Source: Pirellulaceae bacterium
GTDB taxonomy: Bacteria > Planctomycetota > Planctomycetia > Pirellulales > Pirellulaceae
Direction of reading: 5' to 3'
Length of the DNA stretch: 61,316 nucleotides
NCBI GenBank assembly: GCA_030681235.1
Contig: JAUXWY010000264.1
Coordinates: 1-61,316 of the forward strand
Below, one piece after another: positions 1 through 61,316 of this stretch. A program made the translations under genes and the position numbers. The notes below the pieces were generated by a model. It saw only the letters and a program-made list of their open reading frames with translations, had not been told where the DNA came from and did not search any database. Within the stretch, counting starts at the first letter, position 1. The number at the start of each line of letters is the position of its first letter.

Positions 1-13
1 GCGCTTGCTAAAG
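1..13. repeat. Partial end of dispersed palindromic repeat (family R1)
   Basis: The first bases of the window (GCGCTTGCTAAAG) match the outer end of the palindrome at 102-201. This suggests another copy of the same repeat runs off the left edge. The match is short. Confidence 0.4.
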
Positions 14-101
14 TGGCCGAATGCCTACGACAGAGTTTTTCTTATTCATGAAACTCGCGACTGTTGTCTTAAATAAATCCGTGAACCCGTAATGAACGCG
101 G

Positions 102-201
102 TTTAGCAAGCGCTGGTGTACCGGCTTTAGCCGGCGGGGGAGCTGAAAAGAGCGTTTTCCCGCCCCCGCCGGCTAAAGCCGGTACACCAGCGCTCGCTAA
201 A
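102..201. repeat. Palindromic repeat with 39-bp arms (family R1)
   Basis: The arms at 102-140 and 163-201 are reverse complements with one mismatch, separated by 22 bp. The core of the arm reads GGTGTACCGGCTTTAGCCGG. A half copy lies at 36094-36119 and a partial copy at 1-13, so this is a dispersed element rather than a single terminator. Transcribed, it would form a very stable hairpin just upstream of the first gene. The remaining bases up to 256 hold no other recognisable feature. Confidence 0.85.
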
Positions 202-256
202 GTGCTACTGTTATGAGTGCCGGGTTGGGCGACTACCTTCATCATGCAACATCCCT

Positions 257-757
257 ATGAACCTCAGCACTCGAATTCGCCGATGGTTGATGACGTTGCG
301 GGAATGTTGGGCCGTTGTTGCAGAACAATGGGGCTGGGGTCGATCAAAACGGCTTGCTTCAGCCAAACAATCGAGCTTGGGTTATCGCGGCGAGTTGGCG
401 GCAGCGGCCTTTTTGGAACGGCTGGGTTATCGGATCGTTTGCCACGGTTATGAAACGTCGGATGGCGAGTTGGACCTGATCGCAATCGATGGCGACGTCG
501 TCGTATACGTGGAAGTCAAAACCTTGAAGCGACCGGGTAGTCGTCCCGAGGCGGCCGTCCATCGAAATAAACGTCGGCAGCTGATCAAGTTGGCCCGCGC
601 GTTCGCCGCCAGTCGCGGGCTGCTGCACCAACGCAGTCGCTTTGACGTGGTCGCGGTCATTTGGCCGGCCCCCGATCGAGAACCCGAGATCCGCCATCAC
701 TTGCACGCGTTTCGAGACGACGAACACCAACGAGGAGTCTTTCGATGGGAACACTGA
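257..757 (+). CDS. YraN/UPF0102 family endonuclease-like protein
   Basis: The 166-aa product has the UPF0102 (YraN) pattern. After a leader of about 42 residues come YRGELAAAAFLERLGYRIV, then GELDLIAIDGDVVVYVEVKT, which carries the D-x(n)-E-x-K residues of a restriction-endonuclease-like fold. The family is widespread, small and cytoplasmic; a nuclease role is inferred from the fold and has not been shown here. The N-terminal leader is longer than usual, and ATG at 290 is an alternative start. The 3' end overlaps the start of the sulfatase gene by 13 bp, suggesting co-transcription. Confidence 0.85.
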   Translation: MNLSTRIRRWLMTLRECWAVVAEQWGWGRSKRLASAKQSSLGYRGELAAAAFLERLGYRIVCHGYETSDGELDLIAIDGDVVVYVEVKTLKRPGSRPEAAVHRNKRRQLIKLARAFAASRGLLHQRSRFDVVAVIWPAPDREPEIRHHLHAFRDDEHQRGVFRWEH

Positions 758-2241
758 TCCTGGCCTTGCTGCTAAGCTTCGACCTTCCGACGACTGCCAG
801 TGACCAACCGCCGAAATTGCGGCCTAACATCGTCGTCATCTTTATTGACGACATGGGATACGCCGACATCGAACCGTTTGGTTGCACCGCGTATCCAACA
901 CCCAACCTCACTCAAATGGCTAAGCAAGGACGCCGATTTACGGACTGTCTCGTTTCGTCGGCGGTTTGTTCGTCCTCGCGCGCGGCCTTGCTCACGGGCT
1001 GTTACCATCAACGCCTTGGCATTGACGGCGCTTTAGGCCCCGCGAGCGAGATTGGCATCAGTGAACAAGAAACAACCTTGGCCGAACTCTGTCGGTCTCA
1101 AGGTTACGCCACAGCCTGTTTTGGCAAGTGGCACTTGGGACACCATCCCAAGTTCTTGCCGACCAATCATGGGTTTGATCGCTACTTCGGCATCCCCTAC
1201 AGCAACGACATGTGGCCGCTGCATCCCGAAGCCCTCGCGCGACGACAACAGCAACCGGACTACAAGTCGCCGTGGCCGCCACTGCCGCTGCTTCGTTCCG
1301 AGCGCGCTGGCGACATCGAGATTGTCAACGCGGACATGCAACCCGATGATCAAAAAATGATGACTCGGCAGTTTACCGAGCACGCGGTCGAATTCATTCG
1401 CGAACATGCCGCACAACCGTTCTTCGTCTACGTGCCGCATCCCATGGTTCACGTGCCCTTGTACGTATCACCCGAGTTCGAAGGCCGCAGCGGGGCCGGG
1501 CTCTATGGTGACGCCGTGATGGAAGTGGATTGGTCGGTGGGCGAGATCCTACGAACGCTAGACGAGCTGAAGCTGAGCGACAACACGCTTGTGATTTTCA
1601 CCTCCGACAATGGGCCGTGGCTCTCGTATGGCGAGCACGCGGGCTCGGCAGTGCCGCTGCGAGAAGGCAAAGGCACCATGTTTGAAGGTGGATGCCGAGT
1701 GCCCACTTTGATACAGTGGTTGGGGACCATCCCGGCAGGAACAACTTGTAGCGAGTTGATCTCGACTTTGGATATCGTCCCAACCGTCGCTCAATTGATT
1801 GGTGCCCAGTTGCCCGAACATCCAATCGACGGCCGTGACATTGGACCATTGCTCCGCGGTGAACCCCATGCGAAGTCACCACACGATTTTCTTTACTTGT
1901 ATTACAATCCCCAATCATTGCATGCCATTCGTACGCCGCGCTGGAAACTGCACCTGCCACATCCGTATCGGTCGTTGTCCGACCGACCAGGTGGCCGCGA
2001 AGGCCGACCTGTTGGCTACGACCAAAAGCAGATCGAACTGGCGCTTTTTGATCTGTCGGTCGATATCGGCGAAACAACCGACGTCCAGGCCCAACACCCG
2101 GAAGTTATGGCCCAACTGTTGGAGGCGGCCGATCGCGCCCGACAGGAACTGGGCGACCAATTGACGAAAACGAAGGGGACACAGCCGCGAGCCCCTGGTA
2201 GAATGGAACCGGGGGACAAGCGGTTGATCTGGGAAGAGTGA
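745..2241 (+). CDS. Secreted sulfatase (arylsulfatase / alkaline-phosphatase superfamily), atypical CSSSR site
   Basis: The 498-aa protein starts at ATG 745, chosen because it gives a clean signal peptide (MGTLILALLLSFDLPTTAS). Sulfatase landmarks are in order: metal-binding VIFIDDMGYADIEPFG, the formylglycine region, GKWHLGH, and VIFTSDNGPW with the second metal-binding Asp-Asn pair. The maturation site reads C75-S-S-S-R79, whereas the canonical motif is C-x-P/A-x-R. The cysteine and arginine are kept but the third position is Ser. The protein probably acts in the periplasm or outside on sulfated polysaccharide; the substrate cannot be read from sequence. The next gene follows after 4 bp, so this is probably part of an operon with the HtrA-like and PSCyt genes. 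Confidence 0.9.
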   Translation: MGTLILALLLSFDLPTTASDQPPKLRPNIVVIFIDDMGYADIEPFGCTAYPTPNLTQMAKQGRRFTDCLVSSAVCSSSRAALLTGCYHQRLGIDGALGPASEIGISEQETTLAELCRSQGYATACFGKWHLGHHPKFLPTNHGFDRYFGIPYSNDMWPLHPEALARRQQQPDYKSPWPPLPLLRSERAGDIEIVNADMQPDDQKMMTRQFTEHAVEFIREHAAQPFFVYVPHPMVHVPLYVSPEFEGRSGAGLYGDAVMEVDWSVGEILRTLDELKLSDNTLVIFTSDNGPWLSYGEHAGSAVPLREGKGTMFEGGCRVPTLIQWLGTIPAGTTCSELISTLDIVPTVAQLIGAQLPEHPIDGRDIGPLLRGEPHAKSPHDFLYLYYNPQSLHAIRTPRWKLHLPHPYRSLSDRPGGREGRPVGYDQKQIELALFDLSVDIGETTDVQAQHPEVMAQLLEAADRARQELGDQLTKTKGTQPRAPGRMEPGDKRLIWEE

Positions 2242-2245
2242 CTCG

Positions 2246-4348
2246 ATGTGGATTCGCGGCGCGACGGTGTTGGTGTGTTGTTGGTTGATTTGTTGGAGCA
2301 TTTGCTCCGAGATTCAAGCTCAAGACAACCAGTTTCGAGAAGTCATTGGCCAAGCTCAGCTTCGTCTGGTCAAAGTCTCGGGAGCCAAGGCAGGCAACGT
2401 CGATGGTTACGCCAGCGGCATGATTGTGTCGGCAGATGGAAAAGTCTTGACGACGCAGGGCGTGTTCTTGGACGGCAATCAAGTCCAAGTGATCTTGCCT
2501 GATGGCCGAACATTGCCGGCTACGGTGGTTCGCCGCGACCGTCGACTGCAAATGTCGTTGCTGGAATTGGGGGTCCCCACACCCAACTACTTCGATCTGG
2601 AAAAAGAGTCCACGGCCCAACAGGGCGATTGGGTTGCGGCCATCTCGAATGCATTTAAGGTTGCCGACAAAGACGAACCGCTGAGCGTGATGATGGGTGT
2701 GGTATCATTGCGAACCACGATCGACGCCAAATTGAATCAACGCGATGTTGCCTATTCCGGACCGCTGGTCTTGATCGATGCGATCACCAGCAACCCGGGC
2801 GCAGCGGGTGGTGTGGTCTTGGATGGCAGCGGGCGGGTCGTCGGTATGATTGGGCGTGTCATCGATAGCAGCGATACCAACACGCGGCTGAACTACGCCG
2901 TTCCCTGCAGCGAAGTCCTCAAGTTTATTCGTGGTGACACCGAAACGACTTCAACACAACTCGCAAACAAGGCCGTCGGCAAGCCATTGGAATTGGGACT
3001 CAAGGTCTTCACACTCAGCGGTCGTTCGTCACCGCCGTATGTCGATCGACTTGTGCCAGGCGGTTTGGCCGCGCAGGCCGGAATTCAAGCCGACGACTTG
3101 ATCGTGTCGGTGGCCGGTGAAAAAGTCACGACGGTCAGTCAGTATATCGCGGCCAGCGAGAAACTGACGGACGCCGAGGATGTGGTCATCGTGGTGGCTC
3201 GCAAGAAAGAGTTGATTCGGGCATTGATCCCGGCCGCCACGAATCCGACGACCATCGATGCGAATTCCACGACCGATGACTCTTCCAACACGAGTTCAGG
3301 TTCAACGACCGAGCCATCTACTGTAGCAGGTGACGCGTCATCGCTTGACGCTTTGCAGGGCGATTTCTGGGCGGTTTCTTCCGTCGCTCGTGCCGCTTTG
3401 GCGCGGATTCGTCCCTGCGTGGTCACGATCGAGTCCTTCGGCGGCATCACTGCGACTGAAGGTGTGATTGGCGGCATTCGCAAGCAGGGTGAAGGCAATA
3501 CCACGGGGTTGATCATCAGTCCCGACGGCTTGGTCGTCACGAGTCTGTTCAATTTCGCGCGAAGCCCGCGGATCATTACGGTGATCTTGGCCGATGGGCA
3601 GCGCAAGATGGCCACGATCCTGGGCCGCGATCTGAGTCGCAATCTTTGCTTGCTCCAATTGCAAGACGTCGCCGACTTGCCGACACCGGAGTGGGTTCCG
3701 CAGAATCAAATCGAAGTTGGCCAATATTCCGTCAGCTTGGGCGTGGGTTATGGCGATACTCGACCCGCCGTTTCCGTGGGCATCATCAGTGCCGTGAATC
3801 GGATCGGAGGCCGAGCGATTCAAACCGATGCCAACATCAGTCCGGCGAATTATGGCGGGCCCTTGGTCGACATCGAAGGCCGAGTCTTCGGAGTTTGTGT
3901 GCCGCTGAGCCCTGGTGGATTATCATCCAGTGCCGGCGTCGAATGGTACGACTCGGGGATTGGTTTTGCGATCTCATTGGATGGCATGGAATGGTGGATC
4001 GAACGCATGAAGGCCGGCGACGACATCTTTCCTGGAATCATCGGCGTGACCGTCAACGACAATCCCGACGGAGCCGGACTCAAAGTGGTGCGAACCGTTC
4101 CGGGATCAGCAGCCGCTCAAGTCGACATCCAAAAGGACGATCTCATTTTGGAAGTGGATGGCGTCCCGCTGACGACCCAAGCGGACCTGATGAAAATTGT
4201 CAAGCGTTTGACCAGCGGCCACAAACTGAAACTGAAAGTCCAACGAGGCGAGGAGGCACGCGAAGTGGAGGTCTCGCTGACTCCGCATCCGGACAGTCAA
4301 CCCAAGAGTCTGATTCCTGGCTTGCCGCCGCTGGAAGAACTTCGGTAA
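2246..4348 (+). CDS. Tandem degenerate HtrA-like protein (two trypsin-like plus two PDZ domains), probable pseudoprotease
   Basis: The 700-aa protein has a signal peptide (first ~25 residues) and the order trypsin-like, PDZ, trypsin-like, PDZ. The HtrA landmarks are recognisable but the catalytic triad is absent twice. The histidine motif reads VLTTQGVF in the first copy and VVTSLFNF in the second. The aspartate motif reads RRLQMSLLEL and SRNLCLLQL. The GNSGG serine motif reads NPGAAGG and SPANYGG. The PDZ domains look intact (for example VPGGLAAQAGIQADDLIV). I infer a periplasmic binding or scaffolding protein rather than an enzyme. It lies 4 bp after the sulfatase and 12 bp before the PSCyt gene. 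The linker near residues 330-370 is Ser/Thr-rich. Confidence 0.85.
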   Translation: MWIRGATVLVCCWLICWSICSEIQAQDNQFREVIGQAQLRLVKVSGAKAGNVDGYASGMIVSADGKVLTTQGVFLDGNQVQVILPDGRTLPATVVRRDRRLQMSLLELGVPTPNYFDLEKESTAQQGDWVAAISNAFKVADKDEPLSVMMGVVSLRTTIDAKLNQRDVAYSGPLVLIDAITSNPGAAGGVVLDGSGRVVGMIGRVIDSSDTNTRLNYAVPCSEVLKFIRGDTETTSTQLANKAVGKPLELGLKVFTLSGRSSPPYVDRLVPGGLAAQAGIQADDLIVSVAGEKVTTVSQYIAASEKLTDAEDVVIVVARKKELIRALIPAATNPTTIDANSTTDDSSNTSSGSTTEPSTVAGDASSLDALQGDFWAVSSVARAALARIRPCVVTIESFGGITATEGVIGGIRKQGEGNTTGLIISPDGLVVTSLFNFARSPRIITVILADGQRKMATILGRDLSRNLCLLQLQDVADLPTPEWVPQNQIEVGQYSVSLGVGYGDTRPAVSVGIISAVNRIGGRAIQTDANISPANYGGPLVDIEGRVFGVCVPLSPGGLSSSAGVEWYDSGIGFAISLDGMEWWIERMKAGDDIFPGIIGVTVNDNPDGAGLKVVRTVPGSAAAQVDIQKDDLILEVDGVPLTTQADLMKIVKRLTSGHKLKLKVQRGEEAREVEVSLTPHPDSQPKSLIPGLPPLEELR

Positions 4349-4360
4349 AGGACGAACGAT

Positions 4361-7213
4361 TTGAACTGGCTGACGCTTTTGTATTTCGTCTTCGTGGGTG
4401 TCGTCGTCGATGACCCCGCCTTCTTCACGCAGCAAGTGCGTCCACTGCTGCAAAAGCATTGTTACGAGTGTCATGCGGGAGACCAAGCCAAGAGCGGCTT
4501 TCGTTTGGACGTCAAAGCGGCCGCTTTTCGCGGCGGTGAGCTTTACGGTCCCAGCATCCACGGAGGAAAACCCGACGATAGTCCTTTCCTGCAGTTCGTA
4601 GCGGACCCGGACGCCGAATTGCCCATGCCACCCGAAGGGCCTCGATTGTCGCCGGAGGAAGTCCAGGTGCTACGGTCCTGGATTCAATCCGGCGCCGCGT
4701 GGCCGGACGGCATCGATGAAGCCCAACTTCCGAGCCCGACGACGCATTGGTCATTCCAGCCCATCGCCAGACCAACCGTACCGGCCGTCAAGCATCCTCG
4801 GCGAGTGAATCCGATCGACGATTTTGTGGCCGCTCATTTGGCCCAACATCAACTTGAACCCGCACCCGCTGCCGACAAGAGCATCTGGCTCCGCCGAGTG
4901 ACGCTGGATCTTACCGGTCTGCCGCCAACACCTGAAGAACTCCAACAGTTCGTGGCGGACGATCGCGAAGACGCTTTCGCCAGGGTCGTGGATCGTTTGC
5001 TGGAGTCGCCGGAATACGGTCCACGTTGGGCCCAACACTGGTTGGACGTGGTGCGGTACGCCGACACGCACGGTTTTGAAGTCAACACCGAACGGCCCAA
5101 CGCGTGGCCCTATCGCGATTATGTGATCGAAGCATTTCAACACGACAAACCCTACGATCAATTCATTCGCGAACAATTGGTCGGCGACCAGTTAGGCGAA
5201 GACGCTGCAACGGGGTTCTTGCTGACCGCTTCGGTGTTGTTGCCGGGCCAGATCGGCCAAGACGATGTCTCCAAGCGATTGGCTCGCCAGGATGCGTTGG
5301 ATGAAATCGTTACGAACATCGGTCAGACGTTTTTGGGGCTGAGCATCGGCTGTGCGCGTTGTCACGACCATCGCTTCGACCCGATCTCGCAGCGAGATTA
5401 TTTTTCGATGCAAGCGTTTGTCGCCGGTGTGGAATACGAAGAGCGGACATGGCGAAAAGCCATGCCGCAAAACGGCGAACAACAGTTGGCGAATGTTGAA
5501 CAACAGTTGCGTTCCATCGAACAGCAGCTACGGCAATATGAACCATTGGCCAAACCACGGCGCGATGATTTGCGGGATTCAGCGCCTCCGGCCGATTCGC
5601 AGCCGGAGGGGTTGTCGGTCGTTGAACCGAACAACGGATTTGAAACGCGACAACGGCGTCCGGCGATCCAGGCCAGGTCGAACGTGGATCGCTTTGCTCC
5701 TGCGACGACGACACGGCTGCGCATGACGGTCTTGGCGACCAATCGATTGGAGCCTTGTATTGACGAACTGGAAGTTTGGAACTTGGCCGGAGAAAACATC
5801 GCTCGAACTGCGTCGTCCGTGACCTCTTCCGGGGATAACGTGGCGCCGGGCACCCATGAACTGCGATTTGTCAACGACGGAGTGTATGGCAATAGCAGCA
5901 GTTGGATGTCCAATCAAACCGGTGGCGGTTGGGTTCAATGCGAATGGAACGAGCCTCAGGTCATTGAAGCGGTCACGTGGGGCCGCGATCGCAACGGCCA
6001 ATACGACGACCGTTTGGCCACCGCCTACCGCATCGAAGTTTGGGACGGTCAATTTACAGCAGGGGACGCCTCGGCCAATGGACCGGGCGAGTGGCGAGTG
6101 TTGGCCGATCACACCGATCGTCAACCGCTGAGCGAAGAAAGTTCGTCGGCTCCAAAATCCGAGGAGCAGCAAAAGTTACAACAGCAGCGCGACCAACTGC
6201 AGGAGCAACGGGCTGCGTGGCAGAAACCACCGCAAGTCTTCGCGGGCAAATTTCGGACGCCCGATCAAACGTTTCTCTTGCGGCGTGGCAATCCTGAAAT
6301 GCCGCAAGAAGAATTGCCGCCCGCAACGCTGTCCGTGTTTGGCAAAAGAACTCTGACGACAAGTACTGATGAGATGGCGCGGCGCACGGCTCTGGCCGAT
6401 TGGTTGACTGAACCAAATCATCCGTTGGTGGCGCGGGTGATGGTCAATCGAATTTGGCAAGGCCATTTTGGAACGGGGCTGGTCGCAACCGCCAGTGACT
6501 TTGGACGCAACGGCCAGGCTCCCTCGCATCCCGAACTGTTGGACTGGTTGGCCGACGAATTCATCGCCTCGGGTTGGTCGATCAAAGCCATGCATCGCTT
6601 GATGGTTCTTTCGGCCACCTATCGGCAAGCCAGCGCCCATGACAACCCGACGGCCGCCGCGGTGGATCAAGAAGCCCGCTGGTTGTGGCGTTACCCGGCG
6701 CGGCGGTTGGATGCCGAGACGATCCGCGACACACTGTTGTTTGTAGCCGGAAGGTTGAATCCGTCTCAAGGAGGTCCCGGGTTCAATCTATTCACGCAGC
6801 GCGGCGGGCTGAGTGGCTTTACACCGATCGAGACGTTTGCGGACGAAGGACTGAAGCGAATGGTTTTTGCTCACAAAGTCCGGCGCGAGCGTGACATTGT
6901 CTTCGGGGCGTTTGATTGCCCGGACGCGGGGCAAAGCACAGCGACTCGTCGCGCCTCCACCACGCCAGTGCAGGCGCTCAACTTGCTCAACAGCCCGTTT
7001 GCCATCGAGCATGCTGCGGCGTTGGCTCAGCGAGTCATTCTGTACGTGGGTGAGGTAGCAAGCCAACAAGTTTCGCAGATTTGGCAGCGATGCTTCAATC
7101 GTCAACCTTCCACTCGAGAGCGCACTGCTGCTGAAGCTTTGCTCACCAGCCAAGGCCTCGCCGCCGTCTGTCGCGCGGTCATCAACAGCAACGAATTTTT
7201 GTATCTGCCCTGA
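4361..7213 (+). CDS. Planctomycete cytochrome C (PSCyt1)-DUF1549-DUF1553 protein
   Basis: The 950-aa protein starts at TTG 4361; a stop codon lies four codons upstream in frame, and an AAAGGAC ribosome site precedes it. An N-terminal hydrophobic segment is followed by a PSCyt1 haem site, C34-Y-E-C37-H38. The DUF1549 (PSCyt2) region contains a second CARCHDHRFDP motif at about residues 331-340. A middle insert has a Gln-rich coiled coil (about 375-395) and a discoidin-like segment (about 440-570). The C-terminal DUF1553 (PSD1) region includes HPLVARVMVNRIWQGHFG. Such proteins are typical secreted or periplasmic planctomycete proteins of uncertain enzymology. The usual adjacent DUF1501 partner is absent here, and the next gene converges. 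Confidence 0.92.
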   Translation: MNWLTLLYFVFVGVVVDDPAFFTQQVRPLLQKHCYECHAGDQAKSGFRLDVKAAAFRGGELYGPSIHGGKPDDSPFLQFVADPDAELPMPPEGPRLSPEEVQVLRSWIQSGAAWPDGIDEAQLPSPTTHWSFQPIARPTVPAVKHPRRVNPIDDFVAAHLAQHQLEPAPAADKSIWLRRVTLDLTGLPPTPEELQQFVADDREDAFARVVDRLLESPEYGPRWAQHWLDVVRYADTHGFEVNTERPNAWPYRDYVIEAFQHDKPYDQFIREQLVGDQLGEDAATGFLLTASVLLPGQIGQDDVSKRLARQDALDEIVTNIGQTFLGLSIGCARCHDHRFDPISQRDYFSMQAFVAGVEYEERTWRKAMPQNGEQQLANVEQQLRSIEQQLRQYEPLAKPRRDDLRDSAPPADSQPEGLSVVEPNNGFETRQRRPAIQARSNVDRFAPATTTRLRMTVLATNRLEPCIDELEVWNLAGENIARTASSVTSSGDNVAPGTHELRFVNDGVYGNSSSWMSNQTGGGWVQCEWNEPQVIEAVTWGRDRNGQYDDRLATAYRIEVWDGQFTAGDASANGPGEWRVLADHTDRQPLSEESSSAPKSEEQQKLQQQRDQLQEQRAAWQKPPQVFAGKFRTPDQTFLLRRGNPEMPQEELPPATLSVFGKRTLTTSTDEMARRTALADWLTEPNHPLVARVMVNRIWQGHFGTGLVATASDFGRNGQAPSHPELLDWLADEFIASGWSIKAMHRLMVLSATYRQASAHDNPTAAAVDQEARWLWRYPARRLDAETIRDTLLFVAGRLNPSQGGPGFNLFTQRGGLSGFTPIETFADEGLKRMVFAHKVRRERDIVFGAFDCPDAGQSTATRRASTTPVQALNLLNSPFAIEHAAALAQRVILYVGEVASQQVSQIWQRCFNRQPSTRERTAAEALLTSQGLAAVCRAVINSNEFLYLP

Positions 7214-7223
7214 TCGTGTTGGC

Positions 7224-7769
7224 TTACGAAAACAGGCCCGCGATGATCATCGATCCAATGGCGGCCAGCATGGTGCCAAGGGACAGCCAACGTGTTTTCT
7301 CGGTGAGTCCCAAGAGCCCCGCCACGACAGCCAATCCAGCCGGAAACCAAGTGTACGGCATGTATCCCATGCGTCCCAATGGGATGATCGCCCATCCCCA
7401 CAGGGCCCAGCCGATCGACGACTGCAAGAAAATGGTTTGCCAAACAGCTTTGGCTTGTTGCGTTTCGTTGAATGATGACTCGTACCACGGTCGTCCCAGT
7501 TCCGGCGGCGCGAGATCGGAGGCCGCCACCGCAATTGGAATCCCGACCGGAATCCCCACAGGGATCGTCTCAAGGCTATCCGTTGTTTCAAACAATGAGG
7601 TCGAATCGTGAGGCGCTGAGCGGGGCACCTGCCGAGGAGCCACTGGAATTTTGGCCGCAATAGTCGCACGCAGCTCTGGTGCGACGAACATTCCGCAACT
7701 GGTACAACGTTCGGCATCCGGATCAAAAAGTTCGGCCGCGCAATAGGGACAATAGACATCTGTTTTCAC
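7224..7769 (-). CDS. Zinc-ribbon membrane protein
   Basis: The 181-aa protein begins with a zinc ribbon (CPYC at residues 7-10, CTSC at about 22-25). A linker with the short repeat IPVGIPVGIPI follows. The C-terminal half is hydrophobic, with about three membrane segments ending MLAAIGSMIIAGLFS. No specific family was recognised; this architecture is common for small planctomycete membrane proteins. It ends 10 bp from the convergent PSCyt gene. The rpsA terminator lies between it and rpsA upstream, so it probably has its own promoter in the 7770-7833 gap. Confidence 0.7.
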   Translation of the reverse strand: MKTDVYCPYCAAELFDPDAERCTSCGMFVAPELRATIAAKIPVAPRQVPRSAPHDSTSLFETTDSLETIPVGIPVGIPIAVAASDLAPPELGRPWYESSFNETQQAKAVWQTIFLQSSIGWALWGWAIIPLGRMGYMPYTWFPAGLAVVAGLLGLTEKTRWLSLGTMLAAIGSMIIAGLFS

Positions 7770-7833
7770 GTCGACACCTCATCCTGGCTGTGCGCAACAA
7801 GAACATGGGCGCCACAGCCGTTACCAAAGTACC

Positions 7834-7869
7834 AAAAAAAACGGAACGCGATACCTCGCGTCCCGTTTT
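7834..7869 (-). terminator. Intrinsic terminator of rpsA
   Basis: On the minus strand, a hairpin with arms AAAACGGGACGCGA and TCGCGTTCCGTTTT (one internal mismatch, 4-nt loop) ends in an uninterrupted run of eight T residues. It sits 29 bp beyond the rpsA stop codon. This is one of the clearest terminators in the window. Confidence 0.9.
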
Positions 7870-7897
7870 CTGTAGTTTTACTCGATCGAGCAAGCGA

Positions 7898-9679
7898 TTA
7901 GTTCGCGCCGGTATCGAATAGTGGACCACTGCTGCCCAAGCCGCCCTTGAGCTCCGAGTCCGATTTCTTGACCGACTTCTCGTCGGCCTGGACTTCAGCT
8001 TCTTGTTCGCTGCTCCAGTCCAAACGACGTCGCGACAAGCCGATCTTGCGTTCGTCGGTGTCGACTCGCAAGATTTTGACTTCGATCTCTTCGCCAACTT
8101 TGACGACTTGTTCTGGGTTTTCCACTTTGTCGTCGGAAAGTTCCGAGATGTGCAGCAAACCTTCCAAGCCATCTTCCAAGCCCACGAAGACACCGAAGTT
8201 CGTGATCTTGGTGACCTTGCCCTTGACCTTTTGGCCAGGTTGATAGTTGGACGGAATGTCGGTCTCCCAAGGGTCCGTGCCCATTTGCTTTAGGCCCAAC
8301 GCGATGCGGCGACGACCGGTGTCGACGGCCAAAATTCGGCATTCGACTTCTTGGCCTTTTTCCAGCATTTCGTTCGGGTGGCTGATCTTGCGCGTCCACG
8401 ACATGTCGGAGACGTGTAGCAAACCATCGATCCCTTCTTCCAACTCGACGAAGGCGCCGTAGTTGGTCAGGTTGCGAACTTTGCCCTTGACCAACATGTT
8501 GAGAGGATAACGATCTTCGACGTTGTCCCAAGGATTGGCCAACGTCTGCTTCATGCCCAAGGACATCTGTTCGCCCTTGCGGTCGATGCCCAAGACGCAC
8601 ACGTCGATCATGTCGCCAATCTGAACCAATTCGTTCGGGTGATTGACGCGTTTGACCCACGACATCTCGCTGATGTGGACCAAGCCTTCGATGCCTGGCT
8701 CCAACTTGACGAAAGCGCCGTAGCTCATCACGTTGACAACTTCGCCCTTTTGGATCGAAGCAACCGGATACTTGTTCTCGACATTGTCCCAAGGATTGGG
8801 CAACATCTGCTTCATACCCAGGGCGATCTTGACTCGGTCGCGGTCGATGTTCAAAACCTGAACTTCGACTTCTTGATCGATCGAGACCATCTCGGAGGGG
8901 CGTTGAATACGAGTGTGGCTCATGTCGGTGATGTGCAACAAACCGTCGATCCCGCCCAAGTCGACGAACGCGCCGAAGTCGGCGATGTTCTTGACGATAC
9001 CCTTGCGGATCTGGCCAACTTCCAATTCCTTGAGCAGTTTTTGCTGAGCGAATTGGCGTTCTTTTTCGATCAACGAGCGGCGGCTGACGACGATGTTGCG
9101 ACGTTGTTCGTCGATCTTCAACACTTCGCATTGCACCACGCGGCCAATGTAGTCGGCGATGTCGTTGGGACGACGAATATCGACTTGGCTGGCTGGCAAA
9201 AAGACATGGACACCGATATCGACCAACAACCCGCCCTTGATCTTGCGGATGACGGTTCCGGTGACGATCTTGCCTTCTTCGACTTCTTGGATGACTCGGC
9301 GCCAGTGAATGATGTGATCCGCTTTTCGCTTGCTGATGCTGATCAAGCCTTGCGGATCGTCCGTTCCACCCAACTCATCTTCGAGATCTTCGATCAGAAC
9401 CTGAACCTTTTGGCCAACTTCCGGCTGCGGTTCATTGGGGTCCCACTCGTTGCGGGGAATATTGCCTTCGCTCTTGAAGCCGATATCGACCAACACAACC
9501 TCGGCGTCGACTTTGACGATCGTACCTACGACGATCTTATTCAACTGAAAGTCGCCATCGACATCTTCTTCTTGGCCGACAATCACAGTGTCCAGAAGCG
9601 AATCATCTGAAAACAGATCTGCCAATTGTTGGGTAATGGAATCATCTTCCAAATCCCGAATCAATACACGATTAACCAT
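7898..9679 (-). CDS. rpsA: 30S ribosomal protein S1
   Basis: The 593-aa protein has six S1 RNA-binding domains. The first two are divergent (VDIGFKSEGNIP, VDIGVHVFLPASQV). The last four are canonical, each with a G-[AV]-F-V and L-L/V-H-I/V-S/T core, for example NYGAFVELEEGIDGLLHVS. Six domains and this length match full-size bacterial S1, which helps ribosomes bind mRNA and unfold leader structure. The start ATG at 9679 gives MVNRVLIRDLEDD. No Shine-Dalgarno-like purine run precedes it, as is known for rpsA in other bacteria, where S1 autoregulates. The gene is monocistronic by position and followed by a strong terminator. Confidence 0.97.
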   Translation of the reverse strand: MVNRVLIRDLEDDSITQQLADLFSDDSLLDTVIVGQEEDVDGDFQLNKIVVGTIVKVDAEVVLVDIGFKSEGNIPRNEWDPNEPQPEVGQKVQVLIEDLEDELGGTDDPQGLISISKRKADHIIHWRRVIQEVEEGKIVTGTVIRKIKGGLLVDIGVHVFLPASQVDIRRPNDIADYIGRVVQCEVLKIDEQRRNIVVSRRSLIEKERQFAQQKLLKELEVGQIRKGIVKNIADFGAFVDLGGIDGLLHITDMSHTRIQRPSEMVSIDQEVEVQVLNIDRDRVKIALGMKQMLPNPWDNVENKYPVASIQKGEVVNVMSYGAFVKLEPGIEGLVHISEMSWVKRVNHPNELVQIGDMIDVCVLGIDRKGEQMSLGMKQTLANPWDNVEDRYPLNMLVKGKVRNLTNYGAFVELEEGIDGLLHVSDMSWTRKISHPNEMLEKGQEVECRILAVDTGRRRIALGLKQMGTDPWETDIPSNYQPGQKVKGKVTKITNFGVFVGLEDGLEGLLHISELSDDKVENPEQVVKVGEEIEVKILRVDTDERKIGLSRRRLDWSSEQEAEVQADEKSVKKSDSELKGGLGSSGPLFDTGAN

Positions 9680-10018
9680 TCAACTAACTACTTTCTGTCG
9701 GCTCGCTGGCTTCGTCCGACGTTTTTACAGGGTAGCATCCGAATACTGCACTTGGCCGATACGTACCAAGCCGCACCCGAACGACAGTAGAAATGAATCT
9801 TTCTATCGCGAGTTGTATCGATCCTCGGGCCGCCAGCACTGAATCGGACCTGAGGAAACCCGACAATCCTAGCGAAAATGCGCCCTTTCGCAAGGCGAAA
9901 GGGCGGGAATTAACCTCTGAAAGCGCCGTCATGCCGCCTCTGTGCTGAGATGTCCAGTGTTAATTTCACGAAAACCAATGATTTGGCGACGATCGGATCG
10001 TTCGACCGTCCCCCCCTT

Positions 10019-10078
10019 GTCGCGAAACTCCCCGTCGCGAAACTCCCCGTCGCGAAACTTGCCGTCGCGAAACTTGCC
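10019..10078. repeat. Four tandem copies of a 15-bp unit
   Basis: Units at 10019, 10034, 10049 and 10064 read GTCGCGAAACTCCCC (twice) then GTCGCGAAACTTGCC (twice). The arrangement suggests two successive duplications. It lies in the rpsA/rpmI divergent region. Confidence 0.9.
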
Positions 10079-10255
10079 AAGAGTTTCGGCGCCGGTCTGG
10101 GCATTTTCTTGAGTTGACACTTGCAAAAGTCGAAATCAACCTTGGCGAGTGGGCCCGAATTGGCGAAAAATGCAGCAAAACCCCTTTTGTTGGGACTGAA
10201 GTTCAGCTAGACTGCCCCGCCACCCATTTCATCCTCGGGATACGCGCCGCACCAA

Positions 10256-10299
10256 TTGTTGGGCGGCGCAGTGAAAGTTGTTGGGCGGCGCAGCGAAAG
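10256..10299 (+). repeat. Tandem 22-bp duplication just upstream of rpmI
   Basis: The two units, 10256-10277 and 10278-10299, differ at one position (GCAGTGAAAG versus GCAGCGAAAG). The duplication ends 12 bp before the rpmI start codon, so it forms the ribosome-binding part of the leader. It could affect translation of rpmI. Confidence 0.85.
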
Positions 10300-10311
10300 G
10301 TTTGAGTTGTC

Positions 10312-10515
10312 ATGCCTAAAATGAAAACACACAAAGGCGTTAAGAAACGCTTCCGATTGTCCGCCACCGGCAAGGTCATGCACCGTGCCGCTGGGACGAG
10401 CCACTTGAACTGCGGCACCAGCAAAAAGCGTCGCCGCAACTTGCGTGGTAGCGGTACCGCGGATGTCGTCAACGAGACGATGATCCAACGGGCGTTGGGC
10501 AAATACAGCAGCTAA
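10312..10515 (+). CDS. rpmI: 50S ribosomal protein L35
   Basis: The 67-aa basic protein has the L35 pattern: MPKMKTHKGVKKRFRLSATG, then HLNCGTSKKRRRNLRGS. Length is normal for the family. It precedes rplT with a 164-bp gap, as in the conserved infC-rpmI-rplT block, although infC is not adjacent here. No strong Shine-Dalgarno is seen; the 22-bp tandem duplication occupies the leader. Confidence 0.95.
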   Translation: MPKMKTHKGVKKRFRLSATGKVMHRAAGTSHLNCGTSKKRRRNLRGSGTADVVNETMIQRALGKYSS

Positions 10516-10679
10516 TTGGCTGGATTTTTTACGCGGCAGCTGGTTTTTTTGTAAAACCGTAGCCGGTTATTTTCACTTGGCAGCCGGGCGAAAAACCCTA
10601 ACTTGACCCTCCTGTTTTGCCTCCAGCAAATCCGGAAGAAGTCAGGCCTTGAGTTGCCTCCAACAAAGGTACGATTGAA

Positions 10680-11036
10680 ATGCGAACGATTAAAGGTGCG
10701 GCTCGCGCGAAAGCGAAACGCAAGTTATTCAAGCGAGCAAAAGGCTATACCGGCGGCCGGCGTCGGTTGCTGCGTAGCGTCAAGGAAACGCTGATTCGGT
10801 CGGGCGTCTACGCCTTCCGAGATCGTCGAGCGAAGAAGCGTAATTTCCGCCGTTTGTGGATCACTCGTTTGTCGGCTGCTTGCCGAATCAACGGCATCAA
10901 CTACAGCCGGTTTATTGCGGGACTGAAGAAGGCCAACATCATTTTGGATCGCAAGAGCCTGAGCGAAATCGCGGTGCGAGATCCCGCTGGTTTTGCCGTC
11001 ATCGCTAAGTCCGCCAAGTCGGCGCTTGAAGCGTAG
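10680..11036 (+). CDS. rplT: 50S ribosomal protein L20
   Basis: The 118-aa protein has the L20 signature: a basic N-terminal extension ([20 protein letters not shown]), the globular core with [20 protein letters not shown], then [15 protein letters not shown]. It binds 23S rRNA early in 50S assembly and in other bacteria represses its own operon through the leader. Here the 164-bp gap upstream contains short runs of T after weak GC hairpins, which could serve attenuation; this is inference. A terminator-like hairpin follows at 11065-11106. Confidence 0.96.
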
Positions 11037-11064
11037 GCAACCCGCTAACATAGATGATAGACTG

Positions 11065-11106
11065 AGGAACGAGTTGCCGAACCGATGGCGACTTGTTCCT
11101 TTTTTT
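11065..11106 (+). terminator. Intrinsic terminator or attenuator between rplT and pheS
   Basis: Arms 11065-11078 (AGGAACGAGTTGCC) and 11087-11100 (GGCGACTTGTTCCT) pair over 14 bp with two G-U pairs and an 8-nt loop, followed by six T residues. It ends 73 bp before the chosen pheS start. It either ends the ribosomal protein transcript or controls read-through into pheST. Confidence 0.85.
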
Positions 11107-11179
11107 GTGACCGCTCATGAACTGCACGACCGTTGGGTGTCGGCCCCGGTCGTTCGGCCAACAGCTCCAGGAACCCGGA

Positions 11180-12208
11180 ATGTCGTTACCTGATTTCGTT
11201 TCACAACTAGACGCTTTGGTTTCGGAAGCCGAACAATCTTTTGCGGATGCCAAGACCACCGAGCAGCTTGAGGTTGCCCGCATCGAATTCCTGGGGGCCA
11301 AGGCGGGGCGTCTCAAGGCGGTGCAGAAATTGTTGGGGTCGGTCGCGGTGCCGGACAAGCCGGCGGCCGGCAAGCGGCTCAACGAGGTCAAGGCCGCCAT
11401 CGAAGCGGCGTTCCAGTCGGCTGCGCAACGTCTGGAAAATGTCGTCGAAGAAATTCAAGACGAAACCTTCGACGCGACATTACCCGGACCCGCCTGGGCC
11501 ACGGGCCGTGTCCATCCGATCACCCAGACCATCTTGCTCCTCAAGGACATCATGGGCCGCTTGGGATTCACGCCGGTCGAAGGCCCTGAAATCGAAGACT
11601 CGTGGCACAACTTCGACGCACTTAACGTGCCCACCATTCATCCGGCTCGCGATCCGTTGGACAACTTCTATTTGGCCAGTGCCCAGGTGTGGGGGAACGG
11701 TTCAAGTGGTGGAGCAGACATGCTGCGCAGCCAAACCAGCACCGTCCAGATCCGGACCATGCAGCAACGTCAACCGCCGCTGCGGATCATTTCACTGGGT
11801 CGCGTTTACCGACCGGATACCGCCGACGAAACGCACTATCCGATGTTCCATCAGATGGAAGGTTTGATGGTGGACCGAGGCGTGACCATGGCCGACCTCA
11901 AGACCGTGTTGCGATTGTTCGCCACTGCCTATTTAGGCAACAGCGTTCCGGTACGATTCCGACCCAGCTTCTTTCCGTTCACCGAACCAAGCGTCGAAGT
12001 GGATTATTACTGGAACGGACGCTGGGTCGAATTCGGCGGCGCCGGAATGGTCGATCCAAACGTGTTTCAAGCCGTGGGATACGACCCGGAACAAGTGACC
12101 GGGTTTGCGTTTGGCTTGGGTGTCGAACGATTGTGCATGATCCGACATGGAATCCGTGACATTCGCGACCTGTACACCAACGACGTGCGATTCTTAGCTC
12201 AGTTCTAA
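11180..12208 (+). CDS. pheS: Phenylalanyl-tRNA synthetase alpha subunit
   Basis: The 342-aa product starts at ATG 11180 (MSLPDFVSQLDALVSEAEQ), preceded by AGGA. The longer frame from 11117 adds 21 residues unlike the family and was rejected. An N-terminal coiled coil (about residues 1-80) is followed by the class II catalytic core. Motif 2 is near HQMEGLMVDRG. Motif 3 is GFAFGLGVERLCMIRHGI, ending with the typical RDLYTNDVRFLAQF tail. Length is normal. It forms the alpha2-beta2 enzyme with PheT, encoded 81 bp downstream. Confidence 0.96.
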   Translation: MSLPDFVSQLDALVSEAEQSFADAKTTEQLEVARIEFLGAKAGRLKAVQKLLGSVAVPDKPAAGKRLNEVKAAIEAAFQSAAQRLENVVEEIQDETFDATLPGPAWATGRVHPITQTILLLKDIMGRLGFTPVEGPEIEDSWHNFDALNVPTIHPARDPLDNFYLASAQVWGNGSSGGADMLRSQTSTVQIRTMQQRQPPLRIISLGRVYRPDTADETHYPMFHQMEGLMVDRGVTMADLKTVLRLFATAYLGNSVPVRFRPSFFPFTEPSVEVDYYWNGRWVEFGGAGMVDPNVFQAVGYDPEQVTGFAFGLGVERLCMIRHGIRDIRDLYTNDVRFLAQF

Positions 12209-12289
12209 CAATTGCTCACCGAACTTTGACGAACGGCAACGTGGCCGGACGTTTGACTTTCATCTTCCTTTTGCTGAATCACAAGTACC

Positions 12290-14362
12290 ATGATCGTTTC
12301 TTGGAAGTGGTTGCAACGCTACATCAACTTGAATCAACTGAGCGACACGGAAGCAGCCGAACGACTCAGCTTGAGCGGACTGAATCACGAAAGCACGCAG
12401 GTCCTGGCCGGCGATTGGGCGATCGATTTGGAAGTCACCAGCAATCGACCGGATTGTTTGGCACATTTGGGCGTGGCTCGCGAGATTGGCGTGTTGTTTG
12501 ATCGACCGCTGCAAATCCCTGATCCGCAACCAACAGCCAAGGGTCCGGCGATCGAGACCTTGACCTCGGTACAAGTCGAATCACCCGAGCTCTGCCCACG
12601 CTACACCGCGCGATTGATTCGCGGAGTGAAGATTGGCCCCAGTCCCGCGTGGCTACAAGAACTGTTGGCCAACGCAACCGGCGATCCTTCTCAATTCAAG
12701 TCGATCAACAACGTCGCGGACATTACCAACTTTGTCATGTTGGAATGTGGCCAGCCGTTGCACGCTTTTGATTTTGATCGGTTGCACGAACAAAAAATCA
12801 TCGTTCGCGCCGCTCGCGATGGCGAGGTCTTGGAGGCTATCGATCACAAGAGCTACGCCCTACAGTCCGGCATGTGCGTGATTGCGGATGCTAAACAACC
12901 GGTCGCGCTGGCCGGGATCATGGGCGGCGCCGCGACAGAAATCACCGAACAGACCGTGAATGTGTTGATCGAATCGGCCGAGTTCGCGCCGGGTTCGGTG
13001 CGGAACACGTCGCGACGTTTGAAGTTGGCGTCGGACTCGTCTTATCGCTTCGAGCGAACGGTCGATCCAGTGGGGATTGATTGGGCCAGTCGTCGCTGTT
13101 GTCAATTGATCTTGGAACATTGTGGTGGGCAATTGTGTGCGGGCGTGATCGATGTTGGGCCAGCGCCCGTCGCTCGTCCGCCATTTCGTTTTCGCTTGGA
13201 CCAGATCGCTCGGATCTTGGGGATCGAGATCCCTCCCGCGACCGTGCAGCGAATCTTGGAGGCCTTGGGGCTGCGCGTCGAAGCCGAGAGTGGACCAAGC
13301 CCGGTTTGGCAGGTCACACCTCCGGCGTGGCGACGCGATCTGTCGCGAGAAGCGGACTTGGTGGAAGAGATCGCTCGGATTCATGGTTACGACAAGATCC
13401 CGGAAGACCATGCGGTGCCGATGGCGGTTTCGCAAACCACCCCACTCGATATGTCGAGCCAACGCGTGCGCCATGTGTTGACGGCAGCCGGATTGTCGGA
13501 AGCCTTGTCACCTAGCTTGGTCCCAGCGGTCTTGTCCGATTTGTACAGCCCGTGGAGCGATCGCGCCACGCTGACCACTTTACAACCGATGCTTGGTGTA
13601 TTGGACACCAAATTCTGGAACACCGCCGGGCCGGTGGATTGCGTGCGTCGCAGCTTGATCCCCAGTCTCCTGGAACTGCGCCGCATCAATGAATTCCGCC
13701 ACAACTTGCCCATCGAATTGTTCGAGCTCGCCAAAGTGTATCTGCCCGGCGAAACGTTTCCATCCGAACCGACGATGATCGGCGTGTGCAGCGGTCGATC
13801 TTTGCTGGACATGAAGAGCGTGATGGCCGAAGTGTTCTCGACGATCCAGCGTGGCTTGAACGTTCGAGTGGAAGTGGTGACGGACAGCTTCTTTTCGCCA
13901 GGCTGCGGATTGCGGTACTGGATTGGAGATCGATTGTTAGGGTTGCTGGGCGAGACGTCGCGCAGCACTCAGAAGAAGATGAAATTGCGCCAGACTTGTG
14001 TGGTGGGCGAGTTCTTCCTGGAGTCGCTGGTCGATGCCCTTCAAGTGATCCCGCAGGCTCAGCGGCAAAGTTTGTATCCTGCGATCGAACGCGACTTGAA
14101 CTTTATTTTGGAGACGAAAGTGCGTTGGTCCGAATTGGAGTCAACCGTGCGTGCCGTCGGCGGACCTTGGCTTGAACAAGTGGCTTATCGTGAAACCTAT
14201 ATCGACGCGACACGCGATGGCGAAGGCAAGAAGCGAGTCTTATTGACCATGACTCTGCGGTCGTTGGATGAAACGCTCACCGGCAAACAGGCCGACGACA
14301 TTTGCCAAAAAGTCATCGGAGCATGCACAGATAAACTGGCCGCCAAATTGGTGGCCGGGTAG
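12290..14362 (+). CDS. pheT: Phenylalanyl-tRNA synthetase beta subunit, lacking the N-terminal tRNA-binding OB domain
   Basis: The 690-aa protein is about 100 residues shorter than typical bacterial PheT. The B1 start (SWKWLQRYINLNQLSD) runs through VLAGDW directly into AIDLEVTSNRPDCLAHLGVA. The EMAP/tRNA-binding OB domain normally found there is missing. The B3/B4 editing region (SINNVADITNFVMLECGQ, PLHAFDFDRL), B5 (WRRDLSREADLVEEIARIHG) and a C-terminal FDX-ACB-like domain (about 597-690) are present. The frame is uninterrupted. I infer a functional, streamlined enzyme. Confidence 0.94.
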   Translation: MIVSWKWLQRYINLNQLSDTEAAERLSLSGLNHESTQVLAGDWAIDLEVTSNRPDCLAHLGVAREIGVLFDRPLQIPDPQPTAKGPAIETLTSVQVESPELCPRYTARLIRGVKIGPSPAWLQELLANATGDPSQFKSINNVADITNFVMLECGQPLHAFDFDRLHEQKIIVRAARDGEVLEAIDHKSYALQSGMCVIADAKQPVALAGIMGGAATEITEQTVNVLIESAEFAPGSVRNTSRRLKLASDSSYRFERTVDPVGIDWASRRCCQLILEHCGGQLCAGVIDVGPAPVARPPFRFRLDQIARILGIEIPPATVQRILEALGLRVEAESGPSPVWQVTPPAWRRDLSREADLVEEIARIHGYDKIPEDHAVPMAVSQTTPLDMSSQRVRHVLTAAGLSEALSPSLVPAVLSDLYSPWSDRATLTTLQPMLGVLDTKFWNTAGPVDCVRRSLIPSLLELRRINEFRHNLPIELFELAKVYLPGETFPSEPTMIGVCSGRSLLDMKSVMAEVFSTIQRGLNVRVEVVTDSFFSPGCGLRYWIGDRLLGLLGETSRSTQKKMKLRQTCVVGEFFLESLVDALQVIPQAQRQSLYPAIERDLNFILETKVRWSELESTVRAVGGPWLEQVAYRETYIDATRDGEGKKRVLLTMTLRSLDETLTGKQADDICQKVIGACTDKLAAKLVAG

Positions 14363-14502
14363 TCGGCAAAAAAGGTTTTAACCGTTCACGCCCAGAGCCG
14401 GGAGAGTTGGTTAACCGTGTGGCCCGAGCAAATTTGGCGAATTCCAATTTGGCGAAGAATAACAATTCCGATGGCCAAAATTGCAGGGGCACGCGATTTT
14501 TT

Positions 14503-14671
14503 TTGGAACACTAATCTTCGCTAATCGGCGCTAATCAAAAACACAGGGCACGCAGCTACGGCACACGATATTTTGTTACAGAACACCCGATAGCAGCCCC
14601 AAAAAATTACCTGCTCCGCCTTCCTGCCTAGTTTTTTCATTAGTGTCGATCAGCGAAGATCAGTGTTCCAA
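14503..14671. repeat. Inverted repeat 1 inside copy A
   Basis: The left arm begins TTGGAACACTAATCTTCGCT at 14503. The right arm ends as its near reverse complement at 14671. A handful of mismatches occur over about 40 bp. The same arrangement is visible in copy B at about 19754-19922. Confidence 0.8.
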
Positions 14672-14779
14672 ATTCCTCGTACTTTCATCTTGGTTAATCC
14701 GAGAGTCCCTATCGTCTTATCCACCGAGACACCGAGTGCCTTGAGCCGACACGCGACAAAATGCGTGCGTTTGGTTATT

Positions 14780-14952
14780 CCCACGGATGGCAAAGCCGAA
14801 CTGCGGATAAAAAGTCGGCCGACACGTTCTTGACCAACGGACCGTGTCCAACCGCAATGGTCGAACGTCCGAGACTCCACTTTAGCGGGGTTAATTTCGA
14901 AACCGCATGCAGCGAACGTATTGATCCGTGGTTCGGCTTTGCCATCCGTGGG
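14780..14952. repeat. Inverted repeat 2 inside copy A
   Basis: The 29-bp arms (core CCACGGATGGCAAAGCCGAA) at 14780-14808 and 14924-14952 match in 27 positions. In copy B the arms are at 20033-20061 and 20177-20205. Confidence 0.85.
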
Positions 14953-15128
14953 AAGTCCGCCAGCTATTCAAATGATTGTCGATGGTTCACACGCAGTTAA
15001 GATATGACGAGGCTGTTTCCCTAAAATGGGCCTGACCGGCCTAACCCTATAGAACGCTGACTATTTCGCGTGGCTTGCAATTTGCCCAAAGACTTTCAGG
15101 CCGCTCAGCCCCCTTTACGAACAACGCC

Positions 15129-15180
15129 TTGACTTAGCGAAACCTTTCGCTTACATTGACTTAGCGAAGGCTTTCGCTTG
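15129..15180 (+). promoter_or_regulatory. Promoter and paired operator candidates of the first BlaI/M56 unit
   Basis: A promoter-like pair, TTGACT (15129-15134) and TACATT (15152-15157), has a 17-bp spacer. Two near-palindromes, TTAGCGAAACCTTTCGCTTA at 15134-15153 and TTAGCGAAGGCTTTCGCTTG at 15161-15180, start 27 bp apart. The first fills the spacer and the second lies just downstream of the -10. This is where a BlaI-type dimer would be expected to repress. The assignment as BlaI sites is inference. Confidence 0.65.
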
Positions 15181-15214
15181 CCAATGACGGGGCTATCGTT
15201 TCGGAGACAAGATC

Positions 15215-15601
15215 ATGCGGGAATTGGGTTCTTCTCAGCCGACGGCGGTCGAGCTAGAAATTTTGCGAATTCTCTGGGAGCTGGGTTCCAGCCCTGTGCG
15301 AGAAATTCACGCTCGGCTGGCAGAGGCCAAGGGGACAAACTACTCGACGACCGTAAAAATGCTCTCGGTGATGCTGACCAAAGGGTTGGTCAAACGGAAC
15401 GAGGACGCGACGCCGCATATCTATCGCGCGGCGATGACTCGCGAGCGGGCCGCGAAGAAATTTCTCACGGAACTGATTGAGAAAGTCTATGACGGGTCGG
15501 CCATGAGTCTTGTGCTCCAGGCACTGGCCAGCGGCAAAGCATCGAAGTTGGAAATTGATGAAGCCCGAAAGTTGCTCGATGAAATGGAGGGCAAGTCATG
15601 A
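15215..15601 (+). CDS. BlaI/MecI/CopY family transcriptional repressor
   Basis: The 128-aa protein matches the BlaI family in length and pattern. It has a winged-helix N-terminus (LEILRILWELGSSPVREIHARL, then NYSTTVKMLSVMLTKGLV) and a helical dimerisation tail containing the basic region where M56 peptidases cleave in related systems. ATG 15215 follows GGAGAC. It overlaps the M56 gene by ATGA (15598-15601), so the repressor and its presumed sensor-protease are translationally coupled. In classical systems the M56 protein inactivates BlaI upon a signal. The regulated target may simply be this operon, since no beta-lactamase is nearby. Confidence 0.9.
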   Translation: MRELGSSQPTAVELEILRILWELGSSPVREIHARLAEAKGTNYSTTVKMLSVMLTKGLVKRNEDATPHIYRAAMTRERAAKKFLTELIEKVYDGSAMSLVLQALASGKASKLEIDEARKLLDEMEGKS

Positions 15602-18600
15602 ACCCACTTCTGGCTTTATCATCACCGTTTTTCGAATCCATTGTCGAACGTCTCGGTTGGGTATTGGTGCATTCGCTGTGGCAGTTCGCGATTGTGGCGC
15701 TGCTGGCGTGGGTGATTGTCCGGGCGATGCGACGGAGTTCGTCGGCGCTGCGTTATGGCGTGCTAGTGACTGCGATGGCAGTCATGGTGTCCGCTCCGAT
15801 TGCTTCGTCGATATGGATTTCAAGCGATTCGCCGTTGGAACATTCGGCCGACCCCGTGGCATCCGCATCAGCTGACGAAACAGTCGCCGCGAATGGGCTG
15901 GAGACTGCAGGGGCCTGGCTCGCCAATAAGTCGCCCATCGCAGACGATACACCGATTGAAGGTCCAATCCGGGAGCTCGCGCCAACGAGCATCCCATCCA
16001 AACTTCTACCCGCAACGCCACCGCTTTCGGCCAGCGAAACTCCACCGTCGCTTTTCTGGTCGGCGCGAGCAAAGGCGATGTTGCAACCGTGGCTCGCATG
16101 GATCGTGGCTGTTTGGTGCCTGGGCGTTGTTCTCTGTTCGGCCCGTCCGTTATTGGGCTGGCACACGCTCCGGCGATTGAAGCGAGTGGGCGTGTCTCCG
16201 GTGTCAGATGAAGTGCTGGCCGCGTTACGTGGAGCGTCAGAACGGCTCGGCCTGCGTCGTTCGGTGCAACTACTGCAATCGACGCTCGCTCAAGTACCGA
16301 TGTTGGTCGGTTATTTCCGTCCGGTGATCCTGCTGCCGATCAGCCTGATGACAAGCATCCCTGCGACTCAGTTGGACGCGATCCTGACTCACGAGTTGGC
16401 GCACATACAACGGCACGATTTTATCGTGAACCTGCTGCAAACGCTGGTCGAAACGTTCTTCTTTTATCATCCGGCCGTATGGTGGTTGTCGCGGCAAATT
16501 CGCGTCGAGCGCGAACACTGCTGCGATGACCTTGTGGTCAAATTGCTTGGCAACCGCATCGAATACGGCCGAGCGCTGGTGGCAATCGAACAGCTGCGCG
16601 GTCGGGGCTCGGTCCTCGCTATTGGAGCCGCTGACGGCTCGCTATTGTCGCGAGTGCGACGCATCGTCGGTTTCCATTCCACTGGTAACGTCACATCGGC
16701 CGTCGAGCGATGGCCTGCGGCTTTATTGGTTCTGGCCCTAATCGCCACTACCGTTCTGTTGACTTTGAATTGGAACTTGTCAAAGAACCTGGCGGACAAC
16801 TCCAACGAAGACCAGCCATCTGAGACCTTCACTCTGATTCAACTAGATCCGCCTCCGGTCGTGGGCGATTTCTCGAACGCCGATGATCCCGACGTGTTGC
16901 TCGATCAGTTGGCGAAGAGTCAGTTGCCCGGTCTGGTGCCGATGACAGGTGGCAAATTCTTTCAACAACCCGGAGCACCACCGCAAGCAAACGACGTCAG
17001 CCTTTGGGAAACCCAATACGCTGGCAACGACCAACTCGATCCGCGCATCCGCCGGTTGATTGAATTGGGCGACCGCGCCGTTCCGTCAGTTCATCAGCGA
17101 TTGAACGGTCTAACGGCGTCGGAGCTCCTGGCAACGCATTTGACGCTCGTGCTGGGATCGGTCGGGACGACCGAGTCCGTCCCGGTGCTCATCAAATTAA
17201 TGAAGACGGCTCCGATTGCCGCGAGCGACGGAACGCAGTCGATCGAAGAGTTTCAGAAAAACTATCAGGCGAGTTTGACGCAGATCGCCGTGACGTCGGC
17301 TCTGTGGAAGCTGACCGGACGCAAACATCTCTTCACACCGGACCAATGGGAAAAATGGTGGCAATCAGTCAAACCGGATTTCGTCGTTCCGCTCGAACGC
17401 ACGCGTCCCGAGTTTGTAACGCGCGTCACACCGGAACGAGTTGAAGCTCTAGTTGACGAGTTGGCAACAAACGAATTGGCGGCGCGCGAGCGGTTGATCT
17501 CGCTTGGACCTGCGGCGATCCCGCATTTGCTAAACGTGCTCAGCGTCGCCGAGTCGCTTCGTGCCCCAGCGTCGCCCAGTGACGCGGCTGCGATCCGATT
17601 GGCATGGGTCGTCGACGAACTCGGGGCAACCGACAAACTGTCGGCGAAGTTGGGACGCGACTACTTCACGCATCGATTTTCGGACGATGACACCTATGCC
17701 GGAATGTATCCCATCGACGAGGACGCGTTGGGTCGTGCGCTTAGCTATTGCTCATTCGCCGATTTCTGCTCGATCTACGTGGAAGCAGACAGTCGGGGGA
17801 ACGTTCCGGAGCACATGACCCACATCAAGTGGCCGTATGATATCTATTCGGCATATTGCCGCCGCTTTAGCAAATTGGTTGCACGAGATACCGGCGGCCG
17901 ATCGGACGATCCTCATTGGAGAAATGTCGTCCCGGCTGAGAATCCCTCGGACGAAATCGCGAATGCGGTTCCGATCCTCCTGGCGGCATTGAAAGACAAA
18001 CGGGCCGAAACACGAATTTCGGCTAGCAAGCTCGCAGACGCCATCGGCTTTTGCACAACGGCCAAGCCCGAGACACTCATTGTCGCGCTGCGAGATGCTT
18101 GGCTGGCGGAGGCCGATGAAAAGGTCCGACCTGAAATCGGCTTTGCAATGTGCCGCTTTCAAACTCCATTCGTCATGCAGGAAATCTCCCAGGGCTTGCT
18201 GTCGGATCGTCCTGAGATCGTCAGCGACTGTGCGGGATTGATGGACTGGATTCCGATCGAACTCAACGACGAAACGCGATTCGCATTTGATCGTCTTGTC
18301 GAACTGACTCGTCATGAAGACGATCGCATCCGTCGCGGTGCCACGCGAAGCCTGGCCTCCAAAGCTCCGCAATTGCTGGGGCCAGAGTTCGAGCGGCTCT
18401 GCACCGACAAAGTCAACGACATTCGCGAAGCCTGCACACTGGCCTTGCGAAGCGACCCCGATCCGCAGCACGCCGACATCCTCTTCAAACTGGCCGATGA
18501 TGCCGAGCAAACGATTCGCGAATCGGCCTTCTCGTCGATCAGCAATTTGAATCACCCCCCGTCGATGAAACGGCTGCTGCCTTATCTCCGCGAAACGAAG

Positions 18601-19644
18601 GTACATGGCTACGCGGTCTCCGCACTGGCCAGCATGGGAGGCAAAGATGCGATACCCTTGATGATGGGCGAACTCGAATCAGGCAACGACGTCGGCGGCA
18701 TGGTCTATCAACATCTGCGCCGCCTGACCGGTGAAGACTTTGAAGAAAAGCCCGAACCGTGGCTCGCCTGGTGGATGAAGAACAATTCCGCACCAGTCTC
18801 GTTCCCGAACAGATTGACTTCGCAGGCGAGTTCCGGAACAGGGCCTGGAAACGAGAAGACCGACCCGGCGAAGCAATCTGTTGAGATTCGCTTGGTCGGA
18901 GGTCCGAATAGCGAGCCTCTGCCGAAGGTCAAAGTCGAGTTCACGAGCGGAGGCAGTGACAGGAAGTCGTTTGGAACATTCACCACTGATGACGCCGGTT
19001 TGCTCAAGGCGAGTCTGCCGGTTGGTTTCTATTACCTGCATCTGACGTCGGACCAAGAGTTGCCGTACCTGCCGGTCGAATATCTGTGGGACAAAGAGAG
19101 CCGCGGCCCGCGCCCGGATCTGAGTCTGAACGTGACGAAGAGCGGCGTTGAGAAATGGCTGGCCGGAAAAAAACGGGACGAGGGATACGAACCGCCCGCT
19201 GAGCCCAACAACTTGCCTCGGATCACCTACCGGCTGCTCCCCGCCTGCGAACTCACCCTGCGAGCGGCTGACGCGGACACGGGCGAGGGCTTGCCAGGAG
19301 TGGAGTTTTACGAAGAAAATGCCGTCGGTGAAGATTGGGCGCATGCGATCTGCGGACAGAACATCCGTTCGATATTCAGTTGGGATCGCGAGCCGGTCGC
19401 AGCCGCTGCGAATCACACGGACCAGGACGGCAACTTCCGGCGGCTGGTCAGCGCGAACGCTGGTTTCACATACGGCGTGTGGAAACCGCCGGCGGGATAT
19501 GAGGCGGTCACCCCCGGCGAAGTCGAGATCGACATTCGGTACGGACAGCTTCGTGCCGAGCATATCTTCAAGTTCCGCCGCATTGGAAGGGAAGTGCGCG
19601 TCGAGCTCGAGAAAGAGAAGAGCATGCTCGACGAGCCAATGTGA
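15598..19644 (+). CDS. M56 (BlaR1-like) membrane metallopeptidase fused to HEAT repeats and an Ig-like C-terminal region
   Basis: The 1348-aa protein has N-terminal membrane helices (about 15-45 and 50-75), a further helix at about 165-185, and an M56 zinc site, H265-ELA-H269, with E306 in VEREHCCDD as likely third ligand. A membrane helix at about 375-395 exports the remainder. Residues about 480-1080 are HEAT-like helical repeats. From about 1094 there are beta-rich segments (VEIRLVGGPNSEPLPKVKVE) resembling carboxypeptidase-regulatory or Ig-like folds. No penicillin-binding sensor domain is visible, so the ligand is probably a protein or polymer. The gene is coupled to the blaI-like gene and bracketed by 560-bp direct repeats. 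Confidence 0.85.
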   Translation: MNPLLALSSPFFESIVERLGWVLVHSLWQFAIVALLAWVIVRAMRRSSSALRYGVLVTAMAVMVSAPIASSIWISSDSPLEHSADPVASASADETVAANGLETAGAWLANKSPIADDTPIEGPIRELAPTSIPSKLLPATPPLSASETPPSLFWSARAKAMLQPWLAWIVAVWCLGVVLCSARPLLGWHTLRRLKRVGVSPVSDEVLAALRGASERLGLRRSVQLLQSTLAQVPMLVGYFRPVILLPISLMTSIPATQLDAILTHELAHIQRHDFIVNLLQTLVETFFFYHPAVWWLSRQIRVEREHCCDDLVVKLLGNRIEYGRALVAIEQLRGRGSVLAIGAADGSLLSRVRRIVGFHSTGNVTSAVERWPAALLVLALIATTVLLTLNWNLSKNLADNSNEDQPSETFTLIQLDPPPVVGDFSNADDPDVLLDQLAKSQLPGLVPMTGGKFFQQPGAPPQANDVSLWETQYAGNDQLDPRIRRLIELGDRAVPSVHQRLNGLTASELLATHLTLVLGSVGTTESVPVLIKLMKTAPIAASDGTQSIEEFQKNYQASLTQIAVTSALWKLTGRKHLFTPDQWEKWWQSVKPDFVVPLERTRPEFVTRVTPERVEALVDELATNELAARERLISLGPAAIPHLLNVLSVAESLRAPASPSDAAAIRLAWVVDELGATDKLSAKLGRDYFTHRFSDDDTYAGMYPIDEDALGRALSYCSFADFCSIYVEADSRGNVPEHMTHIKWPYDIYSAYCRRFSKLVARDTGGRSDDPHWRNVVPAENPSDEIANAVPILLAALKDKRAETRISASKLADAIGFCTTAKPETLIVALRDAWLAEADEKVRPEIGFAMCRFQTPFVMQEISQGLLSDRPEIVSDCAGLMDWIPIELNDETRFAFDRLVELTRHEDDRIRRGATRSLASKAPQLLGPEFERLCTDKVNDIREACTLALRSDPDPQHADILFKLADDAEQTIRESAFSSISNLNHPPSMKRLLPYLRETKVHGYAVSALASMGGKDAIPLMMGELESGNDVGGMVYQHLRRLTGEDFEEKPEPWLAWWMKNNSAPVSFPNRLTSQASSGTGPGNEKTDPAKQSVEIRLVGGPNSEPLPKVKVEFTSGGSDRKSFGTFTTDDAGLLKASLPVGFYYLHLTSDQELPYLPVEYLWDKESRGPRPDLSLNVTKSGVEKWLAGKKRDEGYEPPAEPNNLPRITYRLLPACELTLRAADADTGEGLPGVEFYEENAVGEDWAHAICGQNIRSIFSWDREPVAAAANHTDQDGNFRRLVSANAGFTYGVWKPPAGYEAVTPGEVEIDIRYGQLRAEHIFKFRRIGREVRVELEKEKSMLDEPM

Positions 19645-20355
19645 TTGACGTTCACCGTGACCAACCGCACGAACCACAGCAAATTTGGCGAATTCCAACT
19701 TGGCAAAAAATGACGGTTCCAACCGCCAAAATTGCAGCGGCACGCGAAATTTTTTGGAACACTAATCGACGCTAATCGGCACTAATCAAAAACACAGCGA
19801 ACGCAGTTACGGCACGAGATATTTTGTTGCCGAACATCCAATAGTAGCTCCAATAATATTTTCGACCTCACCTTCCTGCCTAGTTTTTTCATTAGTGTCG
19901 ATCAGCGAAGATGAGTGTTCCAAATCCCTCTTACTTTCACCTTGGGTTTATCCGAGAGTTCATATCGTCCTATCCACCGAGACGCCGAATGCCTTGAGTC
20001 GACACGCGACAAAATGCGTGCGTTTGGTTATTCCCACGGATGGCAAAGCCGAACTGCGGATGAAAAGTCGGCCGACACTTCCTTGACCAACGGACCGTGT
20101 CCAACCGCAATGGTCTCACGTCCGAGACTCCACTTCGGCGGGGCTCATTTCGAAACCGCATGCAGCGAACGTATTCATCCGTGGTTCGGCTTTGCCATCC
20201 GTGGGAAGTCCGCCAGCCATTCGAATGATCGTCTCTGGTGGAGGGTATGTCATGAGAAGATCTGCTACAACAAGGCTGGGCCAAGAGCAGTGAACCTCGC
20301 CGTGAGTTGTCCCGTCTAGAGCATGACACTAACAGCACGTTGTTGGCGAGTGTCT
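19645..20355. other. Non-coding region after the first M56 gene
   Basis: Apart from copy B of the 560-bp repeat (19678-20238), the remaining 117 bp before the tRNA-like genes show no recognisable gene or strong terminator. Confidence 0.6.
19678..20238 (+). repeat. ~560-bp direct repeat, copy B (family R2)
   Basis: This is the second copy of the element at 14427-14985, in the same orientation, starting 33 bp after the M56 stop codon. Both internal inverted repeats are retained. The pair encloses one complete blaI/M56 operon with its promoter. Confidence 0.88.
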
Positions 20356-20425
20356 AGGAATGTTCGCCTGGGAGCGGACTCGGTCTCCAAAACCGAAGAA
20401 TAGTGTTCGAATCACTGCGTTCCTG
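20356..20425 (+). tRNA. tRNA-Trp(CCA)-like gene with a short D arm
   Basis: The acceptor strands 20356-20362 (AGGAATG) and 20418-20424 (CGTTCCT) pair over 7 bp with one G-U; the discriminator is G425. The anticodon arm 20380-20396 has stem TCGGT/ACCGA and loop CTCCAAA, giving anticodon CCA. The T arm 20401-20417 is regular. The D arm is reduced to about 14 nt with a 6-nt loop, and the total is only 70 nt. The 3' CCA is not encoded. It could be a functional divergent tRNA or a decaying copy. Confidence 0.6.
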
Positions 20426-20528
20426 CTTTTAGGCAAGCGTTTGATCGATGTGGTTCCGATGGCTCGAGGTCTTCTGCGTTCGCAGTTTTGGCTTCGTGTT
20501 CCGCAAACGGGTTCCAATAGCCGCACCG

Positions 20529-20601
20529 ATTGAAGTAGCTCAGTGGATAGAGCAACAGGCTGTTAACCTGTATGTCACGGGTTCGATTCCCGTCTGACGC
20601 A
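20529..20601 (+). tRNA. tRNA-Asn(GTT)-like gene with a non-pairing acceptor stem
   Basis: From position 8 onward the cloverleaf is regular: D arm GCTCAGTGGATAGAGC, anticodon stem ACAGG/CCTGT with loop CTGTTAA (anticodon GTT), T arm ACGGG/CCCGT. The 3' acceptor strand CTGACGC (20594-20600) needs GCGTCAG at the 5' end, but the sequence there is ATTGAAG. Only the two innermost pairs and one wobble remain. The 5' strand looks replaced. It may be a pseudogene or the remnant of an integration event at a tRNA gene. Confidence 0.55.
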
Positions 20602-20977
20602 AAAAATTGGCTGCAAACCAATTCGGGCGCGAAAGCGTCCTCCACCACCGCTGGCGGGCAACGATTGTTGACTTGGTCAGCTCGCGCTGCGCGAGGCGTT
20701 CGATTGAAACTTGAAATGCCCCACGTGGGCGGCGAGTGGATGTCTGGAACGACCCGGCACGCGAGCAGCAAACGAACGAGCTTTGCAGAAGCACGTCGGG
20801 TCAGGGGAAGACGCGAGAAAAACGGGACAGCCGATCCTCGGAGCCAAGTTCTGCGAGGACTCGGTGTCCACCGTGGCCCTCGCGTTGCTCCTTGATCCAA
20901 ATGCTTCTCCGCTTCATTCGTTGGCGATCGAACGACGATTCGTTGCCCAAAAGCATTTTTTTTAGGAGGCAAATCCC
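20602..20977. other. Intergenic region upstream of the slipin-like gene
   Basis: I see no gene in these 376 bp. The last bases carry a strong Shine-Dalgarno (AGGAGG at 20965-20970) for the gene at 20978. Confidence 0.6.
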
Positions 20978-22081
20978 ATGTTTGGAAAAATCATTACTGT
21001 TCGCAGCTTCGAAGTCGGCTTGAAGTTCCGCGATGGCGAATTCAAAACTCTGCTGGGCCCAGGCAAACACTGGATCTTCGATCCCTGGAACAAAACGCAA
21101 GTCCGAGTGGTCTCGAAGCGAGCCCCCTGGTTGGTCGACGAGCAATTGGACGTGATCGTCAAGTCAAAAGCGCTTGATGGTCAGGCAACCGTGATCGACT
21201 TGAAAGACAACCAACGAGCCTTGGTATGGATCGACGGTCGCTTTGCGCGCATCATGGGTCCCGGATTACACGCGCATTGGTTGGGACTTCGTGAGGTTCG
21301 GATCGAGATCGTGGACGCTCGAAAAGTGCGATTGGAACACGAGGACGCCAAGAGCATGGTTCAATCGCCGGAAGCGAACCGGTGGTTGGATGTCCACAAG
21401 GTCGAACGCGACCATGTGGGCGTGTTGTTCATTGACGGACGTTACGCCGATCAATTGGCGCCAGGTCTGTACACGTTTTGGAAAGACCCAGCGGATGTTC
21501 GGGTCGTTCCAGTGGACATGCGTGAGGCGCAATTGGACGTGAGTGGTCAAGAGATCATGACCTTGGACAAGGTCACCTTGCGAATGAACGCGGTGTTGAC
21601 CTTTGTGGTCAAAGACGCGCGGCGAGCGGTTTCGGCAGCCAGCGATGTGCGTCAATCTTTGTACCGCGAGGTTCAATTGGCGCTGCGAGCCGTGATCGGC
21701 GGTCGGGAACTGGATAGCTTCCTGGGCGGAAAAGACGACGTGGCTCAAGAGTTGGAACAACACGTTCGCGAGCAAGCGTTGGCGTTGGGTCTGGAAGTTC
21801 GCGCGGTGGGAATCAAGGACGTGATTCTGCCGGGCGATATGAAAGACCTGATGAACAAAGTGACGGAAGCTAAGAAAGCTGCCGAAGCCAACTTGATTGC
21901 GCGCCGTGAAGAAACGGCCGCGATGCGCAGCCAAGCCAACACGGCGAAATTGTTGGCCGAGAGCCCGACGTTGATGCGATTACGAGAACTGGAAGTTCTG
22001 GAGAAGATCGCATCGGCTGGCCGTATGAACATCGTCCTCGGCGAAAAAGGCCTGGCCGACAAAGTGGTCAACTTGCTGTAA
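20978..22081 (+). CDS. SPFH/slipin-like (band 7) protein without a membrane anchor
   Basis: The 367-aa protein has a duplicated N-terminal beta segment (GLKFRDGEFKTLLGPGKHWI, later GVLFIDGRYADQLAPGLYTF) and an SPFH/band-7 domain (about residues 185-285, including MTLDKVTLRMNAVLTFVVKD). A helical region with EAKKAAEANLIARREETAA follows. Typical slipins begin with a transmembrane hairpin, which is lacking here, so the protein is probably cytoplasmic or peripheral and oligomeric. ATG 20978 is preceded by a near-perfect AGGAGG. A terminator follows directly. The gene stands alone between the tRNA-like genes and a convergent M56 gene. Confidence 0.85.
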   Translation: MFGKIITVRSFEVGLKFRDGEFKTLLGPGKHWIFDPWNKTQVRVVSKRAPWLVDEQLDVIVKSKALDGQATVIDLKDNQRALVWIDGRFARIMGPGLHAHWLGLREVRIEIVDARKVRLEHEDAKSMVQSPEANRWLDVHKVERDHVGVLFIDGRYADQLAPGLYTFWKDPADVRVVPVDMREAQLDVSGQEIMTLDKVTLRMNAVLTFVVKDARRAVSAASDVRQSLYREVQLALRAVIGGRELDSFLGGKDDVAQELEQHVREQALALGLEVRAVGIKDVILPGDMKDLMNKVTEAKKAAEANLIARREETAAMRSQANTAKLLAESPTLMRLRELEVLEKIASAGRMNIVLGEKGLADKVVNLL

Positions 22082-22085
22082 CCCA

Positions 22086-22119
22086 CACCCCAACGGAACA
22101 ATTCCGTTGGGGTGTTTTT
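22086..22119 (+). terminator. Intrinsic terminator after the slipin-like gene
   Basis: The inverted repeat CACCCCAACGGAA / TTCCGTTGGGGTG (13-bp arms, 3-nt centre) at 22086-22114 is followed by TTTTT. It lies 4 bp past the stop codon and 12 bp before the end of the convergent M56 gene. Confidence 0.92.
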
Positions 22120-22131
22120 ATTGGCAGGCGA

Positions 22132-24288
22132 TTACTCAATCCGAATCATTATAAATGACGAGGTGTCTTGAGTGGCAGCAGGTGCTGACCAGCGTGTAAA
22201 AAAATCCAATCCACGGTGTTTTGCTTCGGCAACAACAGCCTTCGTATAGACAATACCTGTGTCAATCATCAACACCTCTTTTGGCCGGAGCTGCCTATTA
22301 AAACAAACTTTTTGATATGCGATCTCAGGAATTTGAATTTCTCGCCCTCGTGCGACGCCCGCTCGAACAGTCGAATTTGTCACTCCCTTTAAATCGGCTC
22401 TATCGATAGTGCCTGATAGAATGAACTGGCCATCGTCCGTCCGTTCGACCTTGATTTTCATTGTTGTTCCGATGTCAATACTAGTTTTGATCGGAGTGGC
22501 TAACGCCGGTTCATCTTCGGTCACATCGAATCCGGTCAGAAATTCTTGGGACGTGGCGTCGCTGATCGTTCCATCTTGTCCGACTTTTAGTTTCAAATGG
22601 GGAGCGGTAAACACGTTTGATCTTTGGTTACCTTTGGCCATTAGAATTATCTGATAAGCGGTGTTTTCGGACATCGCACCAAAGGTGACAGGGTAGCGAA
22701 TTGTTTGGTTACTCCAGGCGGTTGTTGTCAACGGCGAACCCGACTCCTTTTCCTCGGCCAATTTTGAATCTTGCGAAAGAGTTGGGAAAGAAGTCGTGAT
22801 CGAATACAAATCCATGAGATTGTACGCTTTGTTCATGTCCTGCTCTACCAATGTCAAGAATCTGACGTCAACCTTTAAGGTGTCATCAACTTTATCGTCT
22901 TGGCCGCCAATAGCAACACTTGCGTCTTTCGGACTGGCAAATGGAGGTTCATCTTCCACGTTGACCTGATCGGCCGACGAATTTGCTGCGGTTGGCTCCG
23001 CCAGTGGTGACGCAGGCGGTTTCACCTGGACGGCGGAAACGCCGCCCACGATCACGCAGCAAGCGACCATGACGGAAACGAATAACGTCGTCCATCGAAG
23101 TTCTGTTTTCAGCATCATGTTTCTCCCGGGGTTAAGTAATTCAGTAACACGAGTTTCCAGGCTCCATTGCCTTCCAAACAGCCCCAACAGTGATAAGGCT
23201 GGCCGAACCGATCCGCCGCGTTCCGTAAGCTCCAACAACGTCCGAGCAAAGTCAGCGGGGCTCGCATGTCTCAGCACGTAGTTGTCGCAGACTTCTTCTC
23301 GAGACCGCGCCAACACCTGATTAAGCATCAGCACACCCGGATGAAACCACCACACGATTCCCGCGATTTGCTGCAAGACATGGTTCCAATGATCCCGTCG
23401 CACAATGTGCGCCCCCTCATGGATCAGCACACTGGTCAGATCCTGCTCCGAGAGTTCACGGAGCAGTGCTTCGGGCAACACCACAACGGGCCGCAGGACT
23501 CCCCAGACAACTGGGGATGGAATGGACTGGCTGGTCCAAATAGGCGGCAATTCACGAACACCTAAAGTTGTTCGCAGGCGATGCTGCATGGACGCCGATA
23601 ATGCTTCCGTTGGAAGTTGCCGCAGGGGTTTGACTGCCACATAAAACTGACGTCGTCGTGACAAAAGTCGAATCGCACGAATGATCGCACCACCAAACCA
23701 AACGCCCAGAAAACACACTAGTCCAAAGAGCGTCCACGATCCCAAACTCGAGTCGCGAAACCTGTCGCGGGTCTCGGTGGCAAGTTGGTCACTTTGCTCC
23801 TCCGTGTTCGTTCGCGCAAGTTTCGTTTTGTCGGACGGTATCGACGCACCATCATTTTTTTGCGGTGATTGTTCGGTGGAAGTAACCCCTGCCGTATTGG
23901 TATCGCTGCGAACAAGCCACTGATCTGAGAGCATCGGTAACGCTGAACTCGATGGCTCTAGCCGTGCGCCATGTCTGGCTGAACCATCAAAGGCTGGTAA
24001 TCTATCTTGACCGGTTGGCGTCTCGACGTCAGCCAATGTGGGTGCCGCCGACGGTTTAAAAAGACTGTCCGAACCGGAGGTAATTGAAACGGTCATCAAC
24101 GCGTGCCAGCGCAGTGGAAGCAGCCATGTCACCAGCGGGCTCATCAGCACTATCGCGATGCCGGTCAATGCGATTGTGTGTCGCATGACTGCGCTTTGCC
24201 GTACCACGAAACTCATGGCCAAGGCGACGACACTGATCGCAGTGACCTGAATCAGCAGCAAGAGGAAGTAAGTTTGGACGGTGATCAT
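22132..24288 (-). CDS. M56 (BlaR1-like) metallopeptidase with a secretin-like C-terminal domain
   Basis: The 718-aa protein begins with membrane helices (about 5-60), followed by a Ser/Thr-rich loop. The zinc site is H290-EGA-H294, with E in ARSREEVCDNY as third ligand. A membrane helix (about 395-420) precedes an exported region. The last ~250 residues show elements like the secretin beta domain: KVDVRFLTL, VFTAPHLKLKVGQDGTISDA, and a final KEVLMIDTGIV strand. That resemblance is by eye. No beta-lactam sensor is visible. The gene overlaps the blaI-like gene by 4 bp and converges on the slipin-like gene. Confidence 0.82.
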   Translation of the reverse strand: MITVQTYFLLLLIQVTAISVVALAMSFVVRQSAVMRHTIALTGIAIVLMSPLVTWLLPLRWHALMTVSITSGSDSLFKPSAAPTLADVETPTGQDRLPAFDGSARHGARLEPSSSALPMLSDQWLVRSDTNTAGVTSTEQSPQKNDGASIPSDKTKLARTNTEEQSDQLATETRDRFRDSSLGSWTLFGLVCFLGVWFGGAIIRAIRLLSRRRQFYVAVKPLRQLPTEALSASMQHRLRTTLGVRELPPIWTSQSIPSPVVWGVLRPVVVLPEALLRELSEQDLTSVLIHEGAHIVRRDHWNHVLQQIAGIVWWFHPGVLMLNQVLARSREEVCDNYVLRHASPADFARTLLELTERGGSVRPALSLLGLFGRQWSLETRVTELLNPGRNMMLKTELRWTTLFVSVMVACCVIVGGVSAVQVKPPASPLAEPTAANSSADQVNVEDEPPFASPKDASVAIGGQDDKVDDTLKVDVRFLTLVEQDMNKAYNLMDLYSITTSFPTLSQDSKLAEEKESGSPLTTTAWSNQTIRYPVTFGAMSENTAYQIILMAKGNQRSNVFTAPHLKLKVGQDGTISDATSQEFLTGFDVTEDEPALATPIKTSIDIGTTMKIKVERTDDGQFILSGTIDRADLKGVTNSTVRAGVARGREIQIPEIAYQKVCFNRQLRPKEVLMIDTGIVYTKAVVAEAKHRGLDFFTRWSAPAATQDTSSFIMIRIE

Positions 24289-24674
24289 GTCTTCTTTCCC
24301 TTTGCTTGTTTGATCAGTTCTCGAATGCGGGCCGATTCCTCGGCGGACACGGTGCCTTGGTTCAACAGGGCTAGAACCAACCCTTCGGCCGACCCGTCAA
24401 AGACCGTGTCGATCAACCGTCGCACGCACTGTTGTTGCGTTGCCGACCGAGAAACGGCCGCCGAAAATAGCACGCCGCCGTCAGCAACCGTTCGCGTCAA
24501 CCAGCCCTTATCCTCCAGTCGCACCAACAGCGTATGAACCGTGTTGCGGCTGACGCCCCGCCGTTGTTCCAGGACCTTCCAGACGTCCGCTGCAGAACAT
24601 TTTCCTCGATCCCAAACCACCGTCATTATCTCATGCTGCACATCGGACAGCGGTGGCAAGTCATCCTCTGACAT
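24285..24674 (-). CDS. BlaI/MecI/CopY family transcriptional repressor (second copy)
   Basis: The 129-aa protein starts at ATG 24674 (MSEDDLPPLSDVQHEIM), preceded by AAAGGA. A longer frame to 24788 would add 38 unrelated residues and run through the operator. The winged helix is recognisable (HEIMTVVWDRGKCSAADVW, SRNTVHTLLVRLEDKGWL), as is the dimerisation tail. It is coupled to the M56 gene by a 4-bp overlap. A palindromic operator candidate lies upstream at 24761-24779. It is only distantly similar to the BlaI-like protein at 15215. Confidence 0.92.
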   Translation of the reverse strand: MSEDDLPPLSDVQHEIMTVVWDRGKCSAADVWKVLEQRRGVSRNTVHTLLVRLEDKGWLTRTVADGGVLFSAAVSRSATQQQCVRRLIDTVFDGSAEGLVLALLNQGTVSAEESARIRELIKQAKGKKT

Positions 24675-24759
24675 CAAATCGTCCTTTCCGGTCGGTCGGC
24701 GACCAAGAATGAGATTCCGTTTCGCAGGGCGCCTACATCTGTCGTCATGCGATCTCGGT

Positions 24760-24788
24760 AGCCTACTACAAGTGTAGGCGCTTGGCAA
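24760..24788 (-). promoter_or_regulatory. BlaI-type operator and promoter of the second BlaI/M56 unit
   Basis: GCCTACTACAAGTGTAGGC at 24761-24779 is a 6+6 palindrome resembling known BlaI/MecI boxes (TACTACA/TGTAG core). On the minus strand it lies between TTGCCA (24788-24783) and TAGGCT (24765-24760), which have a 17-bp spacer. A degenerate second site starts at 24731. Confidence 0.7.
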
Positions 24789-24942
24789 GAGCGACGGGAG
24801 AGAAAATTTCTAAAGAGCCGGGCGATCCACCCGAATGTCAACTTTGATTTTCCCTCGACGGCAATTTTCCAGTAAACGAAAAGCACGCGGCCGGGTCGCG
24901 GTCCGCGATCCGAACGTCGTCTGAGTTGCGAAAAATGGTCGC

Positions 24943-24989
24943 CTGCGCTAAACTAAGAGCCTATCCCAAGAGGGGCAGGCTCACTTTAG
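24943..24989. repeat. Short derivative of dispersed repeat family R4
   Basis: AGAGCCTATCCCAAGAGGGG followed by CAGGCTC matches the two ends of the full elements at 30871-30973 and 57207-57324, with the middle missing. Flanking GCTAAACT and ACTTTAGC extend the hairpin. It lies 24 bp upstream of the Uma2 start codon. Confidence 0.7.
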
Positions 24990-25012
24990 CGAATCGCCGA
25001 CTGGGGAAGCTC

Positions 25013-25600
25013 ATGAATACCTCGCTCGATTTATTTTCATCGCTATCGCCCCCGTTTCCCTTGCTTCGGTTCTCGGTGGGGCAGTACCATCGCCTGGGTG
25101 AACTTGGTGTCCTCTCGGCTGACGAAAAAGTGGAACTACTGGAAGGATGGATTGTTGAAAAAACGAATCAGCGTCCCATACACGGTTATACTGTCCGTCG
25201 CTTGTGCGAAATTTTACAGAATGACTTGCCCTCGGGCTTTTTTGTCCAGTGCCAATTGCCGATTACAACGGAGCGAAGCGAGCCTGAGCCGGACATCGCG
25301 ATCATTCGTGGACGAAATCAAGACTTTCGCGAACACCACCCTTTTGGAACGGACTGTCGCCTGGTTGTCGAAGTTGCTGATACTTCACTTCAGCGTGACC
25401 GGGCAAAGGCAGCCATTTACTGCTCTGCCGGTGTCGAGGAATACTGGATTGTCAACGTCAACGACCAGTGCCTGGAACGATTCCAACTTTGCCGAGAGAC
25501 CATGGCCTATCAAGAGACCCGATTCGCAATGGACCAAGAAGTCTCGATTCAAATTGGCGACGCGATGGTCGCTGTTGATCTGCAACAATTGTTTTCTTAG
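25013..25600 (+). CDS. Uma2 family (DUF820) PD-(D/E)XK endonuclease-like protein
   Basis: The 195-aa protein has the Uma2 order of motifs: KVELLEGWIVEK, EPEPDIAIIRGR, LVVEVADTSLQRDRAKAA, and the typical AGVEEYWIVNV. These residues form a restriction-endonuclease-like active site. The family is very abundant in planctomycetes and cyanobacteria, and its role is unknown. ATG 25013 was chosen over a TTG at 24926 because the earlier residues come from the R4 repeat. The next gene begins 31 bp downstream. Confidence 0.9.
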   Translation: MNTSLDLFSSLSPPFPLLRFSVGQYHRLGELGVLSADEKVELLEGWIVEKTNQRPIHGYTVRRLCEILQNDLPSGFFVQCQLPITTERSEPEPDIAIIRGRNQDFREHHPFGTDCRLVVEVADTSLQRDRAKAAIYCSAGVEEYWIVNVNDQCLERFQLCRETMAYQETRFAMDQEVSIQIGDAMVAVDLQQLFS

Positions 25601-25631
25601 TTTGCTTACTCGTATTAGTGTGCTTACTCGT

Positions 25632-26054
25632 ATGAACAATCAAGAATACCTTGCTAAAGTTTCTCGGCCAGTTCGGTCAATCGCAATCCTGGCAATGTTA
25701 TTTACTTGCGGTGTAAACTCGGCCTGCTTATTGCTCATTATTGGCGTATTGTTTGTTGTCCATGACAACGTGCCATGGGGTCCCATTTTTGGCTCCTTCG
25801 CAATATTCGGCTTTCTCTCATTCACTTCAGGTTGGATATCGATTCGTCTGATACGCGAGCAACGAGCTGCCAACGGACAGACTTTAATGCCCATTTGGTT
25901 TATTCAAATCTTTGGGGTGATTTTCTTAATCGGAACGGTCACCACGGCTGTCATCACCGGTAAATTTTGGTTGCTCGGGCAATCCGTTGGAATTGCAATT
26001 GTCATGATTGGTGTCCGCTCACTTCTCCGACAAGAAAGCACCTGGATCGAGTAA
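25632..26054 (+). CDS. Small four-helix membrane protein, unknown family
   Basis: The 140-aa protein has a 15-residue polar N-terminus (MNNQEYLAKVSR) and about four hydrophobic segments: near residues 17-43, 50-70, 85-110 and 115-130. No family was recognised. It has no Shine-Dalgarno. Its start region, TGCTTACTCGTATGAACAA, is almost identical to the start region of the sialidase gene at 29560, including the encoded MN-x-Q-x-YL. It may be co-transcribed with the Uma2 gene. Immediately downstream the R3 repeats begin. Confidence 0.6.
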   Translation: MNNQEYLAKVSRPVRSIAILAMLFTCGVNSACLLLIIGVLFVVHDNVPWGPIFGSFAIFGFLSFTSGWISIRLIREQRAANGQTLMPIWFIQIFGVIFLIGTVTTAVITGKFWLLGQSVGIAIVMIGVRSLLRQESTWIE

Positions 26055-26070
26055 GTCTGGCGGGCGTCTG

Positions 26071-26190
26071 ATAGTAGAGCGAGCGCCCCGATCGCTCCGG
26101 CAGCAGACAGACACAAGGTCGAGCGGTGGCGAGACAGCACCCGGCCCCAACCGAGTTCATCTCGGTTGAGCCAAGGATTCACCTCTATGT
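26071..26190 (+). repeat. Dispersed ~120-bp repeat R3, copy 1
   Basis: It starts ATAGTAGAGCGAGCGCCCCG and includes the hairpin CAACCGAGTTCATCTCGGTTG. It is directly followed by copy 2 with a period of 126 bp. Confidence 0.88.
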
Positions 26191-26196
26191 ACGATG

Positions 26197-26314
26197 ATAG
26201 TAGAGCGAGCGCCCCGATCGCTCCGACCGCAGACCGACACAAGGTCGAGCGGTGGCGAGACAGCACCCGGCCCCAACCGAGTTCATCTCGGTTGAGCCAA
26301 GGATTCACCACTAC
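26197..26314 (+). repeat. Dispersed ~120-bp repeat R3, copy 2
   Basis: It is nearly identical to copy 1, with differences around 26225-26237 and at the 3' end. It has the same internal 8-bp hairpin. Confidence 0.88.
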
Positions 26315-26332
26315 GACGCACACGTCAACCGC

Positions 26333-26485
26333 ACGGGAAGCGGTCGAGGGACAGACTTGTTTAGCAAGTGAATTCAACCGAGACCGCAACAGTTAACGCT
26401 CGCAAGCGCGAGGTCCGTACCCAAGATGAAAACCGATCGGCCTACTTGCAGACGTATCTGAAGCAAAGTCTGTTCTACGGCCTTC
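26333..26485 (+). repeat. Extended R3 module, plus-strand copy
   Basis: Blocks such as CGGTCGAGGGACAGACTTGT, ACCGAGACCGCAAC, CTCGCAAGC, GTACCCAAGAT and GTTCTACGGCC recur in the same order on the minus strand at 42735-42920. Confidence 0.7.
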
Positions 26486-26581
26486 CAACCCAGACCCGCT
26501 GTTGTAGCAAGAAACCGAAACAATCCGCCGAGTAAATCGGCGGGATTTTCCTTATTCATAGTGCTGAATCAGCACTCTACT

Positions 26582-26667
26582 GACACAAGGTCGAGCGGTG
26601 GCGAGACCGCACCCGGCCCCATCCGAGTTCATCTCGGTTGAGCCACGGATTCACCACTATGTACGAT
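26582..26667 (+). repeat. Dispersed repeat R3, copy 3 (partial)
   Basis: It lacks the first ~40 bp of the unit and has substitutions (GAGACCGCACC, CCATCCGAG). The end TTCACCACTATGTACGATCG matches copy 1. Confidence 0.85.
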
Positions 26668-26814
26668 CGCAAGCAATCGACGAAAGGACGGAAAATTTGT
26701 TTGACTAATGATTGCGAATCGCTTACAACTGTTTGCGATTTACGGTGGTCGGACCGTGAATGGTTACGATGAATGAAGGTCTTCTTTTTCCCAGCACCCA
26801 AACGGTCATATCTC

Positions 26815-27183
26815 ATGGTAAAGCTCATCGCACTCTTGAAACGCAAGTCCGGTATGTCGCGAGAAGAATTCAAACGACGCTGGTTGATTGATCACACGAA
26901 GTTTTCAGCCCAATTGCCCGAGTGCCGCGAATACCGCATTAACATTGCCCTCGATCATCAACCGGACGGGGACGGCGTCGAGCCGCTCTACGATGGGACG
27001 GCCGAATTGTGGTGGGATAGCGTCGAATCGATGGAACGCTGCTTCTCCACGGAGATCGCCGGCATCGCAGGTCGAGATGCGGATGCTTTTTGCGACCTCC
27101 GCGTTCACATTTTCACTGAGGAATTCAGCGTCATCCATGCGGGCAAGACGGTGCAACCTCCTCAAGTGCGGACTGCTCCATGA
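26815..27183 (+). CDS. EthD domain protein
   Basis: The 122-aa protein begins MVKLIALLKRKSGMSREEFK, a typical EthD (ferredoxin-like dimeric alpha-beta barrel) start with WLIDHTKFSAQLPECREYRI. ATG 26815 was chosen on this pattern; ATG 26773 would add 14 residues. No clear ribosome site is seen for either. It is translationally coupled (ATGA) to the ribokinase gene, suggesting a shared function in sugar or metabolite handling. The EthD family is involved in degradative pathways but its activity is usually unknown. Confidence 0.8.
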   Translation: MVKLIALLKRKSGMSREEFKRRWLIDHTKFSAQLPECREYRINIALDHQPDGDGVEPLYDGTAELWWDSVESMERCFSTEIAGIAGRDADAFCDLRVHIFTEEFSVIHAGKTVQPPQVRTAP

Positions 27184-28112
27184 ACTCCCATCCACATATT
27201 TGCGTGGTCGGGAGTTCGATGCACGATCAAATCACTCGGGCGGCCCGACTGCCCAACGCCGGCGAGACGCTCGTGGGCAGCAGTTACGTCACGGGCTTTG
27301 GCGGCAAAGGTTCCAACCAAGCGGTCATGGCCGCGCGTCTCGGGGCCCAAGTCACGATGGTCGTCAAACTCGGCAACGATGCGATCGGAAAAGAAACGGC
27401 CCAACATTACGCCGAAGAAAAGATACACACGGAGTTTGTTTTCTTCGACGACCAACGCTCTTCGGGCGTCGCACCCATCTGGGTCGACGAAAACACCGGG
27501 CAGAACCGAATTCTCGTCGTGCCGGGCGCGAACCAAGCACTGACTGCCGATGAGGTGCGGCTTGCCACTGCCGCGTTGCAGTCGGCCCACGTCGTGGTGT
27601 GCCAGATGGAAATTCCCATGGAGTGCAATCTGGAAGCGTTCCGCAAAGCGAAAGAGGTTCCCTCCGTACTGACCATCTTGAACCCGGCGCCGAGCGGTCC
27701 AGTGCCCGACGAGATACTGCGTCTGACCGACCTGTTGGCGCCCAACGAAAGTGAAGCCGCTGCCCTGACCGGATTCCCCGTCTCCAATCTTACGGAAGCG
27801 GAGCGAGCGGCACGGGCACTACAGGCCCGAGGTGCTCGCACGGTGCTGATTACGCTCGGTGCCAACGGCGCGCTGGCCGTGACGGCAGACGACGAAGTCA
27901 TTCACGTCGCCGCCCCGGTCGTGAAGGCCGTCGATACCACTGGCGCAGGGGATTGTTTCATCGGCTGCCTCGCCTATTTCATGGCGGCGGGCTTCGGACT
28001 GCGAATTGCGATGGAAAAGGCCTGTGTCATTGCCAGCCATAGTGTCACAGCGCCGGGCACGCAATCTTCATTTCCTCGCAGGATCGAGCTGGATCCGATG
28101 TTGTTTGCCTAA
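27180..28112 (+). CDS. rbsK: Ribokinase-like PfkB family sugar kinase
   Basis: The 310-aa protein has both PfkB signatures. The N-terminal one is GFGGKGSNQAVMAARLGAQV with GNDAIGKET. The C-terminal one is DTTGAGDCFIGCLAYFMAAG, with the catalytic Asp in GAGD. N-x-x-E appears as LLAPNESEAAALTG. This matches ribokinase (ribose to ribose-5-phosphate), but other PfkB sugars cannot be excluded. It overlaps the EthD gene by 4 bp and ends in a CTAA tail-to-tail overlap with aroE. Confidence 0.88.
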   Translation: MNSHPHICVVGSSMHDQITRAARLPNAGETLVGSSYVTGFGGKGSNQAVMAARLGAQVTMVVKLGNDAIGKETAQHYAEEKIHTEFVFFDDQRSSGVAPIWVDENTGQNRILVVPGANQALTADEVRLATAALQSAHVVVCQMEIPMECNLEAFRKAKEVPSVLTILNPAPSGPVPDEILRLTDLLAPNESEAAALTGFPVSNLTEAERAARALQARGARTVLITLGANGALAVTADDEVIHVAAPVVKAVDTTGAGDCFIGCLAYFMAAGFGLRIAMEKACVIASHSVTAPGTQSSFPRRIELDPMLFA

Positions 28113-28963
28113 CAACCCATTGCGCCGGCCAAGGCCTTGTGCATGACTGCGGCATCGGGCAGGACACCGGTCCAGTATTGCACGCCGAGGACACCTTGGT
28201 TGACCAGCATGGAGAGACCATCGAGGGTCTTGCATCCTCGCGCCGTGGCATCCTGCAGAAGTCGGGTGACGGGAGGATTGAAGACCACGTCGGCGACGAT
28301 TTGCCCAGCTTGAAGCGTGTCGACATTCAACGGCAGTCTCGCCTGGGCATCGTAGAGCCCGATCGATGTGCCATTGATCACGATGTCCGTGTCGGCAGGT
28401 AGAGAAAAATCGGAGGTCCAATGAACCAGTTCGGCGTGGCATTTGAGCTTGCCCACCAGCGTATCGAGCAGTTGGCGACCGCGTTCTAGCGTGCGATTGA
28501 CGAGAATGAACCGTCCCACACCGGCCAGTGCGAGTTCGACTGCAACCGCGCGGGCTGCTCCGCCGGCGCCGAACAAGACAACCGTCTTGCCCTTGGGATC
28601 GGTGATGTCCGTCAACGAGCGCAGGAACCCCTTCCCATCAGTATTTTCCCCAATCAACTTGTCCCCTCGCCGCACAACGCAGTTCACCGCGCCGATCACG
28701 GCTGCGGATTCACCCAGACCATCTAGCAGAGGAATCACGGATACTTTGTGCGGCATGCTGAGATTGAAGCCGCGAAATCCCGTGGCTCGCAGTCCCTTCA
28801 CGGCGTCGGCGAGATTCTCGGGCGGCACCTCCATGTTGATATAGCGGCCGTTGATTCCGTGATGCTGGAAGGCTGCCTCCACCATGACGACTGTGGGATT
28901 GCCTGCGGCGCCTTGAGAAAGACAACCTACCAAATCGGGGCAGAAAGATGCGGGTGATGACAT
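28109..28963 (-). CDS. aroE: Shikimate dehydrogenase
   Basis: The 284-aa protein shows AroE features: substrate-binding FNLSMPHKVSVIPLLD with the catalytic Lys, GAVNCVVRRGDKLIGENTDG with Asp, the NADP loop VVLFGAGGAARAVAVELAL, VNRTLERG, and a C-terminal GLSMLVNQGVLGVQYWTG. It reduces 3-dehydroshikimate to shikimate in the aromatic amino acid pathway. ATG 28963 was chosen; a frame extending to 29050 would add 29 residues without family similarity. Convergent 4-bp overlap with rbsK. Confidence 0.92.
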   Translation of the reverse strand: MSSPASFCPDLVGCLSQGAAGNPTVVMVEAAFQHHGINGRYINMEVPPENLADAVKGLRATGFRGFNLSMPHKVSVIPLLDGLGESAAVIGAVNCVVRRGDKLIGENTDGKGFLRSLTDITDPKGKTVVLFGAGGAARAVAVELALAGVGRFILVNRTLERGRQLLDTLVGKLKCHAELVHWTSDFSLPADTDIVINGTSIGLYDAQARLPLNVDTLQAGQIVADVVFNPPVTRLLQDATARGCKTLDGLSMLVNQGVLGVQYWTGVLPDAAVMHKALAGAMGC

Positions 28964-29133
28964 AATGATTAATGGAAGGGGTTGAGTGGGTGTTGAACGC
29001 AAAGAACGCGAATCGGCTCCAATGACGATGCACCAGGCAAGGAAGGCCATTTTCGCACTGGCGTCATTTTAGCGTTCTCTTTCTTGGTGAGGCAAGCGGT
29101 GACAGATGGTTGTTGAGATGGGCCGTTTGTTGA

Positions 29134-29286
29134 GTGCTGGACGCCAATTCGGGGACGCAACTATCCGAACGAAGCACTCACTACAATCAGGCACTCTCCG
29201 CCGCGTTTTCCAAAGACGGCAACCAATTGGCCTGGGGACTGCAAGACACCCGAATCGAACTCTGGGACCTTCGTCTGGTTAAATAA
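29134..29286 (+). pseudogene. WD40-repeat protein remnant (C-terminal fragment)
   Basis: After a stop codon at 29131-29133 the plus frame reads VLDANSGTQLSER, then ALSAAFSKDGNQLAWGLQDT and RIELWDLRLVK followed by TAA at 29284. This is one WD40 blade and the end of another. No upstream part of a WD40 gene is present, since aroE lies there on the other strand. It is a decayed fragment. Confidence 0.65.
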
Positions 29287-29559
29287 CCACTTTGCCAAGC
29301 CGTGGATTCGGCGAAGGCAACGATCCGCAGGAGTACAATCGCCAGCATCTTCTGTTTCTTCCACGGATTTCGATGGGTTACGGAAAACGCCACTTGGTGG
29401 ACATGCGTTGCGATTGTCAGACACTTGCCGCTATAATCTCGTGGGACTGAACGGCGATATCGGCAACGAGCGAAACTCGCTAGTTCATTAAAATTTCGAC
29501 ATCGAACAGAAGAAGTGAACCGTTACGATTTCATTCCTACGCTATGTCTGCTTACTCGT

Positions 29560-30840
29560 ATGAACAAACAACAGTACCTGGATTTATGCCGGCGCAGATT
29601 GCTAACAAGCTGGGGCTTGATGTGCCGGGTCGTGTATGGTTTGACGCTGGCGGCAATTTCACCAACCGCGTTGGCGCAAGTCCCCAACGGAATCCCCGCG
29701 AACGGATCGCACCGTCAAGAGGCGGACCAGCCGTTGGCTAGTTCTGATACTTCGCACGAGGACCCACGAATCAAGCGAGTCATCGTCCGACGTGAAGGCG
29801 ACGACGGCTCGAAGAGTTATCGAATTCCCGCGATGACGGTGACGCCCAAGGGAACCATCGTCACTTGTTTTGATATTCGTTGGAATGGTTCCGGCGACCT
29901 GCCGGCCAACATTGATGTCGGGGTGATGCGAAGCACCGACAACGGCGACACGTGGGGACCGATGATTGTCGCCATGGATTACGATCAGAACGTGGCCAAC
30001 TCCCGAGACAATGGCGTAGGTGACCCAGCGATCTTGGTGGACCGCGACTCGGGTCATTTGTTTATCGCCGCCTTGTGGTCGTTCGGCGACAACGGTTGGC
30101 ATGGGTCGAGGCCAGGATTGGATTTCATGGAGACGGGCCAATTGGTGATTGCTCGAAGCACCGACGACGGTTTGACGTGGGAGCGTCCACGTTCGATCAC
30201 GCCGCAGATCAAAGACCCTTCATGGCGGTTGTTGTTCAATGGCCCAGGGACGGGGATTCAGTTGATCGACGGCACTTTAGCCTTTCCTGCACAATTCAAA
30301 AATGCCGAGGCAAAACCGTCCAGTTGTTTCATCTACAGCACGGACCAAGGCGAGAACTGGAAGATCAGTCCGGCGGCGATCCCCGACACGCCGCTGACCA
30401 GCGAGTCGCAGATCGTTCAATTGGGCGATGGCTCTTTGTTGATGACCATGCGAAATGAAACTCGCGACCCCCAAAGAGTTTGGTCGCGGTGGGAATGGAC
30501 TAGCGAATTGGCCAATGGACGGTGGGTCGACACGCGGTTGGATGTTACCGACCCTGTTTGTATGGCGGGCTTGACTCGGCATCCCAGCGGTGTGGTGCTG
30601 TTGTCGAACAACAACTCGAATCGGCGTGAACGGATGACGATTCGCTACAGTCGTGACGAAGGTCAGACTTGGAGCGAGGGTCGATTGCTGGACCCTCGGC
30701 CTGCGGCCTATTCGTGTTTGGCAACGTTGGCCAATGGTGAAGTGGGTATCCTTTACGAATGTGGTGACAGCGGCAGTGTCGAGACACTGACCTTTGCGAG
30801 GTTCCCACTGGAGTGGGTCACCGAGGAGAAGGCCAAGTGA
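29560..30840 (+). CDS. Secreted exo-alpha-sialidase (GH33)
   Basis: The 426-aa protein starts at ATG 29560. A signal peptide lies within residues 10-40, ending ISPTALAQ. It has the sialidase hallmarks: YRIPAM (the RIP motif, an Arg of the triad), four Asp boxes (STDNGDTW, STDDGLTW, STDQGENW, SRDEGQTW), and the C-terminal YSCLATLANGEVGILYECG with the likely catalytic Tyr and an Arg/Glu region. It would release terminal sialic acid outside the cell. It is the first gene of a cluster with a sialic-acid mutarotase/transporter, lyase and epimerase. The start region resembles that of the gene at 25632. Confidence 0.9.
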   Translation: MNKQQYLDLCRRRLLTSWGLMCRVVYGLTLAAISPTALAQVPNGIPANGSHRQEADQPLASSDTSHEDPRIKRVIVRREGDDGSKSYRIPAMTVTPKGTIVTCFDIRWNGSGDLPANIDVGVMRSTDNGDTWGPMIVAMDYDQNVANSRDNGVGDPAILVDRDSGHLFIAALWSFGDNGWHGSRPGLDFMETGQLVIARSTDDGLTWERPRSITPQIKDPSWRLLFNGPGTGIQLIDGTLAFPAQFKNAEAKPSSCFIYSTDQGENWKISPAAIPDTPLTSESQIVQLGDGSLLMTMRNETRDPQRVWSRWEWTSELANGRWVDTRLDVTDPVCMAGLTRHPSGVVLLSNNNSNRRERMTIRYSRDEGQTWSEGRLLDPRPAAYSCLATLANGEVGILYECGDSGSVETLTFARFPLEWVTEEKAK

Positions 30841-31098
30841 GTTGGAATAGCGAAATTGATTTTAGATTTCGAGCCTATCTCCAAAGGGGTCTGCCCCTTT
30901 GGAAATGTGGCGATTTTCTAAGCTATATTGAGGACTCGCCGGAGAGGGCCTGCCCCCTTTGGGGCCAGGCTCTTAGATGAAAGCCAAGCTGATACGCGAC
31001 AGAAAATTGTTTAGAATTCGGTTGCAGTCCCAATTGCGAAGTCCGTTGACGATCACCGTGAAGTCGGCAGCCTACCAAGAACCCGAGATTGTTGAGTA
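30841..31098. other. Intergenic region with an R4 element
   Basis: The 258-bp gap in the sialic-acid cluster holds the R4 repeat (30871-30973). Nothing else was recognised. The repeat may attenuate or process the transcript between sialidase and transporter genes. Confidence 0.55.
30871..30973 (+). repeat. Dispersed ~105-bp repeat R4 with hairpins
   Basis: It begins GAGCCTATCTCC and ends GGCCAGGCTCT. A perfect 9-bp hairpin, CCAAAGGGG/CCCCTTTGG, lies at 30881-30902. Its middle (ACTCGCCGGAGAGGGCCTG) matches the reverse complement of the element at 57207-57324. Confidence 0.82.
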
Positions 31099-33720
31099 AT
31101 GAGCCAAGCCTTTCGGTCATTGGGTTGGTTCGTGGCGGTTTGGTTCGCCAGTTTCTTAAATGTTATTGCGAGCAACTCTCTCGCATGCACTCAAGACGAA
31201 CCGCCTGGATTGACAGTTCAAGAACTTTCAGCCATTCCCAACTCGGTCGGTGTTGCAGGGCCATTTGTTGGCGTGATCGACAATCAGCTGATCGTTGCGG
31301 GCGGAGCCAACTTCCCCGACGCACCGCCCTGGGAGGGTGGAACAAAAGTTTGGCACGACTCCGCGTATGTCCTGAATGAACTCAACGGTCAATGGCAAAA
31401 CGCGGGTCAACTTCCAAGAGCACTCGGGTACGGCGTGAGTGTTTCTTTGCCGCAAGGAATGTTGTGCATTGGCGGCAGTGATCTGGGGCGACACTATCCT
31501 GATGTCTTTCTCTGCCGGTTGCAAGAAAAACAACTGGTGAGTCAAAACTGTCAGGCGTTGCCGATCCCGTTGGCCAATGCGTGCGGCGGGCGAGTCGGCG
31601 ATTGGGTGTTGGTCGCCGCAGGCAGTGAAGAACCCGGAGAACGCTCGGCGTCGGCTCGTGTCTTCGGTCTGTTTGTGGGCTCCAGCGATGCGCAACCCTT
31701 GACCCAGCGATCATGGGTCGAATTCCCGGCGCTGCCAAGTACGGCTCGCATTCTTCCGGGAGTAGCGACCATCAAAGACCAGCTTTATATCTTTGGTGGA
31801 GCGGCGATCGAGTCGGAGGATGGCCTGCCGCTTCGGCGGTACTTGCAAGATTCTTGGTGCTTGACCGTCGATCGGCAACAACCGATCCGTTCGCAATGGA
31901 AACAAGTGCGAGACCTGCCGAACTTCCTCGTCGCCTCGCCAGGTCCAAGTGCGATCCTTGGCCCGAATCATTTTCTGGTGTTGGGCGGGGACGATGGCAG
32001 TCGAGTGGGCTTTCAACCGGTATCCGAACATCCGGGATTCAACCCCCAAGCTTGGTTGTACCATCGCGTGACCGATACTTGGACACCAGCGGGAAACTTG
32101 CCGATAGCTCGAGTTACGACTGGAGTGGTCGCCTGGAAAGACGGTTGGGCCGTCCCGACCGGCGAGATCCGACCCGGCGTGCGCACGCCTTTGGTTCATC
32201 ACTTGAAATGGCAAGCGCGGACACCTAGTTTCGGTTGGCTCAACTATACCGTATTGGTCGCGTACTTGGTTGTGATCCTGGCTGTAGGCACTGGAATGGC
32301 CGGACTGGCTCGGACCACCGACCAGTTTTATCGCGCGGGCCAATCGATTCCGTGGTGGGCGGCAAGTCTAAGTATTTTTGCCACAATGCTGAGCAGCATC
32401 ACGTTCATGTCGATCCCGGCTCAAGGCTACAGCGTGGGATGGAATCTGTTTTTGGGCAGCGTCTACGTCGTGTTGACTCCCTTGATCGTGTACGTGTACT
32501 TGCCATTCTTTCGTCGCTTGAATGTGACTTCCGCTTACGAGTACTTGGAACTTCGATTCAATGTCGCCGTTCGGTTACTGGCCAGTTCGCAATTCATTCT
32601 TTTTCAACTAGGGCGGATTGCGGTCGTATTGTTGTTGCCCTCGTTGGCGCTGGCTACGGTGGCGGGGACCGATATCGTGGGCTCGATCATCGCGGTCGGA
32701 GTTTTGTGTTTGGGCTACACGTTGTTTGGTGGAATGCGCGCGGTCATCTGGACCGATGCGGCTCAGGCGGTGATCTTGATCCTGGGAGCAAGCGGCGCCG
32801 TCTATTTCTTGTTAGGTGAGATTCCTGGCGGTTCCGCGACTGTCTGGGAAACGGTCGATATTCGTGGTCGATTTTTTCATTCGGTTCCGTGGTCTTGGGA
32901 TTTGACGTTGGCCACGGGCTGGTTCATCATGTTGGGCAGTTTGTTCACGAACTTGTTTGCCTACACGGCCAGCCAAGACGTGGTGCAACGTTACGTGACG
33001 ACGAAAGAGGAACGAGCGGCGGCACGAGCGATTTGGGGCAATGCGTTTTTATCTCCGCTGGCTCAAGCGATTTTCTTCGCGATTGGCAGTTGTTTGTTGG
33101 CGTACTACGTTCAGTTTCCAGAACGATTGGATGTGAATCTGGATAACGATGCGGTGTTTCCTCAGTTTATCGTGCGACAAATGCCGGCGGGGTTGGCGGG
33201 ACTTATCATCGCCGCGATCTTGGCGGCGTCGCAATCGACCATCTCTAGTAGCTTGAATAGTTTGGCGACCGCCTACACCGTCGATTTCCATCAACGATTG
33301 CGTGGGCAGATGCTGGACGCCGATCAATTGAAAGTCGCGCGAAGGGCAACCTTGGTCGGTGGCTTGCTCGGGATCGTCATCGCGACTTATTTGGCAACTT
33401 CTGGGATGCCACGGTCGTTGTGGGAGTCGTTTTTGACCGTGATTGGCTTGTTCAGTGGCGCGATCTCCGGCTTGTTCGTGTTGGGGATCTTTACCCGATC
33501 GGCCAATGGCGGAGGTGCTTTGATCGGTGGGATGTGCAGCGTGGCCTTGGCGATGTTGGTTTACTGGAACCAATGGACCACGTTTTGGCTATACAGTGTG
33601 ATCGGCGTGGTCAGTTGTGTGGTCGTGGGATATTTGGCCAGTTTCCTGTTCCCGCGGGTTCCCACAGATCCTCGCTTGACGGTCTTTGGGTTGCGAGCTC
33701 GGGGCGAAGCCGCTCCTTAG
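31099..33720 (+). CDS. Fusion of kelch-repeat sialic-acid mutarotase (NanM-like) and sodium:solute symporter
   Basis: The 873-aa protein has a signal peptide (about 1-30). Kelch beta-propeller blades follow (about 45-365), including LIVAGGANFPDAPPWEGG, KVWHDSAYVL, LYIFGGAA and FLVLGGDDGS. These match NanM-type N-acetylneuraminate mutarotases. From about residue 380 an SSS transporter follows with 13 or so helices (start FGWLNYTVLVAYLVVILAVG; core AASLSIFATMLSSITFMSIPAQGY; later SQSTISSSLNSLATAYTVDF). I infer that the exported propeller converts released alpha-sialic acid and feeds the symporter. Neighbours (sialidase, lyase, epimerase) support the substrate. Confidence 0.9.
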   Translation: MSQAFRSLGWFVAVWFASFLNVIASNSLACTQDEPPGLTVQELSAIPNSVGVAGPFVGVIDNQLIVAGGANFPDAPPWEGGTKVWHDSAYVLNELNGQWQNAGQLPRALGYGVSVSLPQGMLCIGGSDLGRHYPDVFLCRLQEKQLVSQNCQALPIPLANACGGRVGDWVLVAAGSEEPGERSASARVFGLFVGSSDAQPLTQRSWVEFPALPSTARILPGVATIKDQLYIFGGAAIESEDGLPLRRYLQDSWCLTVDRQQPIRSQWKQVRDLPNFLVASPGPSAILGPNHFLVLGGDDGSRVGFQPVSEHPGFNPQAWLYHRVTDTWTPAGNLPIARVTTGVVAWKDGWAVPTGEIRPGVRTPLVHHLKWQARTPSFGWLNYTVLVAYLVVILAVGTGMAGLARTTDQFYRAGQSIPWWAASLSIFATMLSSITFMSIPAQGYSVGWNLFLGSVYVVLTPLIVYVYLPFFRRLNVTSAYEYLELRFNVAVRLLASSQFILFQLGRIAVVLLLPSLALATVAGTDIVGSIIAVGVLCLGYTLFGGMRAVIWTDAAQAVILILGASGAVYFLLGEIPGGSATVWETVDIRGRFFHSVPWSWDLTLATGWFIMLGSLFTNLFAYTASQDVVQRYVTTKEERAAARAIWGNAFLSPLAQAIFFAIGSCLLAYYVQFPERLDVNLDNDAVFPQFIVRQMPAGLAGLIIAAILAASQSTISSSLNSLATAYTVDFHQRLRGQMLDADQLKVARRATLVGGLLGIVIATYLATSGMPRSLWESFLTVIGLFSGAISGLFVLGIFTRSANGGGALIGGMCSVALAMLVYWNQWTTFWLYSVIGVVSCVVVGYLASFLFPRVPTDPRLTVFGLRARGEAAP

Positions 33721-33889
33721 CTCACACGACCCAGTGACAGTTGGCTGGTTCAACGTCTCGCGACGTGAATGAACAGATGAACTGCGACGTTTAGCACCTA
33801 TTCAAATTTCGACGTTCCATGTTTAAACTTTCCAACTCGACAATCGAGATATTGATTCAGACGAGCCTAGCAATTTTCGAGCAAAATAC
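33721..33889. other. Short intergenic region before the nanA-like gene
   Basis: These 169 bp contain no recognised gene, repeat or terminator. Confidence 0.4.
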
Positions 33890-34795
33890 GTGAACCACCA
33901 AAGACTGACTGGACTGATTGCTGCGACCCATACGCCGTTCGATTCGCACGGGCAAGTGAACTTGGCGGTGATAGAACCGTTGGCGGAGCATTTGATCCGC
34001 AACGGAGTTCAAGCCGCGTTTGTCTGCGGGAGTACGGGCGAAAGTCACTCGCTCACGGTCGAGGAACGACTGCAAGTGGCCACTCGTTGGCGCGAGGTGA
34101 CTCGAGGATCAAAACTTCGTTTAGTCGTGCATGTGGGCAGCAACTGTTTGACCGATGCGGCGACATTGGCGGAACATGCCGAAAAAATTGGAGCGGATGC
34201 GATCGCGGCCCTGTCGCCCAGCTACTTCAAGCCGAGCAATGTCGAAACGCTGATCGAGTCGATGGCCATATTGGCGGGTCGCGCGCCGGGCACGCCGTTC
34301 TACTTTTATGACATCCCCAGCATGACTGGGGTGATGCTTTCGATGACTCGGTTCCTGGAATTGGCTCCGCGGACGATCCCGAATTTGGTGGGGCTCAAGT
34401 TTACCAATACCGACATGACGGCATTGCAACACTGCCTGCGATTCTCTCAGGCAAAGTGGAATATCTTGTGGGGTGTGGATGAAGTGTTGTTGGCGGCGTG
34501 GGCCTTGGGCGTTCGCGGAGCCGTCGGCAGCAGCTATAATTTTTGCGCTCCGTTGCATTTGCAAGCGATCGAAGCGATGGAACGATCCGATTGGCAAACC
34601 GCTCAGCAATTGCAGTATCGCAGTGTCCATTGGATCGAAATCCTCTCGCGTTATGGCTACATGGCGGCAGCGAAGTACGTTATGGCATGTCAGGGCGTTC
34701 CGGTCGGACCAGCCCGCTTGCCACTGGGCAACTTGAACGACGAAGCAAAACAGAGCCTGAGAAGCGAATTGGAAGCGGCGGGGTTTCTGTCGTAA
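33890..34795 (+). CDS. nanA: N-acetylneuraminate lyase-like protein (DHDPS/NAL family)
   Basis: The 301-aa protein begins at GTG 33890. It shows the DHDPS/NAL (beta/alpha)8 pattern: GLIAATHTPFD, FVCGSTGESHSLTVEER, FYFYDIPSMTG with catalytic Tyr140, and VGLKFTNTD with Schiff-base Lys170. NAL, rather than dihydrodipicolinate synthase, is favoured by ATHTPF, GSTGES and by neighbours. It would split N-acetylneuraminate into pyruvate and N-acetylmannosamine. The epimerase gene follows 84 bp downstream. Confidence 0.88.
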   Translation: MNHQRLTGLIAATHTPFDSHGQVNLAVIEPLAEHLIRNGVQAAFVCGSTGESHSLTVEERLQVATRWREVTRGSKLRLVVHVGSNCLTDAATLAEHAEKIGADAIAALSPSYFKPSNVETLIESMAILAGRAPGTPFYFYDIPSMTGVMLSMTRFLELAPRTIPNLVGLKFTNTDMTALQHCLRFSQAKWNILWGVDEVLLAAWALGVRGAVGSSYNFCAPLHLQAIEAMERSDWQTAQQLQYRSVHWIEILSRYGYMAAAKYVMACQGVPVGPARLPLGNLNDEAKQSLRSELEAAGFLS

Positions 34796-34879
34796 GATTC
34801 GTAGCACCAAGTGGTGGCGATTTTGCAATCGATCACGCAAAATTGTGAGCGGTTACAACGAAACAGACAGGACGAAGAG

Positions 34880-36094
34880 ATGACAGCGTCCGACGCTCGG
34901 CTCGATCCAAACCAATCCGAAGCCTTGGCCCAATTTTATCGCAACACATTGTTAAATGATGTGCTGCCTTTTTGGTTCCCACGCTCGGTGGATCAAAGGC
35001 ACGGCGGGTTTTACCACTGTTACGATGCGGATGGCACGTTGGTGGACACGGACAAGTCGGTTTGGGCTCAAGGGCGAATGGCTTGGATGCTACTTACGCT
35101 CTACAACACGTGGGAGCCTCGCCGCGAGTGGTTCGAATGGGGCCAACAGGGTATCGAGTTCCTGCTGCGACACGGTTTCGACCAAGATGGCCGCATGCAC
35201 TTTACCCTGACGCAGGACGGTCGCTCGATCCGCAAACGTCGGTATGCTTACAGCGAGTCCTTTCTGAGCATCGCCAGTGCCGCTCTGTTTCGCGCCACTC
35301 AAGATCAGCAGTGGCGCGACCTGGCGTTGAAGCTGTTTCGGTTTTTCGTGCATTGGAACTTTACACCCGGACAGATGCCACCCAAGTTCAGCGACACTCG
35401 GCCGCTAACCGGGATTGGCCCGCGAATGATCGCGTTGACCACGGCGCAGAGCTTGCGAAGTGACTTGGGCGAGAATGCGGAGTTGACGAAGTGGATCGAC
35501 CGCTGCTTGTTTGAAATTGAAACGCTGTTTGTCAAACACGAGCACCGGGTCGTCATGGAGACGGTGACGCCCGAGGGTGAGATCTCCGATCATTTCGACG
35601 GGCGATTGTTGAATCCGGGACACGCGATTGAAGCCGCTTGGTTTGTGATGGACGAAGGCGTCTATCGAAAAAACCAGCATTGGATCGACTTGGGTTGCCA
35701 GATGTTGGAATACAGTTGGCAACGGGGTTGGGATCAAGAGTTTGGAGGCTTGTTCTATTTTCGCGACGTCTACAATCGGCCCGTTTCGGAGTATTGGCAC
35801 GACATGAAATTTTGGTGGCCGCACAACGAAGCAATCATTGCGACGCTGATTGCGTGGAAGTTGACCGGGCGATCGCAGTTTGGCCAGTGGCACAAGTTGG
35901 TTCACGACTGGAGCTTCCAACACTTCGCTGACCCGCAGCATGGCGAGTGGTTCGGGTACCTGCATCGCGACGGACGACGGTCCAATTCGCTCAAGGGCAA
36001 CCATTGGAAAAGCTTCTTCCATCATCCGCGAATGCTGTGGAAGTGCGTCCAAGTACTCGAGCGAAAGTCACCAACCTTGCCGTCTGCTCCCTGA
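34880..36094 (+). CDS. AGE family N-acylglucosamine 2-epimerase
   Basis: The 404-aa protein (ATG 34880, after AGGACGAAG) is an alpha6/alpha6-barrel member. It has FWFPRSVDQRHGGFYHCYDA, SVWAQGRMAWMLLTLYN, RRYAYSESFLSIASAAL, LNPGHAIEAAWFVMDE and WWPHNEAIIATL, with the His residues expected for epimerases. In context it would convert N-acetylmannosamine to N-acetylglucosamine, as in the Bacteroides-type sialic-acid route that lacks NanK/NanE. No N-acetylglucosamine kinase is in the cluster. It ends just before a half copy of repeat R1. Confidence 0.9.
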   Translation: MTASDARLDPNQSEALAQFYRNTLLNDVLPFWFPRSVDQRHGGFYHCYDADGTLVDTDKSVWAQGRMAWMLLTLYNTWEPRREWFEWGQQGIEFLLRHGFDQDGRMHFTLTQDGRSIRKRRYAYSESFLSIASAALFRATQDQQWRDLALKLFRFFVHWNFTPGQMPPKFSDTRPLTGIGPRMIALTTAQSLRSDLGENAELTKWIDRCLFEIETLFVKHEHRVVMETVTPEGEISDHFDGRLLNPGHAIEAAWFVMDEGVYRKNQHWIDLGCQMLEYSWQRGWDQEFGGLFYFRDVYNRPVSEYWHDMKFWWPHNEAIIATLIAWKLTGRSQFGQWHKLVHDWSFQHFADPQHGEWFGYLHRDGRRSNSLKGNHWKSFFHHPRMLWKCVQVLERKSPTLPSAP

Positions 36095-36119
36095 AGCCGG
36101 TACACCAGCGCCCGCTAAA
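36094..36119. repeat. Half copy of palindromic repeat R1
   Basis: AAGCCGGTACACCAGCGC then CCGCTAAA is the outer part of the arm found at 176-201, with one mismatch. It starts at the last base of the AGE gene stop codon, so the epimerase stop is created at the edge of the repeat. Confidence 0.8.
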
Positions 36120-36193
36120 CCGATACCGCTACGGGCTCTCGGATTTTCAAAGTCGGACTTTACCCAAGTCGGGAATTTAATTCTGGAGAATTC

Positions 36194-37168
36194 CTAAGGC
36201 AATGTTTCCATGACCTCTTGGCCCATGGGGGTTGATAGTGCTCGCCATTCTGTTGCCCGGATGGAGCTACTGATGGGTCGCACTCGCGCGTCCAAGAAGA
36301 CGACGTTGACCCAGGGGCCGTGCCAACTCCGCGCGGTGACGACGGCGTGGAATTGGCTCAAGTCGATCACGTTGACATCATGAGTCATTTCGCCGTCGAT
36401 CAATGGCACGAAGGTGTTCGGCGGAAACGTCGTCGTGAAGCCCGTTTGTTCGATGCGAGGATCGTTCCAACGAGTGTGGCTGCGTTCGATGCCCGCATTG
36501 GAGCTGAGAAATCGTTCGCCTGGTGCATTTTGGAAAATGGTCGGGTCGCCAGGAATCGCTGCTCCAAAGCTCGTCGCGCTGCGCAATAAACCAGTGCCCA
36601 ATTTGACTTCCGAAGCACACAGCGTATTTGTCAGCCCATCTTTGACTTGATCAGCGCGATACGTTCCCGAGAATGGCGTTTCCAAAGGATAATCGAAGTT
36701 CCATCTTCCGCGACTGTAAGCATAGTTGCTGCCGAGCAAGAATCCCGCGTTTGGATGGTCGCTCGTACGATTCAGATCGCGACGATTTTCCATCGGGCAC
36801 AACAACACGCTTGGTGGCGATGCGCCATGCGCCTCCTTCTGTTCGAGGTACGGCAGGATCTGAGTATGGGTACCGCGCGGTAGTTTCTTGTAGGTCAACT
36901 CGTATTGTTGAACAGCCAGCCCAATCTGCCGCAAATTATTCAGACAGGCGGTGTTATTGGCAGCGGCCCGGGCCGATTGCACGGCGGGTAACAGAACGGC
37001 CAACAAGACACCGATAATGGCTACGACGACCAAGAGTTCCACCAGAGTCAGCCCAGCGCGAAATAAGGCGATACTCGGCGTAACGCAAGCATGTCTGCAA
37101 AAATGGCCGCCGCCGATGGGACTCGTTTCGGCGAAGGCTCGATCAACGCAGGAACCATTTAATATCAC
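36194..37168 (-). CDS. DUF1559 prepilin-like protein (N-terminal methylation motif)
   Basis: The 324-aa protein has a long basic leader (about 38 residues). The prepilin cleavage region [20 protein letters not shown] continues to [20 protein letters not shown], the DUF1559 signature. The C-terminal H-x9-DG motif appears as [12 protein letters not shown], so the Gly is replaced by Ala. DUF1559 proteins are hugely expanded in planctomycetes and are thought to form pseudopilin-like surface structures; no function is known. The gene stands alone and is convergent with the sialic-acid cluster. Confidence 0.9.
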
Positions 37169-37414
37169 GAGCGATCCTTTGCCAAATTGAGAACTGGTCC
37201 CGCAATACGGACCTGTGATCGTACCATCAGCCCCATTGGGCTGCTCGAATTATAGACATCCCTGGCGGAGTATTTGCGATAATTCGGAAAATAAGCTGCT
37301 AACAGTTAACTCTGCGTACAGGTCGCGGGATGAGCTTCTGGGAATTCCGGCCACTGCCCTTCCACAAGAGAAATTCCAAGTTGATTGTCCTCAGCCCCTT
37401 TTAGGAATCAAACC

Positions 37415-37864
37415 ATGTCCATCCACATTTTGATCGCCAACTTTGCGGCGACGTTCTTTTTGGTTGGATTGATCTGGATGGTTCAAGTTGTCCACTATCC
37501 GCTGTTCGATGATGTGGGCGAGCCAAACTACGTTCGCTACCAGCAACGGCACCAAAACAACATTTCCATCATCGTGGCGCCCATCATGTTGATCGAATTA
37601 GCGACCGCGATTTTGATGATCTGGTATGCCGAGGAAGGAATTGACAAGTCGCTGGTCTATGTGGGTATCGGCTTGGTCGTGTTGATCTGGTTGTCCACCG
37701 CGTTGATTCAAGTTCCATGTCATGAAAAACTTGTGCGCGGATTTGATCCAGCGGCCTACCGGTGGCTCGTGAACTCGAATTGGATCCGAACGATCGCGTG
37801 GACCGCCCGCGGCGGGATCGTTATTTGGTTGCTGTTTCGTATGCTGACAAAAATCGAAAATTAG
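37415..37864 (+). CDS. DUF1772-like four-helix membrane protein
   Basis: The 149-aa protein (ATG 37415; a longer frame from 37385 adds 10 residues) has four membrane helices (about 4-28, 50-72, 82-104, 128-146). Between them is the conserved-looking VVHYPLFDDVGEPNYVRYQQ, later LIQVPCHEKLVRGFD. This resembles DUF1772-type proteins. No function is assigned. It converges on ctaA with a shared TTAG (37861-37864). Confidence 0.65.
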   Translation: MSIHILIANFAATFFLVGLIWMVQVVHYPLFDDVGEPNYVRYQQRHQNNISIIVAPIMLIELATAILMIWYAEEGIDKSLVYVGIGLVVLIWLSTALIQVPCHEKLVRGFDPAAYRWLVNSNWIRTIAWTARGGIVIWLLFRMLTKIEN

Positions 37865-38874
37865 GCTGGGCCCGCGATCGATTTCAGGGACCACAGTCGC
37901 ATGATCCAGTGCCAGGTGACGGCCAACAAGACTGCGGTCAAGCCGACGTGCAAGACTTGCACGACCGGATAAATTGCAATGTGTCCCAACACGATGCCCA
38001 TCAACATCATGGCGACCACCAGCGCGAAGATGAGCGTGGGCTCCGCGACAGGCCATTCCCGATCACGTTTGGTCCAGAACCACAGTAAACCGGATGTGAG
38101 CAACAAACTCCAAGAAAAACTGCGATGGAATTTGAATACCAACGTGGCCGCCAACTCTTCGCCCCATTTTTCCCGTTCAACGCCGTGCTCGGTTTCGGCG
38201 GTCAGGGCCAATTCGTCGGTCTGCTCCCGCAATTGGCTGCCCACGAGACCTTCGCCAAACAAGCAAACCAGGAAAACGAACGAGACGATCTTTAAACGCT
38301 GGTGTTGGGACACAGGAGCGATTCGGTTGGTGGCTTCCGTGCGAGAAAGCCAAATGATCGAGACCAGGGCCACGATCAGCAAAAACGCCAGGGCCATATG
38401 CAGTGTGATAATGCCTGGTTGCAAACCGCTTCGCACGACGATCGCCCCCATGACGGCGTTGGCAAGGACATCCAACAAGCTGAATATCGAAAGCCCGACA
38501 ATCCAAGCCCGATTCCGTTTCGCGCGGCAAGAAGAGAGTGCTAACAACAGCGTCGCCAATCCCAGCGGCAGCGTGGCCAGGCGATTGATAAACTCAATCC
38601 AAGTTTGCACAGGGTTAAAACTGTCGAGGATGGTTTCACGAGTAATCGTTGCCGGATCGATTCCTTTGCGGGCCGCTTGAGTTTTGAACTTTTCCAGGTC
38701 GAGTTTTTCAACATCAATCTGAGCAACGCTGGTCGGCGGAATCAAGCATCCCCAACAGGTCGGCCAGTCGGGACAGCCCAGCCCTGAGCCCGTGACCCGC
38801 ACGATCGCACCGGCGAACACCAACCCGATTAACGAAACGAGAGCGATCCAGGCCAAACGGTGAACGATCATCAT
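37861..38874 (-). CDS. ctaA: Heme A synthase (COX15/CtaA family)
   Basis: The 337-aa integral membrane protein has eight predicted helices and the expected motifs: GAIVRVTGSGLGCPDWPTCW, WIEFINRLATLPLG with His-replacing region, TLHMALAFLL, KFHRSFSWSLL, and VVQVLHVGLTAVLL. It hydroxylates heme O to heme A for cytochrome c oxidase. The Cys pair CPDWPTCWGC in the first loop is present. Translation is coupled to the upstream lipase-like gene through ATGA at 38871-38874. No other cytochrome oxidase genes are in the window. Confidence 0.92.
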   Translation of the reverse strand: MMIVHRLAWIALVSLIGLVFAGAIVRVTGSGLGCPDWPTCWGCLIPPTSVAQIDVEKLDLEKFKTQAARKGIDPATITRETILDSFNPVQTWIEFINRLATLPLGLATLLLALSSCRAKRNRAWIVGLSIFSLLDVLANAVMGAIVVRSGLQPGIITLHMALAFLLIVALVSIIWLSRTEATNRIAPVSQHQRLKIVSFVFLVCLFGEGLVGSQLREQTDELALTAETEHGVEREKWGEELAATLVFKFHRSFSWSLLLTSGLLWFWTKRDREWPVAEPTLIFALVVAMMLMGIVLGHIAIYPVVQVLHVGLTAVLLAVTWHWIMRLWSLKSIAGPA

Positions 38875-39551
38875 GTACCTTTGGGCGTTTCAACGATGGC
38901 ACTGCTTGCCACTGATATTGGCTCAGCCGCGACGCCTTCGCGACCGAACTTTCCGTGAATGATAAAGTCTTCTACTAGTTGTACGGTATCGGAGTACCAG
39001 GGCAAGACGCCATGATGGCCTGCGACGCGAGCAAAGTCACGGTAGCCATCCAGATAGACGCCACCTTGTTCGATAACCCGATCTTTCGTGGCTTCGACAA
39101 TCGCGAATTCTAGCCCCTTTTGCTGGAGCGTGTTGGGAAGTTGGTTCACAAAACTGTCTGACGAGTCGGAGAGTTGGGACAGGCTTGGCGAGAGCCATCC
39201 GAGGAAGGGAATCAATTTGCGGGCCATATGGGAGCCGCGGTGGGGAGGAGCCAGCATGACCACTCGACCGAGATTTTGAAAATCAAAGTCGGCCAGCATG
39301 GCCCGGGTAATGATCCCTCCCATGCTGTGGGTGACCAGATGAACCCGGTTACTCGACAGTTGACGATCCAAAGCGCTCAGTTCCCGCCCGAGCCGTTCGG
39401 CGTGAGCTTCGACGCCGTTGCCGAGACTGCGATATCCCCAGTTTCTTGTCTCGTACCCCCGTCGTTGCAATCGCCGGGCCAGCGGCCACATATCGACTCG
39501 GCTACCACCCAGTCCGTGCACCAACACCACGATGTCTTTAATGTGTTTCAT
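38871..39551 (-). CDS. Alpha/beta-hydrolase (lipase/esterase-like)
   Basis: The 226-aa protein begins MKHIKDIVVLVHGLGGSRVD (ATG 39551), with the oxyanion-hole HGLGG. The nucleophile elbow THSMGG follows, then VVMLAPPHRGS. It resembles bacterial triacylglycerol-lipase or PGAP1-like esterases that act on lipids. A predicted catalytic His near HHGVLP is plausible. A frame extending to 39653 adds 34 residues without similarity. It precedes ctaA with a 4-bp overlap. The functional link to heme A synthesis is unclear. Confidence 0.85.
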   Translation of the reverse strand: MKHIKDIVVLVHGLGGSRVDMWPLARRLQRRGYETRNWGYRSLGNGVEAHAERLGRELSALDRQLSSNRVHLVTHSMGGIITRAMLADFDFQNLGRVVMLAPPHRGSHMARKLIPFLGWLSPSLSQLSDSSDSFVNQLPNTLQQKGLEFAIVEATKDRVIEQGGVYLDGYRDFARVAGHHGVLPWYSDTVQLVEDFIIHGKFGREGVAAEPISVASSAIVETPKGT

Positions 39552-39859
39552 CTCATTCCACGAAGTTCGAACCGGTGATCCCAGGAACTCAAGCACCCCA
39601 CAACGTCTCCAGGGCCACCCGCGGCCACCTGTAGTTATATGTTGACGATTCACGGCTGCTTGGGCTTCCCTCGCCCGTTCGAGAACCGCAAAATGGTCGA
39701 TGAAGCAACTCGGACCGCTTGAACCACGGTTCGCAACTAAGAGAAAGAAGTATCTGAACTGCGAGCGTCCCTGACGTAACCATGGCAGCTGTACTCCATG
39801 AGGGTTCGAGACTTGTTGTTCCTTTTTGAATCGGCAGATTTCGTGCGAAGGTCAATTCG
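39552..39859. other. Intergenic region
   Basis: I see no gene or repeat in these 308 bp of the divergent gap between the lipase-like gene and the secreted protein at 39860. Confidence 0.5.
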
Positions 39860-41425
39860 ATGTTGATTTCTAACCAATGGCTGATTAGGTTCTCGTTTGG
39901 GGCCTTTGCTGTCAGCAGTGCGTGTTTTTTCGGTTTCATCATAGGACACAACGTCACATCTGCGGTATCAGCGCAGGAGTTGAATAAAACGCTGGATCGG
40001 GATGAATCTCCAACTCCGACCGGTTCGGTGCGTGCGGAATCTCAGCTTGTCATTTCGGTCGTTCTTGACGGCAGTTGTCATGTTGGCCGAGTCAATTGTA
40101 TTTCGGTCACCGACCCGATGGGTAGTTATTCGCTTCTGCGACAGGAACATGTTCGCGATGAGATCCGACTTCGTGAATCAGCTCGTCGCGAGTTGGATTC
40201 CACAATCGAAACTGCCGATCGGACCCGCCGCGAAATGTTGCAACGTATGTGGGGTGCATCGTCCGCACAAAAAAGAACCGGAGCGGACGACTGGTTTCGC
40301 GAACAGGAAAAGAACACGAAAGATTTACTTGCCAAGTTATTGTCCGCCAATCAAAAAAAGCGGCTTGAGGAAATACGACAACGAACGATATTGCGACTGA
40401 ACGGTTGGCCGGAATACATTCGGCGTAGTCATAAAGAGGGACTAATCGATTGGGAGTTGAGCGACGCCGAGGTTGCCAATTTAGCTACTGCGGCCTCGGA
40501 TCTAAAAGAAGAGGCGATATCGGCAGCCAAACAACTGCATTCGGATTTACTCGGTGAGTTGTTTGACGAACTGGACGAAGGGCAAGTGAAATCAATCAGG
40601 GAACTCGCCTTCAAGCTTACCGAATCAACGGGCACGCTCGACTTGTTCCGGGAGCAGTTGAAGATCGAGAAAATTACCGACGATCTAGGCGCCGACGAAA
40701 ACGCTGGCTCGGCGGAATCCCTATTTAAACGTATTCGTCGGCCTGTTTTTTTTACACTTGGGGAAGATGGCGGTCTGGAACGGTTCCGGGTGGGAAGCCC
40801 TAACAACTTCATGGTTCCTCTGCGATCCGATCAAATTGAATCGTATGCGGACCTACTTGACACCCTCTATGTGGGAAATCTGGGGCGACAGATTGGAATT
40901 AACGACTCGCAATCCGAGCGTATCTTCGAATTGATGCAAAACGTTTCGTCTTTCCGCGATTGGGCTGGTCAGTTTCTTGAGAAGTCCGAGAACCCATTGA
41001 TCGACAGCGAGAACCTATTGGATATGCAAAATGATATACAATCCAAAATTGAGCCTGCATTAGGAGAGTTGCTCTCGAAGGATCAGCTTAAAGCCCTCGA
41101 AGTTTATGTCGACTTTGCCGATTTGGCCAAGTTCGGATTGTTGCCAAATCTGTTGGAGGGGCGAATTGGAAAGGAGCTTGGCGTTTCGCAGACTCAAAAG
41201 CTCGGATTGAAAAAATTTGCCAATTCTGCACGCGACCGAATCGACAAACTTTCGCGGGAGTTGGAGGAGAAATGTTGGAACGAGATGTTTTCGCGTCTTG
41301 AACCTGCTCACAGAGCGGACGTATTGCGGTTACTGGGAAAGCCACCTGTAAAGTTGACTTCGAGTTTTCACTTGCTAATTGAATCGTTATCTCGACTTGA
41401 AAACCGCAATGCTAATGCAAAGTGA
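39860..41425 (+). CDS. Secreted helical protein with repeated L-x(n)-Q segments, unknown
   Basis: The 521-aa protein has an N-terminal membrane or signal segment (about 10-32, then SAQELNK). It is mostly charged helices. Segments of the form L-x-x-x-Q-x-x-x-L recur: LLSANQKKRLEEI, LDEGQVKSIRELAF, LRSDQIESYADLL, LLSKDQLKALEVY, VSQTQKLGLKKF. These resemble the LTxxQ segments of Spy/CpxP-like periplasmic proteins, but the whole is far longer. No family is claimed. It lies alone between two strand switches. Confidence 0.6.
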   Translation: MLISNQWLIRFSFGAFAVSSACFFGFIIGHNVTSAVSAQELNKTLDRDESPTPTGSVRAESQLVISVVLDGSCHVGRVNCISVTDPMGSYSLLRQEHVRDEIRLRESARRELDSTIETADRTRREMLQRMWGASSAQKRTGADDWFREQEKNTKDLLAKLLSANQKKRLEEIRQRTILRLNGWPEYIRRSHKEGLIDWELSDAEVANLATAASDLKEEAISAAKQLHSDLLGELFDELDEGQVKSIRELAFKLTESTGTLDLFREQLKIEKITDDLGADENAGSAESLFKRIRRPVFFTLGEDGGLERFRVGSPNNFMVPLRSDQIESYADLLDTLYVGNLGRQIGINDSQSERIFELMQNVSSFRDWAGQFLEKSENPLIDSENLLDMQNDIQSKIEPALGELLSKDQLKALEVYVDFADLAKFGLLPNLLEGRIGKELGVSQTQKLGLKKFANSARDRIDKLSRELEEKCWNEMFSRLEPAHRADVLRLLGKPPVKLTSSFHLLIESLSRLENRNANAK

Positions 41426-41735
41426 AAATTATATCGGCGATCATTCGCAGCATCGTATCGACCAAACCAACCCAAGGTTTTTTTGAGAAATTTGGGACAC
41501 CCAAAGTTTTGTGTGCCGCGGGGGAGTTTTGGTGATGATGGGCCGCTCAGTTACAGAATTCGGCTTCATGCTTACCGAAAATTGAAGCAGGTTTCGATGC
41601 GAGGGCTGAGCCGATCGTCCAAGAACGTCGTGACGGGGCTCGAGAGACGCGTGTTAGTGGCAAGAGACGGGTGGAAATTGAGGGGCCCCGCTCCTTTGAT
41701 TGTGGCAACGACAGACGTCGATCAGCGCCGGTTCC
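41426..41735. other. Intergenic region
   Basis: No gene is supported in these 310 bp. A weak hairpin with T run at about 41470-41485 could terminate the upstream gene. Confidence 0.4.
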
Positions 41736-41984
41736 TCAATTCGTCGCAGCTGTATTCGTAATCGTGTTTGCCCAGTCGTAGCCGGACGTTGCGGGTGGCA
41801 AGGGCCGTTTTTCGGCGACGTACAAATTCACTGTCTCTTTGACAATTTGGCAGAGCTCAGCAAAAACGGACTTCTCATCATCCCCATGGCATCCACCGTA
41901 AAAAAGGCCTGGGCAACTGCCGACGAAGCATTGATCGTCCTCGGACCATTCGACTATTTTGACGTATCTATTAGCAGAGTTCAC
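41736..41984 (-). CDS. hicB: HicB-like antitoxin
   Basis: The 82-aa protein has the HicB partial RNase-H-like fold: YVKIVEWSEDDQCFVGSCPG followed by a G-D-E-x(n)-A-E-L-x-x-I/V-V-K-E pattern and YVAEKRPLPPAT. HicB proteins neutralise HicA and often bind their own promoter. No clear DNA-binding tail is visible, since the C-terminus is only about 25 residues past the core. It overlaps hicA by 4 bp (41981-41984), toxin first. Confidence 0.85.
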   Translation of the reverse strand: MNSANRYVKIVEWSEDDQCFVGSCPGLFYGGCHGDDEKSVFAELCQIVKETVNLYVAEKRPLPPATSGYDWANTITNTAATN

Positions 41985-42166
41985 GACTTGGATTCCTCAA
42001 TGGCTTTGCTTACGGCACGCTCCTGGTACTTCTTCGCATCGTCGCCAGATTTCCCGGAAATCGTCACAGGTTTCGCAACTTTCGAATGAACGAAATTCCG
42101 GTGGCCCCCTTTACCCCCGCGATCCTTGAAGCCTGCTGTTTCCAAATCAGCAATGGCGTATCTCAC
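41981..42166 (-). CDS. hicA: HicA-like mRNA interferase toxin
   Basis: The 61-aa protein starts at GTG 42166 after GAGGA. It has the HicA dsRBD-like pattern: LETAGFKDRGGKGGHRNFVH with the likely catalytic His in GGH (GSH in most members), then PVTISGKSGDDAKKYQ. HicA cleaves mRNA; the pair is a type II toxin-antitoxin system. It lies next to the R3 repeat array, so the module is at the edge of the accessory region. Confidence 0.85.
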   Translation of the reverse strand: MRYAIADLETAGFKDRGGKGGHRNFVHSKVAKPVTISGKSGDDAKKYQERAVSKAIEESKS

Positions 42167-42489
42167 GGGTATATCCTCACATCAATACGGCGATGACAAG
42201 CTTTCGACACAACGTCAGAAATAAAGAACGTCCTTGCACTCGACGTTATCATAGCAGAAGCTCACATACAGTCCATCTCTTTCTCCGGGAGTTTAATGTC
42301 GATTGTTTTTTTGCGTTTCTAGCTTTCAAACTTACGCTCGAACGGGAACAAACCCGTTGGGGATCGTGCGTCGTCGAGGGTTGTTTCGGGGTCCAAATCG
42401 TGCGGGCTTGCGAGCGTGATCCGTTGCGGTCTCGGTGGAGTTGATTTGCTAAACAAGCTTGCCACTCGACCGCTTTCACCGCTGGCCAT

Positions 42490-42613
42490 CGTTCCTAGTG
42501 GTGAATCCTTGGCTCAACCGAGATGAACTCGGTTGGGGCCGGGTGCGGTCTCGCCACCGCTGAACTCGTGTCGATCTGCGGTCGGAGCGATCGGGGCGAT
42601 CGCTCTACTATCA
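42490..42613 (-). repeat. Dispersed repeat R3, inverted copy 4
   Basis: Its reverse complement matches 26197-26314 almost completely, including the start ATAGTAGAGCG and the CAACCGAG/CTCGGTTG hairpin. Confidence 0.88.
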
Positions 42614-42712
42614 TCGTTCCTAGTGGTGAATCCTTGGCGCAACCGAGATGAACTCGGTTGGGGCCGGGTGCAGTTTCGCCACCGCTCGACCTTGTGTCGG
42701 TGGGGCGCTGAT
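42614..42712 (-). repeat. Dispersed repeat R3, inverted copy 5 (partial)
   Basis: A tandem continuation of copy 4 ending at GACCTTGTGTCGGTGG; it lacks the outer ~30 bp. Confidence 0.85.
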
Positions 42713-42734
42713 TCATTACTACGGCCCAGATGCC

Positions 42735-42920
42735 TGAGGGTTTTGGCGGCCGTAGAACCACCCCAACTTCAGACAAACCTTCGAGCAGGCCGCAATGGGT
42801 TTGATCTTGGGTACAAACCGTGAGCGTCGTGCGTCCCTGCTTGCGAGACTCAAGCGTTGCGGTCTCGGTAGAGTTGTTTTGCTAAACAAGTCTGTCCCTC
42901 GACCGCTTTCACCGCTGGCA
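42735..42920 (-). repeat. Extended R3 module, inverted copy
   Basis: Blocks matching the reverse complement of 26333-26485 occur in the same order. A further partial copy (GTTGCGGTCTCGGTGGAGTT) lies at about 42405-42489. Confidence 0.7.
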
Positions 42921-42976
42921 ATCTTTCCTAGTGGTGAATCCTTGGCTCAACCGAGACAAGCTCGGCAGGGGCCTAC
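42921..42976 (-). repeat. Dispersed repeat R3, inverted copy 6 (short)
   Basis: CCTAGTGGTGAATCCTTGGC and TCAACCGAGACAAGCTCGG match the end of the R3 unit, with substitutions in the hairpin loop. Confidence 0.8.
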
Positions 42977-43069
42977 AAGCGCGGACCGATTCCAGCCGCG
43001 CTTGTTTGGCGGTCATGTGCTTCTTTCTTGCGATTTAGTACGGTCCGGCATTCGGCCGTCGCAAGGCTC

Positions 43070-44776
43070 TTATTTCGGATTAGCGTTAGAGCCAGGAAGC
43101 GAAAACATCCCTCCGCCAAAACCTCCGCCCATGCCGCCCATGCCGCCCATGCCCGCACTGGCTCGAGTTTCCGGATCACCATTTTCAATTCTTTGCAGCG
43201 TCTTGGTGATCTCGGTATGGACGGATTGTCTTTGACGAATGATCAGCACCATTCGCTCGGTGGAGATGGACGTTGCTCCCTCGCCTTTGACAACTTCGGA
43301 CGGCGATTCCATGGGCACGATCGTTCCAATCGCGTCCGGTCGTTCGGTGGATTGCCACGAATCGGGTGCGATCAATTTTGGCAACTCGGTATGCAAGGCC
43401 CGTGCGACATTGGCATGGAGTCGATAGTACAGCGTCTTGATCGCGTCCTCCGTTTCGCTCGGCACTCGCACCTTCGACTGCCGCAAGGCGAAGCGGTACT
43501 TCTCCAACAGTTCCAACAGAACGTCGTGCTCGGATGGCGTCGCCCAAACGACCATGGTCCCCGGTTTGCCGAAGTCGATGACCGCCTCACCACCGTCTTC
43601 CTCAAAGACACTTGGCATCTGCGATTGAACCGCTTCACGCAAAGCATCCGACTCGCTCATGTCACGACACAAATCACGAACATCGTAAAGAGCCGTGAGC
43701 TGAATTTCGCCACGATCAGGCGCCGTGATCCACAAAACCCCGTCGCGAATTCGCCAACCCAAACCGATTTGTGGCAACAAATAATCGAGAACCGTCTTCA
43801 GCGGCTGCTGACGGATTTGCAAGGTGACCGGTTGCCGATCGCGGACGCGCAGTTGGCGAAGTGCAGGTCGATCCAAGCGCAGATCGGTACCGGACTGAGA
43901 CGCCAAATCCCGGACAACTTCCTCCAACGGCATGTCTTTATATTCAACCGATACCGGAGAGGCCAACTTATCACGCAGCAAGCGGTCGGTGGTCGAAGTA
44001 TCCAACAAAGTCTGCCGACCGTGTTGTGGCAGCCCCGTCAGAAGCCCGCGAATCTTGCGTTGCACAGCGGCGGTGTTTCGGACAAAAATCATATCACCAA
44101 TCAAGTTGATACGACCGTTTCCGCCGCTGTTTTCCCACGAATTCGGTTCGAGCAAGGATTCAATCAATCTTACGATTTGCTTGCCGTTGTAGCCACCGTC
44201 CAATAGTTCGCCTAACAGATAGGGCGTCGTCACCTGGCGTCCATCGACGGCGGCTCGTGTCGTCAAGTACAGAACCTCTCCTTCGTAATACCAGCCGATC
44301 CCCAGCAACCGCAAGCGATCCAAGAGCAAATAGATGGGCTCGTCTTCCAACCAATCAGAAATCGGATCGCTGGTTGAAATTTGTTCATCGTCCAATTCCG
44401 AGTACTGCACCAACACGGTCAATTCCACCTGGGTTCGTAGCCAATCCACCATCTCCCCCAGCGACGCCGAACGCAAATCGACGGACACTTTTTTCGTCAA
44501 CTTCTCGGGCAAGAACTCGGTCGGGTCAACCACTCGTGGTTGATCCGAGATCTCCGGAACCGCGGGCGGGTCCTGGTTGCTGACGGTCGAGGCTGGCGTG
44601 TCCTGATCCTGAGCCGCCAATGTTTCTCGGTCAGTGAGCACCATACCTGCGGCGATGACCCAAGGAGCAACCGCCAAGGGCGCGACAAGAAAATTAGCGA
44701 TCGGAAAACTTGCGACCGCCACCAACCAACACTTCAAAACCGAGCCCACTCGATGAGCAGAGAAATTCCACATCAT
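43070..44776 (-). CDS. Exported protein with two STN/secretin-N-like domains and a Gly-Met-rich tail
   Basis: The 568-aa protein begins with a basic region and hydrophobic segment (about 10-50). Two domains of STN/secretin N0 type follow (about 93-180 and 275-350). Examples are VDLRSASLGEMVDWLRTQVE and VEYKDMPLEEVVRDLASQSG, each ending with a beta hairpin (VLYLTTRA, VLWITAP). A region with YDVRDL follows. The tail is GMGGMGGMGGGFGGGMF. Similar proteins occur in planctomycetes, and no secretin pore domain is visible. I infer a periplasmic protein; its role is unknown. A second start codon lies directly after the first. Confidence 0.75.
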   Translation of the reverse strand: MMWNFSAHRVGSVLKCWLVAVASFPIANFLVAPLAVAPWVIAAGMVLTDRETLAAQDQDTPASTVSNQDPPAVPEISDQPRVVDPTEFLPEKLTKKVSVDLRSASLGEMVDWLRTQVELTVLVQYSELDDEQISTSDPISDWLEDEPIYLLLDRLRLLGIGWYYEGEVLYLTTRAAVDGRQVTTPYLLGELLDGGYNGKQIVRLIESLLEPNSWENSGGNGRINLIGDMIFVRNTAAVQRKIRGLLTGLPQHGRQTLLDTSTTDRLLRDKLASPVSVEYKDMPLEEVVRDLASQSGTDLRLDRPALRQLRVRDRQPVTLQIRQQPLKTVLDYLLPQIGLGWRIRDGVLWITAPDRGEIQLTALYDVRDLCRDMSESDALREAVQSQMPSVFEEDGGEAVIDFGKPGTMVVWATPSEHDVLLELLEKYRFALRQSKVRVPSETEDAIKTLYYRLHANVARALHTELPKLIAPDSWQSTERPDAIGTIVPMESPSEVVKGEGATSISTERMVLIIRQRQSVHTEITKTLQRIENGDPETRASAGMGGMGGMGGGFGGGMFSLPGSNANPK

Positions 44777-45084
44777 GATTCCATCTCCAGAAAACGGCCG
44801 TTAAGAAAACACAACCCCAATCAAATTCGTGCCTGTCGCCCAGTATAGTTGCACTCGAAGAAGAGAGTCAACGAAAAAACGAAAATCCTGAACGACGGGA
44901 ATAGCGGATTCATAATCGTCGTCCCTGTTGTGCGAATATGCACAACAACCGCCGGGACTATGGAGCGAATATGGGATAGCATTCCCGATCTTTCGCGAAA
45001 AACGCCTTGTTGTTCGTTTCGATACTTTGGCATAGGTATTGCACGACAGAGTTGTGTTGACGCTCGTTTTAAGGAATAGCACCG
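44777..45084. other. Intergenic region with a palindrome
   Basis: The 308-bp gap contains a 7+7 inverted repeat at 44927-44946. Otherwise no gene was seen. Confidence 0.5.
44927..44946. promoter_or_regulatory. Palindromic operator candidate
   Basis: GTTGTGCGAATATGCACAAC has perfect 7-bp arms (GTTGTGC/GCACAAC) around six bases. It lies in the divergent region upstream of the STN-domain gene and the small ORF at 45085. No binding protein can be named. Confidence 0.45.
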
Positions 45085-45423
45085 ATGAAGATCCGCGATT
45101 TGGATGCAGACCAAGCCGAAGCGGAACGATTGCAAAAAGTGTTATCGGCTTACAAGATCGTCGACTACACGTTGCCGGTGGTCTACGGATTGAACCGGGC
45201 GGTGACCGAAAAAAAAACGGTTGAAGAGTGGGAGTTGGCACTTCGGCAGTTACTGACCATACAAGTTTACATCCGGCCCGGTTGCTCGAAATGCGTCAAA
45301 GCCAAAGAGTACCTGCCCCAAGGAATTGTCGTGTGGTATGGAGTCCCACAACTCTTTCCGGACGACAGAAATATCGTGAGGAGCGACGATCCCCACTTGG
45401 ACCCTCCGTCCATTGACCGCTAG
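45085..45423 (+). CDS. Small ORF with a glutaredoxin-like CxxC segment, antiparallel to csrA
   Basis: The 112-aa frame is preceded by AAGGA with normal spacing. Residues about 59-77 read IQVYIRPGCSKCVKAKEYLP, matching the glutaredoxin/thioredoxin start (beta strand, P-x-C-x-x-C-x-x-A-K). No remaining glutaredoxin fold follows. From 45250 onward it runs antisense to csrA, whose last ~23 codons are unlike CsrA. It may be a real overlapping gene, a remnant of a glutaredoxin-like gene cut by csrA, or chance. Confidence is low. Confidence 0.35.
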   Translation: MKIRDLDADQAEAERLQKVLSAYKIVDYTLPVVYGLNRAVTEKKTVEEWELALRQLLTIQVYIRPGCSKCVKAKEYLPQGIVVWYGVPQLFPDDRNIVRSDDPHLDPPSIDR

Positions 45424-45492
45424 GATCGTAAGCACGATATCAAACTGCGGCACGCAGATTTGTTCACCGACTTTGCGACTGAGTACGAGCAT
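45250..45492 (-). CDS. csrA: CsrA family translational regulator with C-terminal extension
   Basis: The 80-aa protein begins MLVLSRKVGEQICVPQFDIV and continues RRVQVGIVAPHDISVVRKEL, the CsrA core that dimerises and binds GGA motifs near ribosome sites. ATG 45492 follows GAAGGAG. The core ends near residue 58; the last ~22 residues are an extension absent from usual 61-65-aa CsrA. They are encoded opposite a glutaredoxin-like motif. The gene is last of a minus-strand series (receiver, DUF2934, BON, csrA) with gaps of 35-64 bp, so probably co-transcribed. Confidence 0.92.
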   Translation of the reverse strand: MLVLSRKVGEQICVPQFDIVLTILAVNGRRVQVGIVAPHDISVVRKELWDSIPHDNSLGQVLFGFDAFRATGPDVNLYGQ

Positions 45493-45527
45493 GGTCACTC
45501 CTTCATGAGATCTGGTCTGGCGGCCTT

Positions 45528-45929
45528 TTACTTGGCGGAGGCAAGCTGCCGACGACCCTGAAAATGGAACGACGACTCACCTTCCGCCGCTCGCTCCATG
45601 TCCAACCAGTCCGAGCGAGGCTCCGTCGGTTTGGTGGATGTCTTCGGTTCGCTTATAGAGCCGTCGTTTACCGTGCAGTTATCGTGAAGGTACACGACTT
45701 CGATCCGGTCAATGAATCGATCCACTCCCGCAACCCGCCTGATACATTCGACAGCGACCTGACGCAGGTAATACGCCGACAACGTGCCTTGAACGATCAC
45801 CACCCCTCGCTCCACGCAGATCTCCAACGTCCGAAGAGGCTCGTAGCCCCGTTGGTGAAGCAGATCTCTTACTCGCAGGAACAGATCGCAATCTGCATCA
45901 ACCAAATCCGGCAGTTGAACCAATGACAT
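45528..45929 (-). CDS. BON domain protein
   Basis: The 133-aa protein has a BON domain at about residues 15-75: LFLRVRDLLHQRGYEPLRTL, ICVERGVVIVQGTLSAYYLR, then CIRRVAGVDRFIDRIEV. BON domains bind phospholipid or polymers and occur in stress-response proteins. There is no signal peptide. The C-terminal tail (about 85-133) is polar. AGGAGA precedes ATG 45929. The position between DUF2934 and csrA genes suggests a stress regulon. Confidence 0.88.
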   Translation of the reverse strand: MSLVQLPDLVDADCDLFLRVRDLLHQRGYEPLRTLEICVERGVVIVQGTLSAYYLRQVAVECIRRVAGVDRFIDRIEVVYLHDNCTVNDGSISEPKTSTKPTEPRSDWLDMERAAEGESSFHFQGRRQLASAK

Positions 45930-45992
45930 TAAATTGTCTCCTATCGCGAGAGTGGTTGAATCTTGATTCGAGCAACGTGCGCGACTCTACTG

Positions 45993-46235
45993 CTATCCCA
46001 AAGTGGAATCTCGACCGGACCTCTCGGCCTCAATTTCCCGCTCGGCCTGAAGCCAAAACTCCAGTCCATCTCCCGCCGGACACTCGGCCGCTTCCCACTT
46101 GCTGTGAGCGAGTGCGCGGATCGCTTCCTCGCGGTCTTGGGCGCCGGTTCCCACCATGTTTGCCTTGGGGTCGGCGACGGATGCGTCCTCCGACGTCGCT
46201 CGGTTCGCTGCGCCTTTTAGAATGGTCCTGGGCAT
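45993..46235 (-). CDS. DUF2934 domain protein
   Basis: The 80-aa protein carries REEAIRALAHSKWEAAECPA followed by GDGLEFWLQAEREIEAE, the DUF2934 pattern. The N-terminus is Ala-rich and polar. Function is unknown; such proteins are frequent beside Hsp20, BON and universal stress genes. ATG 46235 is preceded by AGAGGAG. It lies in the csrA series. Confidence 0.85.
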   Translation of the reverse strand: MPRTILKGAANRATSEDASVADPKANMVGTGAQDREEAIRALAHSKWEAAECPAGDGLEFWLQAEREIEAERSGRDSTLG

Positions 46236-46280
46236 GGTCGTTCTCCTCTTGGGTTATTGTTATTGCAACAAATACGGACT

Positions 46281-46652
46281 CTAATTGCCAACCAGACTAC
46301 TGCACGCATGAAAATGCATCAGCAAATCTTGAAGGTGAAACGGCTTTTGAATTCGTGCTACTACCGGCGGGCCAGCAACGAAGGCGCAATGATCCGGAAT
46401 GGCGTCGCTGGAAGTAAGAATCACGGGAATCTCCGACCACCGAGGAACTTTCCGCATGAGTGCTCGGACGCCGTCACTTCCCCCCCAAAGTAGTTCTCGC
46501 TCAAGCACGACGACATTGGGCGGGCTGCGTCGCAGGCCAGCGACAGCCTCCAGCCCGTTCCTGGCGGTTTTGACCTCGTGCCCGTAATGTTCCAGGTAGC
46601 ACTGGGCGATTTCCAACCACGCCTCATCTTTGTCTGCAATCAATACTCGCAT
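46281..46652 (-). CDS. Single-domain receiver-like protein with Glu in place of the phospho-acceptor Asp
   Basis: The 123-aa protein is a stand-alone receiver (MRVLIADKDEAWLEIAQCYL). The acidic pair (D7, D9), the Thr/Ser position (LTSSD) and the Lys (IQKPFH) are kept. The phospho-acceptor position is Glu51, in PPNVVVLERELL. Asp-to-Glu changes can mimic phosphorylation in receivers, so this may be permanently active or phosphorylation-independent. AAAGGAGC precedes ATG 46652. First gene of the series leading to csrA. Confidence 0.82.
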   Translation of the reverse strand: MRVLIADKDEAWLEIAQCYLEHYGHEVKTARNGLEAVAGLRRSPPNVVVLERELLWGGSDGVRALMRKVPRWSEIPVILTSSDAIPDHCAFVAGPPVVARIQKPFHLQDLLMHFHACSSLVGN

Positions 46653-46872
46653 ATCAAGCTCCTTTTGAAATACAGCGAAGCCGCCTAGCCACGAGATAGA
46701 TTATGCCACGCCGACCGACGGTCGGTAATCGAAACGAAAGCCATTTTCTGTATAGAGGATTCCGCCATGCTTTGCCGGCTGCGGCATCGCTACAATCATG
46801 GTGGGTCGGCGGTCAATCCCGACGGAAAACCATATGCCTCGTTAAGATCGAGTTAATTTGGGTGCCAGGCAA
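46653..46872. other. Intergenic region
   Basis: No recognised gene or repeat in these 220 bp. The promoter of the receiver series is presumably here. Confidence 0.4.
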
Positions 46873-47240
46873 ATGAATGAGAGCGCGCATTTTGCCCGTT
46901 TGCGCCAGCAAATGGTTCAACAGCAACTGATCGCTCGGAAAGTATGTTCAGGAGAGCGCATTCCAGTGCTCGCCACGGGCGCTCAGCGCAAGTTGCAGAA
47001 TTTGGGTTGCAAAAACGTGCATGTAACACTTGGCGACGGGACAATTGGTTGCCTAGCGAAGCTCCCTTTGACGCGATGATTGTCACTGCTGGTGGACGTG
47101 AACTGCCAGCGCCGTATGCGGATCAACTCGCAGAAGGCGGACGAATTCTGATACCGATTGGCCCTTCACAGCGCACGCAAGAAATGATGCGATTCACGAA
47201 GCGTCATGGGTGTCTCAGGGCAGAACCACTCGGCCGTTAG
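46873..47240 (+). pseudogene. pcm: Decayed protein-L-isoaspartate O-methyltransferase gene
   Basis: The first frame (ATG 46873) reads ARLRQQMVQQQLIARKVCSG, then jumps to ATGAQRKLQNLGCKNVHVTL and GDGTIG. The family's usual central part, including the S-adenosylmethionine motif GTGSGYQ, is missing. Near 47045 the homologous frame shifts: APFDAMIVTAGGRELPAPYA and GGRILIPIGPS continue in the +1 frame to TAG at 47238. An internal deletion plus a frameshift make it non-functional. It shares a TTAG end with the convergent narL-type gene. Confidence 0.8.
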
Positions 47241-47914
47241 CCGTTCTCCAGCACCCATTGCACGGCGGAGCGGGTGAGTTCACCGGCGTTTTTGAGATTC
47301 AGTTTTCGCTTGATGTTTTCGCGATGGCTATCAATGGTATGGCTGCTAAGGAATAAATCTTCGGCGATTGCGCCAGATGACTTTCCTTCGCCAATCATGC
47401 GAAAGATCTCAATTTCACGTGTGGATAGCCGCTGGCTAGGATCGTTTCCCGTCAGCGGTTTTGCACCCAAGGAAGATTCGATGAGCCGTTCCGCAATCCG
47501 TCGGCTGATGTAACGTTTTCCGTCGAGTACCGTGCGAATCGCAGTAATGATATTTTCTTGTACTTCGCGTTTGTTGATATAGCCCAAAGCTCCGGCGCGC
47601 AAGGCCCGCTCCGCATACAAGTTTTCATCGTAAGCCGTCATGACCAAGGTTTTCACCTTGGGAAAATCATCTTTGATCGCTTTAACCAGTTCCAAGCCGT
47701 GACTATCCACCAAGCCCAAATCCACAATCGCCACATCCGCTGGCACGGTTTTCAGCAGTTGGAGGGCCTCCGTTACATTCGTCGCTTCGCCACACACCAC
47801 CAAGTCAGCATGCTCGGCGATCAATTCCCCTAAGCCGTTCCGAATCAAAGGATGATCATCCACTACCAGAATGCGAGCGACCTTCCCAGAGGTGAGCAAC
47901 TTCTTCTTTGTCAT
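47237..47914 (-). CDS. NarL/FixJ family response regulator
   Basis: The 225-aa protein (ATG 47914, which overlaps the kinase stop as ATGA) has a complete receiver: ILVVDDHPLIRNG, phospho-acceptor in ADVAIVDLGLVD, TLVMTAYDE, and Lys in YINKREVQEN. A LuxR-type HTH follows, with STREIEIFRMIGEGKSSGAI and SSHTIDSHRENIKRKL. It is the likely partner of the histidine kinase encoded directly upstream. As in DevR/DosR-type systems it may control the neighbouring stress genes; that is inference. Confidence 0.93.
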   Translation of the reverse strand: MTKKKLLTSGKVARILVVDDHPLIRNGLGELIAEHADLVVCGEATNVTEALQLLKTVPADVAIVDLGLVDSHGLELVKAIKDDFPKVKTLVMTAYDENLYAERALRAGALGYINKREVQENIITAIRTVLDGKRYISRRIAERLIESSLGAKPLTGNDPSQRLSTREIEIFRMIGEGKSSGAIAEDLFLSSHTIDSHRENIKRKLNLKNAGELTRSAVQWVLENG

Positions 47915-50900
47915 AACGCACGATTCTTTCGTGAAAGAGAACAAGTAACTTGTGTTCCACTTCGTACACCTGGCTTGATATCAAGTGTCGCGCCAATCAA
48001 GCCGGCGCGATACCGCATGATACGGAGTCCCTTGCCAGAAGTATTTTTATCTTTGAGGTCAATTCCAATACCATTGTCAAGCACCACCAGTGCGATACGT
48101 TCAGCGCGACGTTCCAAAACAATTTCGATGGTGGTGGCTCGCCCATGCTTCAAGGCGTTGGTGATCGCCTCTTGTGCGATCCGAAACAAGTGCGTCGCGA
48201 CGAAGTTATCGGCGAGAGCCAGTGGTTCCAGACCGCGAAACCGGCACTCCACACCATACATCTCCTGCGTATTTTCGGCCAACTCGGTGAGCGCGGCGTG
48301 CAATCCCTGCGAATCGATTTCCACCGGGATCAATCCCCGCGCCAACAGGTGGGTGATTTTTGTAACATCGGCCAGTCCCTGGGCGAGACGTTCCGCTTTC
48401 CCGAATTCCGGCCGGGCTTGCTTCTGAAGCACATTCGCCAGCGACTTCGCCAGCATGCCTAATCCCGTTAGTTGCTGCTGCACATTGTCGTGTAGTTCCT
48501 GGCCGATGCGACGATCCTGTTCTGCCGCGATCTCCAGGACGTGCTTTTGCAGTTCCGTACGGTCGGAAATGTCACGAATGATTCCCGTGAACGTTCGCGA
48601 ATGATCGACTTCACTCACTGCTAAATCCATCGGAAATATCGATCCATCTTTGCGCTCCCCCAAAACTTCGCGTCCAATCCCAATGATCTTGGCTTCGCCT
48701 GTTTGAATGTAACGGGCTAAATAGGAATCGTGTTCCTCCCGAAACGGGGAAGGCATGAGCATGTTGACATTCTTCCCCAACATTTCCTCGGCCGAATAAC
48801 CAAAAAGACGTTCGGTGGAGCGGTTTATTAAAGTAATCGTACCACGCGCATCGATGGTGATGATGGCATCGGCCGCAGTATTCAGAATGGCACTTAGTTG
48901 TTCTTCTCTTGCTCGTGCCAGTGCTTCAGCGCGCTTCAACTCCGTAATATTACGATGGGCAATGACCACACCACCTCCTGGAGAATCGATCGGAGTGACG
49001 CTCAGAATAAACCACAGTTGTTGCTGGCCGGAGTGACAGGGATACTCCAGCTGAAACTCCGACGACGAATGATTGAGTATCGCTTGGATGCCTTCCAGTG
49101 CCTCTGCCGCAAAGGCATCTCCCGCGGAACTTGATTTTCGACACACCTCCAAATAATTCGCGCCTACTCCGACTCGTTCCAATCTCTCGGCCTGATTTTC
49201 TCGGGCAAATCGCTCCCAGGCTGCATTGACTCGGACGATGGTGCCCTGGGAATCCAGCAACGCGACATGAGCACTTAAGGCATCAATAATGGAGCGGGCC
49301 AGCTCTTCTTGATATTTCAAATTTGCTTCCGCTCGTTTTCTTGCACTAATATCGCGATGAATCGAAACGAAGTGGGTGCGTTTTCCTTGGGCATTGAACA
49401 AGGGAGTTATAAATAATTCCGCATCGTAAGTTGAGCCATCTTTGCGGTAATTCTTCAGCTCCACCGCGCAGCAGTGGTTGGTAGCGAGATTCTGTTTGAT
49501 CTTAGAGAGTGGCTCTTTTTGGCTTTCTGGGCCTTGTAACATTCGTGGCGTTTGTCCAATCAATTCCTCCGCCGAATAGCCCGTAATCCGACATAATGCT
49601 TCGTTGACAAACACAATTTGTGGGCCCGGCCAATCCACACTATTGCCGGCAATCAGCACACCCTCTCCCAAATGGGATACCGCTTCTGCCAGGAGCCTGA
49701 ATTGCTGTGTTTGTTCCGCGACCCGCAGTTCCAGTGTTTGATTGACTTGCTCCAGTGAGCGCGCCAAGAAATTTCGCTCGGAAATATCTCGTTCGGTTGT
49801 CGCGACACCCATCAGTTCCCCGTGTTCGTTGCGATACGCGGTAACCGTGAGTTCCATATCCCGCAGTTGGCCATCTTTGGCAAGGCGCTGTGTCTCAAAT
49901 TTGCCAACGGCTTCATTTTTCAACAAGCTCTGCACGTAATCCCAAGCTTCTGCACGTTTCCCTTCCGGCACGATATCGCGAATGTTCATGCGGAGCGCCG
50001 CGGGTTCGGAATAGCCATACAGACGTTTCGCGCCACGATTCCAAGCGAGGATACGTCCCTCGAAGTCATGCACGATGATGGCGTCGTTGGCATCCAACAA
50101 TACGGCGGCCAGACGACGTGCCCTCGTTTCCGCCAAGAGACGGTCCGTTATATCGAAGAATGTAATCACCACGCCATCGATGCGTTGATCACCCGTGCGA
50201 TAAGGTAAAATGCGGCGTAGGTAACATTGTGGGCCGCGTTCATCATGGTCAGATTTGGTGGGAACGTTTTTCTGACCCGCTTCCGCCAACTGCCAACTCA
50301 GGCGAGTCGCTTCGTTCTTTGTCCAAACTTCCTTTTCCCGGGGAACCTTTTTTTCGAGTACCGCGCGACAATCTTCCAACAGTGATCCATCGTCGAATTT
50401 GAGTGACAAATCACTAATGGGACGATCCACATCCGAATCTCGCAAATTCAACAATCTGGCTACGTAGGGCGTGAATCGTTGAATACGCAATTGTGTATCT
50501 AAAAATAAGGTGGCCACTTCGCTGCTGGCCATCAGGTTGGTGAGATCGGAGTTGGAGCGATCCAACTCCTCCACACTTTCCTGCAATTGACTGTTCACGG
50601 TACTCAGTTCTTCATTTAACGATTGCAGCTCTTCCTTAGAGGATTCCAATTCCTCATTTGCAGATTGTAACTCCTCGTTCATCGACATGACTTCCTCGTT
50701 GGAAGCCTTCAATTCCTCGGTGGAACTTTCGTATTCCTCGATCGTGCTTTGCAAGTCTTCCCGTGTGAATTTCAATTCCTCTTCCAAGTGCCGTAACAAA
50801 TGTGATTCGATTTCATCGGAGGGGTTGACGGAAGCCAATCCTGCAACTGCTATTGCTTCACTCATCGCGTGGTCTTGAAAGGTCACCAACAATAAACCGG

Positions 50901-52818
50901 CGGCATCTTTCGATTCCATCACCGGCTTCACCGCAATGGAACATGCGAAATATTTGCCATCCCGTTTCACCCGGGCATTGGGTTCGGTCACGGAATTCCC
51001 ACTCTGAAACGCCTTGTAAACCGCCGTCCGAATTTTCGTCCGCAGGCCGGGACGCGCCATGGCGAGCACATCGTTGGTAATTTCACCGGGCGGAAATTCC
51101 AAATATCGCACCAGAGGCCCCAGGACAGAAACGATTTCATACTTGTGATTGATAAGCACGGCGGCAGGCGCGAAGTTATCCAGCACGAGACGTTGCAGAA
51201 GCTCTTTGTAGCCCATGGCAGGCGAGGGACTGACCTCCAAATGCGGCAATCGCAACCGTCGTCGTTCATCGGTTGCCACGATGGGAATTTCCAGCAATTC
51301 TCTTCGTACGGGCCCGCGGCGACGAAACACGCGCCATTTTTTAGAGATTGGCTCAAACAAATCAATTTCACGTCCTATCGATTCCGCAGGGCCCAGCATT
51401 AAATAACCCCGATCTTTGAGCGAAAAATGAAAGAGTCGAATGATCTTGGCTTGCACGCTCGGTTCCAAATAAATCAACAAGTTGCGGCAAGAGATGAGAT
51501 CCAGCTTGGAAAAAGGTGCATCGCCAATAAGGTTCTGGGGAGCAAAAGTGATTGTCTCACGGAGTTGTTTATTGACTTGCCAGTGCTGAGAGTCGATTTT
51601 GGTGAAGAACCGTTGCCGTCGCTCAGGGGAGACGCCTTCGATATTGCTTTCCAAGTAAATGCCTTGACGAGCCCCTTCCAAGGAGCGCTCGTCGATATCG
51701 GTTGCGAAGATTTGAATTTCAACCACCCTCTTGCTGGAACCAATTTGTTCCAATAACAACATGCCGATGGAATAGGCTTCTTCTCCGCTTGCACAGGCGG
51801 GAATCCACACTCGCAGAGTCGGGGGCCTGGGATTTCCAATTCCGCATACGGTTGAAACATTATTTACACTACCTAACAATTCCGGTATCACGCGTTGTTC
51901 GAGAACTTGAAACGCTTCGGCATCGCGAAAGAACTGCGTCACACCAATTAATAAGTCGTTGTATAAAGCCGTAACTTCTGCGGGATTGGTTTGCAAATAA
52001 TCTACGTAATCGGCGAAATGCTCCAAGTGGCAGATTCCCATGCGTCGCAATACACGCCGTTGGAGCATGTTGCTGCGATAACTACGAAAATCGTGTTTGG
52101 AACTCGCCTTCAACACAGCCAGAATGCGGTTGAGTTCCTTGCGAATGGAATCATCGTTCGACACTGGGGAGCGTGCTGTTTGGATATAAGGATGTTGCAG
52201 ATACCGCAAGAGCGCCGCAGGCATTTCCTCAGGCGGCAGGATGTAATCAACCAAGCCGGTCGCGATGGCATGGCGGGGCATGGAGTCGTACTCAGCTGTC
52301 TCCGGTCGTTGAGCCATGACCATGCCGCCAACCAGTTTAATTTCTTTAATTCCGGGAGTACCGTGACTACTCGTGCCCGACAAGACAATGCCAATTGCAT
52401 GGTCAAGTTGCTCCCGGGCCAGCGAGCGAAAAAAGCCATCGATCGCAGTGGGGGCAACGTGCTTCTCGGAAAGCTCCGAAAGCTGTAATCGCCGCTGCTG
52501 GAGCGTTAAGTACTTGTTGGGTGGGATGACATAGACATGATTGGGTTCCAGCGACATTCCATCGCGAGCTTCACAAACCGGCATTTTGGTTTGTCGAGCG
52601 ACCAATTCGACCATCAGACTCTGATGCGTGGGGTCCAGATGCGGTACGAGTACAAACGCCGCCCCACTGTCAATTGGCATGGCGTTGAAGAACTTCTTAA
52701 AGGCGGACAATCCACCCGCCGACGCTCCCATGCCCACTACAGCGAACTCTAGCCCCGGGCCGACCAAATCGTGTGGGGTGGGGTGAGGTTCGGCATCAGA
52801 ATCCTGTCGTTTAGCCAT
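47911..52818 (-). CDS. CheB-CheR-PAS hybrid sensor histidine kinase (HisKA_3)
   Basis: The 1635-aa protein has a CheB methylesterase-like domain (about 20-210: VVGMGASAGGLSAFKKFFNA, VPHLDPTHQSLM) and a CheR-like domain (about 235-500: VWIPACASGEEAYSIGMLLL, LDLISCRNLLIYLEP). A long Glu-rich coiled coil spans about 680-770. Several PAS domains follow, then a dimerisation helix with phospho-acceptor His (RRIGQELHDNVQQQL) and an ATPase domain (LDNGIGIDLKDKNTSGKGL). The CheB aspartate motif reads SGTSSHG, where D is usual. Soluble: no membrane helix. ATG 52818 was chosen over GTG 52899. Confidence 0.9.
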   Translation of the reverse strand: MAKRQDSDAEPHPTPHDLVGPGLEFAVVGMGASAGGLSAFKKFFNAMPIDSGAAFVLVPHLDPTHQSLMVELVARQTKMPVCEARDGMSLEPNHVYVIPPNKYLTLQQRRLQLSELSEKHVAPTAIDGFFRSLAREQLDHAIGIVLSGTSSHGTPGIKEIKLVGGMVMAQRPETAEYDSMPRHAIATGLVDYILPPEEMPAALLRYLQHPYIQTARSPVSNDDSIRKELNRILAVLKASSKHDFRSYRSNMLQRRVLRRMGICHLEHFADYVDYLQTNPAEVTALYNDLLIGVTQFFRDAEAFQVLEQRVIPELLGSVNNVSTVCGIGNPRPPTLRVWIPACASGEEAYSIGMLLLEQIGSSKRVVEIQIFATDIDERSLEGARQGIYLESNIEGVSPERRQRFFTKIDSQHWQVNKQLRETITFAPQNLIGDAPFSKLDLISCRNLLIYLEPSVQAKIIRLFHFSLKDRGYLMLGPAESIGREIDLFEPISKKWRVFRRRGPVRRELLEIPIVATDERRRLRLPHLEVSPSPAMGYKELLQRLVLDNFAPAAVLINHKYEIVSVLGPLVRYLEFPPGEITNDVLAMARPGLRTKIRTAVYKAFQSGNSVTEPNARVKRDGKYFACSIAVKPVMESKDAAGLLLVTFQDHAMSEAIAVAGLASVNPSDEIESHLLRHLEEELKFTREDLQSTIEEYESSTEELKASNEEVMSMNEELQSANEELESSKEELQSLNEELSTVNSQLQESVEELDRSNSDLTNLMASSEVATLFLDTQLRIQRFTPYVARLLNLRDSDVDRPISDLSLKFDDGSLLEDCRAVLEKKVPREKEVWTKNEATRLSWQLAEAGQKNVPTKSDHDERGPQCYLRRILPYRTGDQRIDGVVITFFDITDRLLAETRARRLAAVLLDANDAIIVHDFEGRILAWNRGAKRLYGYSEPAALRMNIRDIVPEGKRAEAWDYVQSLLKNEAVGKFETQRLAKDGQLRDMELTVTAYRNEHGELMGVATTERDISERNFLARSLEQVNQTLELRVAEQTQQFRLLAEAVSHLGEGVLIAGNSVDWPGPQIVFVNEALCRITGYSAEELIGQTPRMLQGPESQKEPLSKIKQNLATNHCCAVELKNYRKDGSTYDAELFITPLFNAQGKRTHFVSIHRDISARKRAEANLKYQEELARSIIDALSAHVALLDSQGTIVRVNAAWERFARENQAERLERVGVGANYLEVCRKSSSAGDAFAAEALEGIQAILNHSSSEFQLEYPCHSGQQQLWFILSVTPIDSPGGGVVIAHRNITELKRAEALARAREEQLSAILNTAADAIITIDARGTITLINRSTERLFGYSAEEMLGKNVNMLMPSPFREEHDSYLARYIQTGEAKIIGIGREVLGERKDGSIFPMDLAVSEVDHSRTFTGIIRDISDRTELQKHVLEIAAEQDRRIGQELHDNVQQQLTGLGMLAKSLANVLQKQARPEFGKAERLAQGLADVTKITHLLARGLIPVEIDSQGLHAALTELAENTQEMYGVECRFRGLEPLALADNFVATHLFRIAQEAITNALKHGRATTIEIVLERRAERIALVVLDNGIGIDLKDKNTSGKGLRIMRYRAGLIGATLDIKPGVRSGTQVTCSLSRKNRAL

Positions 52819-53073
52819 TCGCTTGGTCAACTCTTGTTTGTTAGCCGGGAAGTTGAAACCGTCTATTCTAACGACCGCAGTATCTTGCGGATATTCCACA
52901 CACGAAACACGTTTGATCGTCCAAGCTTTTCCCTCGGCGTAGAGGATTCCTCTATATCAAAAATCGGGGCTGTCTCGATTTCAAGAATAGGCGTCGCGCG
53001 CGATATTGCCTCTGTTGATTCATTGATCAGCGTTCGTTGGTGTCTTTAATCCCGTTTTTAAAGGAAGTACATC
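52819..53073. other. Divergent promoter region between the hybrid kinase and hsp20
   Basis: The 255-bp gap must hold promoters of both genes. AAGGAAG at 53060-53066 is the ribosome site of hsp20. No palindrome was confidently seen. Confidence 0.5.
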
Positions 53074-53544
53074 GTGACAACTACATTGACCAACCGGGTT
53101 TCCCAAGCTCTGAGCCCATTGTTTAGCCGTGATCCATTCACGAGCTTGCAACAGGAAATGGAGGACGTCTTGAGTCGGTTCAAAACCGATTGGAATGGTG
53201 GTTCCACCCTGGCGGTAATTTCGCCATCGGTCGATCTTTCCGAAACCGCTGATTCACTGCAACTTCGCATGGATGTACCCGGCATCCAAGCAGAAGAGAT
53301 TGATATCCAGGTGTCCGGCGACACCGTTCGCATCAGCGGCGAACATAAAGAGGACAAAGAAGAAAAAGGCAAAACCTTCCATCGCATTGAACGTCGGTGC
53401 GGTTCTTTTGCCAGGGCCTTGACTTTGCCAACCGCTGTGAAAGCCGATCAAGTCACGGCCGAATGCAAGGATGGTGTGTTGACCATCACCTTACCCAAAT
53501 CAGAAGTGGCCAAAACACAAAAGGTGAAAGTTCTGACGAAGTAA
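53074..53544 (+). CDS. Hsp20/alpha-crystallin small heat-shock protein
   Basis: The 156-aa protein starts at GTG 53074. An N-terminal arm (FTSLQQEMEDVLSRF) is followed by an alpha-crystallin domain (about 48-140): SVDLSETADSLQLRMDVPGI, VRISGEHKEDKEEKGK, CGSFARALTLPTAV and GVLTITLPK. The I-x-I/V C-terminal motif is not clear (KVKVLTK). It would be an ATP-independent holdase. It opens a plus-strand series with the coiled-coil and DHODH-like genes, divergent from the sensor kinase. Confidence 0.95.
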   Translation: MTTTLTNRVSQALSPLFSRDPFTSLQQEMEDVLSRFKTDWNGGSTLAVISPSVDLSETADSLQLRMDVPGIQAEEIDIQVSGDTVRISGEHKEDKEEKGKTFHRIERRCGSFARALTLPTAVKADQVTAECKDGVLTITLPKSEVAKTQKVKVLTK

Positions 53545-53761
53545 TCGCGGCGTGGGATGGTCGCCGGCGATTTGGGTTTTGCGGCCGCAACCTTCCCCAA
53601 ACGAGAAATCCAGAAACCTCGCCGCCGAACGTGCCTCCCTGCTACCTGATTCGTTGAAAAATCGCGACAATGAGGAAAGCAATGGCAATCGGCGGTCGAG
53701 GGGATTGGGGGCGGTTTTAGTTGCCCGATTGGTCGAACTCCGAACTGAAGGGATTAAAATA

Positions 53762-54028
53762 ATGGACGCAAATCCGAAACAGTTGGTCGGTAAGTTAATC
53801 GACGAACTCGCTCATCAACGAGACGAACTGAAATTGAAACTTCACCTTGGCAGCGTTGAAGCAAAAGAACAACTCGGCAAGCTTGAGGAGCGGCTATTTC
53901 AACTGCGTCAACGTCACGTTGCAGCCATAGAAGCACTCGACGAAACCTCTGCAGAGGTTTGGGACGCCCTCAAACTTCTCGGAAGCGAGATCCAAGTCGG
54001 CTTTGATCGAATTTGGAAATCACTCTAA
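53762..54028 (+). CDS. Small coiled-coil protein, unknown
   Basis: The 88-aa protein starts at ATG 53762 after AAGGGA. It is nearly all helix: QLVGKLIDELAHQRDELKLK, LGSVEAKEQLGKLEERLF, LKLLGSEIQVGFDRIWKSL. It has no Cys and no membrane segment. No family was recognised; it resembles small stress-associated coiled-coil proteins. It lies between hsp20 and the DHODH-like gene and is likely co-expressed with them. Confidence 0.65.
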   Translation: MDANPKQLVGKLIDELAHQRDELKLKLHLGSVEAKEQLGKLEERLFQLRQRHVAAIEALDETSAEVWDALKLLGSEIQVGFDRIWKSL

Positions 54029-54070
54029 TTGGCTTCTCGAATCAGATTCCAATCGCACAAGGAATATCCC

Positions 54071-55117
54071 ATGTCACTGACCAGCTTAAGTGCGTCGTAT
54101 CTCGGACTGTCGCTGCAATCCCCCATCATTGTCGGCTCGTGCCCGATGACGCTTCAACCCGAAAGCGTACGTCAACTATCGCTTGCCGGCGCCGGTGCGA
54201 TTGTGCTCCCTTCTCTGTTTGAGGAACAAATCGTTCGGCATCGTCACCAACGTGGGGAGAACGTCAGCCATCCGGAATCCTCCGTGGAAGACGGGAGCTA
54301 CGAACAGATGGCAGACCACTACAACGGTGGCCTGCTAGGATACCTCGCTGCCATCACGACTCACAAGCGTACCGCAGATGTGCCCATCATCGCCAGTTTG
54401 AATGGTCGTGCTGGCGGGCATTGGTTGGACTTTGCCGTGGAGCTGCAGCGAGCGGGTGCTGATGCCATCGAACTGATGCTCGAACCCGACTTCATCGAAC
54501 CGTCTCTCGGCGGTGAGCGGATCGAACAAAAACTGGTGACCGGCGTGACCTCCGTCTGCAATCAGGTCAGTATTCCCGTCTCGGTCAAACTCTCGCAATA
54601 CCATACCAATCTTGCGAATCTGGCTCGGCAACTGACGGCCGCCGGCGCCGCGGGAATTGTCGGTTTTGCGCATGCGACCACTTGGGAGATCTCCACGGAA
54701 CGAATCCAGACATCGATCCAGTGGTCGCTCACGCACGCCGGGTACATCCATCCGACCATCGATGGGATGATTCGTTTGCGGGCTGGTGAGCCAGCGATTT
54801 CCTTGGCGGCCAGCGGGGGCATTTGTTCTGCCGAAGATGTTTGTCGTACCGTGATTGCCGGCGCTGATGTTGCGATGGTTACCAGCGAGATCTATCGGGC
54901 CGGGCCTGATGCCGTCGAAACAATCCTCACCGGACTGCGAAATTTCCTAGACTTGCATCATTTCGATAGCTTTGCAGAGCTCGTCAACTCGCGACCTATG
55001 CCCATGCGCTGCTTTCGCCGGTCGCGATTGGATTCGATGACGCAATCGCAACATTTCGAAGATCCGATCCCAGATGTTCCGCACCATACCGGAGATCGTT
55101 GGGGGCACCTTAGCTGA
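54071..55117 (+). CDS. Dihydroorotate dehydrogenase-like flavoprotein
   Basis: The 348-aa protein (ATG 54071, AAGGA upstream) is a TIM barrel of DHODH type: YLGLSLQSPIIVGSCPM, VPIIASLNGRAGGHWLDFAV, IPVSVKLSQYHTN, LAASGGICSAEDVCRTVIAG, ADVAMVTSEIYRAGPD. Such DHODH-like proteins (distinct from PyrD) occur beside pyruvate:ferredoxin oxidoreductase and stress genes, and their substrate is unknown. The catalytic Cys/Ser of PyrD is not obvious. The last 8 bp overlap the end of the convergent glgX. Confidence 0.85.
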   Translation: MSLTSLSASYLGLSLQSPIIVGSCPMTLQPESVRQLSLAGAGAIVLPSLFEEQIVRHRHQRGENVSHPESSVEDGSYEQMADHYNGGLLGYLAAITTHKRTADVPIIASLNGRAGGHWLDFAVELQRAGADAIELMLEPDFIEPSLGGERIEQKLVTGVTSVCNQVSIPVSVKLSQYHTNLANLARQLTAAGAAGIVGFAHATTWEISTERIQTSIQWSLTHAGYIHPTIDGMIRLRAGEPAISLAASGGICSAEDVCRTVIAGADVAMVTSEIYRAGPDAVETILTGLRNFLDLHHFDSFAELVNSRPMPMRCFRRSRLDSMTQSQHFEDPIPDVPHHTGDRWGHLS

Positions 55118-57206
55118 ATCGCTCGGCTTGAAGCACCACGATACTGCGGGCTGCGACAACCACGTAATTGCCATTGAGTACGGTCGCATTTTCGAAATTG
55201 ATGACGTCGAAGGGGCGCCCGAGCGACGTGTCAATAACCTTCCGCCATTCTGCGGGCGTCCTTTCAAACACGCCAAAGGTTTTGGATTCGCTGTCGGCAT
55301 TGATGAGCACGTACAAATCAACAGGATCTTCCGGCGTTCCGTGCAAGCAGTAAGCGATGCTTCTTGAGTTGCTTGACAAATCCGGGGCATGGTCGGTCCC
55401 ATACCATCGAATCGCATCGTGCCAAAAGACGGATCGGCAGAGTGAACCATGCGATTTTCGAAACGCGATCAATTGCCGACAGAATTCCAGAAAGTCACGA
55501 TGATGTTCAGCTCGTTCCCAATTCAGCCAACTCGTTTCATTGTCTTGGTTGTAGGGATTGTTGTTGCCGTGCTGGGTCTGCAGGAATTCGTCGCCCATCC
55601 GAAACATGGGCGTTCCGGCAGACAACATCAGCAACGCAAGAAAGTTTTTGGCTTGTTGGAGGCGTAGCGCGAGCACCTGCCGTGGAACCCCATCATCTCC
55701 TTCATGGCCGCAGTTCCAGCTAAGCTCGTTTTTTCCATCGGCTCCATTTTCACCGTTGGCCTGATTGTGTCGTTGGTTGTAACTGACGAGATCGTAAAGA
55801 GAAAAACCATCGTGGCAGTTGACATAATTAACGCTCTGAAAAGGACGCAAGGCATGCAGGCAATCATCCGGGAAGAGATCGCTACTCCCATAAATTCGCG
55901 TCATGAGATCGGGGACCATTCCCTCGTCGCCACGAACGAATCGTTGAATAACTCGTTGGTAGGCCGAATTCCATTGCAACCATTGCGTCCCAGGAAATCC
56001 ACGGCCAAGTTGGTCCGCTCCCATATCCCACGGCTCGGCAATCAATCGAGTCCCAGCGAGCGCGGGATCGGCTGCGATCTGGCCAAAGATCGGTGGCTCC
56101 TGTGCGCAGATCGCCCCGCTTGTATCTCGGGTAAAAATAGAAGCCAAGTCAAACCGGAATCCATCGACGTGCATTTCCTTGACCCAGTAGCGAAGGCTAT
56201 CGACGATGATCTGCCGTGTGGCTCGATTCGACGTGTGCAGCGTGTTTCCCGTGCCGCTAAAGTTGGAAAACGGGCGCCGAGGGTCGCCGCTCATGATGTA
56301 ATACGTCGACGTATCGATGCCCTTGAAGCTATAGGTGGGTCCGAGTTGATCGCCTTCACAGGTATGGTTGTAGACAACATCAAGGATGACTTCGATTCCC
56401 GCAAGATGCAACTGTTTGACCATCTCGCGAAATTCCGTGTGTTGATCGCTGGCAACCGAGCGCGAGCAATACCCATCGTGCGGCGCAAAGAAACTGAGCG
56501 GCATGTAGCCCCAGTAGTTCCCTTCTTGTGGATCAAACTGAAACACGGGCATCAGCTCGATCGCGGTAATGCCCAGCTTCTGCAAATAGGGAATCTTCTC
56601 GATGAGCCCTAAAAAGGTACCGCGCCGATCCTCCGCCACTCCCGAGCTGGAATGTTGAGTAAATCCCTTGACATGCACTTCGTAGATAATGAGGTCCGAG
56701 CCACGTCGGATCGGAGAGTCCGAGCCCCAATCGAACGGTTCTAACTTGAAGGGCAGAACACCAAGCGGAGCTTGGCCCGTGTTTTCGCCAGGAGCGATGG
56801 CCGCCATTCGATCAAACTGGGGTGGAAAAAAAACGTCGCGTGCATAGGGGTCCAGAAGCATCTTCTGCGAATCGAAGTGATGCAACTCAAAACCGCCTGT
56901 GGGCTGCGGACCATCAACGCGATAGGCGTAATACTTTGCCTCGGCGCAATCTTGACCACTCACTCGCGTATGCCACACCGGCCCCGACTTGTGATACTTC
57001 GGATTCAGATCGAAGATTCGCGCCGGCCGCTCCAATTCCGATTCGTTAAACAGCCAGAGCTCGACGGCCGTCGCATGCTTCGAGTAGAGCGCGAAGTTGT
57101 AGGCTTGTTCTTTAGCAACCCAGCGAACCCCCAGTGGCCAAGGTGCGCCGTATCGAGAATGCCACTCGTTGGTGTCCAATTGGTTCGATGATTCCGTGCG
57201 GTCCAT
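55110..57206 (-). CDS. glgX: Glycogen debranching enzyme (GlgX/isoamylase type, GH13)
   Basis: The 698-aa protein (ATG 57206) has an N-terminal carbohydrate-binding beta domain (APWPLGVRWVAKEQAYNFAL). A GH13 barrel follows: VILDVVYNHTCEGDQLGPTY, nucleophile region VDGFRFDLASIF, acid/base RLIAEPWDMG, and NYVNCHDGFSLYDLVSYNQR with HD. It hydrolyses alpha-1,6 links of limit dextrins. The codon before the R4 repeat is the start: the repeat begins at the next base, so the 5' leader is repeat sequence. An upstream in-frame ATG at 57308 lies inside the repeat. Confidence 0.93.
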   Translation of the reverse strand: MDRTESSNQLDTNEWHSRYGAPWPLGVRWVAKEQAYNFALYSKHATAVELWLFNESELERPARIFDLNPKYHKSGPVWHTRVSGQDCAEAKYYAYRVDGPQPTGGFELHHFDSQKMLLDPYARDVFFPPQFDRMAAIAPGENTGQAPLGVLPFKLEPFDWGSDSPIRRGSDLIIYEVHVKGFTQHSSSGVAEDRRGTFLGLIEKIPYLQKLGITAIELMPVFQFDPQEGNYWGYMPLSFFAPHDGYCSRSVASDQHTEFREMVKQLHLAGIEVILDVVYNHTCEGDQLGPTYSFKGIDTSTYYIMSGDPRRPFSNFSGTGNTLHTSNRATRQIIVDSLRYWVKEMHVDGFRFDLASIFTRDTSGAICAQEPPIFGQIAADPALAGTRLIAEPWDMGADQLGRGFPGTQWLQWNSAYQRVIQRFVRGDEGMVPDLMTRIYGSSDLFPDDCLHALRPFQSVNYVNCHDGFSLYDLVSYNQRHNQANGENGADGKNELSWNCGHEGDDGVPRQVLALRLQQAKNFLALLMLSAGTPMFRMGDEFLQTQHGNNNPYNQDNETSWLNWERAEHHRDFLEFCRQLIAFRKSHGSLCRSVFWHDAIRWYGTDHAPDLSSNSRSIAYCLHGTPEDPVDLYVLINADSESKTFGVFERTPAEWRKVIDTSLGRPFDVINFENATVLNGNYVVVAARSIVVLQAERFS

Positions 57207-57324
57207 TTTAGAGCCTATCCCAATAGGGGTCTGACCCTCTCCGGCGAGTATCGTAAATAGGTTAGAAAAGCGACTCGCCTCCAAAGGGTCTGACCGGTCA
57301 GACCCCATTTGGGATAGGCTCTAA
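57207..57324 (-). repeat. Dispersed repeat R4, full copy abutting glgX
   Basis: Terminal inverted repeats of about 17 bp (TTTAGAGCCTATCCCAA and its complement) bound the element. Internal complementary blocks GGGTCTGACC/GGTCAGACCC form further hairpins. The reverse complement matches 30871-30973. Confidence 0.88.
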
Positions 57325-57685
57325 ATGATTCGTGAAGACTTGTCACGACCATTCAAACGCCTCCCTGACGGACCCTCAGTTGCACGACTGCGGCACGACT
57401 GCGGCACGACTGCGGCACAACGGACAGTCGCCGAACCATGATATCACATTCAATCCTTTGGCAAATCCAGGAGTCCGCCAAAACGCGGATGGTGGAATCC
57501 ACCAGATCCATTTGGTTGCTAGGTACGATTCCCATTTCCGACTCGACACGCCATATTCCTCTTGGCACGCCGAATAGGACGCGGCTATCCTTAGAAGACC
57601 AGGGTTCACCAATCGGCGCTCTCGGCAACCGCAGTGAATCGTCACCTGTCATCGACTCTCAACAAAACCCGAGGAAGACAAAACC
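57325..57685. other. Intergenic region between glgX and the P-type ATPase gene
   Basis: These 361 bp contain a tandem 11-bp repeat (57384-57416) and the promoter region of both genes. GAGGAAG at 57671-57677 is the ATPase ribosome site. No gene is supported. Confidence 0.55.
57384..57416. repeat. Three perfect tandem copies of an 11-bp unit
   Basis: ACGACTGCGGC is repeated at 57384, 57395 and 57406. Confidence 0.9.
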
Positions 57686-60469
57686 GTGGACGTGCTTTTC
57701 AAAGATAATTTGCACCAACTTCCTGCCGACGAAGTCTTGCAGATATTGGGAACCGACGCGGATAAAGGGCTCGACGTCCTGGAGCTTCAAGCCCGTCAAG
57801 CGCAATACGGCCCCAACCTCATTCCTGCCGCGAAGGGACGCGGACCGTGGATGCGATTCTTGTTGCAGTTCCACACGCCCTTGGTGTACATCCTGCTGGC
57901 GGCCGCCGCGATCACCGCAGCGTTGCATGAGTGGGTCGATTCGGGGGTCATCTTTGGCGTCGTCCTGGTGAATGCGGTCATCGGGTTCCTCCAAGAGTCC
58001 AGTGCCGCGAAAGCGTTGGCGGCACTCGCGCAGACGACGTTGACGGAAGCCAGCGTCTTGCGAGCTGGCGAGATGCGGCGAATCTCCTCCACCGAATTAG
58101 TTCCCGGCGACATCGTCCTCCTGCAGTCCGGCGACAAGGTCCCGGCGGACCTACGTCTATTTCACTGCCGCGACCTGCAAGTCGATGAATCGGCGCTGAC
58201 CGGTGAATCGGTGGCAGTCGCCAAGCAAGTGGCAGCGATCACAGCAGGAGCAACGCTCGCAGACCGGCGCAATTTGGCCTACACGTCCACCCTCGTGACC
58301 TACGGACAAGCACGCGGCGTGGTCATTGCGACGGGGGCCAGTACCGAGGTGGGACACATCTCGAAGTTGATTTCCACCGCCGATGTGTTGGAAACGCCAC
58401 TGACTCGCAAGATCGCGAAGTTCAGTCGCTTATTATTAGTGGTGATCTTGCTATTGGCGGGCATCACGTTCCTCGTGGGCTGGTTACGCGGGCAACCGGC
58501 ATTCGAGATGTTTATGGCGGCCGTGGCCTTGGCGGTCGGAGCCATTCCTGAAGGGCTGCCTGCCGCGGTCACGATCACCTTGTCGATTGGCGTCGCGCGA
58601 ATGGCTCGTCGGCGAGCGATTATCCGCAAGCTGCCCGCCGTCGAGACCCTGGGTAGCACCACCATCGTTTGTTCGGACAAGACCGGCACGCTGACCGTCA
58701 ATCAAATGACCGTCAGCGAAATCCTGGCAGGCGAAACGGTGTACGAAGTTACTGGCACTGGCTACGGTCCCATCGGCGAGATCCAACCTGAGAGCGAGAC
58801 GGGCCCTGCACTGGCCGACAACATCGCAGCTCGAGAATGCTTGCTGGCGGGACTCTTATGCAACGATTCGGCGCTGGCCGAAACGGCGGGACGGTGGGAG
58901 GTTCACGGCGATCCCACGGAAGGCGCTCTGTTAGCCGCTGCAGCCAAGGGAGGCTTGGTCCAACAGGAATGGTCGGCGCGTCTCAGGCGGCTCGATGTGA
59001 TTCCGTTCGAAAGTCAACATCAGTACATGGCGTCGTTGCACCAGGGCGAGACGGCGTCTCAGCGAAAACTGTATGTCAAAGGTGCGGCAGAGGTCGTACT
59101 GGCCAAGTCCGCAACCATGCTCAACGCCAGTGGACAGCAGGTACCACTGGACGCAGCCGCAGTGCAACAGCAACTGGAGAGCCTGGCCGTCAAAGGACTG
59201 CGAGTGTTGGTGCTGGCCTCCGCCGACATGCCGGGCGACACGACTTCGATCTCCCATGCGGATGTGAAGGAGCTGACATTTCTGGGGTTGCAAGGCATGA
59301 TCGACCCGCCGCGCCCGGAAGCGATCAGCGCGGTGCAGGCGTGTCAGTCGGCTGGCATTCACGTCAAGATGATCACCGGCGACCACGCGCTGACCGCCCA
59401 AGCCATCGCTCGCCAGATCGGCCTCAATGGGCGAGACCCGGCCAGTGCCGCTGGCCCGTTGGTGTTGACCGGTCGCGACTTGGCCGAGCTATCGGACGCG
59501 GAACTGATCGACACGGCGGATAAAGTGGCCGTGTTTGCCCGCGTTTCGCCCGAACAAAAACTGCGGCTGGTCCGCGCGCTCCAGGCGGGTGGCCATATCG
59601 TGGCGATGACGGGCGACGGCGTGAATGATGGCCCGGCACTCAAACAGGCCGACATCGGCGTGGCCATGGGCGAAGGTGGCACGGAAGTCGCGAAGGAAGC
59701 GGCCGACATGGTCCTGACCGACGATAACTTTGCGACCATCGAGGCGGCGGTCGAAGAAGGACGCGGGGTCTTCGACAACTTGACCAAGTTCATCGTGTGG
59801 ACACTGCCCACAAACTTGGGCGAAGGCCTGGTCATCCTGGCCGCGATCTTCGCGGGCACGACGTTGCCGATCCTGCCCGTGCAAATCCTGTGGATCAATA
59901 TGACCACGGCGGTGCTGTTGGGATTGATGCTGGCCTTCGAACCCAAAGAACCCGACATCATGCAACGTCCACCCCGTGATCCCAAGACACCCATCCTGAC
60001 CGGCATTCTGGTCGGCCGCATCTTCATCGTCTCAGCGGTTTTGTTGGTCGGCGCGTTTGGATCGTTCGAGTGGGCCTCCGGCAAAGGAGCCGAGTGGGGA
60101 CTGGATAAAGCCGCCAGTGATGCCCACGCTCGAACCGTGGCTGTCAACGTGTTTGTGATGGTGGAATTGTTTTACTTGTTCAATTGCCGATCGCTGACAA
60201 AATCCATGTTTCAAATCGGCGTGTTCTCGAATCTCTGGATCTGGGGTGGCATAGGAATCATGGTGGCGTTGCAGTTGCTGTTCACCTACGCGCCATTCAT
60301 GAACCGGTTCTTCCATAGCGCGCCGATTGGTTGGGACGCCTGGTGGCGAATCCTGCTAACGGCCGTCGTGGCCTACTGGATCGTTGAGTTCGAAAAGTGG
60401 CTCCGACGAAAATGGTTGCAATCACCCACCGAAATTTCTAAAATCAACGTGAACGCGCAAACGAACTGA
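57686..60469 (+). CDS. P-type cation-transporting ATPase (P2 type)
   Basis: The 927-aa protein starts at GTG 57686 after GAGGAAG. It has a P2-type layout: N-terminal actuator region, TM1-2, ALTGESV, TM3-4 with VGAIPEGLPAAVTITLSIGV, phosphorylation site CSDKTGTLT, nucleotide-binding KGAAEVV, MITGDH, TGDGVNDGPALKQADIGVAM, and C-terminal helices. In TM6 the Ca2+-pump pattern N-x-x-x-D is NMTTA, so the second-site Asp is Ala. That argues against a plain Ca2+ pump; the ion is unknown. It is often adjacent to hsp20/BON/universal stress genes. Confidence 0.92.
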   Translation: MDVLFKDNLHQLPADEVLQILGTDADKGLDVLELQARQAQYGPNLIPAAKGRGPWMRFLLQFHTPLVYILLAAAAITAALHEWVDSGVIFGVVLVNAVIGFLQESSAAKALAALAQTTLTEASVLRAGEMRRISSTELVPGDIVLLQSGDKVPADLRLFHCRDLQVDESALTGESVAVAKQVAAITAGATLADRRNLAYTSTLVTYGQARGVVIATGASTEVGHISKLISTADVLETPLTRKIAKFSRLLLVVILLLAGITFLVGWLRGQPAFEMFMAAVALAVGAIPEGLPAAVTITLSIGVARMARRRAIIRKLPAVETLGSTTIVCSDKTGTLTVNQMTVSEILAGETVYEVTGTGYGPIGEIQPESETGPALADNIAARECLLAGLLCNDSALAETAGRWEVHGDPTEGALLAAAAKGGLVQQEWSARLRRLDVIPFESQHQYMASLHQGETASQRKLYVKGAAEVVLAKSATMLNASGQQVPLDAAAVQQQLESLAVKGLRVLVLASADMPGDTTSISHADVKELTFLGLQGMIDPPRPEAISAVQACQSAGIHVKMITGDHALTAQAIARQIGLNGRDPASAAGPLVLTGRDLAELSDAELIDTADKVAVFARVSPEQKLRLVRALQAGGHIVAMTGDGVNDGPALKQADIGVAMGEGGTEVAKEAADMVLTDDNFATIEAAVEEGRGVFDNLTKFIVWTLPTNLGEGLVILAAIFAGTTLPILPVQILWINMTTAVLLGLMLAFEPKEPDIMQRPPRDPKTPILTGILVGRIFIVSAVLLVGAFGSFEWASGKGAEWGLDKAASDAHARTVAVNVFVMVELFYLFNCRSLTKSMFQIGVFSNLWIWGGIGIMVALQLLFTYAPFMNRFFHSAPIGWDAWWRILLTAVVAYWIVEFEKWLRRKWLQSPTEISKINVNAQTN

Positions 60470-60579
60470 CAGCTGGTTGCCCGAATGCGAGGGCCACGAA
60501 CAACCCCACGTGCTGCCGGTTAGATTGCGTGAAGTTATTCGCGGGCGAAACACTCTATTCAACTTTTTCCGGCAGCACG

Positions 60580-60861
60580 ATGAGTCAACACAATCCCTAC
60601 GCTCCGCCGACGAGCGTCGTTATGAATAGTGACCAACTTCCGTTCGTCATGGATCCCGCAGACCGAAAAAAACTGGATGTCGTGATCAAAGATGCGGGCC
60701 AGTTCTGGATCGCAATCGTTTTGTGCATTTTATGCAGTGCGATTGGATCGATCATCATTCCATTTTGGTATTTGGCACGATTGATTCAATGGAATGGGTT
60801 GGCCAAGAAATACCCTGCTTTAACCGTGAATGGTGCTCCCGAGGGCTCGATCCACTCTTAG
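60580..60861 (+). CDS. Small NPYAPP-type membrane protein
   Basis: The 93-aa protein (ATG 60580) begins MSQHNPYAPPTSVV, a start common in planctomycete membrane proteins. It has one or two hydrophobic segments (about 45-72, FWIAIVLCILCSAIGSIIIP). The N-terminus is cytoplasmic or extracellular by unknown topology. No family is named. A longer frame from 60529 adds 17 residues. It ends in the TTAG overlap with the kinase gene. Confidence 0.6.
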   Translation: MSQHNPYAPPTSVVMNSDQLPFVMDPADRKKLDVVIKDAGQFWIAIVLCILCSAIGSIIIPFWYLARLIQWNGLAKKYPALTVNGAPEGSIHS

Positions 60862-61316
60862 ATCGGTCGTCCCGAAAGGAAGTTGTGGAGGTCATTGGCC
60901 AAAGCAACCGCTGAACCATAACGATCGGCAGGCATGGGAGCCGTGGCCTTCCGACAAATCGTTTCCAAATCACGCGGCAAATTTTTTACATCGCGGCGTA
61001 GCCTCTGCAAATTACTTTGTGCACGGCTTGCCATCTGCAGCATGTTGTCGGCCCCGTCGCTAAGGCACCGTCCCGTCAGGCATTCGTACAGGATCATTCC
61101 CAAAGTGTAAACGTCGGCCAAGGGCGTGATGGTGGCTCCGGCGGATTCAATGTATTCGGGAGCCATGTACTTCGGGGTGCCTGCAACCATCCCAGGCTGG
61201 CTCAGATCGGTGTCTTCATCCACGATCTTGGCCAACCCAAAATCACTCAGGAATACCGTCGCGCCTTGCAGCCCTTCCGAGGCCCTCCGATCGACCAGGA
61301 TATTGTCCGGCTTGAG
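60858..61316 (-). CDS. Serine/threonine protein kinase, C-terminal part (runs off the window)
   Basis: The window ends within the catalytic domain: LKPDNILVDRRAS at 61316 inward, the DFG motif in SDFGLAKIVDE, the activation segment AGTPKYMAPEYIESAGA, and DVYTLGMILYECLTG. The HRD region, ATP-binding loop and any upstream domains lie beyond position 61316. The C-terminus falls shortly after the kinase domain (DRYGSAVALANDLHNFLSGRPI), so no C-terminal sensor domain is present. Eukaryotic-like kinases of this type are numerous in planctomycetes. Confidence 0.9.
   Translation of the reverse strand, partial: LKPDNILVDRRASEGLQGATVFLSDFGLAKIVDEDTDLSQPGMVAGTPKYMAPEYIESAGATITPLADVYTLGMILYECLTGRCLSDGADNMLQMASRAQSNLQRLRRDVKNLPRDLETICRKATAPMPADRYGSAVALANDLHNFLSGRPI

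Follow-up and report, generated by a model that had tools for sequence, protein, structure and literature searches.

A BlaI/M56 operon between two mosaic copies of intergenic palindromic repeats in a Pirellulaceae genome

Introduction

Bacterial genomes hold several described systems to which the locus reported here bears a partial likeness. BIMEs and REP/REPIN sequences with RAYT (see PMC3733652) are palindromic, mostly intergenic, multi-copy and joined into mosaics, traits shared by the repeat described below and its three families, A, B and C. However, the units here are longer (136, 172 and ~300 bp), and A, B and C are absent at 7/7 RAYT (PF01797) loci of the same genome, up to 1.5 kb on each side, on which grounds RAYT-driven spread was rejected. 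Family B resembles a MITE in being short and free of coding content, with long terminal inverted arms (40 nt, 85-88% complementary) and several dispersed copies, but its arms are periodic and the protein partner presumed for it would be a nuclease of the GxxExxY family in place of a DDE transposase. As in a composite transposon (IS-gene-IS), two co-oriented copies surround a complete operon, although these copies carry no recognised transposase and the unit is found at no second location. The operon itself recalls BlaI/BlaR1 (MecI/MecR1) in its BlaI-type repressor, operator-like palindromes and overlapping M56 gene; its M56 protein, in contrast, carries HEAT repeats and no recognised penicillin-binding/beta-lactam sensor domain at the C-terminus.

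The window, by which we mean the whole stretch of DNA analysed, is contig JAUXWY010000264.1 (61,316 nt) of Pirellulaceae bacterium assembly GCA_030681235.1. An earlier note had proposed that its BlaI/M56 operon lies in a composite cassette. Should the bracket prove to be a recombination cassette, transposase-free intergenic palindromes could shuttle entire regulatory operons in Planctomycetes. A wider and weightier lead is the occurrence of GxxExxY nuclease genes between iteron-armed repeats far above controls, an association that opens both the origin of the repeats and the role of the nuclease to direct test. The best lead offered by the mosaic is family B, through the likeness of its iterons to GxxExxY flanks.

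Genomes and searches

The genome of the window (G000) is a draft of 521 contigs with 92% completeness, and three congeners (G001, G002 and G003) are draft assemblies with completeness of 84-93%; absences reported from any of them are therefore not firm. Direct pairs of at least 250 bp and at least 80% identity, spaced 2-10 kb apart, were sought across 697,471 bases in 43 loci, the window among them, a sample in which widely spaced pairs are under-represented because most loci span only 6-20 kb. Iteron arms were recognised by lag-10 periodicity, with a threshold of 15/20. Controls for flanking repeats used real ORF ends.

The repeat pair and its three families

The two copies (14427-14985 and 19678-20238) are real, lie in the same orientation and are identical at 499 of 559 positions, with 36 transitions among the 60 differences and two extra single bases in copy 2. 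BLAST gives 89.0% over 562 columns, far from the divergence of unrelated intergenic DNA. Both contain the two internal inverted repeats that had been claimed for them: in copy 1, 40-nt arms at 14502-14541/14633-14672 (88% complementary) and 34-nt arms at 14778-14811/14921-14954 (91%), and in copy 2 arms of the same lengths with 85% and 94% complementarity. The claim that they lack a transposase also holds, in that no ORF of at least 80 aa lies inside copy 1 and copy 2 is overlapped by four ORFs (134, 122, 354 and 97 aa), none with a Pfam match at 0.001. Beyond this pair, the search of 43 loci returned no direct pair of that size and spacing.

What finds no support is the idea of a repeat mobile as a single 560-bp unit. 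Three palindromic families, each also present on its own elsewhere, make up the repeat as a mosaic, arranged in the window as follows:

14379..14498, + strand: element A, copy 1; 120 positions align to the A consensus at 84%, truncated on the right at its junction with B
14502..14672, + strand: element B, copy 1; 40-nt terminal inverted arms, no gene
14689..15006, + strand: element C, copy 1; 34-nt arms at 14778-14811/14921-14954, right end ~15006, placed by eye in the alignment
19674..19746, + strand: element A, copy 2; 85% to A consensus positions 45-117, left arm degraded
19753..19924, + strand: element B, copy 2; 40-nt inverted arms, 85% complementary
19933..20239, + strand: element C, copy 2; 92% to copy 1, arms at 20031-20064/20174-20207, with a shorter right end than copy 1

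Position 14427, earlier taken as the left boundary, is thus not an element edge: A of copy 1 begins at 14379 and C likeness reaches ~15006, and copy 2 is therefore shorter at both ends. Identity between the copies varies by module, being 84% in the A core, 86% in B (79% in its middle), 92-93% in the left and middle of C, 84% at the right end of C and 92.5-97.5% in the inverted arms. Since this range runs from 79% to 97.5%, the copies do not yield a clean single date unless constraint or conversion differs among modules.

The complete A-B-C mosaic was found nowhere in the G000 assembly outside this pair; contig C230 shares with the window the junction of an A remnant with B, without the full set. 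Family A is a ~136-bp hairpin family whose consensus folds as single-strand DNA with a z of -4.2, and its pattern matches 85 places in G000, nine in G002, one in G003 and none in G001. Family C (~300 bp) is represented by 38 rows in G002. The multiplication of A in the G000 species and of C in G002 supports expansion of the families lineage by lineage. In G000, family B (~172 bp) is complete in both window copies and in C230, with a half site in C497 (all seven candidates scored); these three complete copies lie amid other repeats or remnants, and B arm matches occur at many places in G001. The left arm of B copy 1 consists of three ~10-nt iterons (CACTAATC/CGCTAATC/CGCTAATC). Lag-10 periodicity reaches 15/20 in the left arm and 13/20 in the right arm of this copy, and 16/20 and 12/20 in those of copy 2, so that only the left arms attain the threshold. 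The arms of A and C fail the same test; C was accordingly rejected as an iteron-arm element, even though CACGGAT and TGCGGAT stand 20 nt apart in its arm (by eye). A plasmid or phage source for the mosaic was likewise set aside, with no match in plasmid or phage collections.

The operon and its site

As the earlier note stated, the copies enclose exactly one complete operon. The relevant features are:

12290..14362, + strand: pheT, left neighbour
15135..15178, + strand: two operator-like palindromes, TAGCGAAACCTTTCGCT and TAGCGAAGGCTTTCGCT, upstream of blaI, starting at 15135 and 15162
15215..15601, + strand: blaI-type repressor, 128 aa (PF03965, 3.6e-25)
15598..19644, + strand: 1348-aa fusion of an M56 membrane peptidase with HEAT repeats (PF05569, 1.1e-32; PF13646, 1.2e-11)
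20356..20426, + strand: tRNA-Trp, right neighbour (ARAGORN; the Rfam scan did not report it)

The two genes overlap by 4 bp. Profile searches with the M56 protein returned M56 and HEAT families only, NCBIfam blaR1_generic scoring 103.9 against a cut-off of 400. By analogy with the BlaI/BlaR1 system, the operon is most likely under autorepression, BlaI acting at the twin palindromes and M56 lifting that repression by proteolysis. Scanning of 13 sequences, the window counted, found the twin-palindrome pattern in 12, with L199 the exception. A literature search joining BlaI, M56 and Planctomycetes gave no match.

The operon is accessory and patchily present. In the three congeners the M56 matches reach only 28-35%, and the operon is absent behind pheT, with the flanking gene order not kept, in the stretches examined; the same operon standing there without repeats was thus not seen. 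Among 12 loci with M56 relatives examined, ten have a BlaI match; in seven, from other Planctomycetes, it is 84-93% identical. At these 12 loci, which include several short contigs, none of A, B or C occurs, and the mosaic therefore looks native to the present lineage. A direct repeat of 220 nt lies close to an M56 relative in L194 and was considered as another bracket, but it proved to be coding sequence repeated within one ORF. The GC content of the operon is ~57%, near that of its surroundings, which counts against its capture. An island targeted to the tRNA was rejected because the tRNA-Trp reads away from the cassette and so has its 3' end at the side remote from it.

Origin of the bracket

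The account that we tentatively put first, quite possible if short of probable, is that the operon sits between two native mosaic copies and that the bracket arose by one local recombination capture rather than as an IS-type composite transposon. On this view, homologous recombination in which mosaic copies took part would have brought in an accessory regulator-sensor operon, perhaps when a circle carrying the operon and one mosaic copy recombined into the resident copy behind pheT; unequal exchange would offer an alternative route, and the copies could in principle still recombine, slowly at 89% identity. In favour of capture, the co-oriented copies are the sole such pair in 697 kb, A, B and C are each found elsewhere without the full set, and the operon lacks a close M56 relative in three congeners. 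The proposed composite cassette is to that extent upheld, with diverged co-oriented copies round one operon and dispersed families, and is not supported as regards one mobile 560-bp unit. A donor molecule, an empty site and a second cassette were not found in the G000 and congener drafts. Copy 2 is without the ends present in copy 1, and this counts against capture, as simple recombination should leave two complete copies unless decay followed.

Copy 2 amounts to a subset of copy 1, which fits a local hop, in which the resident mosaic behind pheT seeded a second behind the M56 stop codon and the operon never moved along with it. Both copies start just past a stop codon (A copy 1 is 17 positions beyond the end of pheT, recognisable A copy 2 is 30 beyond that of M56), and a home-made gene caller places 27 of 30 A loci between genes (L041 and L042 being the same copy). 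We nevertheless think this unlikely: only two full copies stand in the assembly, 5.25 kb apart, whereas scattered copies would be expected from free hopping (for random placement of two copies, such nearness and shared orientation have a probability of ~0.0008), and A is 3' of a co-oriented gene in just 20/30 loci, from which it follows that A obeys no strict target rule and was rejected as a strict 3'-of-gene element.

It is quite unlikely, in our estimation, that a tandem mosaic array behind pheT came first and that the operon inserted between two of its units. The comparison that suggests it is G001, where two arrays of B-type units follow pheT, the first with 5.2 units of 222 bp and the second with 4.8 of 221 bp, a GxxExxY gene standing between them and gyrA after the second; triple iterons of the B type are found within 3 kb on the 3' side of pheT in G000 and G001 (G002 and G003 have none), and A forms a tandem triple with a 234-bp period at C343. 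Against it, no array of the full mosaic was seen in G000, nor was integration machinery or a target duplication found for the operon.

GxxExxY genes and iteron-armed repeats

The B arms, with three ~10-nt iterons in the left one, resemble repeats around GxxExxY (PF13366) nuclease genes. Left and right flanks match at 21 of 32 such genes; the same comparison gave 3 matches among 393 control windows and 3 among 42 isolated short ORFs. With real ORF ends, matching flanks were found at 0/28 pheT loci (1/29 not scorable) and 0/7 M56 loci (17/24 not scorable). A first test at fixed positions, rough because the assumed gene ends were wrong in some loci, had given 15/29 for GxxExxY, 0/28 for pheT, 0/23 for M56 and 0/10 for BlaI/M56. 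GxxExxY loci between short iteron-armed repeats come from planctomycetes and, as single loci, from several other phyla, and 11 aligned proteins show no variation at the catalytic residues. G000 has five PF13366 places, all on contigs other than that of the operon. At one, C107, full copies of the flank repeat occur only at the two sides of the gene (the sole pair searched genome-wide), as A-B-C does around the operon. B itself has no gene between its arms. In the literature that we located, one source mentions GxxExxY in connection with an RT-neighbour gene, and a search for six iteron strings gave no related match. Exact hexamers CTAATC/GATTAG were rejected as a general GxxExxY mark, occurring at 1/30 GxxExxY loci and 1/29 pheT loci, both in G001.

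BlaI/M56 operons elsewhere have flank repeats in 1/49 cases with 600-bp flanks and 2/49 with 1500-bp flanks (31/80 not scorable); bracketing is thus not a trait of this operon type, 47 of the 49 scorable operons being unbracketed. At L263 the operon lies between direct 140-bp repeats with 81% identity and iteron arms. A decidedly doubtful extension of these observations is that iteron-arm palindromes and GxxExxY PD-(D/E)XK nucleases could form undescribed, phylum-crossing minimal mobile elements (arm-nuclease-arm, with gene-less derivatives like B), of which the window and L263 would be a cargo form, the sensor operon replacing the nuclease gene. That the bracket itself is such a cargo form, a putative nuclease acting in trans to mobilise or duplicate gene-enclosing repeat pairs, is highly improbable despite the B left arms, the GxxExxY flanks and catalytic residues, C107 and L263, given that the C107 repeats are of a different iteron type (TTTGCG), A, C and the B right arms fall short of the iteron test, the operon is not within a B palindrome and nearly all scorable BlaI/M56 operons lack a flank repeat. 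The operon at L206 has a 50-nt repeat of another kind, which recurs at further places in its locus.

The repeat pair and its surroundings

The earlier note had proposed that two long, similarly oriented copies enclose a complete BlaI/M56 operon, and this is borne out: the copies agree at 499 of 559 positions (89.3%) over 14427-14985, lie in the same orientation with a start-to-start distance of 5251 bp, and fall, in forced alignments outside the limits of copy 1, to 42% identity over 14986-15030 and 31% over 14379-14426. The arrangement, from left to right, is:

pheT, left neighbour of the bracketed operon
14427-14985, copy 1
15135 and 15162, two operator-like palindromes, enclosed between the copies
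15215-15601, blaI, enclosed between the copies
15598-19644, M56 peptidase-HEAT protein, enclosed between the copies
19678-20238, copy 2
20356, tRNA-Trp, right side (ARAGORN only)
20534-20595, tRNA, right side (Rfam only)

Across 43 loci totalling 697,471 bases (the window, two pheT loci and 40 loci from its own and related genomes), no other direct pair reached 250 bp and 80% identity at a spacing of 2-10 kb. About 2 kb past copy 2, beyond the tRNAs and an SPFH gene, lies a second, divergent BlaI/M56 pair (22132-24677, minus strand), whose M56 protein is 29% identical to the first. The window also holds two more local three-copy repeats, at 26069-26659 (119 nt) and 42399-42973 (142 nt), the former with ~30-nt matches behind pheT in the congener G002.

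A mosaic of three palindromic families

A search of the window's own genome (G000) with the whole repeat gave at least 64 matches (40 of 106 candidates scored), mostly partial and piled on three segments, and separate searches confirmed three families, A, B and C, which together form each copy. Family A has at least 40 matches in G000 (from 94 candidates, 40 of them scored). The family consensus forms an imperfect hairpin of ~136 bp (DNA fold z -4.2, with none of 200 shuffles as good), and 27 of 30 loci were intergenic according to a home-made gene caller, two of the 30 being the same copy. A 26-base A pattern allowing up to three mismatches matched 85 times in G000 (45 + 40; reversed control 0), nine times in G002, once in G003 and never in G001, the latter two being further congeners. 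A tandem triple of A with a 234-bp period occupies 6205-6751 of contig C343. Family B (~172 bp, 40-nt inverted arms) occurs in full at both window sites and on contig C230, with a half site on C497 (all seven candidates scored); on C230 it is preceded by an A remnant, recognised by eye, so the A-B junction predates the window pair. Family C (~300 bp, 34-nt inner inverted arms) extends in G002 beyond the boundaries of the window copies at both ends when 13 G002 and four G000 copies are aligned with the two window copies. Sister species have expanded different palindromic families: A is the more frequent in G000, and C goes the opposite way, G000 holding two full and some partial copies against at least 38 matches of at least 69 bases in G002 (40 of 81 candidates scored).

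The inverted arms are the parts in which the two window copies agree best (92.5% and 97.5% for the arms of B, 97.1% for both arms of C), followed by the left and middle of C (92-93%), the A core and right end of C (84% each) and the B middle (79%). This unevenness suggests that the palindromes are under constraint or have been converted between copies, and simple dating of the pair is therefore not possible.

Distribution and proposed capture of the operon

From its distribution, the blaI-M56 operon is accessory. Its best M56 match outside its own genome is 45% identical (in G010, among 25 genomes of which 15 had any match), and those in the three congeners reach 28-35%, whereas PheT there is 75-89% identical. 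Among the best 16 of at least 80 M56 matches in public genomes, two cover the HEAT part (74% and 70%) and 14 the peptidase part (49-67%). BlaI matches were found at ten of 12 loci with M56 relatives: seven are 84-93% identical and the others 73%, 69% and 30%; the operator pattern occurs in 12 of 13 sequences scanned, its spacing to blaI having been compared among the 12 M56-relative loci. None of A, B or C was found at these 12 loci, some of which are short contigs, so the repeats do not accompany the operon as it moves or is lost, and the mosaic seems to be native to the lineage of the window. In public planctomycete contigs (L193-L202), the BlaI subfamily at 84-93% identity adjoins M56 proteins whose peptidase part is ~51-60% identical and whose parts after the peptidase vary; an operator-like palindrome is common to these loci.

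By analogy with BlaI/BlaR1, which the operon resembles, BlaI is inferred to repress and M56 to cleave; a beta-lactam role is unsupported because no sensor domain was recognised. The parts of the mosaic resemble BIMEs and MITEs. Palindromic elements would pile up behind pheT, one pair of mosaic copies would end up flanking an acquired operon, and recombination between them could then delete or amplify it; the mosaic probably represents a fossil or a slow substrate. That the operon was captured by recombination involving the mosaic copies has, in our estimate, slightly less than an even chance. Local hopping of the mosaic is rather unlikely; no complete A-B-C was found at any further place in G000 (521 contigs, 92% completeness, making the count a lower bound). 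Insertion of the operon into a repeat array is unlikely. Arrays do occur behind pheT in G001, where ~222-bp palindromic units flank a GxxExxY nuclease gene on both sides (L115:2472-5340), in the order 5.2 units of 222 bp, GxxExxY (TIGR04256, 3.5e-38), 4.8 units of 221 bp and gyrA (PF00521, 1.4e-141). Together with G000, B-type repeats thus mark the pheT 3' side in two species with differing enclosed content; no B-type triple iterons lie within 3 kb behind pheT in G002 or G003. The SPFH gene is found on a different contig from pheT in G002 and G003 and ~220 kb off in G001. A limited search of the open-access literature found no description of a complete operon flanked by a mosaic pair that is private to one locus, an arrangement that we regard as a variant, nor of the association of GxxExxY genes with repeats.

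GxxExxY nuclease genes and iteron arms

A PF13366 search gave 54 matches in 24 genomes, of which 42 entered a flank test (600-bp flanks, E <= 1e-6): all 33 above 100 bits, one later dropped for a short flank, and nine of 21 weaker ones, the remainder being mostly fragments. Left and right flanks were similar in 21 of 32 strong genes (15 with a direct match, six inverted only) and two of nine weaker ones, against 3/393 control windows elsewhere in the same loci (Fisher 1.3e-24, overlapping windows counted as independent). Stricter controls gave 3/42 for short ORFs set between intergenic stretches (all in two loci, with a gene caller that was trained solely on the window), 0/28 for pheT (real ORF ends) and 2/5 for RAYT genes. 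Tandem 9-10-nt iterons, usually three, were seen by eye in 18 of the 19 matching flanks viewed (of 21), L337 being the exception. A blind periodicity test (lag 8-11, threshold 15 of 20) found periodic arms on any side in 21/32 genes against 18/304 control windows, and on both sides in 12/32 against 1/304; at thresholds of 14, 16 and 17 the any-side counts were 27, 18 and 6 against 56, 7 and 3. In the window, the left arms of B pass at 15 (15, 16) and the right arms fall below (13, 12); A and C arms do not pass. For the flank pair on contig C107 of G000, the sole pair searched genome-wide, full copies were confined to the two sides of the gene, and three partial ones lay elsewhere. Residues E27, D67, E77-x-K79 and Q91 do not vary among 11 aligned proteins, which agrees with the PD-(D/E)XK nuclease class given by the Pfam name.

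Ten additional loci came from seven plasmid records and three viral contigs, and eight had a flank match at E <= 1e-3, a figure that stands without a control rate; the match at L389 was discounted as coding against coding, leaving seven. At L384 and L392 arms were recognised by eye alone, and L389 has the upstream arm only. In Bacteroides finegoldii (plasmid record, L388:1433-1910), the gene is tightly enclosed by inverted arms built from about three iterons of 9-10 nt, and the unit sits between radA and an FAD-protein gene. In Parabacteroides only 13 nt separate these two neighbours. Phocaeicola carries another insert at this place and gave no GxxExxY match, so the spot is variable in general. 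A second case is Sphingomonas, with the gene between fabD and fabG; these two are separated by 30 nt in Rhizobium. Both spots are presence/absence sites, compared between genera too distantly related to define exact ends.

Iteron-armed repeats can also bracket a BlaI/M56 operon. In L263 (Planctomyces sp. isolate new MAG-38), blaI-M56 (5612-10305), its M56 38% identical to the window's, lies between two repeats, each a palindrome with arms reading CACGAAA-type iterons:

5194-5333 and 10374-10513, direct 140-bp repeats, 81% identical, with further partial copies at left

This case slightly raised our estimate that iteron-arm palindromes and GxxExxY nucleases form a mobile-element family, with the window and L263 operons as its cargo form, which we still consider doubtful; that the window's bracket is itself a GxxExxY-linked cargo unit is improbable. 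Flank repeats were seen in one of 49 testable BlaI/M56 operons elsewhere (real ORF ends) with 600-bp flanks and in two with 1500-bp flanks; L263 as one in 49 is near the control rate of 3/393, and so there is no enrichment. The other such operon, L206, has a 50-nt repeat of a different kind.
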